The notes below the pieces were generated by a model that saw nothing but the letters and a program-made list of their open reading frames with translations, had not been told where the DNA came from and ran no database searches. From NCBI GenBank assembly GCA_947476045.1, contig CANJNZ010000003.1, positions 44,931 through 108,930 on the forward strand: a stretch of DNA of 64,000 bases, read 5' to 3'. Positions 1-64,000 of this stretch are shown here, in pieces (positions within the stretch are counted from its first letter, which is position 1; each line of letters opens with the position of its first letter). The stretch comes from Chthoniobacteraceae bacterium. Lineage in GTDB: Bacteria > Verrucomicrobiota > Verrucomicrobiia > Chthoniobacterales > Chthoniobacteraceae. Position numbers and translations under genes: made by a program.

Positions 1-192
1 AATGGCGTCGAACGGACTGATGACGTAGGCGACTGCGGCAACGAGGATGGCCTTGGCCCATGCGGGCGTGTTGGGATCGGCAATGGCGATTGCCACAGCA
101 ACGAATTCAACGATCATCGGGAAGCGTGTGGCATTGCGGCGTATAAAGCCACGGAAGCCGGGAATTTCTTTGTCGAAGGATTGGGTGTTCAT
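1..192 (-). CDS. DUF1232 (YkvA-like) membrane protein, 3' end outside the window
   Basis: Reading the minus strand from the ATG at 192 gives 64 residues that run off the left edge, so the C-terminus is missing. The visible end contains 'AAVAYVISPFDAI', which matches the conserved hydrophobic signature of DUF1232/YkvA proteins (typically A-Y-x-I-S-P-x-D). These are small membrane-associated proteins of unknown biochemical role. A hydrophobic stretch precedes it (IVEFVAVAIAIA). The gene starts 10 nt after the stop of the 40-residue gene on the same strand and is probably the last visible member of a small-gene operon starting at 1000. The ORF track shows only an opposite-strand shadow here (47..238). 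The family call is fairly firm; function is unknown. Confidence 0.65.
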   Translation of the reverse strand, partial: MNTQSFDKEIPGFRGFIRRNATRFPMIVEFVAVAIAIADPNTPAWAKAILVAAVAYVISPFDAI

Positions 193-202
193 ATTTTTAG
201 AT

Positions 203-325
203 CTACTTGGATTTCCTGCGTCCCTTACATTGAAATAGCGGCGCGATCATGAGGACGATCCCGAGCACCTCCATGGCCGTTTCCAGAACGCTTGTGAGTT
301 TATCTTTGGTTTCTTTGTTTTTCAT
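203..325 (-). CDS. 40-residue single-pass membrane miniprotein
   Basis: This gene is too short for the ORF track. The ATG at 325 is preceded by a good Shine-Dalgarno sequence (TAAGGAG, 5 nt spacer), one of the few clear ones in the window. The product starts MKNKETKDKL, has one hydrophobic helix (VLGIVLMIAPLF) and ends in a basic tail (CKGRRKSK), so it is probably a single-pass inner-membrane peptide with its positive end in the cytoplasm. It lies between the 132-residue gene and the DUF1232 gene, all on the minus strand. I do not recognise the family. The ribosome-binding site, the charge layout and the operon position support a real gene. Confidence 0.55.
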   Translation of the reverse strand: MKNKETKDKLTSVLETAMEVLGIVLMIAPLFQCKGRRKSK

Positions 326-371
326 GGTTTCTCCTTATTTGAGCACTGTGGCTCGTTTGCTTTCTTGGTTG

Positions 372-770
372 TCAGACTTTTGCCCTCGGAGAGAGCACCT
401 GTTTTAGTGAGTCGAATGCTGCTTCGAGCATGGGCACTTGGTTGTGCCCATGCTGAGTATTCGCGTCACACGGGCGGACTATCCTGGTATTCTCCAGTTC
501 CTGCCGTGCCTCGCGAAAAGTGATGCCCTTGCTGAATGCCGTGTCGAAGGCATCCATCGTTAGGCCGTCTGCGGGTTTGGTTGAGCGTCTGGGTTGCCGT
601 CTGGCTTTCATGCACCTGCGCCCCGCCTCGACAATGATTGGCAAGGCTATCGCGATCTTCATCGCGAGCCTTCCGATGTTTGGAATACGTTTTGTTATCA
701 TACCCTCTTGAAGGTGCGAGAAATCCCAATTTCCGGAAAATTTTCCTGATTCTTTTAGCGTAGTGTTCAT
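372..770 (-). CDS. Unknown 132-residue protein with one hydrophobic segment
   Basis: The start ATG overlaps the TGA of the upstream zinc-ribbon gene (ATGA), a translational-coupling arrangement that fixes this start. The protein has a hydrophobic stretch near residues 34-47 (AMKIAIALPIIVEAG), followed by a basic segment (RRCMKARRQPRR) and a helical C-terminal half (DAFDTAFSKGITFREARQEL). This fits a membrane-anchored or amphipathic protein. I recognise no domain. The other ORFs over this interval (466..819 minus, 520..711 plus) are out-of-frame shadows. The gene belongs to the small minus-strand operon 1000 to 1. Confidence 0.5.
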   Translation of the reverse strand: MNTTLKESGKFSGNWDFSHLQEGMITKRIPNIGRLAMKIAIALPIIVEAGRRCMKARRQPRRSTKPADGLTMDAFDTAFSKGITFREARQELENTRIVRPCDANTQHGHNQVPMLEAAFDSLKQVLSPRAKV

Positions 771-1000
771 TGCAGGTGCCGCTTGTAGTCCTCGTAGCGA
801 CGGACTGGGTCATACTCACGACTGGTCAGGTGGTAGCCGCCGCACCGGAAACAGTGATACGGCCTCATCATCGGCGCGTTGCAATCATCACCGAGGCTCG
901 CGACGAATTGCATCGCCTCGTTTGGCGACTTGAACATACGCTTGCCCGTGATTCCGCATCTGGGCACAGGGCGTCTGAGACGGCGGTCGGGCTTGCTCAT
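767..1000 (-). CDS. Small zinc-ribbon protein
   Basis: This 77-residue protein has a single compact knuckle 'YHCFRCGGYHLTSRE' near residues 48-62. C-x2-C followed by G-x-x-H-L-T-S is the pattern of the short zinc-ribbon proteins often encoded on phages and integrative elements; a second possible ligand is the N-terminal Cys in RCGITGKR. It is the first gene of the minus-strand operon and overlaps the next gene by four bases. A TTGACT box lies upstream of its start, and a perfect inverted repeat (1039-1059) sits just upstream of that box. Its role is unknown; nucleic-acid binding is an inference from the ribbon. Confidence 0.55.
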   Translation of the reverse strand: MSKPDRRLRRPVPRCGITGKRMFKSPNEAMQFVASLGDDCNAPMMRPYHCFRCGGYHLTSREYDPVRRYEDYKRHLQ

Positions 1001-1038
1001 GGTCGGTAGAGTTCGGTCGGAGTGCCGAAGTCAAGAGT

Positions 1039-1059
1039 GGTATGATTTTGTTTCATACC
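1039..1059. promoter_or_regulatory. Perfect inverted repeat upstream of the small-gene operon
   Basis: GGTATGA and TCATACC form 7-bp perfect arms around a 7-nt A/T-rich centre. On the minus strand the dyad lies immediately upstream of a TTGACT -35-like box that precedes the start at 1000, so it could be an operator for that operon. It is too symmetric and lacks the U-run needed for a terminator of the big gene ending at 1224. The rest of 1001-1223 shows no supported gene; ORF 879..1271 (plus) is a shadow. Confidence 0.4.
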
Positions 1060-1223
1060 TGCTTGAAGGCGCAGAGATGACCTGTTTCCGAAAGAAAATG
1101 TGGCCGACTGAACTCTTGTGGATTCGGTCTATTCCGTCCGCACATCATCCTTGGGGCAACGAGGTGTCGCCGCCACGGAATCGGCGCCGTGCTATGCGGT
1201 TGTCTCAGCGCTTATTTGGCTGC

Positions 1224-4200
1224 TCAATTGTTACCGTGTTTCTCCACCATCTTTGCCAGACGCTCACATAACACATCCAACTCTAGATGATAATCCGAGA
1301 TGTCAGGATGCTTTTCAACCAGCCTCTTCCAGATTTCAACTGCGGTGTTGAATGCCGCTTCCGCGCTTGTGCAGTCCTGCTGTGCTTCGAATACCTCGGC
1401 CATGGACTGCCACGCCTCTGACAATATGCACTGGAAATGCCGAGGGGCGTTGGGCAGCGCGACCAGTTTCTGCAAGACGGCAATCGCGTCGGTGAACGCA
1501 ATCCGCGCACCGGTCCAATCTTGCCGCTCCACTCGGGCGTCAGCCAAGGAAAGCTGCGATACCGCCAGTCCGATCTGGTAAGTTGGCGAGTCAGGACGCT
1601 CCGCTAGCAGTTTCGCCCAGATCGCTTCCGCGTTCTTGAACGCCGTTTCCGCGCCTGCCCAGTCCTGCCGCGCTTTGCAAACGGCGGCCGAGTTTTCCCA
1701 AGCCATTGCAAACTTGATTTGAAAGTCCGGCGCGCTCGGATTCTCGTCAGCCAAATTCTTGCTGATCGCAATCTCATTCGTGACAGCCACCTCTGCGCCC
1801 GCTAAGTCCTTTTGCTCCAATCGCAGCGCGCACTGCTTTCCCCATGAGACCGCCAGCCCGGACTGATAATCGAGCACCTCGGGATAGTCATCCATTAGCT
1901 TTTTCAAAATCACCGTCCCGTTGGAAAGCGCTGCTTCTGCGCCCGCTAAGTCCTTTTGCTCCAATCGCAGCGCGCACTGCTTTCCCCATAGCGTCGCTAG
2001 TCCGGCGTGATAATTCGGAACATTAGGATGCTCTGCCACAAGCTTTACACAGATAGCTATTGAGTCATTGAAGTGACTTTCCGCTCCCACCCAATCCAGC
2101 AGCGCGAGCCGTGCGTCACCGACACAAAGCAGCGATACGGCTAGCCCGTTCTGGTAATGCGGATCACCCGGATGCGCCGCCACTAATCTCTCCCAAATCG
2201 CCTTTGAATTCCTGAACGCGGTTTCCGCGCCAGGCAAGTCCTGCCGCTCATTGCACACCTTCCCTACGCGTTCCCACGACACAGTCAACATCCACTGCAA
2301 ACGCTGATCGCCAGGATTTGCCGTAGCGAGCTTGTCCCTGACCATCATGGCCTCTTTGAATGCCACGTCTGCACCCGCCAAGTCCTGTTTTGCCAATCGC
2401 ACGTCGCCGAGGTGAATCCACGAAGTAGACAAATCCAAATGATAATCTGGGTCGCTGGGGTCCGCAGCAATTAGCTTTTGCCTGATCACCACGGCCGGGT
2501 GGAACGCCGCCTCCGCACCAACAAGGTCCTTCCTCGCTCTTCGGACGGCGCCGAGGCGATCCCATGACGCCGCCGAGCAACGGAGAGTTGGGATTTCTGG
2601 GCGTGCAGCAGTCACTTGCTGAAAGCGGCGACAGACAGCCATCCACGCAGTTTCCTTAAGCACTAACACACCGTGAGGCTCAGCATGGTCTTCCAAAAAA
2701 TCCGTCCAGGCTCGACACAACGCGTCGGTGGATTCCGCATTAGGTCCATATTCATTCGCAAGCTGTGAAGCCTCCAATTCGCAAAGCCAATGATCGAAGT
2801 GCGCCGCCTGAGCGGTGCGCTTGGCGAGCCAAACGGCGTTTCGAAACCAGTCTATCGGGATAGGGGTCTTTAGAGCAGCGGTTTCAGCGTGGCAGAGCGT
2901 GGCCAGAGCGGAGGAGCGTCTTTCCGGAAGTTGCTCGCGCCAGAGCGCACGGGCGAGCGCGGCGGCGAGTGAGTGGACGGGGTAGGCGTTCCGCTTTTCG
3001 TCGAGGACGGCAAGTCGCAGGCTGAGCAACTCACGACGGGCTGCGAAGAATTGGCGTTGCTGCGTTCGTTGCGCGGTATCCAACTCGGCGGCGAGCGCCC
3101 AGAGGTCCTCCGGCGCACCGTGGGCCGGATGAAAGGCGCTTAGGGTAGCGAAGAGGCGCCGCGCGGTGGCGGCGAGAGCGGGCTGGATGCGTGTGAGCGA
3201 ACTTTCGAGGAATCGGCGGGCATTGTCGCGTCGATCGGAATTGGCGAATTCGGTCAGGGGATCGGCTTGGGTCTCCCTCGCGATCTGTTGGATTTCCTTC
3301 GCGATCTGGGTGGAAGTCGCCGGGTTATTGTGGCCGATGGCGCGGCCGGCCCAGACAAGGAACTGAGGGATGAACTCGGCATGATGTGCGATCGAATCAA
3401 GCCCGGCGCTTGCCGCGTCATTCAGCGTGGTCGGGTCGAGGCCCGCGTGGTGGCAGAGCAATTCGCGGCTATCCTTCAGAGTGAGCGGCCCCACCTCATG
3501 CGTGGGGCGCCCGTCAAGACCCTGCACGCCGGGATTGGGCTTGCCTCGGGTAAGCCAGGCGATGTGCGTATTGCCGCCCAGCGGTTCCATGAATTCGCCA
3601 ATGTAGGACTCGGGCACATTCTCCGCGCCCTCGAGCACGACGAGCACGCTTCGCCTAGCGAGGAGGTCACGTGCTTGCGTCTTAAGCTTGGGAAGGTCCT
3701 CGAACGGCACTTTGCCAAGTCCAGAGACAATGTCCGTGAGCATGGCCTCTTGAAGCCAGTTTAGAACCCAATCAGAGACCCATGAATTGAAATGCTGCGG
3801 GGGATACTTGAACGGAGGTGCCGACTCGCCCGAGGAGTTCCACGGGGGGTTGCAGACGAGCGGCATACGTTTGTTTAAGTCAATGTAAAGCCTCCCGCCG
3901 GGAAAAGCGCCTTCGCTTTTCTCGACAAGACGCCGGACGGCTTCGATCACGAATGCCGACTTGCCGATGCCCGCCTGGCCATGGACAACGACTACTCCCG
4001 GTTGGCGAAGGGAATCCATGAGCGCCTCCACTTTTCCAGCGCCCACGTAATGCCCTGCGCGTAAGGTGAGAGGGATCGTGTCAGGCACGCTCTCGCTCTT
4101 GATCCGATCGACGATGAGCCGGACGAGCGTAGGCACGTTCGGCGCGAGCATTGCGCCTGGGGCCATGCCTTCGCGGTGGGTCTCGGGAAAGATAAGTGTG

Positions 4201-6044
4201 AGATTGGCGAGATGGCGTTCGAGGGCATCGAGCTTCGGTTGCTCGGCGGCGCCGAGTTCCTGCAACGGCCCGTGCTCGGGCAGTGTCGGCAGCACCAACA
4301 GCGGGAGCAGCGTGATGACCTTGCTCCGAATATCTGCATCGATTGCCGCGCCTTCGCGCGCCCGCTGCCCAAGGTAGACCAACCCGATGAGAAACGCCGC
4401 ACCCGCGCTGCGCCCGTGCAGCGGGGCGCCTGGTTTCCACGGTTCGGTTTCGGCGGTGGAAACGTCACTGCGCGAGTAAGCGTCGTCTTCATTCACCAAT
4501 TCGACGCGCCAGCGCACGTCGGCACTTTTCGGAATCGAAAAACGGTGCTCCTCCGCATGGCCGAGAGCCGCCGTGATCGCCCCGTCCCAAGTGGCATCCG
4601 TGAAGATGCCGCCGACAATTCCCTTGTCGTCCATGGAGCCGGCCATATTCTGATGAGGATAGAGGCTGCCGGTGCAACCGTCGTCTTCTATCCATTCCAT
4701 CTTGAGGCGGGCAAGTCGCCCTTTATCGGTGACATCCACGAGCACTAGCGGAGGCGTGACGCAGCGCAAAGCCGCCCGTGGGTTCCCTCTCTGTTGCAGC
4801 GCCAACAGGTCGGCAACAAGACCCGTGGGCAACTGCGGCTGCGGCGGTTGCCAGGTTGCGGCAAATTTCGAGAGCCCTTCGATGGCTTTGGCCAGCGAGT
4901 CCGGCTGCAACTCTTTCAGGTGCATCTGTGCATCAACGACAAACAGTGGGTCGTAGATGGGATGAATATTGGACGGCGTGGCTGTGAGTGAGTGGCGATC
5001 CGTATCGGCTTCATTGTGACGAACGACCGCAACTTTTCCCTCCCGAAGCAGAGCGACGGCATCTTTCCAAGGCAGGTCGATTTCGATCACCGCCGTCCAG
5101 CGCCGGGAATTCTCACGAAACAAACCCGTCTTGCTAGGGCTGTCCAACCACGAAACAACGACGGCCGATGGCAGTCGACTTCCCTGCTGCACCGGGCAGG
5201 AAAAGTTAAGCACGGTAGCTTCGCCCGGCTTGGAGACCGACTCATGTGCAAATCCCGTAAACCCAGGCAGCAGGTGCGAAACGTCAATCTGCTTGGGCAA
5301 ATTAGATTCGCCTGCCGCAAATGCACCTTTGAGGTCAGGCTGGAGCAAGGACAATCCAAGCCAGCCAAATACACGCTCGCCAAAGGGCACCGAGGATGGC
5401 TCCAGCCGCACAGCCTCGTCCGAAATTGCCGCTGACTCGGTCAGATCTTCGAGCACAGTTGCCATGAGCGGCTGCAGGTTTGTCGCAAGATTCGCGTGGA
5501 AAATGTAACCGGGATCCTCGGGGTGCGTGAAAGGGCGCCCCGTTTTCAGCAACGGTGGAAATGCGGGTGCCGTTTCGTCATCCTCCGCCTCCATCCACGC
5601 GGCGAAGTCCGCGAGTCGATCAAACCACTCGTCGGGCAGGACGCCTTCGCAGCGGTCTAGTTCCTTGCTGGTGAGCGTGAATTCGCAACCGCAGGCCACC
5701 GCCGCTTCGTAGCCGAAGACTTCGCGTGGAAAGATGGCGTCCTCGACGCCACAGTAGCGGATGTCCGCCAGGACCGGTGCTGCGCGAAAAACGGCATGTT
5801 CCCCTGCGGGTTCCTCCTGTCGCCTGAGGATGATCACGGTGGAACAATGTGGGTTGGTGCGAGAGTAGTCTTGATCCTCTGTCTGCTGGTTGTTTTCAAC
5901 GACTCGCCATATTTCGCCGGGTGCGGCGAGGTTCGGCGGGCACTTGGACGGTGGTTCCAATGCCCCTGTTGGCGGAGGGCTATCCTCCAGCGATTTCAGC
6001 AGGTCGCCGAGGCCGGGAATTTTAAGTAGTTCTTTACGTGTCAT
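1224..6044 (-). CDS. Large Lon-like protease / STAND P-loop NTPase / TPR protein
   Basis: The track begins at 6305, but that part overlaps the upstream gene. The ATG at 6044 (MTRKELLKIPGLGDLL) lies 19 nt after the upstream stop and is preferred, giving about 1606 residues. Order seen: an N-terminal region of about 440 residues I cannot assign; a Lon/S16-like region (about 450-640) with HGRSAGAAF resembling the catalytic-Ser box, then a PKLDAL...LTLIFPE segment resembling the catalytic-Lys strand-helix of Lon; a P-loop NTPase with Walker A GQAGIGKSAF (near 686) and a hydrophobic VLVVLEGAE Walker-B-like strand; and a C-terminal array of about 48-residue TPR repeats (W-x-x-L-G-x-V...AK-DL-GAE-AF). 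Protease-STAND-TPR architecture is typical of prokaryotic conflict proteins that sense a trigger by TPRs and oligomerise. The spacing of the putative Ser and Lys (about 58 residues) exceeds that of classic Lon, so the protease call is an inference. Confidence 0.7.
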   Translation of the reverse strand: MTRKELLKIPGLGDLLKSLEDSPPPTGALEPPSKCPPNLAAPGEIWRVVENNQQTEDQDYSRTNPHCSTVIILRRQEEPAGEHAVFRAAPVLADIRYCGVEDAIFPREVFGYEAAVACGCEFTLTSKELDRCEGVLPDEWFDRLADFAAWMEAEDDETAPAFPPLLKTGRPFTHPEDPGYIFHANLATNLQPLMATVLEDLTESAAISDEAVRLEPSSVPFGERVFGWLGLSLLQPDLKGAFAAGESNLPKQIDVSHLLPGFTGFAHESVSKPGEATVLNFSCPVQQGSRLPSAVVVSWLDSPSKTGLFRENSRRWTAVIEIDLPWKDAVALLREGKVAVVRHNEADTDRHSLTATPSNIHPIYDPLFVVDAQMHLKELQPDSLAKAIEGLSKFAATWQPPQPQLPTGLVADLLALQQRGNPRAALRCVTPPLVLVDVTDKGRLARLKMEWIEDDGCTGSLYPHQNMAGSMDDKGIVGGIFTDATWDGAITAALGHAEEHRFSIPKSADVRWRVELVNEDDAYSRSDVSTAETEPWKPGAPLHGRSAGAAFLIGLVYLGQRAREGAAIDADIRSKVITLLPLLVLPTLPEHGPLQELGAAEQPKLDALERHLANLTLIFPETHREGMAPGAMLAPNVPTLVRLIVDRIKSESVPDTIPLTLRAGHYVGAGKVEALMDSLRQPGVVVVHGQAGIGKSAFVIEAVRRLVEKSEGAFPGGRLYIDLNKRMPLVCNPPWNSSGESAPPFKYPPQHFNSWVSDWVLNWLQEAMLTDIVSGLGKVPFEDLPKLKTQARDLLARRSVLVVLEGAENVPESYIGEFMEPLGGNTHIAWLTRGKPNPGVQGLDGRPTHEVGPLTLKDSRELLCHHAGLDPTTLNDAASAGLDSIAHHAEFIPQFLVWAGRAIGHNNPATSTQIAKEIQQIARETQADPLTEFANSDRRDNARRFLESSLTRIQPALAATARRLFATLSAFHPAHGAPEDLWALAAELDTAQRTQQRQFFAARRELLSLRLAVLDEKRNAYPVHSLAAALARALWREQLPERRSSALATLCHAETAALKTPIPIDWFRNAVWLAKRTAQAAHFDHWLCELEASQLANEYGPNAESTDALCRAWTDFLEDHAEPHGVLVLKETAWMAVCRRFQQVTAARPEIPTLRCSAASWDRLGAVRRARKDLVGAEAAFHPAVVIRQKLIAADPSDPDYHLDLSTSWIHLGDVRLAKQDLAGADVAFKEAMMVRDKLATANPGDQRLQWMLTVSWERVGKVCNERQDLPGAETAFRNSKAIWERLVAAHPGDPHYQNGLAVSLLCVGDARLALLDWVGAESHFNDSIAICVKLVAEHPNVPNYHAGLATLWGKQCALRLEQKDLAGAEAALSNGTVILKKLMDDYPEVLDYQSGLAVSWGKQCALRLEQKDLAGAEVAVTNEIAISKNLADENPSAPDFQIKFAMAWENSAAVCKARQDWAGAETAFKNAEAIWAKLLAERPDSPTYQIGLAVSQLSLADARVERQDWTGARIAFTDAIAVLQKLVALPNAPRHFQCILSEAWQSMAEVFEAQQDCTSAEAAFNTAVEIWKRLVEKHPDISDYHLELDVLCERLAKMVEKHGNN
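1792..1989. repeat. Near-identical 144-bp TPR-encoding repeat units
   Basis: A stretch of more than 50 identical bases starting TCTGCGCCCGCTAAGTCC occurs at 1792 and again at 1936, an offset of exactly 144 bp (48 codons). It encodes the shared peptide WGKQCALRLEQKDLAGAE in two adjacent TPR units. The other units of the array are clearly diverged, so this pair is a recent in-frame duplication or gene-conversion product inside the sensor region. Confidence 0.85.
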
Positions 6045-6063
6045 GGCTCGTTGCCCGTTCGGG

Positions 6064-7386
6064 TCATTCTTGTTTGAAGGCGCCGGAATCCGGATTTTCC
6101 GGATCAAAATTACAGAATTCCACAGAGTGGGCCAGACAGCGCAGGACTTCGGTCCACAGCTTGTCGTGCCAGTCGGAAATCTCTGAGTAGGCATCCAGAA
6201 ATTCGTCCGCCATGAGCACCTTCTTGAGAATCGCCAACGCCTGTTTCTTTTTGTCAAACACTGTTGAGTGAGCCCCGAATTCTTCAAGGTTTGCCTTCCT
6301 TTCAAGCAACTCCTTGGCGAGCAGGTATTGGCAGGTGATGGTGGTCAAATTGTCTGCCCGAAGCGCGTCCCACCCCTGTTTTGCGAGCTTTAAAACGAGT
6401 TCCCAAAAAGCATCTTCCGTCGGAGGGTGACGCAGTCCCATTTTGTTTTTCGAAGATTGGTGCTTCGCAGCTTGTTGATCTACAAACTCATTTTGATCCT
6501 CGTCATCGGCGGTGGACTCAGGCTCGAAGATCATCTCCAGCAAATGCACATGCTCGCAAAACTTGGCGAGCAAGTTGTCGAACCTGACCCAACCGTCGGC
6601 ACAATCCAGCAGCATGACGGCGAGTTTTTCTGCATCCTTTGGTGCTATCACCCTCGGATGAGATGCGTGCCAACGGTTCGCCCGTGGCGGATAGAAATGC
6701 GGGAGAGAGTCAGCCTTCTTAAAAAAGGCAACGAGATCCGCCGCCGGCGGCTTCCCATCATGCGCGTTGGTGACGCTCAAGGTAGCCCATTCCGTGAATT
6801 TTGTGTTGGTTCGCTGATCCACACGCACGCCCCGGCCTGTTCCTCCGAGACACTTCGCATGACCCCGTTTCTCCAACTCCCACAAAGCTTCGCTCAGGAG
6901 TTGCCTAAGTTCCGCCCAAGCGGGATCAAGCTCCTGTTTGAGCACACGGTTCATGTGGGTCACGAGGCCGCTTTTCTGACGTGGCACTGGACAGGGGTAG
7001 TGCTTTCGTTCCAGTTTGATCAGGGTCAGATAATCGGACGCGAGATCCTCGATTTCGGAGCCAGGGAAGCCCGCCGCGAGTCCCCTTGCGCAGCCTTCGC
7101 AACACGTCCATAAGAAAAGAATCAAGCGGCACTCCTCCTCTTCCGACATGTCTTCAAGACGACCATCAAGCCACACACGCATGGCTTTGCTGATTTCAGA
7201 TTCGGGGCGGTCGTTTGGCATAACGGGTTTCAGTATTGCGACCGTCGGTTCCTGTTCCGCTGCTCCCTCCACCAACGCGGGCATTTTGCAGCGCACTGAT
7301 GAGCTTCTGTTAAGTATTGCTTTGGCAACATCCCACAGTAACTCGGGCCTCCAAGGCATGATGCCGAAACTATCTGATCTTCGCAC
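6064..7386 (-). CDS. Unknown protein paired with the Lon-STAND-TPR gene
   Basis: The ORF encodes 440 residues, with the stop 19 nt before the ATG of the large STAND gene, so the two are almost certainly co-transcribed. The first 55 residues look non-globular. An alternative ATG at 7221 (MPNDRPESEISKAM) would give 385 residues; no Shine-Dalgarno separates the choices. The body is helical, with a Cys pair in LFLWTCCEGCARGLA, an acidic linker (ESTADDEDQNEF) and a helical C-terminus. I recognise no family. As a tight partner of a protease-bearing STAND protein it could be the regulator or substrate, as anti-sigma-like partners are for other Lon-type defence proteases, but nothing in the sequence proves this. 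Confidence 0.6.
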   Translation of the reverse strand: MRRSDSFGIMPWRPELLWDVAKAILNRSSSVRCKMPALVEGAAEQEPTVAILKPVMPNDRPESEISKAMRVWLDGRLEDMSEEEECRLILFLWTCCEGCARGLAAGFPGSEIEDLASDYLTLIKLERKHYPCPVPRQKSGLVTHMNRVLKQELDPAWAELRQLLSEALWELEKRGHAKCLGGTGRGVRVDQRTNTKFTEWATLSVTNAHDGKPPAADLVAFFKKADSLPHFYPPRANRWHASHPRVIAPKDAEKLAVMLLDCADGWVRFDNLLAKFCEHVHLLEMIFEPESTADDEDQNEFVDQQAAKHQSSKNKMGLRHPPTEDAFWELVLKLAKQGWDALRADNLTTITCQYLLAKELLERKANLEEFGAHSTVFDKKKQALAILKKVLMADEFLDAYSEISDWHDKLWTEVLRCLAHSVEFCNFDPENPDSGAFKQE

Positions 7387-8061
7387 ACGATGAATACGCC
7401 CTCCGCGGAAAAGCGAAACGACCGGTGTTCTTCAGTTCGCGTTCCTTGAGGCGTTAAAAACGCAACCCCCGACCGAATGTAGTGCTGGTTCCTGGCAATT
7501 TTCGTAGTGCGCGGGCAGATTCTGAGATTCGGTTTTAACCCCCGTATTTCACATATCTTTCCGCTTACCATGCAAGGCCTGAGCTTAGGATTCCGCCAAA
7601 ATTCGCCGCCGCTAAACTCATAAAAATGGATCGCGCCAAAAGCGTGCATGAAGCATGCTGAGAGTCGGCGAACGGATCAGTCAACGATGGATTGTTCGCG
7701 GAAAGTGCTAAAACTCTCGAAAATCCATTCACACATACGGCAGACAAGATGTATTCCCGCGTTCATCCAGTTTGATGAACGCTAACCCAGATTCAGCGAA
7801 CTGTAGTTGCCCGCAAACCGGAATTACTTGAAGGGATTCGCTGCGCCGAGCGTGTGCGAAACTGGAATTCGCTTTGCCGGAGCGGAGCTATTTCATCACG
7901 GCAGAGGTAAGCAATGAGGCGGGTGATCGTTTTGAGCAGGAATTTCATGGTCTTCGTTTTGTGTGCGCACGTAGGAAAACACACCTACTTGGACAAAAGC
8001 TGTCCGACCCTTGAACGAATGTTCTTGAGAAGCATCCACGGGCATCCATACACATCTGCGT
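7387..8061. other. 675-bp intergenic region with one perfect dyad
   Basis: No supported gene is seen; ORFs 7230..7649, 7565..7747, 7793..7984, 7896..8240 (minus) and 7914..8195 (plus) look like chance frames. At 7761-7780 there is a perfect dyad (GTTCATC, 6 nt, GATGAAC), the size of a repressor site, about 280 bp before the WYL regulator gene. The region lies between the divergent STAND unit and the WYL gene and probably holds promoters for both. Confidence 0.35.
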
Positions 8062-9069
8062 ATGTCGCGCTTGAAATCCCCGGTTCGTCTTCCCAAAGCC
8101 TCGCAATTTTCGCGTCCACCGCTGGAGCGGATGATGCGGCTGCACAAGAAGCTGATCGCCGGCGATTTTCCGAACTGCCGCAAACTGGCCGATGAAATGG
8201 AGGTCTCCACCAAGACCATCCAGCGTGACATTGATTTCATGCGGGATCGACTCGGTCTGCCGATTGAATACGACCAGCTACATTTTGGATTCTTTTACAC
8301 CGAACCCGTCACACACTTCCCGAGCGTGGAGGTTTCCGAGGGCGAAGTGGTGGCGCTCTTCGTCGCGCAGAAGGCGCTGGAACAGTATCGCGGCACGTCT
8401 TTTGAAAAGCCGCTGCGCACCGCCTTTGAGAAAATCACGGACGGCCTCAAGGAGCGGATCGGATTTCAGTGGGGTGATGTGGACTCGGCGATTTCTTTCA
8501 AGGGACTTGGCACCAGCGTGGCAGACCTTGAACTATTCGAGACGGTGAGCCGGGCGACCCTCGACTCCCACGAACTCGCATTTGAATACAAGAAGCTGCG
8601 CGGTTCGCAACATGAGGAGCGACGCATCCAGCCCTACCATCTCGGCTGCATCGAGAATCAGTGGTATGTGTTCGGATTCGATCTGGCGCGGCAGCAATTG
8701 CGCACATTCGCCCTGCCACGGATGCGCAAGGTGCGCGACACGCGGGCGAAATTCCGGCGCCCGGCAGATTTCTCGATTTCAAACCACCTCAGCGACAGCT
8801 TCGGCGTATTCAAGGGAAAGGCAAAACACCATGTGGTGATTCGTTTTGATGAGTTCGCGGCCCGTCTTGTGTGCGAGCGCCAGTGGCATCCATCGCAAAA
8901 GATCAAACGGCTCGCTGGTGGCGAGGTGGAGCTGAGCATGACGCTCGGCAGCCTGGAGGAAATCGAGCGCTGGGTGTTGAGCTGGGCCGAACATTCAAAA
9001 GTGCTAGAACCGATGGAATTGAAACGGCGCATCCGCAAGGCGGCCTCGGCGATTCTGGCGGGGACGTGA
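8062..9069 (+). CDS. HTH-WYL transcriptional regulator
   Basis: This 335-residue protein has an N-terminal winged-helix of DeoR type (CRKLADEMEVSTKTIQRDI, near residues 38-60) and a central WYL domain (IQPYHLGCIENQWYVFGFD...LRTFALPRMRKV, near 190-225), followed by a WCX-like C-terminal part. WYL regulators bind nucleic-acid or nucleotide ligands and commonly control phage-defence loci such as BREX, CBASS and DISARM, usually as repressors. The canonical W-Y-L is W-Y-V here. The gene is the first plus-strand gene of the island and precedes the DUF2779 nuclease by 75 nt, so it may regulate that gene and perhaps the DISARM operon. The start ATG at 8062 (MSRLKSPVRL) has no clear Shine-Dalgarno; the HTH begins well after it. 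Confidence 0.85.
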   Translation: MSRLKSPVRLPKASQFSRPPLERMMRLHKKLIAGDFPNCRKLADEMEVSTKTIQRDIDFMRDRLGLPIEYDQLHFGFFYTEPVTHFPSVEVSEGEVVALFVAQKALEQYRGTSFEKPLRTAFEKITDGLKERIGFQWGDVDSAISFKGLGTSVADLELFETVSRATLDSHELAFEYKKLRGSQHEERRIQPYHLGCIENQWYVFGFDLARQQLRTFALPRMRKVRDTRAKFRRPADFSISNHLSDSFGVFKGKAKHHVVIRFDEFAARLVCERQWHPSQKIKRLAGGEVELSMTLGSLEEIERWVLSWAEHSKVLEPMELKRRIRKAASAILAGT

Positions 9070-9144
9070 CCCGGCACATTCGTATTTCACCTGTAGGACA
9101 GTCTTTGTCTGTCTCCGGCCATATCATTTGGAGCAAACACCGCT

Positions 9145-10680
9145 ATGTCCCACAACTTCACGCCCACGCTTTCCAAATCCAAACTCATCGCATTCCGCCA
9201 GTGCCCGAAGCGTCTGTGGCTGGAAGTGCACCGGCCTGACCTGCGCGAGGACTCTCCCCAGACTCAGGCAAGATTTGAAGTCGGCTATCAGGTGGGTGAC
9301 ATCGCGAAGCGCATTTATGATCCGGAGGGAATCGGCGCGGTCATTGATTTCAAAACCGAAGGATTCAAAGGCGCATTTGATCGCACGAAGGTGCTGGTGG
9401 AGAATTTCCGCCAGCCGGTGTTTGAGGCGGGATTCAAGGCGGCGGGTGCCCTGGCTTTTGCGGATGTGTTGTTGCCGGATTCGGAAAACGGACAGCCCGT
9501 CTGGCGGATGGTCGAGGTGAAATCTGCGACCGGTGTTCATGACTATCATCGTGACGACATTGCGGTGCAGACTTTCGTTGCGAAGGAGGCTGGCGTGCCA
9601 TTGAAGTCCGTCGCGCTCGCCCACATTGACAGCTCATGGGTTTATCCAGGCGATGGAGATTATCGCGGATTGCTGACCGAGGCCGACCTCACCGCAGAGG
9701 CCTTTGCGCGATTGGGGGAAGTCAGGGAGTGGATTACCGACGCGCAGAAGATCGTGGCCCTGCCCGATGAGCCCACGGTGGCCGTCGGCCCGCAGTGCCA
9801 TGATCCGTTTGATTGCGCCTTTTGCACCTACTGCAACAAAGACATCCCGCAGCCGGAATACCCGGTTGACTGGCTGCCGCGACTTTCACCGTCCCAACGC
9901 ACGCAACTCGCCGAAAAGGGCGTCAACGATTTGCGCCATGTGCCCGATGAACTGCTCGGCGACACGCAGATGATGGTGAAGGAGCACACGCTGGCCGGGA
10001 CGGTGCGCTTTGATGCCGCCGGAGCCGCAGAGGACCTCGCTCCCTACGGATTGCCCGCATACTTCCTCGACTTCGAGAGCGTGCAGTTCGCCGTGCCGAT
10101 TTGGAAAGGCACACGCCCTTACCAGCAAATCGTTTTTCAATTCAGCCTCCACAAACTCGATAAGTCCGGAGACCTGATCCAAATCGGCTGCCTCAATCTC
10201 TCCGGCGAAGACCCTTCCGAAGCAATCGCCAAGGCTTTAATCAAAGTCTGCGGCAAGAAAGGACCGGTGTTCGTTTATCATGCAGGATTTGAAACGGCCC
10301 GCATCCGCGAGCTTGCCGATCGCTTCCCCGATTTGGCAAAGCCACTGCTGGCCATCAACGAAAGAGTGGTGGATCTCCTGCCCATCGCCCGCAACCGCTA
10401 CTACCACCACAGCCAGCAAGGAAGCTGGAGCATCAAAGCCGTGCTGCCCGCCATAGCTCCGGAACTCAGCTACGACACACTGGATGGCGTTGTGGATGGC
10501 GGCACTGCCATGAGTGCATTCTGCGAGGCAATCCAGCCCGTCACCACGCCGGAGCGCAAACGTGAAATCGAAAAGCAGCTCCTCGCCTATTGCCGCATGG
10601 ACACACTGGCGATGGTCCGGATCTGGGAGTTTTTCACCGGGCGCAAAGGAAAGACTGATGCGCCTTCTGGTCCGCGTTGA
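9145..10680 (+). CDS. DUF2779 protein: Cas4-like Fe-S nuclease fused to DEDD exonuclease
   Basis: This 511-residue protein matches the DUF2779 pattern. The N-terminal half is PD-(D/E)xK of Cas4/RecB type: SKLIAFRQCPKRLWLE with the first cluster Cys, then MVEVKSAT (E-x-K) near 129 and the Tyr/Gln helix (AVQTFVAKEAG). The remaining Cys of a probable 4Fe-4S cluster follow in CHDPFDCAFCTYC near 219. The C-terminal half is an RNase-H-fold exonuclease: YFLDFES (D-x-E, near 311), VFVYHAGFE, and YCRMDTLAM near 487. It is probably a DNA nuclease with two active sites. It follows the WYL regulator gene on the same strand, as defence-associated nucleases often do. Substrate and polarity cannot be read from sequence. 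Confidence 0.8.
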   Translation: MSHNFTPTLSKSKLIAFRQCPKRLWLEVHRPDLREDSPQTQARFEVGYQVGDIAKRIYDPEGIGAVIDFKTEGFKGAFDRTKVLVENFRQPVFEAGFKAAGALAFADVLLPDSENGQPVWRMVEVKSATGVHDYHRDDIAVQTFVAKEAGVPLKSVALAHIDSSWVYPGDGDYRGLLTEADLTAEAFARLGEVREWITDAQKIVALPDEPTVAVGPQCHDPFDCAFCTYCNKDIPQPEYPVDWLPRLSPSQRTQLAEKGVNDLRHVPDELLGDTQMMVKEHTLAGTVRFDAAGAAEDLAPYGLPAYFLDFESVQFAVPIWKGTRPYQQIVFQFSLHKLDKSGDLIQIGCLNLSGEDPSEAIAKALIKVCGKKGPVFVYHAGFETARIRELADRFPDLAKPLLAINERVVDLLPIARNRYYHHSQQGSWSIKAVLPAIAPELSYDTLDGVVDGGTAMSAFCEAIQPVTTPERKREIEKQLLAYCRMDTLAMVRIWEFFTGRKGKTDAPSGPR

Positions 10681-10736
10681 TCACGCAGAGGCAGCCGCGC
10701 CAATCATTCCGCACCTGTGGGATGCTGGTGCTTTGC

Positions 10737-12029
10737 TTAGTTCAGGCTCGCCAAAGTATGGTCGAGCGCTGCGCGCAGAATCCATGCACGCTGGCGGGCG
10801 GACTTCTCCGCACGCGCCTCCCTGAGTGCTTTGGCCAGCATCTTGCGCGAGGACTCAGGGACGCTGCTCATGCTTCGCAGTGCCTCAGCCGTGACTTCGT
10901 AAAGTGCTGCGCACCCTGCCGCATCGCCGTTGTTGAAGATCGGCACGCCGCGTTCGATCGCCAGTTCGATCAGCCCGTCTGACTTCAGTGGCCCGGTTTC
11001 CGTGGCAGGCGGAACCAGAACTTGATCGATTACGTGAATAACTCCGTTGGACGCCGCGATGTCGGCCTTGAGAAGAGCCGCAGCTCCAACGCGAACTTTG
11101 CCATCCTCGAACTTGAAGGAAACTTTGGACCCTTGCAGCGACACCCCCTCACGCGCCTCCAGCGCTTTGGCCAAAGTCACGCGGCCGGCAATCACATGGT
11201 TTTTAAGGATCGCTACGAGTTGTTCCCGGTTCTCGGGCTTGAGCAATGTCTCCACCGTCCCGGATGGCAACTTGGCAAAGGCCTCATCCGTCGGCGCGAG
11301 CACCGTCAATGGTCCTTCGCCAGACAGCACCCCGACGAGGTCCGCGGCGGTAGCTGCGGCCAGCAGGGTCTTGAAACCACCAGCTCCTTTAGCCACATCC
11401 ACCAGAGTTTTGCCACTCTTGACCAGTTCGGCGTCCGCTTCTCCCGCGGCGGCTTTCACCACCTCGATCTCAAGGGAGAAAGGTCCCGCCTTTTTGTCTG
11501 CCAGAGTGAATCCGACGGAGGCCACTTTGGCCGTATTGATCGCCTTCAGCGGAAGATCGCGACCGAAAGCCTGAAGCTTGAAATCAGCGAACGGGATCCG
11601 TGTTTCCTGCCACTCCCCCGCTGTGGTCGGCAGGTAGGCCCGGTAGGAACTGGCGCTCATCTGGTCGTTCACCCGCAGGTCCACCCAGTAAGTCCTGCCA
11701 TCGCCCTTCGCCTTCACAACCAGAGCGGACATGCCATCAAGCCCGAGCGCGCTTGGTTTCATGCGGATGGAGGCAAAGCCTCCTCTATTCTCCAACGAGA
11801 GATCGCCTGTGAAAAGCAGCGTCCCCTGTTCGGTGCGCTTGAACCCGCCCTTGGAAACCCCGCCCATCACGCCGTCATTCACGGAGGTCCAGTCTTTCAA
11901 AGACTCCTCCGTCTCAAAAGAGGCAACGTTCTTTTCTGCGGCGGAGAGAGGAGAATTGGTGAAAAGCGCGGCGAGGGCAAAGGCGCCTATCCAAGCACGG
12001 GTCTTAAAGAATGCGGTGATAGTATTCAT
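10737..12029 (-). CDS. Secreted CIA30-like plus fasciclin-domain protein
   Basis: The preferred start is the ATG at 12029 (MNTITAFF), which begins a Sec signal peptide (AFALAALFTNSPLSAAE); the track start 54 nt upstream adds a non-signal extension. After the signal comes a CIA30-type domain (WTSVNDGVMGGVSKGGF ... ENRGGFASIRM, residues about 30-190). A fasciclin/FAS1 domain follows (LTVLAPTDEAFAKLP ... VIHVIDQVLVPP, about 210-345). The C-terminus (about 350-430) is helical. Both domains mediate extracellular binding or adhesion. The gene faces its neighbours and has no obvious link to defence; it separates the DUF2779 gene from the DISARM-side genes and may be a housekeeping remnant between two insertions. 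Confidence 0.85.
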   Translation of the reverse strand: MNTITAFFKTRAWIGAFALAALFTNSPLSAAEKNVASFETEESLKDWTSVNDGVMGGVSKGGFKRTEQGTLLFTGDLSLENRGGFASIRMKPSALGLDGMSALVVKAKGDGRTYWVDLRVNDQMSASSYRAYLPTTAGEWQETRIPFADFKLQAFGRDLPLKAINTAKVASVGFTLADKKAGPFSLEIEVVKAAAGEADAELVKSGKTLVDVAKGAGGFKTLLAAATAADLVGVLSGEGPLTVLAPTDEAFAKLPSGTVETLLKPENREQLVAILKNHVIAGRVTLAKALEAREGVSLQGSKVSFKFEDGKVRVGAAALLKADIAASNGVIHVIDQVLVPPATETGPLKSDGLIELAIERGVPIFNNGDAAGCAALYEVTAEALRSMSSVPESSRKMLAKALREARAEKSARQRAWILRAALDHTLASLN

Positions 12030-12338
12030 GGGTCTGTGTATGGTTAGTCGTGGTGAGTCTGGAAGTCGGGATTTTGAAGTCACCGTTTATACGCTGCAAA
12101 TCACGAATCGGATTCAAGAATCGCTCGGAGCAAAAAGTTCGCAGTCGAATACGCTTCCTCCGCCTCTTCCGTCATAGGGTCAAAGACAGTGTTCGCAGCC
12201 TGCGCTGAAGCAGCGCCTGCATGAGTCGCTGCAAGGAAATCGCTATCGCGCCCGCTACGCATCTAAGGTTTATTTCTAGGGTGGGACAGCCAATGTCTCG
12301 TCGGCCTGATTGAGTGTGGTTTTCAACTACCACTACCG
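12030..12338. other. 309-bp intergenic region
   Basis: This lies between the divergent starts of the fasciclin gene and the YbjN-like gene and presumably carries both promoters. I see no convincing gene; ORF 12172..12357 (minus) is a low-complexity shadow. No strong hairpin or repeat was noted. Confidence 0.4.
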
Positions 12339-12834
12339 ATGAACAAGATAATCGCACCGCTGGTTAAATTTCTTGAGTCCCTGGAATGCCACTATGAGAT
12401 CGACCGCGCCAAAGGGGATTCTGCATTCCGGTCTTGAGAACAAAAATACCATGTGGAGATGGCTCGCCCATCAGGATGATGAGGGACGTTTTGCGATGGT
12501 GTCATTGCTCCCGCTCAAGGCATCCGAGATGCGGCAGAACGCATGTGCGGAGTTGCTTGTGCGAATCAACGTGAAGCTCGGGCTTGGCCATTTTGATCTC
12601 GATTTCAGCGACGGTCAGATTGCCTTTCGCACAGTGGTCCCGGTGTCGCCAAAGAGCAGGCTCCGGATGAGCGTCATCGAACACGTGATTCGGGGACACC
12701 ACGCGCTTGTTGACCAGTATCTGCCTGCAATCAGCACGGTGCTGTTCACCGGCCAGACTCCCGTAGAAGCGCTTGCCGCCGCAGTGGAGCGTGAAAAAGA
12801 GGCTGCCATGAAACCACGGTTCAGCCTGAATTGA
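12339..12834 (+). pseudogene. YbjN-like protein gene with an apparent +1 frameshift
   Basis: The natural N-terminus starts at the ATG at 12339 (MNKIIAPLVKFLESLECHYE) but that frame ends at a TGA after GDSAFRS. The continuation lies one frame over (track ORF 12373), where GLENKNTMWRWLAHQD and the rest read on to 12834. Joining AFR to GLENKNTMWRW gives a continuous YbjN-type sensory-regulator fold (helix, then E-N-x-x-W strand, then helix and strands). One extra base near TTCCGGTCTTGAG explains the break. It may be a real mutation, an assembly error or, less likely, a recoded site: the shift point sits on TCT TGA. Track start 12373 alone would give a protein with a nonsense N-terminus. Confidence 0.55.
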
Positions 12835-12842
12835 TCTGAATT

Positions 12843-13377
12843 ATGCCGGACGGCTTTACACACTCTCTGATTGATATAGCCCGCGAGTTGAAACGATCGG
12901 TCATCTATCTGCGCGGCCTGCAAACGCGCTTCGATCTGCCCGAGCTTGAAGGCGCTGGCTTATTCTGATGCCTACCTCGAATTTCTGACGAAGCTGGCGC
13001 ATCTGCGCGCCCTCTCCATCCCTGAGGAAGCCCTGCGCAATCTCTGGCACATCGAAAAGAAACTGCTGCTACTGCTTCATGCCGATACCAACGGCTCCCC
13101 GACGTGGTTTCTGGACGCGTGCGGCGCGACCAGCCACCCCGAGCAGCGACTGCTCCTCTCCAACTACGACATCGGCGTGGAAATCCCGTCAAAAACCCTG
13201 CAACTCGGGCTCAATTTCTCGGACAAACTGCCGGAGCTTTTCACCGGCCGGCAAATGGGCGAGGACGGCCTGCGCGTGCTCCACGACTACCTCCAGCTTT
13301 GCACCCGGATTCACTCCGACATCCGTGCGGAACTCCCGCTCATCCGCGCCGCCATCCGCAGGGGAAGACAGCTCTGA
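12843..13377 (+). pseudogene. Unknown helical protein gene with an apparent 1-nt insertion
   Basis: The ATG at 12843, 6 nt after the YbjN-like stop, opens MPDGFTHSLIDIARELKRSV and reads to LPELEGAG before a TGA. The other frame (track ORF 12946, TTG start) supplies AYSDAYLEFLTKLAHLR and continues to 13377. Removing one base near GGCGCTGGCTTATTC gives a smooth join EGAAYSDAYL. The N-terminal part looks like a short helix-turn-helix (RSVIYLRGLQTRFDLP); the rest is helical with WHIEKKLLLLLH and WFLDACG. I do not recognise a named family. It forms a unit with the preceding YbjN-like gene. Two one-base breaks in adjacent genes suggest local decay or local sequence error. Confidence 0.5.
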
Positions 13378-13412
13378 GTAGCGAAATATATTTTTTGGGA
13401 AAAAAACGGTAG

Positions 13413-13449
13413 GACTACGGATGTCCCAGGTGGTGTATAAAATGGAGGC
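13413..13449 (+). promoter_or_regulatory. Promoter-like -10 box at the ARPP-1/DISARM operon start
   Basis: A good -10 hexamer TATAAA lies at 13436-13441, only 8 nt before the ATG at 13450; the -35 region (around 13413) is weak. GGAGG ends one base before the ATG, too close for a normal Shine-Dalgarno. This spacing predicts a leaderless or near-leaderless transcript. It is the best visible promoter ahead of the ARPP-1-drmD operon. Confidence 0.4.
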
Positions 13450-14397
13450 ATGAATGCAAAACACATCACCGTCACCGGCCCGTTCACACATGAAAACCTC
13501 AGCATCTTTCTCCTGCGCGGCAGCGATACGCTGGACGGCAGCCGCTTCATCCCGCTCGATCAGGCGTTGGAGCAGAAATTCGTCACCGTTCACGAGACCG
13601 GGACCGTCGGACAACTGGAGGTCGAAAACCTGTCCGACTCGCTCGACCTCTACATCCAGGCTGGCGATGTGGTGAAGGGCGGACGTCAGGATCGCACGCT
13701 CGGTGTTGATTTTGTCCTGCCTGCAAAATCCGGGCGCGTGCCAATCCCGTCGTTCTGCGTGGAAAGCGGGCGCTGGCACCGGCGTGCAGAAGAGGATGCG
13801 GGATCATTTTCCAGCGCCAAATCATCCCTCAGCAATAAATCCCTCCGCATGGCCGCCAAGATGAGCAAGTGCCAGGGCGAAGTGTGGGCCAAGGTCGCCG
13901 AAGCGCAGGACAAATTGAGCGAGAGCCTGGACAAAAACATCAAGGCCTGCGCCTCACCGAGCAGCTATCTGCTTTCCGTCGAGGACGACGACCTGCTCAA
14001 GCGCAAGGACGGCTATCGCGCAGCACTGGCAAAAATCATTGATGATGCGCCCGACGCCGTGGGCTACGCCTTCGCAATCAACGGCGAAATCAACACCGCC
14101 GACAGCTACGGCTCCGGCATTCTGTTTCGCAAACTCTGGAGCAAGCTGCTCGACGCCGCAGTGCTGGAAGCCATCTCCGAATCCCGTCGCAACACGAAAA
14201 AGAAAACAGCCCCCGTCACGGCGGATTCAATTCGACAATGGTTCGGCGAGGCAGACCTGAGCCAGATCTTCGAACGAAACGAAGTCCCGCCCCGCGTCCG
14301 CGTGGACACCCGGCGCAACGAAAAGACCTACGTATTCGACACCTGCGACCACGCCTTCAACGACGCAGTGCTGCACAAGAATCTCGTTTCGTGCTGA
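13450..14397 (+). CDS. ARPP-1 (DUF6569-type) domain protein
   Basis: This 315-residue protein shows the ARPP-1 (ADP-ribosylglycohydrolase and rhodanese-phosphatase associated) pattern: a repeated beta segment with LEVENLSDSLDLYIQAGDVV, the GGRQDRTLGVDFVLP strand (near 78-92), then IPSFCVESGRW. Homologues typically read V-E-N-x-S-D, G-x-x-Q-x-R-x-L and C-V-E-x-G-R-W here. The molecular role of this family is not established; association with ADP-ribose metabolism comes only from its name-giving fusions. The gene is 33 nt upstream of the probable drmD start, so it may belong to the DISARM transcript. Confidence 0.7.
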   Translation: MNAKHITVTGPFTHENLSIFLLRGSDTLDGSRFIPLDQALEQKFVTVHETGTVGQLEVENLSDSLDLYIQAGDVVKGGRQDRTLGVDFVLPAKSGRVPIPSFCVESGRWHRRAEEDAGSFSSAKSSLSNKSLRMAAKMSKCQGEVWAKVAEAQDKLSESLDKNIKACASPSSYLLSVEDDDLLKRKDGYRAALAKIIDDAPDAVGYAFAINGEINTADSYGSGILFRKLWSKLLDAAVLEAISESRRNTKKKTAPVTADSIRQWFGEADLSQIFERNEVPPRVRVDTRRNEKTYVFDTCDHAFNDAVLHKNLVSC

Positions 14398-14429
14398 GGT
14401 CGGACAGCATACGCGAGTTCGAAACAGCA

Positions 14430-17400
14430 GTGTTGCCTCGCATAAGTTATCCAATTATTCAACCGCTCGTGGCCGGAGCACCTACAACCCCCATCGAAAC
14501 AGACACCGTTGAATCCGCGGCTCCTGAGCCCGGACAGGTGGTGCGTGCGCGCACGCGCACTTGGCTCGTCGAGGAGGTTGAACCGCGGCGCGATGGCGGC
14601 GGATACACGGTCGTCCATCTCGCGTGTGTCGATGATGATGCACAGGGCCAAATGCTCGAAGTAATTTGGGAGCACGAACTCGACGCTCGCATCCTGAATG
14701 AAGAAGCGTGGAGCAGCATCGGCGAGCGCGGGTTCGATGACGCGCGACCGTTCAGCGCGTTCCTCCACACGCTGCGGTGGAACTGCGTCACGGCCACCGA
14801 TCCCTCGCTTTTCCAAGCGCCGTTCCGCGCGGGCATCCGAATTGACGCCTACCAGCTTGAGCCGCTTCGCAAGGCGCTGCGCCTGCCGCGCGTGAATCTT
14901 TTCATCGCGGACGACGTGGGCCTCGGAAAAACTATCGAGGCTGGACTCATCGCCACGGAGTTGCTGTTGCGCCGTCGCGTGCGCGAAATCGTCGTCGCTG
15001 CGCCGCCTTCGATGTTGCTCCAGTGGAAAGAGGAACTCGAAAGCCGCTTCGGCCTCGTCTTTGAAATTCTCGACCGCGCTTACATTGAGCGCGTGCGCCG
15101 CGAACGCGGTTACAGCGTGAATCCGTGGGAAACATTCCCGCGCTTCCTCGTCTCGCACAAGCTGCTCATCGACGAGACCTACTCCGGTCCGATGCGCAAC
15201 TGGCTCGACAACCTCCGCCCCGGCTCACTGCTCATTCTGGACGAAGCGCATCACGCCGCGCCTGCCAGTGGCTCGCGCTACGCGATTGATTCGCGCTTCA
15301 CTCGCGCCATCCGTGACCTCGCCGCGCGCTTCGAGCACCGCTTGTTTCTCTCCGCGACGCCGCACAACGGCCACTCGAACAGCTTCAGTGCGCTGCTCGA
15401 ATTGCTCGACCCGCAGCGATTCCTGCGCGGGGTGAAAGTGCTCAAGAGCAATCTCGACGCAGTGATGGTCCGCCGGCTGAAAGACGACTTGCGCGAAGTG
15501 CTCGGTGAAGGATTCGCCATCCGCAAAGTGGTGCAGGTGGACATCAAGGGGCTGCCTGCCGACGCGCCGGAACTACGCCTCTCGCGACTGCTCGACGAAT
15601 ACCGCGAAACGCGCCAGCTCCGCCTCGCCGGTGCCTCCAAGCGCGAGCAAGCCGAGGCGATGCTCGTCGTCTCGCACCTTCAGCAGCGGCTTCTTTCCTC
15701 CATCGAAGCCTTCGCACGCACGCTGGCAGTCCATCGCCGCACGATGGAGCGAGTGTGGGAAAAGAGCGCCGGTGCGACAAAAGCCAACGCCACGGCACAG
15801 CTCGACGAATTCGACTCGGACGACGAACGCTCCGCGCTCTCCGAGGACGAGCAGCAGCAGCTTCACGAGCGCGCCGTCGAAGCCGCGACCGCCGCATCCT
15901 CCGGCGACGCCGCCCGCGCGGACATTGCAAAAGAGCGTGCGTTGCTCGACGAACTCGCCGGCATCGCCGACGCCGCGCGCAGTCAGCCGGATGCGCGGAT
16001 GCGTTATCTCATCGGGTGGATTCGGGAGCACATGTGCCCCGGTGGAAAATGGAACGACCTGCGCGTGCTCATCTTCACCGAATACGACGACTCGCGCCGC
16101 TATCTCGTGAATATGCTCCGCGATGCGCTCGCGAACACCGACCACATCGAGGCGCGCATCGAGGTCTTCCACGGCCCGACTCCGATGGAGAAGCGCGAGG
16201 AAATCAAACGCGCGTTCAATGAGCCGACCGACCGCCATCCGCTGCGCATCCTCGTCGCCACCGATGCCGCGCGCGAGGGCATCAATCTCCAGGCGCAGTG
16301 CTGGAACCTTTTCCATTTCGACGTGCCGTGGAATCCGTCGCGCCTCGAACAGCGCAACGGCCGCATCGACCGCAAGCTCCAGCCCTCGCCCGAGGTCTTC
16401 TGCCACTACTTCGTCTATGAGCAGCGCCCGGAGGACGCCGTGCTGAAGGCGCTCGTGCGCAAAACGGACACCATCCGCAAGGAACTCGGAAGCCTCGCCC
16501 AAGTCCTCGAACACCGGCTCTCCGACACGCTGCGCCACGGCATCTCGCACAAAGCCGCCGCGCAAATCCGGGCGAGCATTGAGGGCGAGGCACTCGACGA
16601 AAACCAGCGCGCCGTCGCCGAGGAAGAACTTGAAGCCACGCGCGAGCGCCACGACGCGCTCCGCAAGCAAGTCGAGACCCTGCGCAACCGCATCAATGAC
16701 GCCCGTGCGTGGATTGGCCTCGACCACGACCAGCTCCGCGACGCCCTCTCATGCTCGCTCGAGATGCTCCGCGCCGCGCCGCTCACGTCCGTCGCCGCGC
16801 CCGCTGGCGAGCCTGCGCGCTTCGCCTTCCCGCGCCTGGAGAGCACCCACATCGGCGGCGCATCGTGGACGCCCACGCTCGACACACTCCGCGCACCGCC
16901 ACGCGAAGGGCCGCGCGATTTCCAGTGGCGACGCGAAGCACCAATCCGCCCCGTCATCTTCGACCCGCCGCGCGGCGTGGACGACACCGTGGTGCAACTC
17001 CATCTCTCGCACCGCGTCGTCCAGCGCCTGCTCGGTCGCTTCCTCGCGCAAGGCTTCGTCCATCACGACCTTTCCCGCGCATGCTTCGCGCAGACACGCG
17101 ATGCCGTGCCGCGCGTCATCCTGCTGGGCCGACTCGCGCTTTACGGTGCGGGCGCGGTGCGGTTGCACGAGGAAATCCTCGCCGTCAGCGCCGCCTGGCA
17201 GCCAGCAGATGCGCGCAAAAATCCGCTCAAGCCCTATGCCCGCGCCGCCGACACGAAGACGCGCGAACTGCTCGAAGACGCGCTTCGCACCGGCAGAGGC
17301 GCACCGCTGTCGGAGAAAGTTCAGGCGCAGCTTCTCGCCAGCGTGCAAGCCGACATCCGGGACCTGCTGCCGCACCTGCACACGCGCGGCGACGAAGCCC

Positions 17401-17708
17401 GCGCCGATGCGGAAAAGATGCTCACCGAGCGTGGCCGCATCGAGGCCGACGAACTCACGCGAATCCTTGAACAGCAGCGCCGCCGTGTGCTTGAGGAAAT
17501 GGGCCGCGCCGACGCCTTCCAGCTCGAACTCAAACTCGACGACGAGCGCAAGCAGCACGAGTCCAACCGCCGCTACTGGCAGCAATGGCTCGACAACATC
17601 GCCGGCGACCTCGACCGCGAGCCCGCACGCATCCGCGATTTCTACGCCGTCACGACCTCACGCGTGGAGCCGGTCGGCATCGCCTACCTTTGGCCCGTCA
17701 CGGGATAA
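14430..17708 (+). CDS. drmD: DrmD, SNF2-family helicase of class 1 DISARM
   Basis: The track start 14238 overlaps the ARPP-1 gene. The first sensible start after its stop is GTG 14430 (VLPRISYPII), giving about 1092 residues; a GTG near 14469 is also possible. Motifs: Walker A DDVGLGKTIEAG (near 160), DEAH box LLILDEAHH (near 270), SATPHNGHSNSF (motif III, near 308), helicase-C ATDAAREGINLQ and RLEQRNGRIDR (about 610-650), and a long helical C-terminal half. This is the architecture of DrmD, the class 1-specific SNF2 helicase of DISARM, which restricts phage DNA. The stop abuts the drmMI start, so the two are translationally coupled. The strong GC3 bias matches drmMI but not the inserted genes downstream. 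Confidence 0.92.
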   Translation: MLPRISYPIIQPLVAGAPTTPIETDTVESAAPEPGQVVRARTRTWLVEEVEPRRDGGGYTVVHLACVDDDAQGQMLEVIWEHELDARILNEEAWSSIGERGFDDARPFSAFLHTLRWNCVTATDPSLFQAPFRAGIRIDAYQLEPLRKALRLPRVNLFIADDVGLGKTIEAGLIATELLLRRRVREIVVAAPPSMLLQWKEELESRFGLVFEILDRAYIERVRRERGYSVNPWETFPRFLVSHKLLIDETYSGPMRNWLDNLRPGSLLILDEAHHAAPASGSRYAIDSRFTRAIRDLAARFEHRLFLSATPHNGHSNSFSALLELLDPQRFLRGVKVLKSNLDAVMVRRLKDDLREVLGEGFAIRKVVQVDIKGLPADAPELRLSRLLDEYRETRQLRLAGASKREQAEAMLVVSHLQQRLLSSIEAFARTLAVHRRTMERVWEKSAGATKANATAQLDEFDSDDERSALSEDEQQQLHERAVEAATAASSGDAARADIAKERALLDELAGIADAARSQPDARMRYLIGWIREHMCPGGKWNDLRVLIFTEYDDSRRYLVNMLRDALANTDHIEARIEVFHGPTPMEKREEIKRAFNEPTDRHPLRILVATDAAREGINLQAQCWNLFHFDVPWNPSRLEQRNGRIDRKLQPSPEVFCHYFVYEQRPEDAVLKALVRKTDTIRKELGSLAQVLEHRLSDTLRHGISHKAAAQIRASIEGEALDENQRAVAEEELEATRERHDALRKQVETLRNRINDARAWIGLDHDQLRDALSCSLEMLRAAPLTSVAAPAGEPARFAFPRLESTHIGGASWTPTLDTLRAPPREGPRDFQWRREAPIRPVIFDPPRGVDDTVVQLHLSHRVVQRLLGRFLAQGFVHHDLSRACFAQTRDAVPRVILLGRLALYGAGAVRLHEEILAVSAAWQPADARKNPLKPYARAADTKTRELLEDALRTGRGAPLSEKVQAQLLASVQADIRDLLPHLHTRGDEARADAEKMLTERGRIEADELTRILEQQRRRVLEEMGRADAFQLELKLDDERKQHESNRRYWQQWLDNIAGDLDREPARIRDFYAVTTSRVEPVGIAYLWPVTG

Positions 17709-20700
17709 ATGAGCCACAATCCCGCCATCGACGACCACCAAGCCTGGCTCGGATACCTCCAGCCGGACGGCCTCGTCGTATCCGCGGCGGCGCTCGTGGA
17801 CGCGCAGGCGATTCTTAATCGCGGGGAGTTCATCGCATTGCAGGAAAAGTTCACGCCGTTCGTCGGGCACGTTGCGCCGAAGTTCGGCGAGGACAAACCG
17901 CTCCCCGCCATCACCGACCTCCCGGCGTTCCTATGTGGATTCCTCGACTGGCCGGACGACTGCCTTGCTGCCGACATCCCCGAGTCGCTCAAGCTCGCGC
18001 TCGCCGAAGGCGAAACGCTCGCGCCCGACTTCACCTTCCGTGAGCCGAAGCCCGCCGACCCCGCGCGCCCGTGGCTCCTGCTCATCCAGCAGCTCCCGCC
18101 CGGCACCGACTTCGACGCGCGCACCTCCGCCGACGCCCGTTCGTGGGCCGCGTCCCCGGCGCAACGATTCGAGCGACTGCTACGCGGGGTCGAGGTGCCC
18201 ATCGGCCTGCTCAGCAACGCCACGCATCTACGCCTCATCTACGCCCCTCGCGGCGAAAACTCCGGCTCGCTCACGTTCCCCGTCGCCGCGATGGCCGAGA
18301 TCGCCGGGCGGCCCATTCTCGCCGCGCTGCACATGCTCCTCGGGCGCTACCGGCTGCTCGCGGCACCGCGCGAGAGCCGCCTCGCGGGGCTGCTCCAGCG
18401 CAGCCGCGATTACCAGTCCAGCGTCTCCACCGCGCTCGCCCGGCAGGTGCTCGATGCCCTTTACGAACTTCTCCGCGGCTTCGAGCACGCCCACGCGCAG
18501 ACCGGCGCCACGCTCCTGCGCGAAGTCCTCGAGAAAAACCCCGACGACATCTACGCCGGCCTCCTCAGCGTCCTCATGCGCCTCGTCTTCCTGCTCTATG
18601 CGGAAGACCGCGGCCTGCTCCCGGCCTCCGAGCTTTACGCCCGCGGTTACAGCATCCACGGCCTTTTCGAGCGGTTGCGCGAGGATGCGGAAAAATACCC
18701 CGACACCCTCGATCTCCGCTACGGCGCGTGGGCTCAGCTCTGCGTCCTCTTCCGGCTCATTCACGGCGGCTGCAAACACCCGCGCATGGCCATGCCCCCG
18801 CGGCGCGGCCACCTCTTCGACCCCGACCGCTATCCCTTTCTCGAAGGCCGGCCCACGCAGAGCGCCGCCATCAATCAGCAGCTTCCGCTCGTCAGCGACG
18901 GCACGCTCCACCGCGTCCTCTCGCGCCTGCTCATCCTCGATGGCGAACGCCTCAGCTACCGCACCCTCGACGTCGAGCAAATCGGCTCCGTCTATGAGAC
19001 CATGATGGGCTTCCGCATGGAAATCGCCCGCGGCCCGAGCATCGCGCTGCGTCCGGCAAAAAGCCACGGCGCACCCGTCGCCATCCCGCTCGACCAGCTC
19101 CTCGCCGAAAAGCCCGCAGAGCGCGCGAAGTGGCTCCGCGAGCGCACCGACCTGAAAATCGAAGGCCCCGCCGCCACGCGACTGCGCGACGCCGCCAGCC
19201 TCGAAGACCTCCTCGCGGCGCTGCAAAACCGCCTCGCGAAAAACGCGACGCCCGCGCTCGTCGCCCCCGGCGGCCTCCTGCTCCAGCCCAGCGACGAACG
19301 CCGCCGCTCCGGCTCCCACTACACGCCGCGCGCCCTCACCGGACCCATCGTGCGAAAGGCCCTCGCGCCCATTTTGGCAAAGCTATGCGGCGGCGACGTT
19401 CATTGGACGAAATGGGATGCTCCAGTGCCGCAGATGCCGGCCATCCCAAAACCAGAGGAAATCCTCGCCCTCAAAATCTGCGACCCCGCCATCGGCTCCG
19501 GCGCATTCGTCGTCGAGACCTGCCGCCAGCTTGCCGAGGCGCTCGTCGCCGCGTGGCGCGTCCACGGCGGCACGCCGCCGATTCCGCCGGATGAAGACGA
19601 ACTCCTCCTCGCCCGTCGCCTCGTCGCCCAGCGCTGCCTCTATGGCGTGGACCGCAACCCCATGGCCGTGGACCTCGCCAAGCTCTCCCTCTGGCTCGCC
19701 ACCCTCGCCCGCGACCACCCCTTCACCTTCCTCGACCACGCCATCCGCCCCGGCGACAGCCTCGTCGGCCTCAGCCGTGCCCAACTCCTCCGCTTCCACT
19801 GGCAGCCCCAGGCCCAGCTCTTCGCAGGAAGCAAAGAACTCATCACCGCCATCGAGAGCGCCACACGCGAACGCCGCGACATCCTCGCCATGACCGCGGA
19901 TGATCCCTACTCAGTCGAACTCAAGCGCGCGAAGCTCGCCAACGCCGACAGCGCCTTGGATTCAATCCGCCGCGCCGGCGACCTCTGCCTCGCCGCCTTC
20001 TTCATGGAGGAAAAAGACCGCGCCCGCGTGAATCGGCGCGACGACCACCTCCAGCGCCTCCTCGCCGCGCGCAGTGGCGATGTCGCCGAAATGCAGCGCA
20101 TCGTGCAAATCCTCCGCGAACTCCGCAGCGGCCCGCACCCCATCACCCCGTTTCATTGGGAAATCGAATACCCCGAAGTCTTCGACCGCGAGAATCCCGG
20201 CTTCGATGGCTTCGTCGGCAATCCGCCGTTCTTGGGTGGCCTCCGTGTCTCAAACATGCTCGGCATGCAGTTCTTTGGATACCTCATCGAAGCCTATCCT
20301 GGAGCTGGCCATCTGTGCGACCTAGTCGCCTACTTTTTCAGGCGAGTTTTTGCGTTACTCCGAGACCGGGGAACTTTCGGGTTAGTGGCAACCAACTCAA
20401 TCGCGCAGGGTGATACGCGCACCGGCGGATTGGCGTGGATATGCAGCCACGGGGGCCACATCTACCATGCGCACCGTCGGCAACGCTGGCCGGGTGAAGC
20501 GGCTGTGATGGTCTCATTCATTCACGTCTCCAAAGGCGAACCAGGTGAGCCAGTCATACTCGACGAGAAAGTTGTTCCGCGAATCACCGCTTACCTGTTC
20601 ACAAGTGGCGGCAACGCAGACCCATCTCGATTGGCAGGAATGAACGACCTCTTCTCACAAGGCACGAACATCCGAAGTTCGGGATTTCTCATTGGAGATG

Positions 20701-21755
20701 ACGATGAGGCGACTACGACGGACGAAATGAGGAGCCTTATTGCCGCCTCGCCTGCGAGTGAGTCACGTATTTTTCCATATTTGGGTGGCGAAGAAATCAA
20801 CAGCAGTCCTAACCAGCTACCGCGCCGGTTCGTAATCTACCTGAGCGACCTTCGGGAAGAGTCACAATTGCAAGCGTGGCCTGAGCTTACCGAAATCGTC
20901 CGAAAGAAGGTCAAACCAGAGCGAGACGCGCTTGGTGACAACCCGAACAATATTCCCCTGAAACGGCGCTGGTGGGCCTACCACGCTGACCGGCTTAGCT
21001 TCTACGCCGACCTCAAACGGGTGCTGGTGATGTCACAGGTGAGTGGTCACTTGGCTTTTACTTTTCAACCAACGAATCGGGTGTTCGGAAACACTCTCAA
21101 TATGTTTCGGATCGAGAAGGATGAAGGGTTTGCTGTGCTCCAGTCGCGCGTTCACGAGTCATGGGCGCGCTTTTTCGCCAGCACGATGAAGGACGACATG
21201 CGCTACACGCCGAGCGACTGCTTCGAGACCTTCCCATTCCCCGAGGGCTGGGCGAGCGACGGCGAACTGGAGGCGGCGGGGCGCGAATACTACGAAGCGC
21301 GCGCCGCGCTGATGGCGCGCACCGGCCAGGGCCTCACCGCCACCTACAACCGCTTCCACGACCCCGACTTTCAAAACGACCCCGACATCCGAAAGCTGCA
21401 CGAACTTCACGCCCGCATGGACGCCGCCGTCCTCCGCGCCTACCGCTGGCCCGACCTCCTCGACCGCTGCACCTGCGAATTCCTCCTCGAATACGAAGAC
21501 GACGAGGACGAATCCGAGACCGACGGCAAACCCCGCCGCCGCAAAAAGCCCTACCGCTACCGCTGGCCCGACCTCGTCCGCGACGAAGTCCTAGCCCGCC
21601 TCCTAGCCCTCAACGCCACCCGCGCCGAACAGGAACGCCTCACCGGAGCCACCGCCGAAGCCGGCAAAGCGAAAGGCAAGCGTCCCAAGAAATCCGCCAC
21701 GGCCCCCGCACAAACCGACCTCATCCCGCCACCACAGCGAGATTTGTTCGTATGA
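17709..21755 (+). CDS. drmMI: DrmMI, N6-adenine DNA methyltransferase of class 1 DISARM
   Basis: The ATG directly follows the drmD TAA. The 1348-residue product has SAM-binding motif I ICDPAIGSGAFVVE (near 589) preceded by SGSHYTPRALT, and the catalytic motif IV GNPPF (near 836), which define an N6-adenine methyltransferase of the large PglX/type IIG-like class. In DISARM it marks self DNA so that the DrmABC and DrmD parts spare it. The C-terminal end has an acidic-to-basic linker (EDDEDESETDGKPRRRKKP). Between about 20230 and 21150, just after NPPF, codon use drops from extreme GC3 to mixed, then returns. That segment is where target-recognition domains sit, so it looks like an exchanged specificity module. 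Confidence 0.92.
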   Translation: MSHNPAIDDHQAWLGYLQPDGLVVSAAALVDAQAILNRGEFIALQEKFTPFVGHVAPKFGEDKPLPAITDLPAFLCGFLDWPDDCLAADIPESLKLALAEGETLAPDFTFREPKPADPARPWLLLIQQLPPGTDFDARTSADARSWAASPAQRFERLLRGVEVPIGLLSNATHLRLIYAPRGENSGSLTFPVAAMAEIAGRPILAALHMLLGRYRLLAAPRESRLAGLLQRSRDYQSSVSTALARQVLDALYELLRGFEHAHAQTGATLLREVLEKNPDDIYAGLLSVLMRLVFLLYAEDRGLLPASELYARGYSIHGLFERLREDAEKYPDTLDLRYGAWAQLCVLFRLIHGGCKHPRMAMPPRRGHLFDPDRYPFLEGRPTQSAAINQQLPLVSDGTLHRVLSRLLILDGERLSYRTLDVEQIGSVYETMMGFRMEIARGPSIALRPAKSHGAPVAIPLDQLLAEKPAERAKWLRERTDLKIEGPAATRLRDAASLEDLLAALQNRLAKNATPALVAPGGLLLQPSDERRRSGSHYTPRALTGPIVRKALAPILAKLCGGDVHWTKWDAPVPQMPAIPKPEEILALKICDPAIGSGAFVVETCRQLAEALVAAWRVHGGTPPIPPDEDELLLARRLVAQRCLYGVDRNPMAVDLAKLSLWLATLARDHPFTFLDHAIRPGDSLVGLSRAQLLRFHWQPQAQLFAGSKELITAIESATRERRDILAMTADDPYSVELKRAKLANADSALDSIRRAGDLCLAAFFMEEKDRARVNRRDDHLQRLLAARSGDVAEMQRIVQILRELRSGPHPITPFHWEIEYPEVFDRENPGFDGFVGNPPFLGGLRVSNMLGMQFFGYLIEAYPGAGHLCDLVAYFFRRVFALLRDRGTFGLVATNSIAQGDTRTGGLAWICSHGGHIYHAHRRQRWPGEAAVMVSFIHVSKGEPGEPVILDEKVVPRITAYLFTSGGNADPSRLAGMNDLFSQGTNIRSSGFLIGDDDEATTTDEMRSLIAASPASESRIFPYLGGEEINSSPNQLPRRFVIYLSDLREESQLQAWPELTEIVRKKVKPERDALGDNPNNIPLKRRWWAYHADRLSFYADLKRVLVMSQVSGHLAFTFQPTNRVFGNTLNMFRIEKDEGFAVLQSRVHESWARFFASTMKDDMRYTPSDCFETFPFPEGWASDGELEAAGREYYEARAALMARTGQGLTATYNRFHDPDFQNDPDIRKLHELHARMDAAVLRAYRWPDLLDRCTCEFLLEYEDDEDESETDGKPRRRKKPYRYRWPDLVRDEVLARLLALNATRAEQERLTGATAEAGKAKGKRPKKSATAPAQTDLIPPPQRDLFV

Positions 21756-21816
21756 TATTTAAGCGTATTTTCCGCAAAAACATTGCCATGTCTAATTTCT
21801 TGACGATATTCGGAGC

Positions 21817-23154
21817 ATGATTCTGCAATTTTCAGTCTCAAACTTTCGTGCGTTTCGCAAGATGCAGACGCTGAATCTGGCCGCAAGCAACTACGACAAG
21901 ACGCTGCCGCAAAACTGCATCACGCCGGACCTACCCGGCCTGAAAGGTCGCCGGTGGGTCAAAGGAGCGGCGATTTACGGCCCCAACGCGAGCGGCAAGA
22001 GCAGTGTGCTCGAAGCGCTGCGGGCAATGGTGAATCTGGTGCGCAATTCGGCCAAAACGACAGACCCGAAGGAGCCCATCGCTGGCATCGAGCCGTTTGC
22101 CTTTGCGCCGGAAGCACTCACGGAACCAACTGGGTTCGGCCTCGTCTTCGTGAACGCTGGAGTGCGTTACGAATACCGGGTGGCGGCGACGCTCGATCGC
22201 GTCTGGCACGAGTCACTGCGGGCGTTCCCGGACAAATGGGAGCAGACTTGGTTCTGCCGGAACTGGAACCCGGAGACGGCGAGCTACGATTGGACTCCCG
22301 AGAAGCCATCCGGCTACAAGCGCGACCCGAAGCGCGAGGAATACACGCTGCCGAATGTGCTGTATCTCTCGAAGGCGGTGAGCCTCGGCGACACCCAGCT
22401 AGAGCCGGTGTTCGGCTGGTTCCGGGAGCGGCTTCGGTTTCTGGACTTGAGCGCAGGCGCGGGTTTCCACGGCTCATTTTCCATGGAGCAACTCGTGAAG
22501 CGGAGCCCGCTGGCACCGCGCATCATCGAGATGTTGCGCCATGCCGACCTCGGCGTCGCCGATGCGCGAGTGAAAGAGGTGGAAATGGCCAATCAAATCG
22601 CGGAGCAGGTATTGCTACAGTTGCCGGAACCGGCGCGTGCGCAGGCGGCCACGAACAAGTGGGTGCAGCCTGAATTGCTGCACAACGTCCCCGGCACGGA
22701 ACCGATGCCGCTGCCGTGGGAGCGCGAGTCCGTCGGCACGCAGCGCTATTTTGATCTCGCTGGCCCCTGGCTGGACATCATGGCGAAGGGCTTCGTGGTG
22801 TGCATTGACGAACTGGAGACCTCAATGCACCCGCTGATGGTGCGTGAACTACTGCGGCTGATGTTCAGTGCGGAGGAAAATGCGAGCGGCGCGCAGCTCA
22901 TTTTCACTACGCACAACCCGCTGCTGCTCGACCCAACGCTGTTGCGGCGTGATCAGGTGTGGTTTACGGACAAGGACGAGAAGAGCGAAGCTTACGTGTA
23001 TGCTCTCGCAGACTATGCGCCGCGCAAGGGCGAGTCGCTGGTGCGCGGCTATCTCGCCGGGCGTTACGGTGCGGTGCCGTTCATCCCGGAGGGGTTGCTC
23101 GGTTCTTTTCCAGCGATCGAGGAGGCAACGAAAGGAGGCGGCGATGAGCATTGA
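21817..23154 (+). CDS. rloA: RloA-like AAA15-family ATPase
   Basis: This 445-residue protein begins MILQFSVSNFRAF, the usual SMC/RecF-like opening of the AAA15 (COG1106) family, then Walker A GAAIYGPNASGKSS (near 48-61). The C-terminal part contains the Walker B FVVCIDELETSMHP (near 327), a switch TTHNPLLLD (near 365) and the conserved tail Y-L-x-G-R-Y-G-A-V-P. Such ATPases pair with TOPRIM/RloB effectors in RloAB, AbiL and PARIS-like defence modules, sensing phage factors and releasing or activating the nuclease. It starts 61 nt after drmMI and overlaps the RloB gene by 11 nt. GC is somewhat lower than drmD/drmMI, consistent with a separate origin. Confidence 0.85.
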   Translation: MILQFSVSNFRAFRKMQTLNLAASNYDKTLPQNCITPDLPGLKGRRWVKGAAIYGPNASGKSSVLEALRAMVNLVRNSAKTTDPKEPIAGIEPFAFAPEALTEPTGFGLVFVNAGVRYEYRVAATLDRVWHESLRAFPDKWEQTWFCRNWNPETASYDWTPEKPSGYKRDPKREEYTLPNVLYLSKAVSLGDTQLEPVFGWFRERLRFLDLSAGAGFHGSFSMEQLVKRSPLAPRIIEMLRHADLGVADARVKEVEMANQIAEQVLLQLPEPARAQAATNKWVQPELLHNVPGTEPMPLPWERESVGTQRYFDLAGPWLDIMAKGFVVCIDELETSMHPLMVRELLRLMFSAEENASGAQLIFTTHNPLLLDPTLLRRDQVWFTDKDEKSEAYVYALADYAPRKGESLVRGYLAGRYGAVPFIPEGLLGSFPAIEEATKGGGDEH

Positions 23155-23887
23155 GGGGGGCTACGACAAGGACTGGTGGAAAGCGGCGAAGGCGATGAGC
23201 CTCGAACGCGCCGCACACGCGAAAGCCGCGGCAAGTGGAGTCAATGCGGGCGATGCCTTTCTCGTGGTGACCGAGGGCACGGTAACTGAGCCGGTCTATT
23301 TTGAACTGCTGCGCACGGACCTCCAATTGGCAGCAGTGCGGATTCGCATCGAGCCGGGCAAGCACTCGGACCCACGCCATGTGATTGAGACGGCGGCGGG
23401 CGAAGTGAAAGAGCAAGCGCGCCGGGCGAGGAAAGGTCTGCTCGGCAACACGGAGCCGGCGAAGTTCGACCACGTATGGGCGGTGATTGATACGGATGTC
23501 GCTGTGCGTAACGGATTCTGGAACGAAGTCGAAACGCTGGCCCGCACTCGCAAGGTGAAGCTGGCCCATTCGACGCCGTGCTTCGAGTATTGGCTGCTGC
23601 TGCACATCCAGGGGCTGACGACGCGAGGCGACCTCGTGAATGGGGACGCAGCGAAGAGCGCGGTAAAACACGAGCTTGGACAAGACTACTCGACCAACGA
23701 GGAGACGGCACGGGCGGTGATGCCGCTGTTCGTTCCCAAATGGCCGGAAGCAGTGGTGCATGGTGAAACGGTGCGGACATACCACGCCGCGGCTGCGACT
23801 CCGAAACCAGCGAATCCCTCGACCGAAGTGTGCGCGCTGGTGCGCGCTTTGAACGACAGTGCGCCGGCACATTTGCGAAAACTGTAA
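23144..23887 (+). CDS. rloB: RloB-family protein, probable effector partner of the ATPase
   Basis: The ATG at 23144 has a good Shine-Dalgarno (AAAGGAGG) and overlaps the 3' end of the ATPase gene. The 247-residue product shows the RloB pattern: LVVTEGTVTEPVYFELLR (E-G-x-x-x-E-P-x-Y-F, near 42-58), WAVIDTDV with the D-x-D strand (near 112), and STPCFEYWLLLH (near 140). This is a TOPRIM-like arrangement (Glu then Asp-x-Asp) expected to bind divalent metal and cut nucleic acid. RloB proteins are found with anticodon-nuclease-linked or restriction loci. The position right behind an AAA15 ATPase fits a two-gene toxin-type module nested in DISARM. Track ORF 22868 is the same frame with a spurious upstream extension. 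Confidence 0.82.
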   Translation: MSIEGGYDKDWWKAAKAMSLERAAHAKAAASGVNAGDAFLVVTEGTVTEPVYFELLRTDLQLAAVRIRIEPGKHSDPRHVIETAAGEVKEQARRARKGLLGNTEPAKFDHVWAVIDTDVAVRNGFWNEVETLARTRKVKLAHSTPCFEYWLLLHIQGLTTRGDLVNGDAAKSAVKHELGQDYSTNEETARAVMPLFVPKWPEAVVHGETVRTYHAAAATPKPANPSTEVCALVRALNDSAPAHLRKL

Positions 23888-23893
23888 TTGACC

Positions 23894-26017
23894 ATGGACG
23901 AACCGAAACCGCTCGACAGCCTCTTTAAGGAAAAAATTTTCCGCATCCCGGATTACCAGCGAGGCTACGCCTGGCAACGGGAACAACTGAAGGCATTCTG
24001 GGAAGACCTCGTGAATCTTTCCGACGGCCGCTCGCACTACACCGGCGTGCTCACGCTGACGGGGATTCCTCGGGTGCCGGAGACCGAAAAAGAATTCTGG
24101 CTCGAGGAAGACCACAACTACCGCGTGTATCACATCGTGGACGGCCAGCAGCGGCTCACCACGTTCATCATCTTCGTGCAGGCGTTCGTGGAATTCGTGA
24201 AGGCGCTGCCGGAGAATGCGGGCAAGACGGACGAGGCGATTTACCTCACCGACACGCAGAATGTGGCCGACGTGCAGCGGCGGTTTCTTTTCAAGGTGAA
24301 ACCCACGGGCGACCAGTTCCGCACCTACAAGTTTGGCTACACCGAGGACAATCCGAGCTACGACTATCTCCGGCACCGAATCCTCGGCGAGCCCGGCGGC
24401 GCATCGGTGCAGGAGACGTTTTACACGTTGAATCTGAGCAACGCGAAACGCTACTTCGCCGAACAACTCGCGGAAATGCACGCGCAGGAGGGCGTGCCGG
24501 GCATTCAGGACATCTACAAGAAGCTGACCAAGCGCTTTCTCTTCAACGAATACATCATCAAGGACGAGTTCGACGTGTTCGTGGCCTTTGAGACCATGAA
24601 CAACCGGGGCAAGAAGCTCTCCGACCTCGAGCTGCTGAAGAATCGTCTCATTTACCTCACCACGCTCTACTCGGACGACGAGCTGGACGCCGCCTCGCGG
24701 CAGAACCTGCGGGAAACCATCAACGATGCGTGGAAGGAGGTTTATAAGCAGCTCGGTCGAAACAAGAGCGCGCCGCTGAACGACGACGATTTCCTGCGGG
24801 CGCACTGGATTCTCTACTACAAATACTCCCGCAAGACCGGTCAGGACTACATCCGGTATCTGCTGGATGAGCAGTTCACGCCGCAGCGCGTGCATAAAAA
24901 GGTCGAGCGCGAAGTGACGCTGGAAACGCCGGAGGAATCGCGCGACGAAACGGAGTTGGAGGAGGAGGCTGAGGACGTGGCGGAAGGCGAGACTGTCACT
25001 GTCGCGCGAGCGGACCTCTCGCCGACGGAGATTCGCGACTACGTGTTGAGCCTCAAGACCTGTGCGGTTCACTGGTTCAACTCGTTCTTCCCGGCCCTGT
25101 CCGAGGAACTGAACGCCGAGGAACAGCGTTGGGTTGAATCCCTCAACCGCATCGGCATCGCCTATTTCCGCCCGCTGGTGATGGCCATCCTCAAGAGCGA
25201 CCTGCCAAGCGCCGAGCGAGTCCGGGCCGTGCAGGCCATCGAACGGTTCATCTTCATCGTGTTTCGGATGAACAAGGAACCGGCGAACTACGGCAGCAGC
25301 GAATTTTACCGGATGGTGCGGACATTCGACCGCGGCGAGTCGGGCGTTGATGAACTGCTCGCGGAACTCGAATCGCGGATGGCCTACACATTCGATGGAG
25401 CAACCGGCGTCTTTAACAACCGGACGTTCTTCGCGAGGTCGGAAAAACGATTGAAGGGCGGCGGCGGGTATTACTGGTGGCCAGCCCTGCGCTACTTCCT
25501 CTTTGAATACGAAATCAGCCTGCTCGCAGGCAGCAGGCAGGCGAAGGTGAGCTGGGACGAATTGAAAAAGAGCGAGCGAGACATGCTCTCGATTGAACAC
25601 ATTTTCCCACAGACGCCCACGCCCGGCTGGGAAGCCGCTTTCAACAGCGTGCCGCCGGAATGTTGGGTGAACTACCAGACTGCGCTCGGCAACCTCCTGG
25701 TCCTCTCGCACTCGATTAACTCCTCGCTGCAAAACGATGACTTTGCAGACAAGAAGCAGCCGAAACACGACGCCGACGGAAATAAGACCCGCAACGGCTA
25801 CGCAGACGGCTCTCATTCCGAGATCGAAGTAGCCGCCAACGCAACTTGGGGACCTGACGAAATCCGCGACCGCAGCCTGAAGCTGCTGAAGTTTCTCGAA
25901 GAACGCTGGGACATTGATTTCGGCGCCGATGAGACACGCCTCAAACTTTCGTTCCTTTGGTTTGAGGAACCCACCGCTGCCCAGCCGAGCGAGCAGCCAC
26001 CGGCAAACTCCCAGTGA
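23894..26017 (+). CDS. GmrSD-like DUF262-DUF1524 nuclease
   Basis: The preferred start is the ATG at 23894 (MDEPKPLDSLF); the track uses the TTG two codons earlier. The product has 707 residues. The DUF262 (GmrS-like) domain has IPDYQRGYAWQ (near 17-27) and the hallmark DGQQRLTT (near 85), which form the nucleotide-binding/hydrolysis site. The C-terminal DUF1524 part has SIEHIFPQ (near 570) and NYQTALGNLLVLSHSINSS, the His-Me-type nuclease motif. Fused DUF262-DUF1524 proteins are modification-dependent (type IV) restriction enzymes of the GmrSD family that attack DNA with glucosylated or otherwise modified cytosine. Having this inside DISARM would cover phages that escape by modifying their DNA. 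Substrate preference is not readable here. Confidence 0.88.
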   Translation: MDEPKPLDSLFKEKIFRIPDYQRGYAWQREQLKAFWEDLVNLSDGRSHYTGVLTLTGIPRVPETEKEFWLEEDHNYRVYHIVDGQQRLTTFIIFVQAFVEFVKALPENAGKTDEAIYLTDTQNVADVQRRFLFKVKPTGDQFRTYKFGYTEDNPSYDYLRHRILGEPGGASVQETFYTLNLSNAKRYFAEQLAEMHAQEGVPGIQDIYKKLTKRFLFNEYIIKDEFDVFVAFETMNNRGKKLSDLELLKNRLIYLTTLYSDDELDAASRQNLRETINDAWKEVYKQLGRNKSAPLNDDDFLRAHWILYYKYSRKTGQDYIRYLLDEQFTPQRVHKKVEREVTLETPEESRDETELEEEAEDVAEGETVTVARADLSPTEIRDYVLSLKTCAVHWFNSFFPALSEELNAEEQRWVESLNRIGIAYFRPLVMAILKSDLPSAERVRAVQAIERFIFIVFRMNKEPANYGSSEFYRMVRTFDRGESGVDELLAELESRMAYTFDGATGVFNNRTFFARSEKRLKGGGGYYWWPALRYFLFEYEISLLAGSRQAKVSWDELKKSERDMLSIEHIFPQTPTPGWEAAFNSVPPECWVNYQTALGNLLVLSHSINSSLQNDDFADKKQPKHDADGNKTRNGYADGSHSEIEVAANATWGPDEIRDRSLKLLKFLEERWDIDFGADETRLKLSFLWFEEPTAAQPSEQPPANSQ

Positions 26018-26325
26018 AGATACCACATTTAACCCATCCCGAGCGAAGCGAGTTCTATCCGGTCATCCGCGAAGCTCTTCAGGTGGCCGTTGGCCGCTGG
26101 CCAGTTACGATGAAGTTACGTAAAAAGGGTGGCTATGCCGCCTCAGCAACAGTGCGCATCGCGAATGTGACGGAGAAAGAATTCGATACAGACCGGGAAC
26201 TTCGTGATTTGACGCGCTTTCCTGCCCGAGTCCGGGCCGCCGTCACGGCGCTGCGGGATGGGGGCTGTGCCGGTTCGTTCAAAATCAGTCACGAGGACGG
26301 CACTCTAACCATTGTTCCAGTATGA
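26014..26325 (+). CDS. Small unknown protein coupled to the DUF262 nuclease
   Basis: The start GTG at 26014 overlaps the DUF262 stop (GTGA), which fixes it by translational coupling. The 103-residue product is basic and mixed alpha/beta (RWPVTMKLRKKGGYAASATV ... GGCAGSFKISHEDGTLTIVPV). I know no matching domain. The overlap suggests it works with, or controls, the nuclease encoded before it. It ends about 230 nt before the likely start of the large ATPase gene, the widest gap in the cargo block, so it probably closes one module. Confidence 0.6.
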   Translation: MKIPHLTHPERSEFYPVIREALQVAVGRWPVTMKLRKKGGYAASATVRIANVTEKEFDTDRELRDLTRFPARVRAAVTALRDGGCAGSFKISHEDGTLTIVPV

Positions 26326-26557
26326 TAAAGCGCACGCTTTCACACTCGCCAGGCGGTGACGTTTTCGGCTGATAGAACTCTCCACTTTTACCATGCTACA
26401 GGAACTTCCGCCTTGCTATCCTTGGAGCGCCGAGAGGCCGCTTTGCCCGGTGCTACAAGACTCCGCCGTTTGGCTGAAAGTTTTCGCTTCATCGCTCATG
26501 CGCCGCATGGCCAAGAAGTCGCTGCGCGCCTGCAAATACAATGGAGTAGTGCCCACG

Positions 26558-29500
26558 ATGAATCCGGAGAAATTCGGTAAACTCTTGCTTTGGATGATCG
26601 GCGACGAGCATCGGCGCACAGTGCTTGTAAATACTCTCAATAAGGAGAAGATAAATCCCCTCCATATCCAAATCTTTCGTGCGTTCTGGGTGGAAGATGA
26701 CGCTATGCAGAAGGCGTTACCGTTGGAGGATTTCTGCCTGCAAGGGAAAGATAAGGAGTGGTTCATGGTGGTCGAGCGATTCAAGACATGGTTGGCGGAA
26801 GAGCGATACGCGCCTGAACAAGCGCACTCGATCGCCGTGATCTCGTGCGCTTTTGCCATGCTCCAGCCGGAAGAGGCCACCAACATTCTCACGGCACTGC
26901 TCGAACACGATGCGGCTTACAGCCGCTGGTTGCTCCCCGACGTATCGGAGCCGACAGACATGGAAGAAAGTGATGTGCAGGATGCGGAACCGGTGCAGCC
27001 GGAGGAGGCTCCAAGCGAATGCGAACCGCCCGAAGAAGAGCTGGAGGTCGTTTTGCCGCCGCCGAGCACGGGCGGCGATCCGCTGGACTTGGCGGAACTG
27101 ATTCGTGGTAAAGGGTTACTTGGGAGCTTTCTCGAAACTCATCGGCAGATGCACGATGTGGTGAAACGCCTGCCGAGCAAACTGGACAACCTATCCACGT
27201 CAAACGCGGCAGCCGAACAGGACGTATTGGCGGAGATTTCCGATGCACTCACCCAAGCTCGCAGAGCGGAAGCGGCTGCCCAGACATGGCTGGCGGAGCT
27301 CTCGGCTGCCATGCAGCAAAACGGAGTTGCTGAAGCGGCAGCCATTGAGCCTGCTCTGGAAACGATGGGCGCTCACGTCGCTCAATCGCGTGAGACGCAC
27401 GATCTCCTGCGAAACGCCTGCGAGGAAATCGGCAAGCTGCTGCGTGAGCTTGGCGCGAACGCTGTGGCGCGCTCAGAGCGTCTTGCATCTGCACTTTCGG
27501 AAATCCGCGCAGTGGACACACTGGTTGGGCGCGCACACTATCAGCCGTCCCGTCCAATGCCGACGGCGAATCTCTTACATCAAATCCAATTGCTGATAGA
27601 GTTGGAGGCGCAGGCTCAGAGGGCGAAGGCAGAGCGCGACAGTTTCCTCCTCGAACGAAAACGCGAATTACAGGAGCAACTCGAAAAATTCGCAGGGCGC
27701 TACGATCTCGCCGTAATCGGACCGGACCTCGTGACACGAATCGAGTATTTGCGAAGCGAGATCCACGCGTGCGAGACACCTAAAGCCTTGGCGGAGGCGC
27801 AGCAGGCGGTGAACGAATTCGAGAGTTCACTTCGGCAGCATCCTGAAACACGTAACATTGACGATCTCGCGAGCGAAGCACTGCTTGGAAAGCCAGCCAC
27901 GCTGACTGTGCTTCCGATCGTTCAGTCTCTTAATGCCCGTGGACGCGCAAGCGAAGCACTCGCCCTCCTAAATTGCCTGCAAGCGACAACTGCTGTCGAA
28001 ACCGCAGGCCCGGACGACTTCTCTGCGTTGGTGGATGAATTGATGAGAGCCTCCGCGTTGCTGGCAGCAAGCAGTTCGTTTGTATGGATTGATGGAGTGT
28101 TTCAGCAAACTTGGGTGAGTATGCTCTCGCGTCAGGATGTGAAGAGCTATTCCACATGGCAGCGTCTGGCCGTAGCGTTCGTCGTGCAGCAGCACTTGCG
28201 CGGCACCGATCAGGAGTTGGACTTGTTCTTCAGCCTCGGTTTTCAAAATGATTGGCCTCGTGACCGTTTTCCGATGCTTGGTCGATGTCTCCAAGGCATC
28301 GCAACGCGACACCCAACAAAAGTCCTGACGGAAAAACCAGCATCGCAGCGCCGGACAGCCGAGGAACGCATCAGCCGTTTTTTTAGGAAAAACAACCGCG
28401 GTGGCTACATCGAGCAAGCCGCCCAAGGTGACGATTTCTACCGCATGGAGAAGTTTCATCTCTTTCCGAGATTGGAGAATATCGTTTCGGAGGTGCTAAA
28501 GCTTTGCGATCAAGGGAATTGGTCAGCCGCACGTCACAAAGCCGAGCAGAAGACGGATCGATTGCTAGTCGATGCCTGCCGAGTCGCAGGCATAGATTCA
28601 GGCGAGAGTGTCTATTACCGGCGCAAGGTGTTGGATCCGCATGATGGCTACCTGCCGAAGATTTCAGCGGAACTCGCGGCGCTGATTGATACGGCGGAAC
28701 AAGAGCATGGGAGCGACATAAACTACGTCATTGCTGATGACCTGCTGGTTGAAATCGCTCGTATAGCGAAGAATGAGCCGCACTTCGATGTATTTTGGGA
28801 AGCAATCAAAGTCTCGCTAACACAGCCCCCTGCGGCAGCTGCCGGCGTAAATTCAGGTGACGAGCTATTTTGGCTGCTAGCTCAGCATTTCGGGCCGGTA
28901 ATCACATTAGCGGCCGAGTATGTCGTCGCCAGATGTGAGACTGGGCCAGCGTGCAAACCGAGTGAAGAGACGCTTTCCCAGATGCTGAAACAGCTTGCGG
29001 TTCCTTCTGCCGATTTAGGGATCCTTCTCTTGCAAAGCAAGCAATGCTTCCGCCACGCGCTGCGGGTCATTGATCAAACCGAAATGCCGCCTTTCGAGTT
29101 TACGGCGCTTAGGACTGAGATCGCCAATCAACTTGAAAGGCTTGAGGCAACACTAGCCACACGTTGGGAAAGCCTCGCAAATAACCCGATCGCTGAGTTG
29201 AGATTAGTGGAGTATGAAACGACGGTGCACGAAGGCTGCTTCGGATTCCTCCAAAAACTGCTTGGAGAGGCAGATACACGGATCGCGCGAGCGGCGAATG
29301 ACACTCGCGATCAAGTGAGGATATGGCTGGATGCCCAAAGCGACCGCTTAAACGCAATCAAGCGAGCAGCAGCGGTCTCTGAAGTCTCAGAAGAATGGGT
29401 TGGCAAAGTTTTATCGCATTGTGCTAGCATAGATAAACTCTTACTGATGGGTGGACGGTATTCGTCTCAACACAAGCCGCTGGCTTTTCGGCAAGAGTTA

Positions 29501-31360
29501 TTGGAATCAGCACTCACGGCACTCAAGTTCATCGTCGATAGTGCTGCACACAGCTTCACAGAAGTGGACGGCTATCTTGCAGAGCTAACTCATCTCAATC
29601 TACCTGAGAAAGTCGTTTCGGTGAATACCGTCCTCATTACGGAAATTGCCACACCTTGGGAAGTGCTTAAATCTTTGTCGCGGCCAAGTCCACAGATGGT
29701 TGCCCACCGTTGGCAGGAACTGGCGCGTAACTTCTGTGCCGCTTGCAGACTTTACCATGATCTCCACCAAACCTTGAAGTTCGCTGCCGTAAAAGATTAT
29801 CGTTGGGGGCGCTACACGACTGCATTTCATGATCCCAGAAGTAGCTGGTTGGACCGAGAGGTGCGGATTTACCTCTGCTTTGCCGAAAAAACGCCAACCT
29901 CCGAATTGGAGCCGCTCATAGCGGAGTTGGAGAGCAATCGCGAGTGCTTGAATTTGGTGTTCGTGCCACAGGGATTGGAACGTCTTGGTCGGCTATGGAA
30001 ATACGATCCTTTTCACTCACCGTATCTGTTAATCGGTGATGAGCTACTAGCAAAGATCAGCGCTGCCCAAGACGCGGAAGGCCAGCCACGCCACGATGTT
30101 CCACTCCGACAAGCTCTGCATCAGACTGCGGAACATCTTACGGCGGTCGGCCTTTTCAAATCAGAGGGGTATGTTCACCTACGGAAGAACATCTTCGTGG
30201 GCCGGCGCGATGCGCTACAGCAACTCCGCCAGCAGCCAGCTTCTGTGATTTGGGGCGGACGCCGCACGGGTAAAACATCCTTACTTCAAGCCCTAGGCGA
30301 GAGTTTGCGGAGTTCGCGTTTGAGCGAAGGGCCATATGCGGTTGCACTCGTATATGGCGACAAAGCAACAGATGACCCCGATCTCGCTATCGCTCGATCC
30401 ATAACACAAGGCTTAGCCCTCCCAGAACCAAACACTCTTATCGATTTTGAGAGGCTCATCCGGGGTGCGTGTGCAGGGCAGCGTGTCGCTGTCTTAATCG
30501 ACGAAATGGACAGCTACATCGAACTTAGCCGCAAACTACACGGCCCATCCGCCTTTCCACTTGCGCGCACGCTGCGTGGGCTTTCGCAATGGGATTCTGC
30601 ACGCTTCAAGGTTGTTTATGCGGGCTTCAAGCAACTCTACTATGAAGTCCGTATGCGTCCGGGCGCTGATCCAAGCGACCCCTTTAAGAACATCGTGAAG
30701 CCAGTTGTGAAGGATTTCCGGGATCTCGATTTGAAGGAAGTGGAAGAACTGATGACTATCGGCTTCATCGAAATGCTAGGCATAGAGATGGAACCATCCG
30801 TTCCGCGCTTGGTCACGCGAAAGACATCCGGTCACCCAGCCTTCGTGCAGCGGTTTTGCGAACGCCTCCTCGCACGCGTCTCCAAACGTCGTCAATTCGA
30901 GTCACGACTCACACTCACCGGCGAGGATGTTGAGGATACCTACCTTGAACACACGCCTCCTGGGTCGGAAGACACGGCCTTTATCGACTATGTGAATGAA
31001 ACTCTAGGCTGGAATGTTTCTCACCTCGAGCGTGCCATCCTGCTTGCACTGAGCACAGATATTCGCTCATCAAATATCTCTGATGAAAAGGACTATTCGG
31101 AGGAGCAGATCATGAAGCAACTAAAGTTCTGGTGTGATGCGAATATCCCTCTACCTGAGCTACGTGATTTTCAGAATGCACTAACGATGCTTTCGATGAC
31201 CAAAATGTTGACTCCCCTTTCTACCGCCAGCGGACAGCGCTATCGCATAACGTATCCCGCCTACATCGACTTCATGAGCCGACTAGACCAAATTGGTAAA
31301 GTTGAGATCTTCAAGTCCCTGCAAGACTACCACGCGGAAGAGAAAGGAAGAATCAAATGA
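26558..31360 (+). CDS. 1600-residue protein with C-terminal STAND/AAA ATPase domain
   Basis: The track starts at 26393 (1655 residues), but the first 55 residues look like non-coding translation; ATG 26558 (MNPEKFGKLLLWMIGD) is preferred, without clear Shine-Dalgarno. The first about 1200 residues are mostly helical, with a coiled-coil-like stretch (LIELEAQAQRAKAERDSF) and no domain I can name. The ATPase is C-terminal: NIFVGRRDALQQL then Walker A WGGRRTGKTSLLQ (near 1235), Walker B RVAVLIDEMDSYIEL (near 1310), a KVVYAGFKQ sensor strand, and SGHPAFVQRFCERLL, typical of archaeal-type STAND (MNS) ATPases, followed by a winged-helix-like end. It overlaps the HEPN gene by 4 nt. It is clearly lower in GC than DISARM genes. 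Probably the sensor/switch of a two-gene immune module. Confidence 0.75.
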   Translation: MNPEKFGKLLLWMIGDEHRRTVLVNTLNKEKINPLHIQIFRAFWVEDDAMQKALPLEDFCLQGKDKEWFMVVERFKTWLAEERYAPEQAHSIAVISCAFAMLQPEEATNILTALLEHDAAYSRWLLPDVSEPTDMEESDVQDAEPVQPEEAPSECEPPEEELEVVLPPPSTGGDPLDLAELIRGKGLLGSFLETHRQMHDVVKRLPSKLDNLSTSNAAAEQDVLAEISDALTQARRAEAAAQTWLAELSAAMQQNGVAEAAAIEPALETMGAHVAQSRETHDLLRNACEEIGKLLRELGANAVARSERLASALSEIRAVDTLVGRAHYQPSRPMPTANLLHQIQLLIELEAQAQRAKAERDSFLLERKRELQEQLEKFAGRYDLAVIGPDLVTRIEYLRSEIHACETPKALAEAQQAVNEFESSLRQHPETRNIDDLASEALLGKPATLTVLPIVQSLNARGRASEALALLNCLQATTAVETAGPDDFSALVDELMRASALLAASSSFVWIDGVFQQTWVSMLSRQDVKSYSTWQRLAVAFVVQQHLRGTDQELDLFFSLGFQNDWPRDRFPMLGRCLQGIATRHPTKVLTEKPASQRRTAEERISRFFRKNNRGGYIEQAAQGDDFYRMEKFHLFPRLENIVSEVLKLCDQGNWSAARHKAEQKTDRLLVDACRVAGIDSGESVYYRRKVLDPHDGYLPKISAELAALIDTAEQEHGSDINYVIADDLLVEIARIAKNEPHFDVFWEAIKVSLTQPPAAAAGVNSGDELFWLLAQHFGPVITLAAEYVVARCETGPACKPSEETLSQMLKQLAVPSADLGILLLQSKQCFRHALRVIDQTEMPPFEFTALRTEIANQLERLEATLATRWESLANNPIAELRLVEYETTVHEGCFGFLQKLLGEADTRIARAANDTRDQVRIWLDAQSDRLNAIKRAAAVSEVSEEWVGKVLSHCASIDKLLLMGGRYSSQHKPLAFRQELLESALTALKFIVDSAAHSFTEVDGYLAELTHLNLPEKVVSVNTVLITEIATPWEVLKSLSRPSPQMVAHRWQELARNFCAACRLYHDLHQTLKFAAVKDYRWGRYTTAFHDPRSSWLDREVRIYLCFAEKTPTSELEPLIAELESNRECLNLVFVPQGLERLGRLWKYDPFHSPYLLIGDELLAKISAAQDAEGQPRHDVPLRQALHQTAEHLTAVGLFKSEGYVHLRKNIFVGRRDALQQLRQQPASVIWGGRRTGKTSLLQALGESLRSSRLSEGPYAVALVYGDKATDDPDLAIARSITQGLALPEPNTLIDFERLIRGACAGQRVAVLIDEMDSYIELSRKLHGPSAFPLARTLRGLSQWDSARFKVVYAGFKQLYYEVRMRPGADPSDPFKNIVKPVVKDFRDLDLKEVEELMTIGFIEMLGIEMEPSVPRLVTRKTSGHPAFVQRFCERLLARVSKRRQFESRLTLTGEDVEDTYLEHTPPGSEDTAFIDYVNETLGWNVSHLERAILLALSTDIRSSNISDEKDYSEEQIMKQLKFWCDANIPLPELRDFQNALTMLSMTKMLTPLSTASGQRYRITYPAYIDFMSRLDQIGKVEIFKSLQDYHAEEKGRIK

Positions 31361-32985
31361 ACGCACTAGTTTCCATTATCCAATCAGTTTCGGAAGGCAA
31401 AAGCGGGCACTGGGGCCTTGTTGCGTCTGTAGCCGTGGGCGGATTAGATGCAACTGCCGTCGAAAAACTGGCCGGTGGCCGCAATATCGCTTTTCTGCAC
31501 CTTGAGACTACATCGCATTTTGACCTCGTAGACAAGATTACGGGCGAAATCTGCAAAGTGACGGCGCTCGATGGCCGTCTCAGGCGTCTCCTTGAAGAGG
31601 CAAAGACCGACGATCGCGCAGTGGCCAGATGTCTTATCACCCGTTTTGGTGAGTTATCACTTGAAGACCAGTGCCTTGTCCTCCGCCAATCGCGCGCGGT
31701 TCGTGAGTCTGAGAACGATGCGAAACTTCAAACGATCCTCTGCGGAGCATGGAACTTATTCCGCGTGCAGGAATACTGGAGAACGAACCTTTCTAGTCTC
31801 TCGCCAGTTCCGGATCGCAAGCACGTTTTCTTTGAATGCAGCCTAGGATGTAATGCCGTGCTGGAAAAGCTTCGTGAGGCTGGGTGTGTGTCTCATCCAG
31901 CCAGCCGATTTGAGGAGGTCTGTGCCGAGGCGCTATCTGAGGTAACAGGCGGCGATAGTTTTCTTCTCGACTACGTCATCGGTGCGATCCGCGTTCAGAG
32001 GCAACGCCTTGAAGATTTTGAAACAATTATCGGCCATGTTGCGGAAGCGGGTGAGGTCACCGATGAAATTCGCAAACGTGCAGATCGGCTTACCCCTGGA
32101 GCTTGGGCGATACTCGATGCCGTTGTCCGACAACAGTTCATCACTAGGCCTGAGCGCGATACCGATGCTGAGGATCTGCGGCTAGGCGGGTTCGTCTCTG
32201 CCCGACCGATTGGCCAGAACAAATGCCTCTCCGTTGCGTCGCCACTAATCGAACAAGTCATTCGTCACCAATGGAGTTATTACCGACAGGGTTTGGGGGA
32301 GATTTACAAGGGAGTCGATCTGGCGCGACCGGTCCTTGCCTTGAATACGGCTGCATACCGAATAGTGGCCCAAATCGAGAACACATTGCGTAATTTGGTT
32401 GTGCTTGCACTAAACCACCCCGAAGTCGGTGACTGGACTAAGCGACTCGACGGTGTCAAAACTCTTGCATACGACGGAGGCGAAATCCCAAATGAACTAC
32501 TCGGCCTCGCTCGGCAAATTCGCGAACTTCTTCTTCCATTCACAGAAAGTCAGTGTCAGGAGCCAGCAAACGTGGAGTCCGTTAGCATTCCGGACGCTAC
32601 AACAGCTTCCAGGAAGCCTAAACAAAGCTCTCTCGTCGAAACCGCTCTAAGTTGGCGAGCACGGCAACAAGCCAACATTGCCTTGAGTCTGTCGCACGAG
32701 AGCCTGATCTACTTTTTTACCACGGAAGGTCTCATGAGTGTGCTCGTGAATGAGAAACAGGAAATATATCCAAAAGCAGTAAAGCCATATTTTCCAAATA
32801 AGCACGAACTGACAAACCTCCTCGAACAGTATGTTGCAATTCGCGCAGCCGTCGCGCATAATCAACCGATTAGCTTAGCGACGCTCAAACGTCTGGAAAC
32901 TTTACGTGACGATTTGGAAAAGCGTATCTGTCAGGCACAAATCGAGAGAGTAGAGTCGTGGAGCAACGGTGGTCACAATAAATGA
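31357..32985 (+). CDS. Protein with C-terminal HEPN (Swt1-like) domain, candidate RNase effector
   Basis: ATG 31357 overlaps the ATPase stop (ATGA). The 542-residue protein has an uncharacterised N-terminal part (VASVAVGGLDATAVEKLAG...), a middle winged-helix-like region (RLTPGAWAILDAVVRQQF), and a helical C-terminal domain. In that domain IRAAVAHNQPI (near 495) contains R-x4-H followed by N, the catalytic signature of HEPN RNases, set after a helix (LTNLLEQYV) and before LKRLETLRDDLEKRI. The layout resembles the Swt1-type HEPN. HEPN domains paired with large ATPases commonly cut RNA once infection is sensed. The pairing here is tight, but activity is inferred from the motif only. Confidence 0.7.
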   Translation: MNALVSIIQSVSEGKSGHWGLVASVAVGGLDATAVEKLAGGRNIAFLHLETTSHFDLVDKITGEICKVTALDGRLRRLLEEAKTDDRAVARCLITRFGELSLEDQCLVLRQSRAVRESENDAKLQTILCGAWNLFRVQEYWRTNLSSLSPVPDRKHVFFECSLGCNAVLEKLREAGCVSHPASRFEEVCAEALSEVTGGDSFLLDYVIGAIRVQRQRLEDFETIIGHVAEAGEVTDEIRKRADRLTPGAWAILDAVVRQQFITRPERDTDAEDLRLGGFVSARPIGQNKCLSVASPLIEQVIRHQWSYYRQGLGEIYKGVDLARPVLALNTAAYRIVAQIENTLRNLVVLALNHPEVGDWTKRLDGVKTLAYDGGEIPNELLGLARQIRELLLPFTESQCQEPANVESVSIPDATTASRKPKQSSLVETALSWRARQQANIALSLSHESLIYFFTTEGLMSVLVNEKQEIYPKAVKPYFPNKHELTNLLEQYVAIRAAVAHNQPISLATLKRLETLRDDLEKRICQAQIERVESWSNGGHNK

Positions 32986-33572
32986 ATCACACCTTCCCCG
33001 TTCGCACTGTCCGACTACCCGTGATTTTTGAGAAGGGTGTATTCACCCTGCTCGACGGAAAGGCATTGCCAGCATTGCGCAATGGAATAATCGGAGATTT
33101 AATAGTAGACGCGGTCGACCTGGTGAACGAGAAGGATCGCGAGGAATGGACGAAAGAGAAGGTTGTGCCCTTTCTCCCATGCGGAACAGTCTTGTGGGCG
33201 AGCGTGAAGCAGGACGATGTGCCGCGCGAAATGCAAAAGCACGTTGTCGTAAAACTAGAACGACCCAGAGTGCCCATCCACGTCGTCGGCTTCGCGCTGA
33301 CCGCGGACCTCGAACTCGTGCTGCGTGCGGGGAAGAAGGCCGCCCTGACTCCGTGCCCGTGTCACATCGCCTCGCTCGATCTTGCGGTTCAAAGCGTGAA
33401 CGAGGCGTATGCAAAGATTTCCGTCGCCTTCGAGCCGAGCCGCCGTTCGCACACGGGCAACGTGTTCTTGCGCGTCTTCTACGAGGACAACGACTGCGTG
33501 CGCCGACTCGATGATTTGCGAGAGCGCGTGGAACTAAAAGGCGCGGGAGACCAAGACCGACCCAAGCAATGA
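32982..33572 (+). CDS. Unknown 196-residue protein between the cargo block and drmA
   Basis: It overlaps both neighbours by 4 nt (ATGA at each end), so it is locked into the operon. No domain recognised: the sequence is beta-rich at first (VRLPVIFEKGVFTLLDG, FLPCGTVLWASVKQDD), then a Cys-bearing segment (LTPCPCHIASLDLAV) and a mixed C-terminal part. Base composition changes inside the gene: the first about 250 nt are AT-richer like the ATPase-HEPN genes, whereas from about 33270 on codons become GC-rich like drmA. Either the gene was the insertion target, or its 3' part belongs to the ancestral DISARM transcript. Confidence 0.6.
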   Translation: MNHTFPVRTVRLPVIFEKGVFTLLDGKALPALRNGIIGDLIVDAVDLVNEKDREEWTKEKVVPFLPCGTVLWASVKQDDVPREMQKHVVVKLERPRVPIHVVGFALTADLELVLRAGKKAALTPCPCHIASLDLAVQSVNEAYAKISVAFEPSRRSHTGNVFLRVFYEDNDCVRRLDDLRERVELKGAGDQDRPKQ

Positions 33573-36500
33573 ACACGAACCCAAGCGCGCAAAATTCGAC
33601 TGAAATGCGGACTGAGCTTGTCGAAGCTCTTCGACTCGATCTCGTGGGGCCGGACAACACGCACGCGTTCGCCAAGGAACTGCTACCGGAGCCGCCGTCG
33701 CGTTGGTATCTCACGGGCTTTCTCGTGCCATGCGATGCGCCGCTGGCGCAAAAGACCGACCCGACCGCAGAGGACGAGATGGACGGGGCCGATGACAGCG
33801 GAGCCAGCGATGACGGAGTCGCACCCGATCGCGGCGCAGCGAGGCGCAGCATCCTACCGAGTTCACTGGGCGTGAGCGTGCTCGTAGCCGCGGGCGTCGA
33901 GCGAGTTGAAGCCATCGTGGAGTGGGGCGACTACGTGTGGGAAAGCCCGGACACGGAACCTGCCGAGGATGGTTCGCCAGCGGAAGCGCCGCCCGGCGAG
34001 GAAGCGTCCGCCTTGGTCGCCGAGGAACCACCGGCCAGCGCGCTTAAGATTCCCAAGGGCTACCGGCGCGATCCGCGCGAGGAGCGCGTGACTTTTGACC
34101 TGCCCGCACCCGGCGCGAAGCCGAAGGAATTCGTGGTGCCGAAAAGCGGCGGGCTGACGCTGCATGTGACCGTCCGTGCCGTGACGGCAATGACGACGCG
34201 ACTGCCCGCTGGCACGCGATCGATGTCCGTCTTCCTTGTGAATCGCCGACCGGCGCAGAAGCACCGCTATCGGAGCTTCGCTTTCCAAGCCACGTTGCGA
34301 CTGAAATGCGAGAAGCCGTTTGTGCCGCGCCCGGATTTGCGCGGCCCGACGGGCGGATCGCTCACGGATGAGTGGGATGAAAAGGTTGCCGATCTTCAGT
34401 ATCGCGATGTCTTCGAGTATGCCTGCGGGCATGGCGTCGCAGCGGAGGCGCCGTGTGGCGACGGGCATTGCCGCGAGGTCTGGACGACATGGATTCCCGC
34501 TGCCGAGGTCGAGCGCGTCGCACCCGCTCCGCTCGGCGGGATCGAATTGAAAATGGAGGCGCTCGGCGCGCTCACTGACGGTGCAGATGCCGCCGCTAAG
34601 CTCGGCGGACTCGTGGACCAATACCGCGTGTGGATCGGCAGTCAGCGTGGCGGGTTGAGCGGACTCGAAACTACGCAGGACAAGACCGCGCGCGACCTGC
34701 TCGGCCTGGCGGAATTTGCCGCCGACCGCATCGCAGCTGGCATCGCTGCGCTCGCAGATCCGCAAGTGCTCGAAGCCTTCCGCATCGCCAATCGCACGAT
34801 GGCCCGCGCGGCCCGCCAGCGTGACGCCGCTGCAAAGGACGTGACGCCAAATGCAGTGGACGCGCCGGCGTGGCGACCATTCCAGCTTGCGTTCATTTTG
34901 CTCACGCTGCGGAGCATCATCGAGCCGACGCACAACGACCGCGAACGCGTGGACCTGCTCTTTTTCCCCACGGGCGGCGGCAAGACGGAGGCGTATCTCG
35001 GCCTCGCGGCCTTCACGATGGTGTTGCGCCGACTGCGGCATCCCGGCCTGCGCGGCGCGGGCATGAGCGTGCTCATGCGCTACACGCTGCGGCTGCTGAC
35101 GCTCGACCAACTCGGACGCGCTGCCACGCTCATCTGCGCGCTGGAGTTGGAACGCGAGCAGAGCGGCGGCGCGCTCGGCGACTGGCAGTTTGAAATCGGC
35201 CTCTGGGTCGGTTCCGCGGCCACGCCGAATCGGATGGGGCATCGTGGCTATGAGGGGCCGGGCAAGGACGCGACAGCTTACATCAAGACGCAGCAGTTCA
35301 AGCGCAACAGCAAGCGCTACCCCGCGCCCATTCCCCTCGAGAACTGTCCGTGGTGCGGCACCAAATTCGATGCGAACTCGTTCCGCCTCGTGCCGAACGA
35401 TAAGAACCCGCTCGACCTGCGCGTGCATTGCGTGAATCACCAGTGCGACTTCGCCGGTGACCGTCCGCTGCCGATTCTTTCCGTGGACGAACCGATTTAC
35501 CGGCGGCTTCCGGCGTTCCTCATCGCGACCGTGGACAAGTTCGCCGCGCTGCCGTGGACGGGGCCGAGTGGCAAGCTCTTCGGCTTCGTGGACAGCGCGG
35601 ACAAAAACGGCTTCTACGGCCCGTGTGACAAGCAAACTGGTGTCGCGCTCGGCGGCCCGCTGCCACCACCGGAGTTGATCATTCAAGACGAGCTGCATCT
35701 CATTTCCGGCCCGCTCGGCACCATTGCCGGCGTGTATGAAACGGCGATTGACTGGCTCTCAAGCCGCCAGTCGGGCGAACACTGCTTGCGTCCGAAAATC
35801 ATCGCCAGCACTGCCACGGTGCGCCGCGCCGACCGGCAGATTCGTGCGCTCTTCGAGCGGCAACAGGTGGACATTTTTCCACCGCCTGGGCCGGACCGGC
35901 GCGATTCGTTTTTTGCGATAACGGTGCCGTCGTCCAAGTCGCCCGCGCGGCTCTACGTGGGCGTCGCGGCGCAGGGGCGCAGCTTGAAGGTGGTGCTGCT
36001 GCGCGCCAGCCTCGCGCTGCTCAGCCGCGGCGAGACGCTCTACGCTGCGGCAGGCGGAAAGAAGAATCACGACAACCCGGCCGATCCTTACATGACGCTG
36101 CTCGGCTATTTCAACAGCCTGCGCGAACTAGGTGGCAGCCGGCGCATCGTCGAGGACGAGGTGAGCAATCGGCTCGCACAGTATGCTCGACGGCGACGGC
36201 GCGAACCGGCTGAAGCGCTGTTTTCCGACCGGCAGATTGCGGAACCGCTGGAGCTGACATCCCGAGTGGCGACGAACGAAGTCGCGACCGCGAAACGGCG
36301 GCTGGCGGAACGTTTTGATTCCGGCGAGCGCGTGGACGTTGCGTTGGCGACAAACATGATTTCCGTGGGTCTCGACATCGTGCGCCTCGGTTTGATGGTC
36401 GTGCTCGGGCAGCCCAAGACGAGTGCGGAATACATTCAGGCGACCAGCCGTGTAGGCCGCGACCCTGAGCGCCCCGGCCTCGTGGTCACGTTACTGAACA

Positions 36501-37063
36501 TCCACAAGCCCCGCGACCGTTCGCACTACGAGCGTTTCGGCACTTACCACGCGACGTTTTATCGCGCCGTCGAAGCGACAAGCGTGACGCCATTTTCTCC
36601 GCGTGCGCTCGACCGCGCGCTCGCCGCTGCGCTGGTCGCGCTTTGCCGGCAGGGCCGCGCGGAACTGACGCCCGCGCTCGGCGCGAGTGAGATTTTGCGA
36701 ATGCGAACGCAACTCACGGATTTCGCCCTACGATTCGCAGCGCGTGCGGAGAATCACCGCAACGATTGGGCGAACGCCGCCGAGCGTCAGCTTCTCCGCG
36801 ACCATGTTTTGAATCGCGTGAACAGCCTGCTCGATGACTGGTTCACCATCGCGCAGGAATACGCGGCAACGAACACACGCCTCCAATATCAGCTGCACGA
36901 GGCAAGTCCCGCAAAGCGTCTGCTCTACGAATTCCTGCACCCAGACGTTCCTAACTTGAATGCGAAGCAGCGAAACTTCCGCGCGAACCGTTCGATGCGG
37001 GATGTTGAAACCAGCGTCGAGCTTGAGGTGAAACCGCTGCACGAATGGGGAGGCGGGAGATGA
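33569..37063 (+). CDS. drmA: DrmA, helicase-domain protein of DISARM
   Basis: ATG 33569 overlaps the previous stop. The 1164-residue product has Walker A FFPTGGGKTEAYLGL (near 465), a zinc-binding insert CPWCGTKFD...CVNHQCDF (about 592-632), a DExH-type motif IIQDELHLISGP (near 703), and helicase-C motifs ISVGLDIVRLG and IQATSRVGRD (about 932-962). This is the signature DISARM helicase with the insert family pattern. DrmA works with DrmB on incoming DNA and is present in both DISARM classes. Its N-terminus carries a long acidic-proline linker (EPAEDGSPAEAPPGEEAS). Codon bias is GC-rich like drmD, in contrast to the genes immediately upstream. Confidence 0.92.
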   Translation: MNTNPSAQNSTEMRTELVEALRLDLVGPDNTHAFAKELLPEPPSRWYLTGFLVPCDAPLAQKTDPTAEDEMDGADDSGASDDGVAPDRGAARRSILPSSLGVSVLVAAGVERVEAIVEWGDYVWESPDTEPAEDGSPAEAPPGEEASALVAEEPPASALKIPKGYRRDPREERVTFDLPAPGAKPKEFVVPKSGGLTLHVTVRAVTAMTTRLPAGTRSMSVFLVNRRPAQKHRYRSFAFQATLRLKCEKPFVPRPDLRGPTGGSLTDEWDEKVADLQYRDVFEYACGHGVAAEAPCGDGHCREVWTTWIPAAEVERVAPAPLGGIELKMEALGALTDGADAAAKLGGLVDQYRVWIGSQRGGLSGLETTQDKTARDLLGLAEFAADRIAAGIAALADPQVLEAFRIANRTMARAARQRDAAAKDVTPNAVDAPAWRPFQLAFILLTLRSIIEPTHNDRERVDLLFFPTGGGKTEAYLGLAAFTMVLRRLRHPGLRGAGMSVLMRYTLRLLTLDQLGRAATLICALELEREQSGGALGDWQFEIGLWVGSAATPNRMGHRGYEGPGKDATAYIKTQQFKRNSKRYPAPIPLENCPWCGTKFDANSFRLVPNDKNPLDLRVHCVNHQCDFAGDRPLPILSVDEPIYRRLPAFLIATVDKFAALPWTGPSGKLFGFVDSADKNGFYGPCDKQTGVALGGPLPPPELIIQDELHLISGPLGTIAGVYETAIDWLSSRQSGEHCLRPKIIASTATVRRADRQIRALFERQQVDIFPPPGPDRRDSFFAITVPSSKSPARLYVGVAAQGRSLKVVLLRASLALLSRGETLYAAAGGKKNHDNPADPYMTLLGYFNSLRELGGSRRIVEDEVSNRLAQYARRRRREPAEALFSDRQIAEPLELTSRVATNEVATAKRRLAERFDSGERVDVALATNMISVGLDIVRLGLMVVLGQPKTSAEYIQATSRVGRDPERPGLVVTLLNIHKPRDRSHYERFGTYHATFYRAVEATSVTPFSPRALDRALAAALVALCRQGRAELTPALGASEILRMRTQLTDFALRFAARAENHRNDWANAAERQLLRDHVLNRVNSLLDDWFTIAQEYAATNTRLQYQLHEASPAKRLLYEFLHPDVPNLNAKQRNFRANRSMRDVETSVELEVKPLHEWGGGR

Positions 37064-38853
37064 GCACTCCGAAGCTTCGCAGCAGTCAGGTCATCACGAC
37101 ATTCGGGCCAGGCTCGATGGTGGATTTGCCCGATGCTTCCGTGCTCATCGCCGGGCTGGATCACTGGAAGTATGAAGCGGGCCGCACGCCGCGCATCGAG
37201 GAACCGCGGCTCGTGCAGAAGCTGATGTTGCTGCTTGGTAAACCGGCGCTCGAACTTCGCCCGCCGCCGCCCGCCGCCGAGCAGGAGCACGGATTCCATC
37301 CGAACATTTGCGCGTGGCGTTTTCCGAACTGGTTCATCGTGCAGCACACCGTCATCACCAAGCTGGGCTTTCGCCGCCGTCGGTTGGTGCATGTGAATTC
37401 CCTCGATGGCGGAACCTGGCGCGATGAAACCCGGCAAAAACAGTCGGTCGTGCCCGTGCGTTTTGTCCGAGCCTGTCGTAAGGGCCATCTCGGCGACATC
37501 GAGTGGAAGGCGTTTGTTCATGGACACGGCGAACCATGCGGACGCGACCTGTGGATCGAGGAACGCGGGACGACCGGCGACTTGAACGAAGTGTGGATCG
37601 TTTGCGACTGCGGCAAGGAACGCCCGATGAGTCAGGCTGCCCGCTGGGAATTGCGTGCGCTTGGTCACTGCGATGGGGCGCGTCCGTGGCTGGGAGCGGG
37701 CACCAAGGAATCATGTGGCGAAAACAATCGCCTGCTGATCCGCAGCGCGAGCAACGCTTACTTTCCTCAACTCATGTCGGTCATCTCGATTCCCGATACG
37801 CGCAGCGCGCTGGATGAAGTGATTCGCTCGCTCTGGGCCGACTTTCTCTCCGATGTCGAAACGCCCGAGGAACTCGCGAAAGTTCGCAAGAAACCGACGC
37901 CCGCGGTGAAGCTGCAAGGTCTCGACGATGCGGCGGTTCTTGCAGCGATGGCGCGGATTCGTGACGGGGGCGACGCCTCGCTGCGTCCGGTGAAGGAGGT
38001 CGAGTTTGAGGCGCTCGCCGATGCGCGGGATGAACTCGGCAGCGACACGCCCGAGGGAGATTTCTTTGCACGCGCACTGCCGCGCGAACGATGGGATGCC
38101 GAGTGGATGAAGGCTGTCGATCGTGTGGTGCTCGTTCATCGTCTGCGCGAGGTTGTCGCGCAGGTTGGTTTCACTCGATTCGAGGCCGCTGGGCCAGACA
38201 CGCAGGGAGAACTGGAGCTGGATGTTCAGCGAGCTGCGATTGGCGTTGATGCGTCGTGGGTGCCGGCGGTGGAAAATCGCGGAGAGGGCATCTTTCTTGT
38301 CTTCAATGCGGCAACGATCCAGCAGTGGAGCCAGCGCGATGCGGTGCGCAACAGGGCGCGTGCTCTCGATGCCGGTTTTGCGATTTGGAAAAAGGAACAC
38401 GAAGGCAGCAAACGAGAGTTTCCCGGAATTCCGTATTTTCTCCTTCACTCCATCTCGCATCTGCTGCTGACCGCCATCTCGCTGGAATGTGGCTATCCCG
38501 CCTCGTCGCTCCGCGAGCGCATTTACGCCGCACCAGGTCGCTACGGCATCCTCATCTACACCGGCTCGTCTGATGCAGAAGGCACGCTCGGCGGCCTTGT
38601 GCTCGCCGGCCGTGACATCCGTGAGCACTTCCGCCGCGCGCTGGAACTCGGGAAGCTCTGCTCGAATGATCCTGTCTGCGCGCATCATGTGCCTGTGGAT
38701 CACGACCATCAACCACTGCTCGGAAGCGCCTGCCACGGCTGTCTCCTCGTCGCGGAAACGTCGTGCGAGCAACGCAACGATTTCCTCGACCGCGCTTTTG
38801 TCGTTCCGACTGTGGAATCGCTGGGCGCGGAGTTCTTCACGGGGATCGTTTGA
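37060..38853 (+). CDS. drmB: DrmB, DUF1998 protein of DISARM
   Basis: The ATG at 37060 overlaps the drmA stop (ATGA); the track start 37045 is five codons too early. The 597-residue protein opens LRSSQVITTFGPGSMVDLP, the usual DrmB start, has zinc-ligand clusters ACRKGHLGDIEW...CGRDLW...CDCGKE (about 140-190), and ends in DUF1998: PYFLLHSISHLLLTAISLECGY (near 455) and a Cys/His cluster CHGCLLVAETSCEQRN (near 560). DrmB forms a complex with the DrmA helicase that engages DNA. Stop and the drmC start overlap (TGATG). Confidence 0.92.
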   Translation: MSTPKLRSSQVITTFGPGSMVDLPDASVLIAGLDHWKYEAGRTPRIEEPRLVQKLMLLLGKPALELRPPPPAAEQEHGFHPNICAWRFPNWFIVQHTVITKLGFRRRRLVHVNSLDGGTWRDETRQKQSVVPVRFVRACRKGHLGDIEWKAFVHGHGEPCGRDLWIEERGTTGDLNEVWIVCDCGKERPMSQAARWELRALGHCDGARPWLGAGTKESCGENNRLLIRSASNAYFPQLMSVISIPDTRSALDEVIRSLWADFLSDVETPEELAKVRKKPTPAVKLQGLDDAAVLAAMARIRDGGDASLRPVKEVEFEALADARDELGSDTPEGDFFARALPRERWDAEWMKAVDRVVLVHRLREVVAQVGFTRFEAAGPDTQGELELDVQRAAIGVDASWVPAVENRGEGIFLVFNAATIQQWSQRDAVRNRARALDAGFAIWKKEHEGSKREFPGIPYFLLHSISHLLLTAISLECGYPASSLRERIYAAPGRYGILIYTGSSDAEGTLGGLVLAGRDIREHFRRALELGKLCSNDPVCAHHVPVDHDHQPLLGSACHGCLLVAETSCEQRNDFLDRAFVVPTVESLGAEFFTGIV

Positions 38854-39644
38854 TGTTCGAGCCGCTCACAGAACTGCCGACGGCCGCGCTCAAATCGCTT
38901 GCGTCGTCGTTACGGCAGGGTGTTCTCGCGCGTGGCTCAAGCGATGCGGCGCTCAATCAAATAGCCGGGCCTCTCGCGGCAAGGGTGTGCGTCTGTCTGG
39001 ATGGGCTGGCTGCGCAAGGACTGACACCTGTTCAGACATCGCTGATCGTCGAAGCAGTGCTCGCGGAGCGCGTCAACGCTCCGGATCTTGCTGCGTTGTT
39101 CGATGTGGTTCTTTCCGGCCCCGAAATTTCCGGCGCGCCTACTGCCGATACCGGCGCCGCCATTGTCGGGTTGATTCAGGAAGCCCAACACGAGGTCGTG
39201 CTTGTCACCTATGTCTTGCACAACACGGAACAGATTTTCGGAGAAGTCGTGCAACGCTTGAAGCACTGCCCCAATCTCGCGGTGAAACTGTTCGTCCATA
39301 TCGCGCGACCGACAGGCGATACATCGCTGGAGAGCGAAATTGTGCGTCGCTTTGCAGCCGATTTCCGCAAACGTCATTGGCCTTGGTCAAATCCACCGAG
39401 CCTCTATTTCGATCCTCGTGGCTTGGCACAATCTGCCACCGAGCGGGCGAGTCTTCACGCAAAATGCGTCGTCGTTGATCGGCGCGCGGCACTCATCACC
39501 TCCGCAAATTTCACCGAAGCTGCGCGCACCAAGAACATCGAACTCGGCATAGTGACGCGGCACCCGCCCCTCGCACGACGGATAGCTGAACACTTCGACG
39601 CGTTGGTTGCAGCAGGCACACTGGAACAATGTGTTTTGTCCTGA
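38853..39644 (+). CDS. drmC: DrmC, phospholipase D-like nuclease of DISARM
   Basis: ATG 38853 lies in the TGATG overlap with drmB; the track's 38763 start is an in-frame extension inside drmB. The 263-residue product has one HKD motif, SLHAKCVVVDRRAALITSANFTEAA (H-x-K-x4-D, near 202), which defines the PLD superfamily; such single-HKD nucleases act as dimers. DrmC is the PLD member of DISARM, reported as partly dispensable in a class 2 system. It is the last gene of the locus; the next gene lies on the opposite strand after 47 nt. Confidence 0.9.
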   Translation: MFEPLTELPTAALKSLASSLRQGVLARGSSDAALNQIAGPLAARVCVCLDGLAAQGLTPVQTSLIVEAVLAERVNAPDLAALFDVVLSGPEISGAPTADTGAAIVGLIQEAQHEVVLVTYVLHNTEQIFGEVVQRLKHCPNLAVKLFVHIARPTGDTSLESEIVRRFAADFRKRHWPWSNPPSLYFDPRGLAQSATERASLHAKCVVVDRRAALITSANFTEAARTKNIELGIVTRHPPLARRIAEHFDALVAAGTLEQCVLS

Positions 39645-39691
39645 CGGTTCCGATTAAGGCTGCCCATTCTGCAACCACGTTAGGCGTGATA

Positions 39692-39898
39692 TCAGATGAG
39701 CCGCGCGTTGGTGAACATCCTGCGGGCCTCGACGAGGGTGTAGCCCATGTTTGTGAGGAAGCGCAGCACCTCGGAATTGTCAGCACAGATAGGCACGGAG
39801 GGATCAGGTCGATGGGAGAGCAGCGGCATATTCACCATGGCATCGTATCCGGGGAATCTGCGGATGAACTTCTGCTTTTGGTGCCTGGATCGTTTCAC
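39692..39898 (-). CDS. Small unknown protein downstream of DISARM
   Basis: The GTG start at 39898 yields 68 residues beginning with a basic stretch (KRSRHQKQKFIRRFP) and ending in a helical segment (NSEVLRFLTNMGYTLVEARRMF). The C-terminal half has coherent amphipathic character, unlike the overlapping frames. It converges on drmC with a 47-nt gap. No family recognised and no Shine-Dalgarno; the internal ATG of MVNMPLLSHRP is an alternative start. Confidence 0.35.
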   Translation of the reverse strand: MKRSRHQKQKFIRRFPGYDAMVNMPLLSHRPDPSVPICADNSEVLRFLTNMGYTLVEARRMFTNARLI

Positions 39899-39997
39899 GG
39901 TTTTGGTTTTCTGATGGGTTTGCTCACAGCAGTAAACGCCTTTGCACCCTTACCATTTTGAAGCAGGGCGGTGGTTTCTGCACCCTCTCTGCACCGC

Positions 39998-40159
39998 ATG
40001 AAAATAGTATCAGAATATCGCATTAATACGCTGGAACAACTCCTCGCCCGGTTGAAATGCCGGATGAGCGACATCTTTAACAATTCTAGGCGTTTCACCC
40101 AGAGAGAACTTGTTCGGCTATCGGCCACGAACATTGCGCTCGCACTGGAGGGTGTCTAA
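39998..40159 (+). CDS. Small helical protein upstream of the clamp-like gene
   Basis: The 53-residue frame starts at ATG 39998 (MKIVSEYRINTLEQLLARLK) and is fully helical and basic. It ends 14 nt before the clamp-like gene, so the two may form an operon. The track's upstream start 39971 adds residues without support, and the antisense ORF 39895..40134 is less protein-like. Below the usual size for confident calling; family unknown. Confidence 0.35.
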   Translation: MKIVSEYRINTLEQLLARLKCRMSDIFNNSRRFTQRELVRLSATNIALALEGV

Positions 40160-40173
40160 TTTTCGGGTGCCAT

Positions 40174-40662
40174 ATGAAATTCACCATCGAGAAAAAAGCC
40201 CTGACCCGGCTGTTGAGAGCGATTGGCAGCGATCCTGCAAAAAAGTCGCACGATTCCGTTCTCCGACTGGCCGCACAGGACGGACAAATTATTCTCAACG
40301 CTTACGAAACCGAAGCGGGTTGCGAAGCCCTTGTGCTCGAAGAAGGTGTCTGTTTCTTCCGCATAGATCAGTTCCTCCCTATCGTGCGCAGCTACAAGTC
40401 GGCAAAAAATCTCACCATCGAAGTCACGCCCGACGGCATCCAAATCGGCAACACGAAAATCGGTCGAGAGCACTGGGAGGTGTCGCTTTTCGATAACCCT
40501 CGCACCGCGCCGATTACTGTTCCGAATCTTGAAAAAAGGTTGAATCAGTTGGCGGCAAAAGAAATAGCCGAAGCCCAGCCAATACCATTTTTTAACTCAG
40601 AAACAGCGGCGGAGACGTGGTTCACTGCTTCATTTTGGAAAACGCCGTGTGCGTCGGATTGA
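40174..40662 (+). CDS. Single-domain protein resembling a DNA polymerase sliding-clamp domain
   Basis: The 162-residue product starts MKFTIEKKALTRLLRAI, the way DnaN (beta clamp) begins, followed by strands SVLRLAAQDGQIILNAYET and ALVLEEGVCFFRIDQFLPIV, then LTIEVTPDGIQIGNTKI. This strand-helix order matches one clamp domain. A true DnaN has three such domains and about 370 residues, so this is not the replicative clamp. It could be a standalone clamp-like protein or a decoy or loader partner. The call is by pattern only. It sits just outside the DISARM locus, after a 53-residue helical gene, and converges with the TPR gene. Confidence 0.45.
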   Translation: MKFTIEKKALTRLLRAIGSDPAKKSHDSVLRLAAQDGQIILNAYETEAGCEALVLEEGVCFFRIDQFLPIVRSYKSAKNLTIEVTPDGIQIGNTKIGREHWEVSLFDNPRTAPITVPNLEKRLNQLAAKEIAEAQPIPFFNSETAAETWFTASFWKTPCASD

Positions 40663-40674
40663 AGACGCGAGCAA

Positions 40675-42072
40675 CTATGAGGTTTCCACTGCCGCCCCTG
40701 AAAGCAGAGTTCCGTTTTCTTCCAATAGATGTCCGCCGAGATCCGGTTGTCCCCGGAAGTCGCGGATTGGATAATTGGAACAGGGCTGCCCGCAATCCAA
40801 GCTCTCCTTCAATCGCAGCCACATTTTGTAGTGCTGGGCAGATACAGGCGCATGAGCCAGCAAAGTGGTTGCGATGTCCTTCCAGCCTTGACGCAGGGCC
40901 ATCCCGGCGGCGTTGAGGAAATAGGCTGCATCCTGCGGACTTTGGTCGCAGGCGCTCAGGAGGCATGCGAGTCCCTCTTTCGGTTGCCCTAGGTTTTCGA
41001 GGCAATGTCCCCGGATTTGCGTCAAGAGCGGGTGAGTGCGCCAGCAATCAGGAAGTGAATCGAGGATCTCCAGCGCGGTTTCAGGATCGCTTTTGTGAAG
41101 CAGGTGAGCGTGGCTCTGTTTCGAGAAGAAGTTTCGGTCTGAATCAATCATCCGCGAACATTCTTCAATCAGCGGAGCGAGTTCTTTGAGCGCTGCAAAA
41201 TCCCTGATTCGATACGGGTCGTTTGCCAGCGCCCACATGACGTGATGACGCACTGCACACAAGTCTCCGCGCTGCCATGTGGCCAGTGCGTATTGTGGCT
41301 GGGCATTGAGCACATGGTCCCACGCTATGCGGCGCGCACAATCGAAGTTATGCTGATTTGAAAACACTTCGCTTCGCGCCCAATTTTCAAACTGTTCGGC
41401 GAGTTTTGAAAAGGCCGGTGCTTTGCGGTAGTCGAGCACATAGGCTTCCCCATCGAGATCGAAACGCATGACGGCGCGCAGTTCGTCCGGCAAAGCGCTG
41501 TAATTGGCGGGATCGAGGGTCCATTTTGTGCCCGGCTCAGGCCGCCATTCACGCAGCGTATCGAACTCGCTCTCGTTGAGCCGGTGCGCTGTCTCCAATT
41601 CAAAATCCCCCTCAGCAAGTTTTGCCCACAGCATTTTGATGTCGCCATCGGTCCACGTCTTTTCCCTGTCGGAGCGAAAGGCCGGAAGGCTGATCAGCAG
41701 GTGGCGCACAGCCTCGTCGCTGTCACCCGCAGCCGAGAGAAAACATGCGAGTTGATAGGTTTTCCAAGAATTGCGCCTGTCTTCCCCCAATCTGATCAAC
41801 AAGGATGCGGCTTCCGAGGATTGCCCAAGATGGCGCAGTGCGAGAGCCGTGTGTTCATAGAGATGTGGGCACTCGAAGCCGCGCGCCAGAAGCTCTTTTC
41901 CGAGCGAGGCGGCGAGAGGGAAATTCGCTTCTTTGTAAGCGAGCTCTACGAGCAATGGGCGGAAAACCTCTTCATTGTAATCCGTGCGGAGGGCTTCCAG
42001 CACCAGTTCGCGGGCTTCTTCGATCATGCCAAGCGCTACATAGGCGTGGCTTTGTTCCAATAGGCTGTTCAT
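40675..42072 (-). CDS. TPR-repeat protein
   Basis: This 465-residue cytosolic protein consists of helical pairs typical of TPR repeats: AYVALGMIEEARELVLEAL, HLYEHTALALRHLGQSSEAAS, and TYQLACFLSAAGDSDEAV at the N-terminus, and HAHLLHKSDPETALEILDSL, LTQIRGHCLENLGQPKEGL and AAYFLNAAGMALRQGWKDIA in the C-terminal half. No enzymatic domain. The ATG at 42072 overlaps the stop of the upstream zinc-binding gene, yet a complete copy of the recurring promoter element (CTGACG, 17 bp, TAGAGG) lies 6 nt before it, inside the 3' end of that gene. It can therefore be transcribed separately. Probably a protein-protein interaction scaffold. Confidence 0.75.
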   Translation of the reverse strand: MNSLLEQSHAYVALGMIEEARELVLEALRTDYNEEVFRPLLVELAYKEANFPLAASLGKELLARGFECPHLYEHTALALRHLGQSSEAASLLIRLGEDRRNSWKTYQLACFLSAAGDSDEAVRHLLISLPAFRSDREKTWTDGDIKMLWAKLAEGDFELETAHRLNESEFDTLREWRPEPGTKWTLDPANYSALPDELRAVMRFDLDGEAYVLDYRKAPAFSKLAEQFENWARSEVFSNQHNFDCARRIAWDHVLNAQPQYALATWQRGDLCAVRHHVMWALANDPYRIRDFAALKELAPLIEECSRMIDSDRNFFSKQSHAHLLHKSDPETALEILDSLPDCWRTHPLLTQIRGHCLENLGQPKEGLACLLSACDQSPQDAAYFLNAAGMALRQGWKDIATTLLAHAPVSAQHYKMWLRLKESLDCGQPCSNYPIRDFRGQPDLGGHLLEENGTLLSGAAVETS

Positions 42073-42668
42073 ATTAAGCCTCTACGGAGGCCACCTGTTT
42101 CCGTCAGCGGATTTTCCTGAGTATCTTCATCGAGCCAGCGCAGGCACAAACGCCGCCGAATCGCAGGGTCCGGCGTGAGCGACATCCAATCGCGCTCTTC
42201 TACCGTGGCTGGATTGGCTATAAAGAAGTCAAGTTCGTGCGCGCCGCAGTAACCATCGCCTACGACGACACAGTCCTCACCGAATGAATACCATAGCGAA
42301 CGCAGTTCTTCGGCTGAGCATCCGGGCGAACGCTGCTCTTCGAGCGAATCGCGAGTGCGCCGTCTGGCATACTCACGAGCCAGTTCACGCGTAGCAAAGC
42401 CGTCCACTTCGATCTCTTCCTCCTCGTCCATGTAGTGGAACATATCGAGAACACGGACATAAAAGTTTCCAGGGCGCCACTTGGGCTTTGCCGCCTCGGC
42501 AGCGGCATAAGCGGCAATTGCTGCATCCAACATCGCGCAGTCCGTCGGCGCGAAGTTCCGCCGGCAATAAAGGCAGTCGGTGCGTATCCTCGGGCGCACT
42601 TTTTTTACATCAAATGCGCGTGAGCAGAAGATGCATTCGACATGCTCCAACTCGCCGGGCGCATTCAT
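42069..42668 (-). CDS. Unknown zinc-binding protein
   Basis: Start ATG 42668 overlaps the TGA of the phosphoesterase gene (ATGA), so the longer track start (42710) is unlikely. The 199-residue product has two CxxC knuckles, VECIFCSRAF and TDCLYCRRNF (residues about 10-36), which should bind one zinc near the N-terminus. An acidic helical region (MDEEEEIEVDGFATRELAREYA) and a mixed C-terminal domain follow. The tail ENPLTETGGLRRGLI is encoded by the promoter element of the next gene rather than by constraint on the protein. Operon partner of the phosphoesterase; function unknown. Confidence 0.6.
   Translation of the reverse strand: MNAPGELEHVECIFCSRAFDVKKVRPRIRTDCLYCRRNFAPTDCAMLDAAIAAYAAAEAAKPKWRPGNFYVRVLDMFHYMDEEEEIEVDGFATRELAREYARRRTRDSLEEQRSPGCSAEELRSLWYSFGEDCVVVGDGYCGAHELDFFIANPATVEERDWMSLTPDPAIRRRLCLRWLDEDTQENPLTETGGLRRGLI
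42079..42110 (-). promoter_or_regulatory. Recurring promoter element, copy 1 (TPR gene)
   Basis: On the minus strand: AAAATCCGCTGACG, with -35-like CTGACG at 42102-42107, a 17-bp spacer ending CG, -10-like TAGAGG at 42079-42084, then 6 nt to the ATG at 42072. It overlaps the codons for the C-terminal ENPLTETGG of the gene upstream. Confidence 0.65.
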
Positions 42669-43714
42669 GATGCCGCCTCCCCGATTCCAAGCGGCTTTGA
42701 TTCCACCCACGCGAATTTTTCGAGATTCACTTCGCTTTCACCATCCCAGCGGTAGGCGGCAAGCAGACCGCCGGTCTTGCTCGCGACGCTGTAATCCACG
42801 CACACCGCATTCTTCGCGAGCAGGCTCGGCGCAGCGGGCGGTAGCCAGTAGTGACCGAAGACCACCAGCGGCTCATCTTCCGCGTAGTGTGAAAGTCCAG
42901 CGAGCAACTCGGCAGGAACTTCGATGGGAGGCGGCTCTTCGCTCGCTGGAAAAACCAGTTCTCGATACGTGACGCTTTCCCTATGACGGAGACCGAACCA
43001 TCGCGCACGGATGTCCTCGTGAGCGTGCCCCTCTTTATCGGTGAAATCGATGCCTGTCGGCAACAGGGTTTCGGGTCCGTTGAGCAGTGTTTTTACGGCG
43101 GCGTTCTCCGGGGTGCCTTCCGTGCTGGCCGCGAGAAGGAATGCGTCATCCGCAAAGCGACGCTCGCCTACCGTTGCCGTTGCCTTTTTGCACCAGGCCG
43201 CGTGGACAATGCGCACTCCACCGAGGTCGAGATAAAGCGGCACCGTCTTGAACCATGCGAGCCAGTCTTTCCACTCTTCGGGGTGGGGAACGGCAATTTG
43301 TTCCAGCGTGGCGCTGTGTTGCTTTTCGTTTTTGGCAGTGTGCGGGCGAAGCGGGGCTCCATCAGGGCCGCAGGTGTGGTAGCGCAGAGCGTTCCACTCG
43401 TGATTGCCGAGCACCGCAAATGCGTTGCCGCTGTCGGTCATTGCCCGGACAGTTTTCAGCGTTTCGAGAATCTTTGGACCGCGATCTATGAAGTCGCCGA
43501 CGAAAATCACCTTTCGATCCGCAGGATGCCGCCAGATTCCATTGACCTTTTCGTAGTCGAGTTTGTGAAGCAGGGCGTCGAGCGCATCCGCGTGTCCGTG
43601 GATGTCTCCGATGATGTCGTATTTGGTGTGGTTTGTTTTCATAAATTCTGTGCGGCACTCGGTGCCCGCAATCCTGCCACCGGCGTTTTTTGGAGCCTCG
43701 GGTCGAGTGTTCAT
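42665..43714 (-). CDS. Metallophosphoesterase (PrpE/ApaH-like)
   Basis: Calcineurin-type motifs are all present: YDIIGDIHGHADALDALL (D-x-H), GDFIDRGPKI (G-D-x-x-D-R-G) and GNHEW, followed by FGHYWLP with a later metal-ligand His. Enzymes of this group hydrolyse phosphoesters such as diadenosine polyphosphates or phosphoproteins in the cytosol. The start used is ATG 43714 (MNTRPEAPKNAGG), 10 nt downstream of a copy of the recurring promoter element; ATG 43642 (MKTNHTKYD), nearer the domain, is the alternative. The track's 43843 start would run through the promoter. The stop overlaps the start of the zinc-binding gene. Confidence 0.85.
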   Translation of the reverse strand: MNTRPEAPKNAGGRIAGTECRTEFMKTNHTKYDIIGDIHGHADALDALLHKLDYEKVNGIWRHPADRKVIFVGDFIDRGPKILETLKTVRAMTDSGNAFAVLGNHEWNALRYHTCGPDGAPLRPHTAKNEKQHSATLEQIAVPHPEEWKDWLAWFKTVPLYLDLGGVRIVHAAWCKKATATVGERRFADDAFLLAASTEGTPENAAVKTLLNGPETLLPTGIDFTDKEGHAHEDIRARWFGLRHRESVTYRELVFPASEEPPPIEVPAELLAGLSHYAEDEPLVVFGHYWLPPAAPSLLAKNAVCVDYSVASKTGGLLAAYRWDGESEVNLEKFAWVESKPLGIGEAAS

Positions 43715-43724
43715 CTGCAATATA

Positions 43725-43756
43725 CCCTTACGTTTTGGGTGCCGTGGCGTCAGCGG
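43725..43756 (-). promoter_or_regulatory. Recurring promoter element, copy 2 (phosphoesterase)
   Basis: Minus strand: AACCCGCTGACG with CTGACG at 43748-43753, exactly 17 bp ending CG, -10-like TAAGGG at 43725-43730, and 10 nt to the ATG at 43714. Confidence 0.6.
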
Positions 43757-43883
43757 GTTCCTGCAAGCAGGGAGAGGTTTTTCCGGGATGTGAAAACCTG
43801 CGCCGGCGTCTGGCTTGTTGCGGTTTGGTTTTCTTTCTTTCATGCCGCGAAACTAGCCGGCGTCTGAAAACTTGCAAAGTGTT

Positions 43884-43914
43884 ATGACTGTATATAGCCT
43901 TACTGCACAGTCAT
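43884..43914. promoter_or_regulatory. Inverted repeat at the LysR gene start
   Basis: ATGACTGT and ACAGTCAT form 8-bp perfect arms around a 15-nt centre containing a TATATA box. The repeat spans the proposed start codon at 43913. T-N11-A-type dyads are usual LysR binding sites, so this may be the autoregulatory operator. Confidence 0.4.
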
Positions 43915-44812
43915 GTATCAATCCATCCTCTCGCAATCGGGGTTTTCAATGGAACGGCTCGGCAATTTCTGTTCCGTGGCGGATGCGGGATCGATTGTTG
44001 GCGCGGCCAAAGGCGACACGGTCCGGCAGTCACTCATCAGCCGGCAGATCCGCGAGCTGGAATCCTTCTTCGGCGTGGAACTGATTCGCAGACGGGGGCG
44101 CGGATTGGAACTTACCGATGCCGGACGCGAGCTCGCCGCCGTGGGGCGCGAGAATTTCAAGGGACTTGCCGACTACGCTGCGCGGTGCCGTGGTGCCGCG
44201 TGGACGGTGCGAATGGTCGCGTCCAATAGCGTCGCCACCTGGTTGCTGCTGCCACGGCTCAAGTCGCTGGAAAAAACAAACGCGAACGTGCGCTATGAAA
44301 TCCACCATGAGCAGACCCGCGAGATCGTCACCGCCACACGAGAGGGAATCTATGACATCGCATTCGTCCGCAAAGACGCCCTCGGGGCGGGATTAAGGCA
44401 CGCCACCCTCGGTGAAATCGGACACTCCCTGCTGGTCCCGAAAGCTCTTTTGCGAGCCAAGCCCCAAGATATAGCAACAGTGCTGGGAACGGTGCCGATG
44501 GCGCTGCCGGTGGGTGGAAAAATGCGCGAGACCATCGAGAAAATGGCCGAGAAGGCCAAGGTGAGGATGAATGTTGCCGTGGGATGCTCCTCCTACTTGC
44601 AGGCGGCGCAAGTGCTTCAATCCGGCATGTGCGCAGCGGTGCTCCCCGACACCGCATTGTGCGACATGAAAACCTCTAGTCTCCATCGTCTGCCATTACG
44701 CGAACGCTACACGCTGTGCCTCGCATGGAGCGCACGAAATGCCGACACCCGTCCGGCCCTCGCAGAACTCATTCAGCAAATGGCCGACAAGATGAAATGG
44801 GACGACTGTTGA
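43913..44812 (+). CDS. LysR-family transcriptional regulator
   Basis: The 299-residue protein has the LysR winged-helix: LGNFCSVADAGSIVGAAKG then SLISRQIRELESFFGVELIRRRGRGLELTDAG (residues about 16-75), and a periplasmic-binding-like effector domain (about 95-290) with FVRKDALGAGLRHATLG. The HTH is slightly unusual: GDTVRQSLISRQIRELE, with RQS in place of the typical TQPAVS. ATG 43949 (MERLGNF) is an alternative start, closer to the usual LysR N-terminus. An inverted repeat over the start suggests autoregulation. The neighbour divergently transcribed is the phosphoesterase, a possible target. It ends in a hairpin. Confidence 0.85.
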   Translation: MYQSILSQSGFSMERLGNFCSVADAGSIVGAAKGDTVRQSLISRQIRELESFFGVELIRRRGRGLELTDAGRELAAVGRENFKGLADYAARCRGAAWTVRMVASNSVATWLLLPRLKSLEKTNANVRYEIHHEQTREIVTATREGIYDIAFVRKDALGAGLRHATLGEIGHSLLVPKALLRAKPQDIATVLGTVPMALPVGGKMRETIEKMAEKAKVRMNVAVGCSSYLQAAQVLQSGMCAAVLPDTALCDMKTSSLHRLPLRERYTLCLAWSARNADTRPALAELIQQMADKMKWDDC

Positions 44813-44831
44813 GCAGACGGCTTTGCTCAAC
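44808..44831 (+). terminator. Hairpin at the LysR stop codon
   Basis: GTTGAGCA and TGCTCAAC form an 8-bp perfect stem with an 8-nt loop, including the stop codon; a short TATTTT follows 6 nt later. A weak intrinsic terminator; it insulates the LysR gene from promoter copy 3. Confidence 0.5.
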
Positions 44832-44850
44832 GGCTGTGTATTTTCGAGAT

Positions 44851-44884
44851 ATCCGCTGACGCAGAGCAGACTGATCCGTATCGG
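44851..44884 (+). promoter_or_regulatory. Recurring promoter element, copy 3
   Basis: ATATCCGCTGACG with CTGACG at 44856-44861, 17 bp ending CG, -10-like TATCGG at 44879-44884, then 7 nt to the ATG at 44892. Confidence 0.6.
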
Positions 44885-44891
44885 ATGGTAT

Positions 44892-45089
44892 ATGTCGCGC
44901 AGACCAATGGTAATCGGAATCGAAATGGCGGAATTCATGGCGGGGGTGCCGCTCTTGGAGGACGAAAAAAGGGAAATTCTCCGGCTGTCACAAATCCAGC
45001 TACAAGCGGAAAAGGCAAAGGAGGAATTGGTGAACCTGATCAAATTGCGGGCGGCGATAGCGACTGCGCCGCATTGCGAGCGGAACTAA
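44892..45089 (+). CDS. Small helical orphan protein 1
   Basis: Start ATG 44892 (MSRRPMVIGIEM) is chosen because it lies 7 nt behind promoter copy 3; the track's 44823 start would include the promoter. The 65-residue product has an amphipathic coiled-coil-like helix (EILRLSQIQLQAEKAKEELVNLIKL). ORF 44885..45115 in another frame is glycine-rich noise. Family unknown. Confidence 0.5.
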   Translation: MSRRPMVIGIEMAEFMAGVPLLEDEKREILRLSQIQLQAEKAKEELVNLIKLRAAIATAPHCERN

Positions 45090-45125
45090 CGGAATCGATC
45101 AAAGAAACAACGTAAGAGCGGCAAT

Positions 45126-45160
45126 AATCCGCTGACGAAGTCCGGTTGCTACCGTATAGT
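45126..45160 (+). promoter_or_regulatory. Recurring promoter element, copy 4
   Basis: AATAATCCGCTGACG with CTGACG at 45132-45137, 17 bp ending CG, and the best -10 of the set, TATAGT at 45155-45160, 7 nt before the ATG at 45168. Confidence 0.7.
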
Positions 45161-45167
45161 ATAGGTG

Positions 45168-45401
45168 ATGAGACACGACCACGAAATGACGCCGGAAATG
45201 CTCGCCCGGAGCAAGGACGAGAACGGGAAGCCCTACGGGAAATGCCCGATAACGGGGCGACCGGTGGACAAGAACGGATTCTCAATCAGGCCGGTGCGCC
45301 CAAGGGTAGTGCGGAGCGTGCCGAGGCCGGACTTCGCGGGGAATATGGTGAGGGCGGTGAAGGCTCACGCAGCGGACAGGATAGCGCGGGGCGGGCGCTA
45401 A
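45168..45401 (+). CDS. Small orphan protein 2
   Basis: A 77-residue product starting MRHDHEMTPEMLARSK with KCPITGRPVDKNGFS near residue 25; a single Cys, His-rich N-terminus and basic C-terminus (RVVRSVPRPDFAGNMVRAVKAHAAD). Chosen over the overlapping frame 45146..45601, whose sequence is a low-complexity Gly/Arg/Glu string; 7-nt spacing from the promoter copy 4 supports this start. Family unknown. Confidence 0.5.
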   Translation: MRHDHEMTPEMLARSKDENGKPYGKCPITGRPVDKNGFSIRPVRPRVVRSVPRPDFAGNMVRAVKAHAADRIARGGR

Positions 45402-45460
45402 GGACGCGCCTCGGGATCGAAGGACTCGCGACCAGCACGGAGCGGATCGACATTTTCGCA

Positions 45461-45498
45461 AATAATCCGCTGACGGAGACGCCGGCGAAAAGTAAAGG
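45461..45498 (+). promoter_or_regulatory. Recurring promoter element, copy 5
   Basis: AAATAATCCGCTGACG with CTGACG at 45470-45475, 17 bp ending AG, -10-like TAAAGG at 45493-45498, 5 nt before the ATG at 45504. The TAAAGGA could also serve as a Shine-Dalgarno. Confidence 0.6.
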
Positions 45499-45503
45499 AA
45501 CCC

Positions 45504-45845
45504 ATGAGCAAACCACAAAACCCACCACCAGCGCCAAACCACGACGAAACAAACCGGCTATTGGCGACAATTATGCAGAACTATTCTTGGACGGCCTTTA
45601 AGCCAATCCTGTATTCACCGGACAAACTCCGGGCGTGGATTCTGGAAAAGCTGACACCGGATCCGGAGGATCTGGAACTGCACCCGGACGACCCGAGAGT
45701 GGCGGAAATGTCGGAATCAAACGTGGAGAACGAGGATCAGGCGGGGGAGTTTTGGGGGGAACTGACCAAGGAGGAACAGGAAATGTTTCGAGCGGCGTTC
45801 GTGGAGATTTGGGGCAGAGCGGGGAAAGCAGCCCTGCCGTCATAG
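45504..45845 (+). CDS. Small acidic orphan protein 3
   Basis: The 113-residue product has a proline-rich start (MSKPQNPPPAPNHDETNR), a helical part (LLATIMQNYSWTAFKPILYSPDKLRAWILEKL) and a strongly acidic C-terminal half (PDPEDLELHPDDPRVAEMSES). It is clearly protein-like and follows promoter copy 5 by 5 nt. No family recognised. With the two preceding orphans it forms a run of separately promoted small genes. Confidence 0.55.
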   Translation: MSKPQNPPPAPNHDETNRLLATIMQNYSWTAFKPILYSPDKLRAWILEKLTPDPEDLELHPDDPRVAEMSESNVENEDQAGEFWGELTKEEQEMFRAAFVEIWGRAGKAALPS

Positions 45846-45968
45846 ACCGCAGGAGGCCGTCGTTCGCCCTCCTCGTGGCAGTTTCGCAGGTTTTGCAGGT
45901 CACTTCCGTGAAAGATTCTGCGATTCACAATTTGAAGCGTGCTCCGAATCAAGGCGGCTATTTCGGCA

Positions 45969-46005
45969 AAAATCCGCTGACGAGTTGCAAGCACGAACGT
46001 ATGTA
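45969..46005 (+). promoter_or_regulatory. Recurring promoter element, copy 6 (hydrolase)
   Basis: CAAAAATCCGCTGACG with CTGACG at 45977-45982, 17 bp ending CG, -10-like TATGTA at 46000-46005, 10 nt before the ATG at 46016. Confidence 0.65.
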
Positions 46006-46015
46006 GTCGCTAAAT

Positions 46016-46561
46016 ATGAATACTCAAAGACCTGACTCATGCGGCACAGTTGTCTTCAACCACGGTAAGGAGAGCGGGCCTCGGGGAGGTAAGATCACGA
46101 AACTTGCCGGGGTCGCAAAAGAGTGCGGATTCGCAGTGGAGAGCATTGATTACCAAGACCTGCCGGATGCCGACCCGAGGGTAGAACGGCTACTCCAATC
46201 CGAGGCCGGAAAAGCGAAGGGGCTGATTCTGGTCGGCTCCAGCATGGGCGGCTACGTTGCAACTGTGGCTTCGTCCATCTTGAAGCCCGATGGGCTTTTT
46301 CTGATTGCGCCAGCCTTTTACATCCCCGGCTACCCCGAGCAAAACCCCATCCCAAATGCGAGAGCAGTGAGCGTTGTCCACGGTTGGAGCGACGAAGTGA
46401 TCCCAGTGGAGCACAGCATTCGATTTACCCGGAAGTTCAGTGCGACGACGCGCATGGAGTTGCATCTAATCGAGGACGATCACCGGATTTCCGCTGAGTT
46501 GGAATTCGTGGCGACGCTGTTCGAGCGTTTCCTGAAACGCTTTCGTGCTTCCAATTTGTAG
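46016..46561 (+). CDS. Small alpha/beta-hydrolase
   Basis: The 181-residue product is a minimal alpha/beta hydrolase: TVVFNHGKESGP (oxyanion strand, near 11-22), nucleophile elbow LILVGSSMGGYVA (G-S-S-M-G, near 70-82), VVHGWSDEVIPVEHS supplying the acid, and EDDHRISAELE with the catalytic His near 160. All triad residues are present. It resembles the YqiA/RBBP9-type small serine esterases; the substrate is unknown. It is expressed from promoter copy 6 and ends about 400 nt before the tmRNA gene. Confidence 0.75.
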   Translation: MNTQRPDSCGTVVFNHGKESGPRGGKITKLAGVAKECGFAVESIDYQDLPDADPRVERLLQSEAGKAKGLILVGSSMGGYVATVASSILKPDGLFLIAPAFYIPGYPEQNPIPNARAVSVVHGWSDEVIPVEHSIRFTRKFSATTRMELHLIEDDHRISAELEFVATLFERFLKRFRASNL

Positions 46562-46958
46562 CTCCTCCTCAAAAAAAACTGCGGAATTGCGAAACGGAAT
46601 TCTTGTTCCGAAAAGCACACTCGATCGGCCACTCAATAAGCAAGGCGGGGAGTTACTCTCGCATTCACGTGCGCGAGGGTTAGCATTCTGCCGCACCCGC
46701 GCCTATAAATTCAATCTGCATACCAAGGCTGGTCAGTTCCCGTTTCTTCTTGTCCATAGAAACGGTGAACTGCTTCTCGTAATCCTGTCGTGAGGGATGT
46801 TCACTCTGGCGGAGTTGTGATTGGAACTGTTCCTTCCGATCCTCTGCATCCGACATATTTGAAGCGGACGATGAATATCTGGACTTTGGCGGAAGTGGTC
46901 TTACCTATGGTCTTACCTTACTCATAATTAAACCGTAAATACCTGATAATCAGATAAG
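46562..46958. other. Intergenic region bordering the tmRNA gene
   Basis: I see no gene here; ORFs 46545..46793 and 46466..46696 lack protein character. A 12-nt direct repeat TGGTCTTACCT(A/T) occurs twice back to back near 46898-46920, followed by an AT-rich stretch up to the tmRNA 3' end. tmRNA 3' ends are common integration sites, so these may be remnants, but no integrase gene is visible in the window. Confidence 0.4.
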
Positions 46959-47359
46959 TGGAGGCGAGGGGAGTTGAACCCCTGTCCTGGCTGACATCCT
47001 CACAAGCTTCTACATGCTTAGCACCGTCATTGCTTTAGCCCCTGCGCCGCGAACGGGCACGCTGCGCAAGGCCGATTGTCCACGGGTTCTCTCATCCGCA
47101 GCGGCGGCCAATCCCGCTACGAACCAGCCTCTGGTATTGACTCCCGGCGTAGAGGCGTCTGCCGGAAACCACTGGTCCGTTGAAGGACACTCCCGCAGTT
47201 TAGGCTGCGAGGGCGAACTGAGGCTCGAAAGCGTCAGTTGCATCGACAACATTGCTGTTGGCGTTTGTGTTGTTTGCCCAGAGGATTTAACGCGGCCAAC
47301 CAGGCTTCCGCGGCATGCGACCGGTGTTTCAATCAGTCAGTCGAAACCAGTGCGCCCCC
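46959..47359 (-). ncRNA. ssrA: tmRNA (ssrA), one-piece
   Basis: The minus strand gives a tRNA-like acceptor stem GGGGGCG (5', at 47359) pairing with CGCCUCC (3'), a GGUUCAACUCC T-arm near the 3' end, and an internal tag frame at 47277-47200 on the minus strand. The tag reads ANNTNANSNVVDATD followed by AFEPQFALAA and stop (25 residues), with the expected GCA resume codon and the C-terminal ALAA degradation signal. Downstream of it are G/C-rich pseudoknot-like segments. The 3' CCA is not encoded. It rescues ribosomes stalled on non-stop mRNAs. ORFs 47014..47382 and 47010..47252 over this gene are shadows. Confidence 0.95.
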
Positions 47360-47515
47360 TTTTTGGGGTGCAAGGAAAGTAACCACCTCCCCCGTTTTGG
47401 CAAGGACTCAGAATTACCGGGCACGGCTGTGTGTTTGCGATGTCATGAAAAGCTCTTTGCTGTGCACACAGTTTCATCGCATTGTTTCCTCACCAATTTC
47501 ACCCGACTCTGAACG

Positions 47516-48604
47516 ATGAAAAAACTACTCCTGCTCATTACGCTCTGTGCGCTGCCCGTGCTGGCTTCGGCGCAAACACTGGCTGACTCCCAGCGCAAAG
47601 CCGCCACAAAATATCCCGAACTCTCGAAGGCGGGCAGCCCGCTGAATACGAAGTTCCTCGCGCTGGTGAACGAGGCGAAACAGATCAACCCCGCGTCTCT
47701 GAATGACCCGAACTGGCCGTTGACTATCGCCGATCGCGCAGCCGGAATGGCGAGCCAGCATAAAGTGGTTTTGCCGAAAAAACTCCCCGAAATCCAGGCC
47801 ATGGCTGACAAGGGCTATGCACCTGCTCAGGCCGCTCTTGGTGTGATGTATCGTGATGGCCAGGGTTTTACCAAGGATGATGCCGAGGCGCTGAAATGGT
47901 TCCGCAAGGCGGCGGAGCAAGGCGATGTGGAATCATTTTATAACATAGGCGTAGCTCTGCGTGATGGAACGGGTGCTGAAAAAGATGCGGAGGGAGCGGT
48001 GAAATCCTTCCTGAAAGCTGCAGAGGCCGGAGACGGCAAAGCGCAACTGGCGCTGGGTGTGATCTATGAAGAAGGTCAGTTCCAGCAGCGGAATGACGAT
48101 GAGGCAACGAAGTGGTTTCGCAAAGCGGCGGAGTCGGGACTTTATGATGCGATGAGCAAACTGGCGATGATGTATCTCGAGGGTCGAGGCGTGAAGAAAG
48201 ATGGCAACGAAGCCGCGAAGTGGATTCGTAAAGTTGCCGACAGGGGTGATATGAAAGCGCAATACGATCTCGGAGTTCTCTATCGCGATGGACAGGCGGT
48301 GACAAAGAACGAAACCGAGGCTGCGAAGTGGCTTAAAAAATCCGCAGAGCAAGGTGACTCTAGAGCTCAGTTTGCACTGGGAGACATGTATCGAACCGGA
48401 GCAGGCGTTCCGAAGGATATCGTGGAGGCTTACAAGTGGCTGCTCATCGCCAACGGACAGGGAAATAGTGACGCACAGAATAACACTTCCGCAATTGAGC
48501 GGCGTGAGTTAACGCCAGCGCAAAAGTCCGACGGACAGCGCAGGGCCAATGAGTTCAAACCGAAAAAGACAACGCCGCCTCCAGACGCGACAACTGCGCA
48601 CTAA
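47516..48604 (+). CDS. Secreted Sel1-repeat protein
   Basis: A Sec signal peptide (MKKLLLLITLCALPVLASAQ) leads a 362-residue protein with at least six Sel1-like repeats of about 36 residues, e.g. PAQAALGVMYRDGQGFTKDDAEALKWFRKAAEQG (here quoted only in part: ALGVMYRDGQG, ALKWFRKAAEQG). Sel1 repeats form TPR-like solenoids for protein contacts. No catalytic domain is seen. It is probably periplasmic. It sits alone between the tmRNA gene and purM (convergent). Confidence 0.85.
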   Translation: MKKLLLLITLCALPVLASAQTLADSQRKAATKYPELSKAGSPLNTKFLALVNEAKQINPASLNDPNWPLTIADRAAGMASQHKVVLPKKLPEIQAMADKGYAPAQAALGVMYRDGQGFTKDDAEALKWFRKAAEQGDVESFYNIGVALRDGTGAEKDAEGAVKSFLKAAEAGDGKAQLALGVIYEEGQFQQRNDDEATKWFRKAAESGLYDAMSKLAMMYLEGRGVKKDGNEAAKWIRKVADRGDMKAQYDLGVLYRDGQAVTKNETEAAKWLKKSAEQGDSRAQFALGDMYRTGAGVPKDIVEAYKWLLIANGQGNSDAQNNTSAIERRELTPAQKSDGQRRANEFKPKKTTPPPDATTAH

Positions 48605-48651
48605 AAGCAAATAGGCCTGGCCGGAGTTGCAGGCAGTGACGCAGGCAGGGC

Positions 48652-49701
48652 CTACTTCAAACGCACGATGCCAGTGCCGCGCTCGATTTTTCCGATCACG
48701 CGGGCTTTGAGTTTGGCTTGAACGGCTTTCGCGTCGCGAGGGGCGACTACGATGGTCATGCCGATACCCATGTTGAAAACCTGGAACATTTCCGCGTGAT
48801 CCACGCCGCCGCCGCTTTCGATGTGTTTGTAGATGGCGGGGATTTTCCAGCTCGCGGTGTCCACGATGGCGTCGCAATTTTTTGGAAGCACGCGCGGGAA
48901 GTTGTCCACGAGGCCGCCGCCGGTGATGTGTGCGAGACCTTTCACTACGCCAGCGGGGAGCGTGGCGAGGAGAGGCTGGTAGTTTTTGTGAACGCGCAGC
49001 AACTCGTCGCCGAGTGTGCCGGTGACGCCTTCGAGTTTGGCGGAAAGTTTGAGGCCCATTTGCTCGAAGAGAACCTTGCGGGCGAGTGTGTAGCCGTTGG
49101 TGTGAAGGCCGTTCGATGCGAGACCGAGGATGATGTCGCCGGGGCGTATGCCCGAGCCGTCAATCATGCGCGGGCGATCCACGACGCCGACGATAGTGCC
49201 GACGAGGTCATACTCGCCGGGCTGATACATGCCGGGCATCTGCGCTGTTTCGCCGCCGATGATGGCGCACTTCGCGGCTTTGCAGGCTTTTGAAAAACCT
49301 TTGAGGAGCTGCTGAAAAACTTTGGGTTCGAGTTTTTCCGCGCCGATGTAGTCGAGGAAGAAGAGCGGCTTTGCTCCGATGACGGCGATGTCGTTGATGC
49401 AGTGATTAACGAGGCACTGGCCGACGGTGTCGTGGCGGCCGGTCATGAATGCGAGTTTCAGCTTTGTGCCGACGCCGTCCACGCTGGAGACGAGCACGGG
49501 GTCTTTCATGCCGCGAAAGTTCGGGCGAAAAAGTCCGCCGAAGCCGCCGATTTTGCCGAGCACTTCGGGGCCGTGCGTTCCTTTTACGAGCGCCTGAATG
49601 CCGCTCTTGACGCGGTTGCCGAGGTCCACGTCCACACCAGCGGAGGCGTAGGCTTTTTTCGATTTCGGATTTCGGATTTCGGATTTCGGATTTGCGGACA
49701 T
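48652..49701 (-). CDS. purM: Phosphoribosylformylglycinamidine cyclo-ligase (AIR synthetase)
   Basis: The 349-residue PurM converts FGAM to AIR with ATP in purine synthesis. Family motifs: YASAGVDVDLGN, SSVDGVGTKLKLAF (ATP-binding D-G-V-G-T-K), GGETAQMPGMYQPGEYDLVG, ITGGGLVDNFPRVLP. It starts 18 nt after the purF stop, an operon. The first about 15 residues (MSANPKSEIRNPKS) are not part of the family fold; they are encoded by a tandem heptamer (see repeat). Start taken as ATG 49701. Confidence 0.95.
   Translation of the reverse strand: MSANPKSEIRNPKSKKAYASAGVDVDLGNRVKSGIQALVKGTHGPEVLGKIGGFGGLFRPNFRGMKDPVLVSSVDGVGTKLKLAFMTGRHDTVGQCLVNHCINDIAVIGAKPLFFLDYIGAEKLEPKVFQQLLKGFSKACKAAKCAIIGGETAQMPGMYQPGEYDLVGTIVGVVDRPRMIDGSGIRPGDIILGLASNGLHTNGYTLARKVLFEQMGLKLSAKLEGVTGTLGDELLRVHKNYQPLLATLPAGVVKGLAHITGGGLVDNFPRVLPKNCDAIVDTASWKIPAIYKHIESGGGVDHAEMFQVFNMGIGMTIVVAPRDAKAVQAKLKARVIGKIERGTGIVRLK
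49661..49693. repeat. Tandem heptamer repeat in the 5' end of purM
   Basis: GATTTCG is repeated 4.7 times head-to-tail and encodes (minus strand) the N-terminal NPKSEIRNPKS peptide. Such short tandems are slippage-prone. Because 7 is not a multiple of 3, gain or loss of one unit would frameshift everything after the start codon. Confidence 0.85.
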
Positions 49702-49719
49702 TGGAAAAAAGATGAGGGG

Positions 49720-51171
49720 CTATTTGAGTTTGCCGAACATGTCTGTCTGCGGGCTGTTCTCCGGCACGAGACCGCGTTGTTTGCCCATGACGTATTTGCC
49801 CGCACCGTCTGGAACGGGCACCGGATACTCGCCGTTGAAGCACGCGAGGCAGAGTGAGCCGAGCGCCTGTTGCGTGGCTTTCACCATGCCATCGATGCTG
49901 AGGTAACCGACGCTGTCCGCGCCGAGGTAGCCGGCGATTTCTGCTGGCGTGTGCTGGTTGGCGAGGAGTTTTTTCGGGTCAGGAAAATCAATTCCGTAGT
50001 GGCAGGCGTGCTTGTGCGGGGGGCAGCTCACGCGGACGTGAACCTCGGTCGCGCCGGCTTCGCGGAGGTGATTGACGCGCGCGAGCGCCGTGGTGCCGCG
50101 CACGATGCTGTCGTCCACGACGACGACGCGTTTTCCTTCGACGAGTTCGCGGATGAGGTTGAGCTTCACGCGCACGTTGAAGTCGCGGATGAGCTGCGAG
50201 GGCTGGAGAAATGTGCGCCCGATGTAGTGATTGCGGACGAACGCCTGCACGTAGGGAATGTTCATCTCCTCGCCAAATCCCATCGCTGCGTAGATGCCGC
50301 TGTCCGGCACGGGGATGACGAGGTCGGCTTCGACGCCGGTTTCGCGAGCGAGCTGGCGGCCCATTTCGGTGCGGACGCGGGCGACGTTGATGTCGTTGAG
50401 CATCGAATCCGGGCGCGCAAAATAGACGTATTCAAACACGCAGAACGACTGGCGTGTTTTATTGAAAGGATGTTCAGAGCGGATGCCTTCGTTATTGATG
50501 ATGACGACTTCGCCCGGCTCGATGTCGCGGATAAATTGCGCGCCGATGAGATCGAATGCGCACGTTTCGCTCGCAAGCACGTAGGCCCCGTCGAGCATCC
50601 CGAGCGAAAGCGGGCGAAAGCCGTTCGGGTCGCGCACGCCGATGATTTCCGACTCGGTCATGATCACGAGCGAGAACGCGCCATGCACGCGGCGCAGGGC
50701 CGAGAGGACGTTGCCCGCTTCGTTCGGCTGCGCGAGAAGGTGGAGGATGATCTCGCTGTCCACCGTCGTTGCGAAAATGGAACCCCTCGCCTCCAACTCC
50801 GCACGGAGCAGGCCCGCGTTCACGAGATTGCCGTTGTGGCCGATGGCAATCTGCCCGCGTGCGCAATCCACCATGAGCGGCTGCGCATTTCCGAGCACGC
50901 TGCTTCCGGTCGTCGAATAGCGGACGTGGCCGATGGCGCGGGTGCCTTTCAACTTTTCCAAGTCGTCCGGCTTGATGGCCTGCGAGACGAGGCCCATGTC
51001 CACGTGTTTTTGAAAAATCGTGCCCGGTCCGTTGGCGGTGACGATGCCCGCGCTCTCCTGACCGCGATGCTGCAAAGCGAACAGACCGTAGTAGGTCAGT
51101 AACGCAGCGTTTGGATGTCCGTGGACGGCGAAAACGCCGCACTCGTCTTTCGGGCGATGGTGTTGATTCAC
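49720..51171 (-). CDS. purF: Amidophosphoribosyltransferase
   Basis: The 483-residue PurF catalyses the first committed step of purine synthesis. The N-terminal nucleophile Cys follows a short propeptide (MNQHHRPKDE-CGVFAVHG), with ALQHRGQESAGI and GHVRYSTTGSS of the glutaminase domain. The PRPP-binding loop VVVVDDSIVRGTT and the LREAGATEVHVRVSCPPH segment define the phosphoribosyltransferase domain. CHYGIDFPDPKKLLAN and CLACFNGEYP carry the Cys ligands seen in Fe-S-type PurF (B. subtilis kind). Forms an operon with purM. Large antisense ORF 49870..51102 is a shadow. Confidence 0.95.
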   Translation of the reverse strand: MNQHHRPKDECGVFAVHGHPNAALLTYYGLFALQHRGQESAGIVTANGPGTIFQKHVDMGLVSQAIKPDDLEKLKGTRAIGHVRYSTTGSSVLGNAQPLMVDCARGQIAIGHNGNLVNAGLLRAELEARGSIFATTVDSEIILHLLAQPNEAGNVLSALRRVHGAFSLVIMTESEIIGVRDPNGFRPLSLGMLDGAYVLASETCAFDLIGAQFIRDIEPGEVVIINNEGIRSEHPFNKTRQSFCVFEYVYFARPDSMLNDINVARVRTEMGRQLARETGVEADLVIPVPDSGIYAAMGFGEEMNIPYVQAFVRNHYIGRTFLQPSQLIRDFNVRVKLNLIRELVEGKRVVVVDDSIVRGTTALARVNHLREAGATEVHVRVSCPPHKHACHYGIDFPDPKKLLANQHTPAEIAGYLGADSVGYLSIDGMVKATQQALGSLCLACFNGEYPVPVPDGAGKYVMGKQRGLVPENSPQTDMFGKLK

Positions 51172-51258
51172 GCGAGGAAAGCGGAGATACGTGGCGGGCG
51201 AGCGAGCGTCAAGCGATGCCGCGAAAATCGCACGGATTCCTGAAAAAATAATTCCATT

Positions 51259-51627
51259 TTAGTATTCATCCGGCGGCGGTGGGCCCTCGTATTCATCACG
51301 CAGCGCCGCACTCAGACTGCCCTCGAAGAACATAAAGCGCTTCGTGACAAAGAGCGGATCCTTCTGCTCGGTCTGGTTGAGATATTTCTCGATGAGTTCC
51401 TCCAGCGACAGCTCCTCGTGCTCCTCCAGCGGCTTTTTCCAAAACGCATCCTTGAACGCCACGCGATGCGTCGCCTCCAGACACGTCAGCGCCAGCTCGA
51501 AATCCAGATCATCGAACTCGTCATTGAACAATTCTGCGATCGTCGTCCCCGAATCACAGTGCAGCAGGTCATCGCTGACGTAGTGGAGGATTTCAATGAG
51601 TGCGCTGACGTAGAAACTCGTGGACAT
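51259..51627 (-). CDS. Small acidic unknown protein
   Basis: The 122-residue acidic product (MSTSFYVSALIEILHYVSDD ... EEHEELSLEELIEKYL) has no recognised domain; it ends in a proline/acidic tail (YEGPPPPDEY). It follows the 174-residue secreted-protein gene by 18 nt on the same strand, so may be its operon partner, and precedes purF by 87 nt. Cytosolic by composition. Confidence 0.6.
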   Translation of the reverse strand: MSTSFYVSALIEILHYVSDDLLHCDSGTTIAELFNDEFDDLDFELALTCLEATHRVAFKDAFWKKPLEEHEELSLEELIEKYLNQTEQKDPLFVTKRFMFFEGSLSAALRDEYEGPPPPDEY

Positions 51628-51645
51628 CGCAGTGAAAGTTTCGTC

Positions 51646-52170
51646 CTACTTCTTCGTCGCGCCCTTCACCATCGCGATGAACGCCTCGCGACTCTCCTTC
51701 ACCAGCGCTGCCGGTCCAGTCATCTTCGCAAAAACCGGCCCCTCCGCGTGCTCCAGAATCGCACCCAGCAGACCAAACCCCGGCTGCTCCTCCGCCACAC
51801 CCGAAATCGGGCTCGCCTTCATCGTCCCCTCCGTCGAGACCAGCGTCACTTTCACTCCGCCGAAATCCTGCGGCTCCACCTTCTGCGCACCCTCCGCCGA
51901 AGTGAACTGCCCCAGCCACCGCTGCACATTCGCCTGCACATCGCCGCCCTGTCCGCCGCCAAAAAAGAAAAACACCACCTCCGCCGGCTTCCCACCGTCC
52001 TTCGCGGGCACCTCCAGTTGCGCCTTGCGCATCGGCGACTTCGGCTGCGCCTGCTTCCACGCCGCCGGGCGCGTGAAAGTGAACGCGCTCACCGCAAACG
52101 TCGCCGCATCCTCCGCAAAAAGAGTGGCGGCAGTGGCGAGCGAGCAGAAAAGAATGGCGAAACGTTTCAT
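51646..52170 (-). CDS. Secreted protein of unknown function
   Basis: The start ATG 52170 (MKRFAILFCSLATAATLFAE) gives a clear signal peptide; the track's 16-residue upstream extension does not. The mature 155-residue domain has FTRPAAWKQAQPKSPMRKAQLEV and VVFFFFGGGQGGDVQANVQRWLGQF, a fold with a central strand and a tryptophan-rich helix that I recognise only as a recurring uncharacterised periplasmic family. Single domain, no catalytic motif. Confidence 0.65.
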   Translation of the reverse strand: MKRFAILFCSLATAATLFAEDAATFAVSAFTFTRPAAWKQAQPKSPMRKAQLEVPAKDGGKPAEVVFFFFGGGQGGDVQANVQRWLGQFTSAEGAQKVEPQDFGGVKVTLVSTEGTMKASPISGVAEEQPGFGLLGAILEHAEGPVFAKMTGPAALVKESREAFIAMVKGATKK

Positions 52171-52242
52171 AATCACCGCGTCCTTACCCGCCCGTCGCAG
52201 CGTGCGCAAGCGCGTCAACGCTCTGGCAGCGTCCTATTTTGA

Positions 52243-52333
52243 ATTTGGAAGCCAAGAAGCCATGAAAGGAAAGTTGTCGCACCCATGGGATGTGCCGATT
52301 TTCAAATCCCTCATGGTTTCATGGCTTCCAAAT
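52243..52333. repeat. Long inverted repeat between two secreted-protein genes
   Basis: Arms of 23 nt (52243-52265 and 52311-52333) match in 21 positions (ATTTGGAAGCCA...CCATGA) around a 45-nt loop that also contains a TGAAAGGAAAG stretch. It lies between the 3' end of the gene at 52421 and the start at 52170. No U-run follows, so it is more likely a dispersed repeat or an mRNA-stabilising stem than a terminator. Confidence 0.7.
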
Positions 52334-52420
52334 CAAGACACCACCCACATTCTCACGCCGTGCGCAACGTCCGTGCGTGTCATTCTTGCGAGGGTTGTAA
52401 ATGGAGGGAAACCGCAGGCG

Positions 52421-52792
52421 TTAGCTGCGTGTAACGGCTGTGATGGTGCTCGCCACAGTCGGTTTCAGGGAGCTGGATTTTACTGAAACGCGCATTCCTT
52501 TTTGGAGCTGGCCGATTTTTACCTGCTGGCCATTCACAAAAATCAGGGTGTCCCCGTCGGTCTGGTAGGTCTTCGCTCCTACGGTGACTGCGTTGCCGGA
52601 AATATTCGAGATGGCGGTGCGTGCGCTGCCGTCAATGTTTTTGCCCTTCATGAAAGTCATCATGTTGCCGCCGCCGGAGATTCCACCGGAGCGCTGGCAG
52701 TTGCCGTTGGGGCAACCAGCCGAGGCGGTGTGTGCGGCGAGGAGGGTGAGGATGGCGACGGGAAGGAGGAACGCGGTGGGTGCTTTGTTCAT
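52421..52792 (-). CDS. Small secreted protein
   Basis: The 123-residue product has a signal peptide (AFLLPVAILTLLAAHTASAG) with a Cys pair right after cleavage (CPNGNC), a Gly/Ser-rich linker (RSGGISGGGNMM) and a small beta domain (DGDTLIFVNGQQVKIGQLQKGMRV) ending in VASTITAVTRS. No family recognised; the beta part resembles small SH3-like or OB-like domains. Upstream of the SufE-glutathione peroxidase pair on the other side; no overlap. Confidence 0.6.
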   Translation of the reverse strand: MNKAPTAFLLPVAILTLLAAHTASAGCPNGNCQRSGGISGGGNMMTFMKGKNIDGSARTAISNISGNAVTVGAKTYQTDGDTLIFVNGQQVKIGQLQKGMRVSVKSSSLKPTVASTITAVTRS

Positions 52793-52834
52793 GGCGCGTA
52801 TGTATGCCGTTTAAAACACTCCGTGCAATCCCAA

Positions 52835-53245
52835 TCACCCGTGTGCGGCGGCCATTTCGCGGATGCGGGCGCGGACGGCGGCGAGGCCGTTGAGGCGCGT
52901 GGGCGTCACCATTCTTGTGAAGCCCAGCTCGTCGAAAATCGTCGGCTCCACCGCGAGAGCGTCGGCGGGTGTGGCGCCGTCATAGACTTCGCAGAGGAGG
53001 GCGACGAGGCCCTTCACCATTGGCGCGTCACATTCCATGCACAGGCGCAAAACGCCTTCCTCCAGCGTGCCTGTCACCCACACGCGCGACTGGCAGCCTT
53101 GGACGCGATTGGCGTCGGTGAGCTGATCGGCGGGCGGTGCGGGCCATTTCTTTGCGCGCGACATGAGCGCGGCGAGACGCTCCTGCGGGTCTTCGATGAT
53201 GCCCAGCCTCGCGACGAGCTGGCTTTGCTTTTCAGCGACGCTCAC
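52835..53245 (-). CDS. sufE: SufE-like sulfur acceptor protein
   Basis: The likely start is the GTG at 53245 (VSVAEKQSQL), overlapping the glutathione peroxidase stop (GTGA); the track start 53365 lies inside that gene. The 136-residue product has the SufE core: KWPAPPADQLTDANRVQGCQSRVWV, with the acceptor Cys in QGCQS near residue 51, and LNGLAAVRARIREM at the end. SufE takes persulfide sulfur from the SufS desulfurase for Fe-S cluster assembly. Encoded right after a periplasmic peroxidase. Confidence 0.88.
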   Translation of the reverse strand: MSVAEKQSQLVARLGIIEDPQERLAALMSRAKKWPAPPADQLTDANRVQGCQSRVWVTGTLEEGVLRLCMECDAPMVKGLVALLCEVYDGATPADALAVEPTIFDELGFTRMVTPTRLNGLAAVRARIREMAAAHG

Positions 53246-53790
53246 TTCTTCGCCAGCGCGTCCTCGATGGCCTTGGTCACTTTCGCGTCGTCCGGCTTCA
53301 CGCCCGGCTCGAAGCGCGCCGCCACGCTCCCATCGCGCGCGATGAGGAACTTCCCGAAATTCCACTTCACATCGCCGGGGAACGCCGCGCCCTCGCCCGT
53401 CAGCGCCTTATACAGCGGGTGCTGCTCGGGGCCTTTCACGTGCAGCTTGTCCATCATCGGGAAAGTCACCTTGTATTTCGTCGAGCAAAACTCCTTCACC
53501 TCCGCATTCGAGCCCGGCTCCTGCGCGCCGAAGTCATTGCACGGAAAACCGACCACCACGAGGCCCTGCTCCTTGTATTTCTCGAACAGCGCCTGCAAGC
53601 CCGAGTATTGCGGCGTGTTCCCGCAGCGCGACGCCACATTCACCGCCAGCACCACCTTGCCCGCAAACGCCTTCAGCGAAGTCTCCTTCCCATCAATGTC
53701 CTTGAGCGGGATGGATTGAAGTTTTGCATCCTCCGCGTGCAAAGCAGTGGCGGTGAAAGCGAGGGCGGCGGCGAGCAGTGTGGTTTTCAT
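53242..53790 (-). CDS. Exported glutathione peroxidase family protein
   Basis: ATG 53790 begins a signal peptide (MKTTLLAAALAFTATALHAE); the track start adds a spurious 17 residues. The 182-residue product has the thiol-peroxidase core: GKVVLAVNVASRCGNTPQY with the active Cys (a Cys codon, not Sec) near 56, the FPCNDFGAQEPGS loop with the Gln near 90, and VKWNFGKFLI with the Trp. Mature protein is periplasmic, reducing peroxides, usually with thioredoxin. The stop overlaps the SufE start. Confidence 0.9.
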   Translation of the reverse strand: MKTTLLAAALAFTATALHAEDAKLQSIPLKDIDGKETSLKAFAGKVVLAVNVASRCGNTPQYSGLQALFEKYKEQGLVVVGFPCNDFGAQEPGSNAEVKEFCSTKYKVTFPMMDKLHVKGPEQHPLYKALTGEGAAFPGDVKWNFGKFLIARDGSVAARFEPGVKPDDAKVTKAIEDALAKK

Positions 53791-53980
53791 GATTTGGAAA
53801 TGTTGGAGCGCACGAGTAGCAGGCGGCGCTGAGGAGTTCAATGACTCACATGCGGAGGAGTTTTTTCGCAGATGCCGCCGATGTGCAAAGAATCTGTCCC
53901 TACTTCCCCTCGCGCAAAGGCGCGAAGGGGCTGAAAAGGGCGTTCTTCAGAGAAAATGGGCATTTCGCTGCCTTCCCGGA

Positions 53981-54058
53981 CTGTGTCGCTGAGGGCGGGG
54001 ATTGTGTCGCTGAGGGCGGGGACTGGGTGGGATACGTGTGCGACTCGGTGGGATACCT
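53981..54058. repeat. Degenerate 21-bp tandem repeats in a gene-free interval
   Basis: TGTGTCGCTGAGGGCGGGGA recurs at 53982 and 54003, and GGTGGGATAC at 54026 and 54047, a 21-bp period throughout. The interval 53791-54350 otherwise shows no gene: ORFs 53841..54068 and 54087..54473 follow the repeats. Downstream, 54085-54200 is a GC-rich block of overlapping dyads (CCGGCTTGTCCGG, CCCTCCGGGACA) resembling REP-type elements. Confidence 0.6.
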
Positions 54059-54236
54059 ATGCCGTTGAATATGGGAGGGGCGGCGGATGGCTGTCTGCCC
54101 GGCAATCTTTCGCCCCTGCCGGGGCTTTGGTCATTTTACGCGTGGACCGGTGGCTGACGCCGACCGGCTTGTCCGGCTGTCCCTCCGGGACAACCACGCC
54201 GCTCCCCAGCCACCTCGCCCGTTCCATCGCGCTTGC

Positions 54237-54716
54237 TGGGAAGTAGAGGCAGATTATCGCCAGATTACATTCACGCGCCGAGGAGTTTTTCGTAGATGCA
54301 GCCGTGGTGAAGATGATCTGACTGTCCCTAGTTTCACGATCTGCTCCTATTTCCTACTTAAAAGTTTCCTCTCCAAACCCATCCATGCTATAGAAGATAG
54401 TTCTCTCTATAAGAATAGGAATCCGAGCTTTCCCCTTGTGCCCCATCGACCAGCCGATTCGATGAGCGATTAAATGGAACTGTTCTGGGTAGATCAACGG
54501 CCCGCGTGGATCGTAGTAGCCAAATATTCCAGAAAATACCGGCGTTAACAGATAGATGCCAATTAGAGAGATTATCATCACTCTTTTCTTAGTGCACACA
54601 GTTCGCGTGTTGGACATGGGCTAAAATATAATAATGGGAGGTAGGGACTGGGAAGCAGGGACAATTTATCGCCTGACTGCATTCACGCGCCGAGGAGTTT
54701 TTCGTAGATGCCGCCG
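54237..54716. repeat. Direct repeats duplicating the mpl 3' end around a small AT-rich gene
   Basis: A 32-bp identical core (starting CATTCACGCGCCGAGGAG) occurs at 54268-54299 and 54680-54711. Similarity extends about 30 bp to the left of each copy (about 68 nt, 10 mismatches). The right copy is the authentic 3' end of mpl, including its stop codon. A weaker third copy (GCGGAGGAGTTTTTTCGCAGATGCCGCCG) lies near 53852. The segment between the two strong copies holds an 87-residue, AT-rich ORF, so the structure looks like an insertion that carried or copied the end of mpl. Confidence 0.75.
54354..54617 (-). CDS. Small membrane protein in the direct-repeat-flanked insert
   Basis: The 87-residue product has one hydrophobic span near residues 13-35 (RVMIISLIGIYLLTPVFSGIF), then an aromatic, basic domain (HLIAHRIGWSMGHKGKARIP). 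ATG 54617 is preceded by AT-rich -10-like boxes (TATATT) 8-9 nt upstream, again suggesting a near-leaderless start. AT-rich compared with neighbours. No family recognised. Confidence 0.45.
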   Translation of the reverse strand: MSNTRTVCTKKRVMIISLIGIYLLTPVFSGIFGYYDPRGPLIYPEQFHLIAHRIGWSMGHKGKARIPILIERTIFYSMDGFGEETFK

Positions 54717-56065
54717 AAGCCGCCGGAGCTGAAGACGGCGATGACGTCGCCGGAACGGGTGGTTTCGCGGATGCGGGAGACGATGGCGGGCACGTCAGGC
54801 TCGGCGAAGACGGGGCGGCCTTTTGCGGTGAGTTCGGTGGCGAGCTTGGCGGGCTCGAGTGCTTCGCCGGGCTGGAAGCGCTCGGGGCGATCAATCGGGC
54901 CGATGAGTGCGCCGTGGGCGAAGCTGAGGGCTTCGGCGAGCGGGGCGTGCGTTTCGGCGCGGCACATGGTGTTGGCTTTCGGGTCCACGACGGCCCAGAT
55001 GCGTGCGCCGGGGAATCGCTGCGCGAGTGCCTTGAGTGTTTCGCGGATGTTGGTGGGGTGTTTGCCGAAGTCCTCGATGACTTTCACGCCGTCGCGCTCG
55101 CCGCGCAGAATCTGCCGGCGACGCACGCCTTTAAATGTGGCGACGGCGTTTTCGATGTCGGAAAGTGCGACGCCGTAGTGATGCGCGGCGGCGATGGCCA
55201 TGGCGGCGTTGCGCACGTTGAAGTCGCCGAAGAGCGGGAGCGCGAAGCGGGTGTTGAAGAGTGTGAAGACGCTGCCGTGCGGGCCGACTTCGACATGCGT
55301 GGCGCGGACGGTGGCGTGTTCGCCGAGGCCGACGGCGAGGCGCGTGGCGGTGCGCGATTGCGCGGCGACTTCGCGGGTGTCGGCGCAGTCGGCGTTGAAA
55401 AGGAGGACGCCGTTTGCGGGGAGCACGCGCAGCAGGAGGCCGAAGGCGCGTTTCACTGCGGCGAGGTCGGGGTAGATGTCCATCTGGTCCAGCTCGACGG
55501 CGTTGAGGATGGCCAGCTCGGGCAGGTAGTGCGCGAACTTCGGGCCTTTGTCGAAGAAGCAGGTGTCGTATTCATCGCCCTCGATGACGACGTGCTCTGC
55601 GTCGTGCAGGCTCGCGCCTTGTTCGAGGTCCTCGGCGATGCCGCCAATCATCCATGCGGGATTTAATTTCCCCACGCGCAGAATGTGTGTGAGCAACGCG
55701 GCGGTGGTCGTTTTCCCATGCGTGCCGGCGACGACGAGATTGCGCCGTCCGCGCAGGAAGAAGTGACGCAGCGTCTCGGGCAGCGAGGCGTAGGGCAGGC
55801 GTCGATCCAGCACGGCTTCCAATTCCACGTTGCCGCGACCGATGGCGTTGCCGACGACGACGAGGTCGGGCGAGGTGAGATTTTCCGCGCGGAATCCCTC
55901 GGCGATGGCGATGCCGCGCTCGCGCAGAAAGTCGGACATGGGCGGGAAGACGTTCGCATCCGAGCCGGTGACGGTGTAGCCCTGCTGCTGCATGGCGGCG
56001 GCGACTGCGCCCATCGCAGTGCCGCAAATACCGAGGAAGTGGACGTGCCGGATGTCGTGTTTCAT
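54683..56065 (-). CDS. mpl: UDP-MurNAc:L-Ala-gamma-D-Glu-meso-DAP ligase
   Basis: The 460-residue Mur ligase has HFLGICGTAMGAVA at the start, Walker A AGTHGKTTTAALLTH (near 112-125), the conserved EGDEYDTCFFD, NVRNAAMAIAAAHHYGV, and the domain-3 VIEDFGKHPTNIRETL. In place of MurC's H-H-P motif, the EDFGKHPT form and the EGDEYDT motif mark Mpl, which recycles the meso-DAP tripeptide onto UDP-MurNAc. This implies a meso-DAP murein sacculus. It is the recycling, not the de novo, ligase. The stop region is duplicated downstream. Confidence 0.92.
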   Translation of the reverse strand: MKHDIRHVHFLGICGTAMGAVAAAMQQQGYTVTGSDANVFPPMSDFLRERGIAIAEGFRAENLTSPDLVVVGNAIGRGNVELEAVLDRRLPYASLPETLRHFFLRGRRNLVVAGTHGKTTTAALLTHILRVGKLNPAWMIGGIAEDLEQGASLHDAEHVVIEGDEYDTCFFDKGPKFAHYLPELAILNAVELDQMDIYPDLAAVKRAFGLLLRVLPANGVLLFNADCADTREVAAQSRTATRLAVGLGEHATVRATHVEVGPHGSVFTLFNTRFALPLFGDFNVRNAAMAIAAAHHYGVALSDIENAVATFKGVRRRQILRGERDGVKVIEDFGKHPTNIRETLKALAQRFPGARIWAVVDPKANTMCRAETHAPLAEALSFAHGALIGPIDRPERFQPGEALEPAKLATELTAKGRPVFAEPDVPAIVSRIRETTRSGDVIAVFSSGGFGGIYEKLLGA

Positions 56066-56129
56066 TTCGAGAAAGCGCGGAAGCTAGCGAGCGAGGGATG
56101 CGCGTGTCGAGAATGCTGGCTTCTCACAC

Positions 56130-57011
56130 TCAGTGTTTCGGTGCGCGCACGGTGTTTTCGTCCATGTCGCGCTGGCGGCGGGAGACGATCTTGTCGGCGA
56201 TTTCGCCGGCCATTTGCTCGATGAGTAAACGAAGGTGCCCGCCAGCGCGGTAGTCGGCGGGTGCGATGTGGCGGACGCGATCCGCAGGGCCGACGAGCTG
56301 GTAGCTTTTGCGGAAACTGGTGCGCGATGCGTCGCTGGGATTATAGACGGCGATGGCGTGTCCGCCTTGCTGTCGCACGACGGTGAAGCACGGCACGTCG
56401 GTGGGGCCGTCGCCGATGTAAATCATGTGCTCGAACGGCACGGGGCGAAGGTCGGCGGGCATGTGGTCGTTCACGTCCTGCGTGTAATCGAGCAGGCCTT
56501 TGTTGATGCGGAAAAGGAACTGCGTCTTTTGCGTGTGGCTGATGACGCGGCGCGGAAATGTAATGCGTCCTTCGCGATCCTCCGCAAATTCACAGCCAAA
56601 CACCGCGCGCACGTAGGGCGCGAGTCGCGAGCCATCAATGAGCGCCTTCAGCCCGCTACTGATGATGTAGTGCTCGACCTTGATGCCAAGTGCTTCGTGC
56701 TCCGGGCGGAGAAGACACGTTTTGAATTCCTCAAACATCTCCGGCAGGCCGGGAAAAAAATTCAGCCCTGCACCGAGTTCGCGCAGACGTTTGTTGGTGG
56801 GGCGATCGAGTTCGAGGTAGTCGAGCAGCGCTTTCAGGTAGGCGAGTTCGCTGTCGTATTGATCATCGCGCACGAGTGCCTGGCAGCGCTGCCAGAACTT
56901 CGCCGAATCAATGCCGAAAGCGGGGAAGAGCACTTCATCCTGCATGTAGTTCGGCGAGAGCGTCTGGTCGTAGTCATAGACGAGAGCGATGGTGTTTTGT
57001 GGGACGGACAT
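56130..57011 (-). CDS. HAD-superfamily phosphatase
   Basis: The 293-residue protein has the HAD nucleophile motif [12 protein letters not shown] (D-x-D-x-T, near 9-20), a C1-type helical cap, [13 protein letters not shown] (motif II Ser) and [14 protein letters not shown] (motif IV, near 205-218). The arrangement resembles phosphoserine-phosphatase-type enzymes of cytosolic small-molecule metabolism; substrate unknown. It is 64 nt from mpl and 63 nt from the epimerase-like gene on the same strand, so a loose operon is likely. Confidence 0.8.
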
Positions 57012-57074
57012 GGCGGCGTTGTAGCTTGGTTTACTCGGGCTTGGAAACTTGTTTTGCGCTTCTGGATTTTGGTG

Positions 57075-57950
57075 TCAGTGAACGATTTCGTTCAGTGCCG
57101 GAATGAGTTCCGGAAAACGAAAACCAAATCCGTGCTCTGTCGCGACTGCGGGGAGCACGCGTTTGCTCGAGAGAAGTTCGGCGGAAAATTCACGGAGCAC
57201 GAGGCGCAGCGCCCACGACGGTGCGTGGAAAAACGCGGGGCGATGGAGTGCGCGTGCGAACGCTTTGGTGAAGTCGGCGTTGCGCGCGGGCCACGGTGCG
57301 GTGGCGTTGAGCGGACCGCGCACGTCGAGATTTCCGATGGCGAAAAGGAGCATCTCGGCGAGGTCTTCAACGTGAATCCACGGCATCCACTGACGCCCAT
57401 TTCCCAAGCGTCCGCCAAGGCAGAGGCGGAAAAGTGGGCGCATGAGTCCGAGCATCCCGCCATCGCCGAGCACGTGTCCGATGCGTGGGTTCACGACGCG
57501 GCAGAGTGGCGTTGCTGATTCGCGTTCCCACGCGAGGCAGGTCTCGGCCAGAAAGTCCGTGCCCGGCAGTGATTGCTCGGTGAGTTCTTTGTCGCCGCAA
57601 TCGCCATAGTATCCAATGGCGCTCGCGCTCACGAAAACTTCGGGTGGCTGTTTGAGTGCAACGATACCCTCGACGACTCGCCTGGTTCCCTGCACGCGAC
57701 TGTCGCGGATGCGTTGCATTTTTCCACGAGTCCAAAGTCCGGCGACATTTTCGCCGGCGAGATGGATGACAGCTTCGCATCCATTCAAGTCGAGCGGTGC
57801 ATCGTGAGAAAAGCGGCGCGTCTCCACGCAATCACCGACGCTGCGCGAAGGATCGCGCGAAAACGCGATGACTTCGTAGCCGCGCCGGACTGCTGCTTTG
57901 ATGACGTGCCGTCCGACAAAACCCGAGGCACCTGTGAGAGCGAGTATCAC
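57075..57950 (-). CDS. TIGR01777-family NAD(P)-dependent epimerase-like protein (YfcH-like)
   Basis: The 291-residue product opens MILALTGASGFVGRHVIKAAVRRGYEVIAFSRDPSR, with the Rossmann G-A-S-G-F-V-G signature (near 7-13), then VIHLAGENVAGLWTRGKMQRIRDSRV, VSASAIGYYGDCGD (S...Y-x-G-D) and WIHVEDLAEMLLFAI, and the C-terminal DUF1731-like part (FHAPSWALRLVLREFS ... VLPAVATEHGFGFRFP). These features define TIGR01777/YfcH, whose physiological substrate is not known. The ORF track's large antisense frame here is a shadow. Confidence 0.9.
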   Translation of the reverse strand: MILALTGASGFVGRHVIKAAVRRGYEVIAFSRDPSRSVGDCVETRRFSHDAPLDLNGCEAVIHLAGENVAGLWTRGKMQRIRDSRVQGTRRVVEGIVALKQPPEVFVSASAIGYYGDCGDKELTEQSLPGTDFLAETCLAWERESATPLCRVVNPRIGHVLGDGGMLGLMRPLFRLCLGGRLGNGRQWMPWIHVEDLAEMLLFAIGNLDVRGPLNATAPWPARNADFTKAFARALHRPAFFHAPSWALRLVLREFSAELLSSKRVLPAVATEHGFGFRFPELIPALNEIVH

Positions 57951-57959
57951 GCGAGTGCG

Positions 57960-58910
57960 CTAAAATTTCCCATACAGCCAGCGGAACGGGAAATCGTCGC
58001 CGGGGCAGTCGGTGGGCCATTGTGGTGGATTGATGTCGCGATGCGCTTTGACGACGGCCTGCTGTCCGCCGATGCGCCCTACGCGACGGCGCGTGTATTT
58101 GATCAATTCCTCCAGCGAATCGAGTTGCGCCTGCGTGGGTTTGCCGTTGTTGAAATCGCCAACAAGGCAGATGCCGATGGCGATGTTGTTGAGGTAGTCG
58201 CTATGAACGTGTCCGCCTTGAAGCTGTGCGTGCCAACGATTGCCGATTTCAATGGCGCCGTTCTTCGATGAAGTGCCATTTCCGATGACGAAGTGATACG
58301 CCATGCCGTTGACCATTTTACGAACGTAGCGGTGGTAATGCTCGAAAGCAGCGGCGTTGCCCTGGCGCGTGCCGCTGTTGTGGACGACGATGTAGCGCCA
58401 GCGGCCTTTGGTGACGGAAGCACGATCAATGGCGCGGCGTATCGAGGGAGTGAGGTATGTGTAATTCCCGCCGCCACCGCCGAAGATGCGCGACCAAATG
58501 CTCTCTTTTACTTTCGGCGGCTCGGGTTCGTCATCCGCTTTTCCCACTCCGCTGTCGTGAACGACGATGCTGGCTTGCGGTTCCACCGGGCGCAAGGGCA
58601 CGGGTGGTGGTGTGTTTTTCACCGGCGCAGGCGTGGGGCGCGGCGTCTCCACGAGCGGCCGCGGTGGCTCTACAACCGACCGCGGAGTGGCGATGTGTGG
58701 CGGCGGCTTGATCGCTGGCGGAGTCGGCGCGGTGCGCGGCTTCGGCTTTGGCGTGGTCGCCGTGGGCGGTGGTGAATACGGGATTGTGGTCATCTCTTCC
58801 CGCGCCCTTAGAAACATGCGCTTCTTTTCCTCATCCGACGGCGATTGCTGCGCAGGGATGCGGAATGAAGCGACGAGGAAAAGGAAAGCGAGCAGAGCAA
58901 GGCGGCGCAC
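57960..58910 (-). CDS. Secreted N-acetylmuramoyl-L-alanine amidase (Amidase_2/PGRP)
   Basis: The longer track start at 59180 runs into trpF; GTG 58910 (VRRLALLAFLFLVASFRIPAQQ) begins a signal peptide and is preferred, giving 316 residues. A long Pro/Thr-rich linker (residues about 45-150) is followed by the amidase domain: RYIVVHNSGTRQGN (zinc His), MAYHFVIGNG, KAHRDINPPQWPTDCPGDDFPF (zinc His and the C-x-G ligand region). It should cleave the lactyl-peptide bond of murein in the periplasm. Start region diverges from trpF. Confidence 0.8.
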   Translation of the reverse strand: MRRLALLAFLFLVASFRIPAQQSPSDEEKKRMFLRAREEMTTIPYSPPPTATTPKPKPRTAPTPPAIKPPPHIATPRSVVEPPRPLVETPRPTPAPVKNTPPPVPLRPVEPQASIVVHDSGVGKADDEPEPPKVKESIWSRIFGGGGGNYTYLTPSIRRAIDRASVTKGRWRYIVVHNSGTRQGNAAAFEHYHRYVRKMVNGMAYHFVIGNGTSSKNGAIEIGNRWHAQLQGGHVHSDYLNNIAIGICLVGDFNNGKPTQAQLDSLEELIKYTRRRVGRIGGQQAVVKAHRDINPPQWPTDCPGDDFPFRWLYGKF

Positions 58911-59027
58911 GACCAGATGTGTAGCGGTTGCGTTTGCGCACGGCAAGAAGACGCGTGGAAAATGTGTGATAGACAAATGCTGAAAGCGCTTTGCCCCCCC
59001 TGCCCTGCCTGCGTAGGATCGCGCCAA

Positions 59028-59681
59028 ATGAGCATCGCCCTGCCTGCCGGCCGAGTCGCAGTAAAGATTTGCGGCATCACCAACGAAGAAGACGCGCGAG
59101 CAGCCATCGAGGCTGGGGCGGACTTGCTTGGCTTCAACACCTGGCCCGGCACCAAACGCCACATCATTCTCGAAAATCACGCTACATGGATCGCCACGTT
59201 ACCCGTGATAAAAGTCGCACTGCTCGTAAATGCGTCACCCGCCGAAACCTCGACCACCGCTGCACTGCCATACATAGACGCCCTGCAACTCCACGGCGAC
59301 GAAGACACCGGCGAATGCGCCCGCGCCGCCGCGTTTGGCAAGCCGCTGGTGAAAGCGATCCGTGCTCGCGATGCGGCGTCTTTTGCAAATGCGGATGCAT
59401 ATTCCACCAGTCACATCCTGCTCGATGCACACGTTCCCGGAGAATTCGGCGGAACGGGCGCGCGGGTGGACTACACATTGGTGCACGAGTTTCAAACCCG
59501 GCATCCGCAACTCACACTCTGGCTTGCTGGAGGGCTCAATCCGGCGAATGTGGCCGATGCCGTGCGCGCTGTTCGTCCGCACGTGGTGGATGTTTCGAGC
59601 GGCGTCGAAAATTCTCCGGGGCGAAAGGATTTCGCAAAGATGCGCGCATTTGTCGCTGCCGTGAGAGACGCGGCTTCCTGA
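59028..59681 (+). CDS. trpF: Phosphoribosylanthranilate isomerase
   Basis: The 217-residue TIM barrel begins with VAVKICGITNEEDARAAIEAGAD (catalytic Cys in K-I-C-G-I-T), continues with ALQLHGDEDTGECARA, HILLDAHVPGEFGGTGARVDYTLV (catalytic Asp in L-L-D) and LWLAGGLNPANVADAV, ending at VDVSSGVENSPGRKD. TrpF isomerises PRA to CdRP in tryptophan synthesis. No other trp genes adjoin it. Start ATG 59028 gives the standard length. Confidence 0.95.
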   Translation: MSIALPAGRVAVKICGITNEEDARAAIEAGADLLGFNTWPGTKRHIILENHATWIATLPVIKVALLVNASPAETSTTAALPYIDALQLHGDEDTGECARAAAFGKPLVKAIRARDAASFANADAYSTSHILLDAHVPGEFGGTGARVDYTLVHEFQTRHPQLTLWLAGGLNPANVADAVRAVRPHVVDVSSGVENSPGRKDFAKMRAFVAAVRDAAS

Positions 59682-59804
59682 TATAGGAACTGCTCAATGA
59701 AAGATTTTTATCGCAATTCACCCTTGTCTTTAGAAGCAGCGTAGAAGTTCGCAGCAGCCAAAAGGGAAAGTTGGCCCACGTCATGCTGAGTAGCACCCGT
59801 CACC

Positions 59805-62758
<2,954 letters not shown>

Positions 62759-62893
62759 CAACCAGTAAAATCTTTTTGGAAATTCCTTCGCGGCTTTCGC
62801 ATGACGCTCTTTCCTGCGCGGCATGCTAGAAACAGTCGCATGCCGCATTTGCCACGTGCGTCCGTCAAACGGCGCGGACTCGCACCATGGTTG

Positions 62894-63556
62894 TCATTGA
62901 TTAGAAGGCGTGACCGTTTTCCACTCACGTGTCAGCAATTGCGCCTCGGCAATCTGCACAGGTGTCATTGACTTCGCGAGTTCATCGCGGGCTTTTGCGG
63001 ATTCCGGGATGGTTGCCGAGGCGAGGCTGAAATAAATATAAGCGAGCGTCACGTCCTTGGTCACCCCCTCACCCTTCTCATACATCTCGCCGACATTGTT
63101 CAGCGCATCCGCATCGCCCTGCTCGGCGGCTTTGCCCCACCACTTTACAGCCTGGGCTGCGTCACTGGGCATCCCCTCGCCTTTGTAATACATCCATCCG
63201 AGATTTGACTGCGCACCTGCAAGACCCAGATCCGCGGCTGCGCGATACCACTTCGCTGCTTCACTCATATCCCTCGGCGCACCCTCTCCCTTGTAATACA
63301 TCTCACCCACATTGTTCATTGCGATAGCATTCCCCTTCTCAGCCGCCGCTCGCCACCACTTCAGCGCTTCCGAGACATTCCTCGGAACACCCTCCCCCTT
63401 GTAATACAGCGACCCAAGCTGGCACTGTGCCGCAGCAGTTCCCTTCTCCGCTTCCACTATTAAATCACTGACGGGATTTTATTTGGCGCGATACCACGCG
63501 AACAAACCAATCATCGCGAATGGTAATGCCAGATAAAGGAAGGAACGTTGTTTCAT
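62894..63556 (-). pseudogene. Sel1-repeat protein gene with an in-frame stop after the signal/anchor segment
   Basis: ATG 63556 starts MKQRSFLYLALPFAMIGLFAWYRAK, a hydrophobic signal or anchor, then a TAA at 63479-63481. The same frame resumes with NPVSDLIVEAEKGTAAAQC and four Sel1 repeats (e.g. MNNVGEMYYKGEGAPRDMSEA) to 62894. The track begins at GTG 63457, which has no Shine-Dalgarno. Reading through the single stop restores a normal secreted Sel1 protein, so this looks like a nonsense-disrupted gene; alternatively, the anchor peptide and a truncated cytosolic Sel1 protein are made separately. Confidence 0.6.
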
Positions 63557-63640
63557 GCAAAATTCTCAGCAGAAGACGCGCAGACACTCAAGCCTGAAGC
63601 CATCTTCCGCACGAATTCAGCGTGAATTTCTCGCACAAAA

Positions 63641-63880
63641 TCACACGGCAAAGATCCTCATCAACCAACGCTTGCCACGCTGATGCTTCACCCTCCGCTC
63701 CTCATTGTGTGGTTCCTGTGCCGGGCGCGCAAGGATCTCGAAAATGACGCTCTCTTCTTCGCAACAGATGATTATTTGAAGGCCCGGTCCGCACGATCTG
63801 TTAGGCGGCTTCGAGTTTTTGTTGAAGACGACCGTGACGCCGGCATCCCTCATTATCCTCTCAAACAACTGCCAGTCCAC
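63641..63880 (-). CDS. Possible small unknown protein
   Basis: A 79-residue frame starting (V/M)DWQLFERIMRDAGVTVVF with a mixed alpha/beta character and LQIIICCEEESVIFEILARP in the middle. It has no Shine-Dalgarno or recognised domain and lies between the disrupted Sel1 gene and the tRNA. It could be a real orphan or a chance frame; nothing else in 63557-63926 looks coding. Confidence 0.3.
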   Translation of the reverse strand: MDWQLFERIMRDAGVTVVFNKNSKPPNRSCGPGLQIIICCEEESVIFEILARPAQEPHNEERRVKHQRGKRWLMRIFAV

Positions 63881-63926
63881 TTGCAGTTCGAAACTACGGA
63901 TGTAATTCGTCCCTCAGACCGAGGCA

Positions 63927-64000
63927 TGCACTCGGAGGGATTCGAACCCTCAACCCTCGGTTTCGAAGACCGATGCTCTATCCAATTGAGCTACAAGTGC
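63927..64000 (-). tRNA. tRNA-Arg (anticodon TCG)
   Basis: The minus strand folds as a full cloverleaf: acceptor GCACTTG with CGAGTGC (one G-U wobble), D-arm GCTCAATTGGATAGAGC, anticodon loop CTTCGAA (anticodon TCG, codon CGA), and T-arm GGGTTCGAATCCC. The gene ends exactly at the window edge, with G1 at 64000. The 3' CCA is not encoded. Confidence 0.95.

Follow-up and report, generated by a model that had tools for sequence, protein, structure and literature searches.

The window, a stretch of 64,000 nucleotides from a Chthoniobacteraceae bacterium, carries a gene pair that, by its anatomy, appears to be a Calp-like relay in a new form, with a STAND-TPR module in the place of SAVED and a CalpT-like part fused to the protease. 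We favour, with moderate confidence, a Calp-type protease relay with a role in defence, in which a STAND-TPR receptor has taken the place of the cyclic-nucleotide sensor. In Calp, CalpT is an anti-sigma factor; CalpL, activated by cA4 and oligomerised, cleaves CalpT, and CalpS is released (PMC11417357, PMC12751052). A CalpT fragment of ~23 kDa resembles MazF (PMC9704534).

A first-pass annotation of this DNA had proposed that a protease-bearing STAND sensor and a dedicated partner form a proteolytic signalling pair. Three lines of evidence support this proposal well. First, 13 loci place the partner gene (A) next to sequences for a MazF-fold protein (B) and a Lon-like protease (C). Second, the best PDB match of the protease-family profile is CalpL, a connection to Calp that the annotation did not make. 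Third, the pair lies in an island with the DISARM system.

Architecture of the gene pair

The larger gene, P0001, runs on the minus strand from an ATG at 6044 to its end at 1224 and encodes 1606 residues. The open reading frame and its motifs confirm the earlier description of a single chain with a protease-like region, a P-loop NTPase and a TPR array. The first ~430 residues had been left without assignment, and it is there that we find a predicted MazF-fold domain. The order along the chain is MazF-like domain, linker, Lon-like protease, predicted STAND NTPase and TPR array. The partner, gene A (6064..7221, minus strand), ends with a stop at 6064 and is separated from P0001 by 19 nt. Its most likely start is the ATG at 7221, giving 385 residues. 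The 440 residues of the first-pass annotation come from a GTG further upstream, at 7386, a start that is probably too early since homology to the relatives begins only at residue 54–63 of that reading; the 19-nt gap and the lack of a family assignment stand.

The MazF-like domain and its linker

The Calp hypothesis had led us to expect, ahead of the fold search, that B would be MazF-like, and a MazF fold was then found. In an AlphaFold2 model spanning residues 1–418 of P0001, residues 1–204 (5433..6044, minus strand), which other loci encode as a gene of its own (B), reach a pLDDT of about 75–94 over most of the domain. All 50 matches listed by Foldseek against the PDB are MazF proteins, the best with an E of 4e-5, a probability of 1.00 and a TM of about 0.6 relative to the target, while sequence searches of the PDB with gene B and the MazF-like domain gave no relevant match. 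The modelled domain, at ~200 residues, is in line with the size of the ~23-kDa MazF-like CalpT fragment, and it shares 37% identity (E 7e-30) with gene B of its nearest relative, L055. Searching with the MazF-domain alignment returned only G124's contig among genome contigs and gave no match in viral contigs; the plasmid search likewise gave no match.

Residues 205–425 (4770..5432, minus strand) have a pLDDT of about 30 throughout the modelled part and look disordered. This region is a candidate cleavage linker and may include a protease-docking part like CalpT10. The catalytic Thr and Arg of MazF, which we take from known MazF motifs and whose equivalent positions in B are presumed on that basis, are not conserved in an 11-sequence alignment (A11): the position two after the V-x-P proline reads L, L, F, F, T, A, S, S, S, I and F across the sequences. 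This lack of conservation agrees with a holding role for the domain, as described for CalpT.

Proteases of the cell, Lon among them, are the classical route by which MazF antitoxins are degraded, and this precedent, together with the MazF fold of residues 1–204, invites a toxin–antitoxin reading in which B is a MazF-like RNase toxin, gene A is the antitoxin, and degradation of A by the Lon-like domain leads to cell death or arrest. Gene A does lie directly before B, in antitoxin-before-toxin order, and the first-pass annotation's guess that the partner is cleaved on activation would fit. We nevertheless regard this reading as unlikely. The MazF active-site residues, with their inferred equivalence, are not conserved in B; gene A differs from MazE, having about 350–385 residues and several predicted HTH-like parts; and in Calp the cleaved protein is the MazF homologue. 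By analogy with CalpL, CalpT and CalpS, cleavage of the partner is probably the wrong guess: the MazF-like part would be cut and the partner released, so that the protease probably does not act on gene A.

The Lon-like protease domain

Residues 426–645 (4110..4769, minus strand) carry the signature of a Lon protease. The HGRSAG motif noted earlier is at residues 543–548 and places the predicted nucleophile at Ser546 (4407..4409), and PKL at residues 603–605, within PKLDAL, places the predicted general base at Lys604 (4233..4235). An alignment of 11 protease sequences shows G-x-S without exception, and in the relatives and in CalpL the Lys lines up to within one or two residues. Both residues are hence retained across the module, which answers the concern of the first-pass annotation that Ser and Lys might not be conserved in homologues. 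The link to CalpL is established at the level of the family: a profile of nine Lon-family C sequences has CalpL as its best PDB match (E 1.3e-7), followed by Lon proteases at 0.002 and weaker, and the CalpL alignment passes through G-K-S and the Lys-containing stretch.

Within the family, the window's own domain has diverged furthest. A leave-one-out profile built from the other members did not recover it at significance, the Lon_C Pfam model has no match in P0001, and alignment to canonical Lon falls into the Ser register with a score that 12 of 200 shuffled sequences equal. A canonical Lon pattern (GxSAG ... G-x-L-x2-L-G ... K-x2-A ... hh-x-P) matches the window protein and none of 20,000 shuffles, and a looser one matches only proteins of this family among 634 frames of at least 150 residues, both patterns having been written after the protein had been seen. 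The assignment as a Lon protease domain is very likely correct; it draws on signature, spacing and position after B, and not on profile statistics.

Such divergence could also mean that the protease is dead and serves only as a scaffold that transmits STAND oligomerisation to the MazF-like domain, with release by conformational change. We hold this to be quite improbable, given that HGRSAG, the Lys and the Lon-like spacing are all kept and that the window's motif is closer to canonical GxSAG than are the motifs of its relatives.

The STAND NTPase and the TPR array

Behind the protease, residues 660–1000 (3045..4067, minus strand) form a predicted STAND-type NTPase with a Walker A motif, GQAGIGKS, at residues 689–696 and a Walker B-like LVVLEGAEN. 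Family matches to AAA_16 (6e-4), NB-ARC (0.08) and nSTAND all fall below the Pfam cut-offs, and the best PDB match of the region is Apaf-1 (0.0034). The C-terminal residues 1150–1600 (1245..2597, minus strand) are a TPR array (TPR_12, 2e-15) of eight units with an exact period of 48 residues, which we propose as the sensor. It resembles the TPR array of L023, the other locus with STAND-TPR on the protease.

Gene A

Gene A is a new protein family that has no present annotation: it gave no significant match in Pfam, NCBIfam, PADLOC or the PDB, while it shares 33% identity (E 5e-47) with its homologue in L055 and is conserved in the 12 other A-B-protease loci. Its AlphaFold2 model (pLDDT 63) is mostly helical with winged-helix-like elements and has no significant PDB match in a fold search. 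A sigma factor was a plausible candidate, both by eye and from the Calp precedent. We rejected it after profile–profile comparison with the ECF sigma factors of the same genome detected no similarity and the Pfam, NCBIfam, PDB and fold searches were likewise negative. What fits CalpS is the place of gene A in the gene order and its HTH-like elements; in view of these negative searches, gene A is a regulator by analogy only.

As separate observations, a marginal match (8e-4) at L056 in genome G697 lies in a Fic-like protein and was rejected as a relative of gene A, and gene A of G411 (L022:2248-3420) contains an in-frame TGA, for which a pseudogene, an assembly error or recoding are possible explanations.

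A conserved trio with exchangeable sensors

A search with residues 1–670 of P0001 returned one partial match, on a contig where A and B are two distinct genes, with a Lon-like gene after them. Profile searches extended this arrangement to 13 loci including the window, always in the order A, B, protease and always on one strand. In the other 12 genomes A, B and C are consecutive genes; in the window B, C, STAND and TPR are fused. Among 388 genomes sampled from the phylum, the A and B profiles match the same five genomes, and B has just one further match, in G321, where a second B-protease pair lacks A (L057).

The region that follows the protease differs from locus to locus. CARF domains are C-terminal on the protease in L013, L014, L022, L030 and L031, where A and B are likewise present; L013 and L014 lie next to a type III-D Cas7, and L031 lies next to Cas10. 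In L005, L012, L024, L025, L054 and L055 the C-terminal region is helical-looking and of no assigned family. STAND-TPR is found in L023 and in the window, and L023 keeps B as a separate gene. In a concatenated A+B+Lon tree of 11 very divergent sequences, which is indicative only, L023 groups with L024 and L025 (support 100) and the window with L005 and L030 (SH-like 0.98). Because the two fall apart on this tree, STAND-TPR was probably acquired twice. The protease of L055 cannot be aligned to that of the window although their A and B proteins are 33% and 37% identical, which suggests that protease and sensor may have been replaced as one block in the window.

Genomic context

To one side of the pair is a tyrosine integrase, at 35.3 kb of the contig and about 9.6 kb to the left of the window; to the other is a class 1 DISARM system (DrmD, DrmMI, DrmA, DrmB) with an AbiLi-like ATPase (14238..38853, plus strand). 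A WYL-WCX regulator (8062..9069, plus strand) is divergent from gene A and is context only. Cas10 was not found in the genome, which is 96.8% complete. A search of this genome for SAVED carries no weight, as it gave no signal in any control genome.

This setting bears on a further alternative, that of a housekeeping or developmental stress switch, built on a general protease relay serving many sensors and unrelated to phage defence. Relatives occur beside kinase, PP2C and vWA genes (L012, L054) and beside a GTPase-like gene (L057), and not beside CRISPR alone. The sparse distribution of the trio (5 of 388 genomes), the island with DISARM and an integrase, and the type III CRISPR links of the relatives argue the other way, and we give the stress switch only a small chance.

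A tmRNA gene (window 46958-47359) and the integrase (L026:1296-2453) bracket a stretch of ~57 kb with the pair and DISARM, a possible integrated island for which att repeats are not established. The DISARM cluster also contains, at window positions 26393-32985 between its AbiLi-like gene and DrmA, a 1655-residue gene that matches AAA weakly and a 542-residue gene of no family.

Proposed mechanism

We infer the following sequence of events, in which the proteolytic activity, the cleavage site, the trigger, the binding of A to B and the action of gene A are all conjectural. At rest, the N-terminal MazF-like domain would keep gene A inactive while the STAND module holds the Lon-like domain off. 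The TPR array would bind a trigger, perhaps a phage component; nucleotide exchange and oligomerisation of the STAND module would then activate the Ser546/Lys604 protease. The protease would cut the flexible stretch behind its own MazF-like domain, either in cis or in a neighbouring subunit, releasing the MazF-like fragment with gene A bound. Once freed, gene A would most likely regulate transcription, like CalpS in Calp.

A broader claim, to which we assign an even chance, is that the Calp core of A, B and Lon-like protease is a relay portable beyond CRISPR and cyclic nucleotides, joined at least twice to NLR-like STAND-TPR receptors so that invaders are sensed directly, with no second messenger, and a new regulator family is released. 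CalpL/T/S, known so far as a type III CRISPR accessory, would then exemplify a modular proteolytic switch that bacteria may plug into different sensors. If true, the chain from STAND receptor through protease to regulator would be a prokaryotic route by which an NLR-like receptor controls genes through proteolysis, with trigger, substrate and released regulator all directly testable.

Comparison with known systems

The closest known system is CalpL-CalpT-CalpS of type III CRISPR in Sulfurihydrogenibium, to which the pair compares by a predicted Lon-like Ser/Lys protease, a MazF-fold part as presumed substrate and inhibitor, and a compact operon whose third gene stands in the place of the regulator; CalpL is also the best match of the protease-family profile. 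The differences are several. The proposed sensor in the window is STAND-TPR and not a SAVED sensor of cyclic oligoadenylate; the MazF-like part is fused to the protease; the third gene is not detectably a sigma factor, whereas CalpS is an ECF sigma factor; and the pair has DISARM nearby in place of a type III CRISPR locus, although some relatives are in type III loci. SAVED, a CRISPR locus and a sigma factor were each looked for in the window system and not found, and we therefore do not file the pair as a member of Calp.

As in the CARF-Lon proteins of type III loci (PADLOC CARF_m2--CARF_LON), CARF domains stand C-terminal on the protease in the relatives L013, L014, L022, L030 and L031; the window protein, in contrast, has neither a CARF nor a SAVED domain. 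With Avs, bNACHT and STAND-protease conflict systems it shares a central NTPase, here predicted to be of STAND type, C-terminal superstructure-forming repeats and an N-terminal effector. The effector differs, being a putative Lon-like protease with a built-in MazF-like domain predicted to hold the partner; to our knowledge, the effectors of known STAND antiphage and conflict systems are nucleases, SIR2, trypsin or caspase. In the type III-B SAVED-CHAT/PCaspase cascade and in trypsin-nuclease pairs, infection triggers a protease that frees or activates another protein (PMC12799240), and the window system departs from these in protease fold and sensor. Compared with the ATP-dependent Lon protease, the NTPase is STAND-like and C-terminal of the protease, and there is no AAA+ Lon ATPase.

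Neighbouring genes at related loci

Several genes beside the relatives deserve mention in their own right. Five loci have a fourth gene of ~110–180 residues directly upstream of gene A (L030:168-710, L005:4470-5003, L012:904-1371, L013:2045-2563 and L022:3291-3629, minus strand), PemK/MazF-like by eye, with the motifs GxVWxGDW ... FAPITS ... LPPGxLP ... SYLL; the window has no such gene. A protein kinase and a PP2C gene lie beside the trio at L012:5677-9636 and L054:8206-13998, in L012 together with vWA and DnaJ genes, resembling a TerY-P-type triad. At L057 of G321 (4265-7528 and 7461-11968), the B-like and Lon-like genes are followed by a GTPase-like gene of 1003 residues and a further gene, and the locus looks like a protease module in a GTPase-centred conflict system. 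Downstream of the protease, L005:9105-15031 carries an Abi_2/HEPN-like gene (RNSIAHH) as well as one for a STAND ATPase. Large genes that look like DUF3800 by eye, without a Pfam match, also lie downstream of the protease, on the opposite strand in L005 and on the same strand in L024 (3691-6627).
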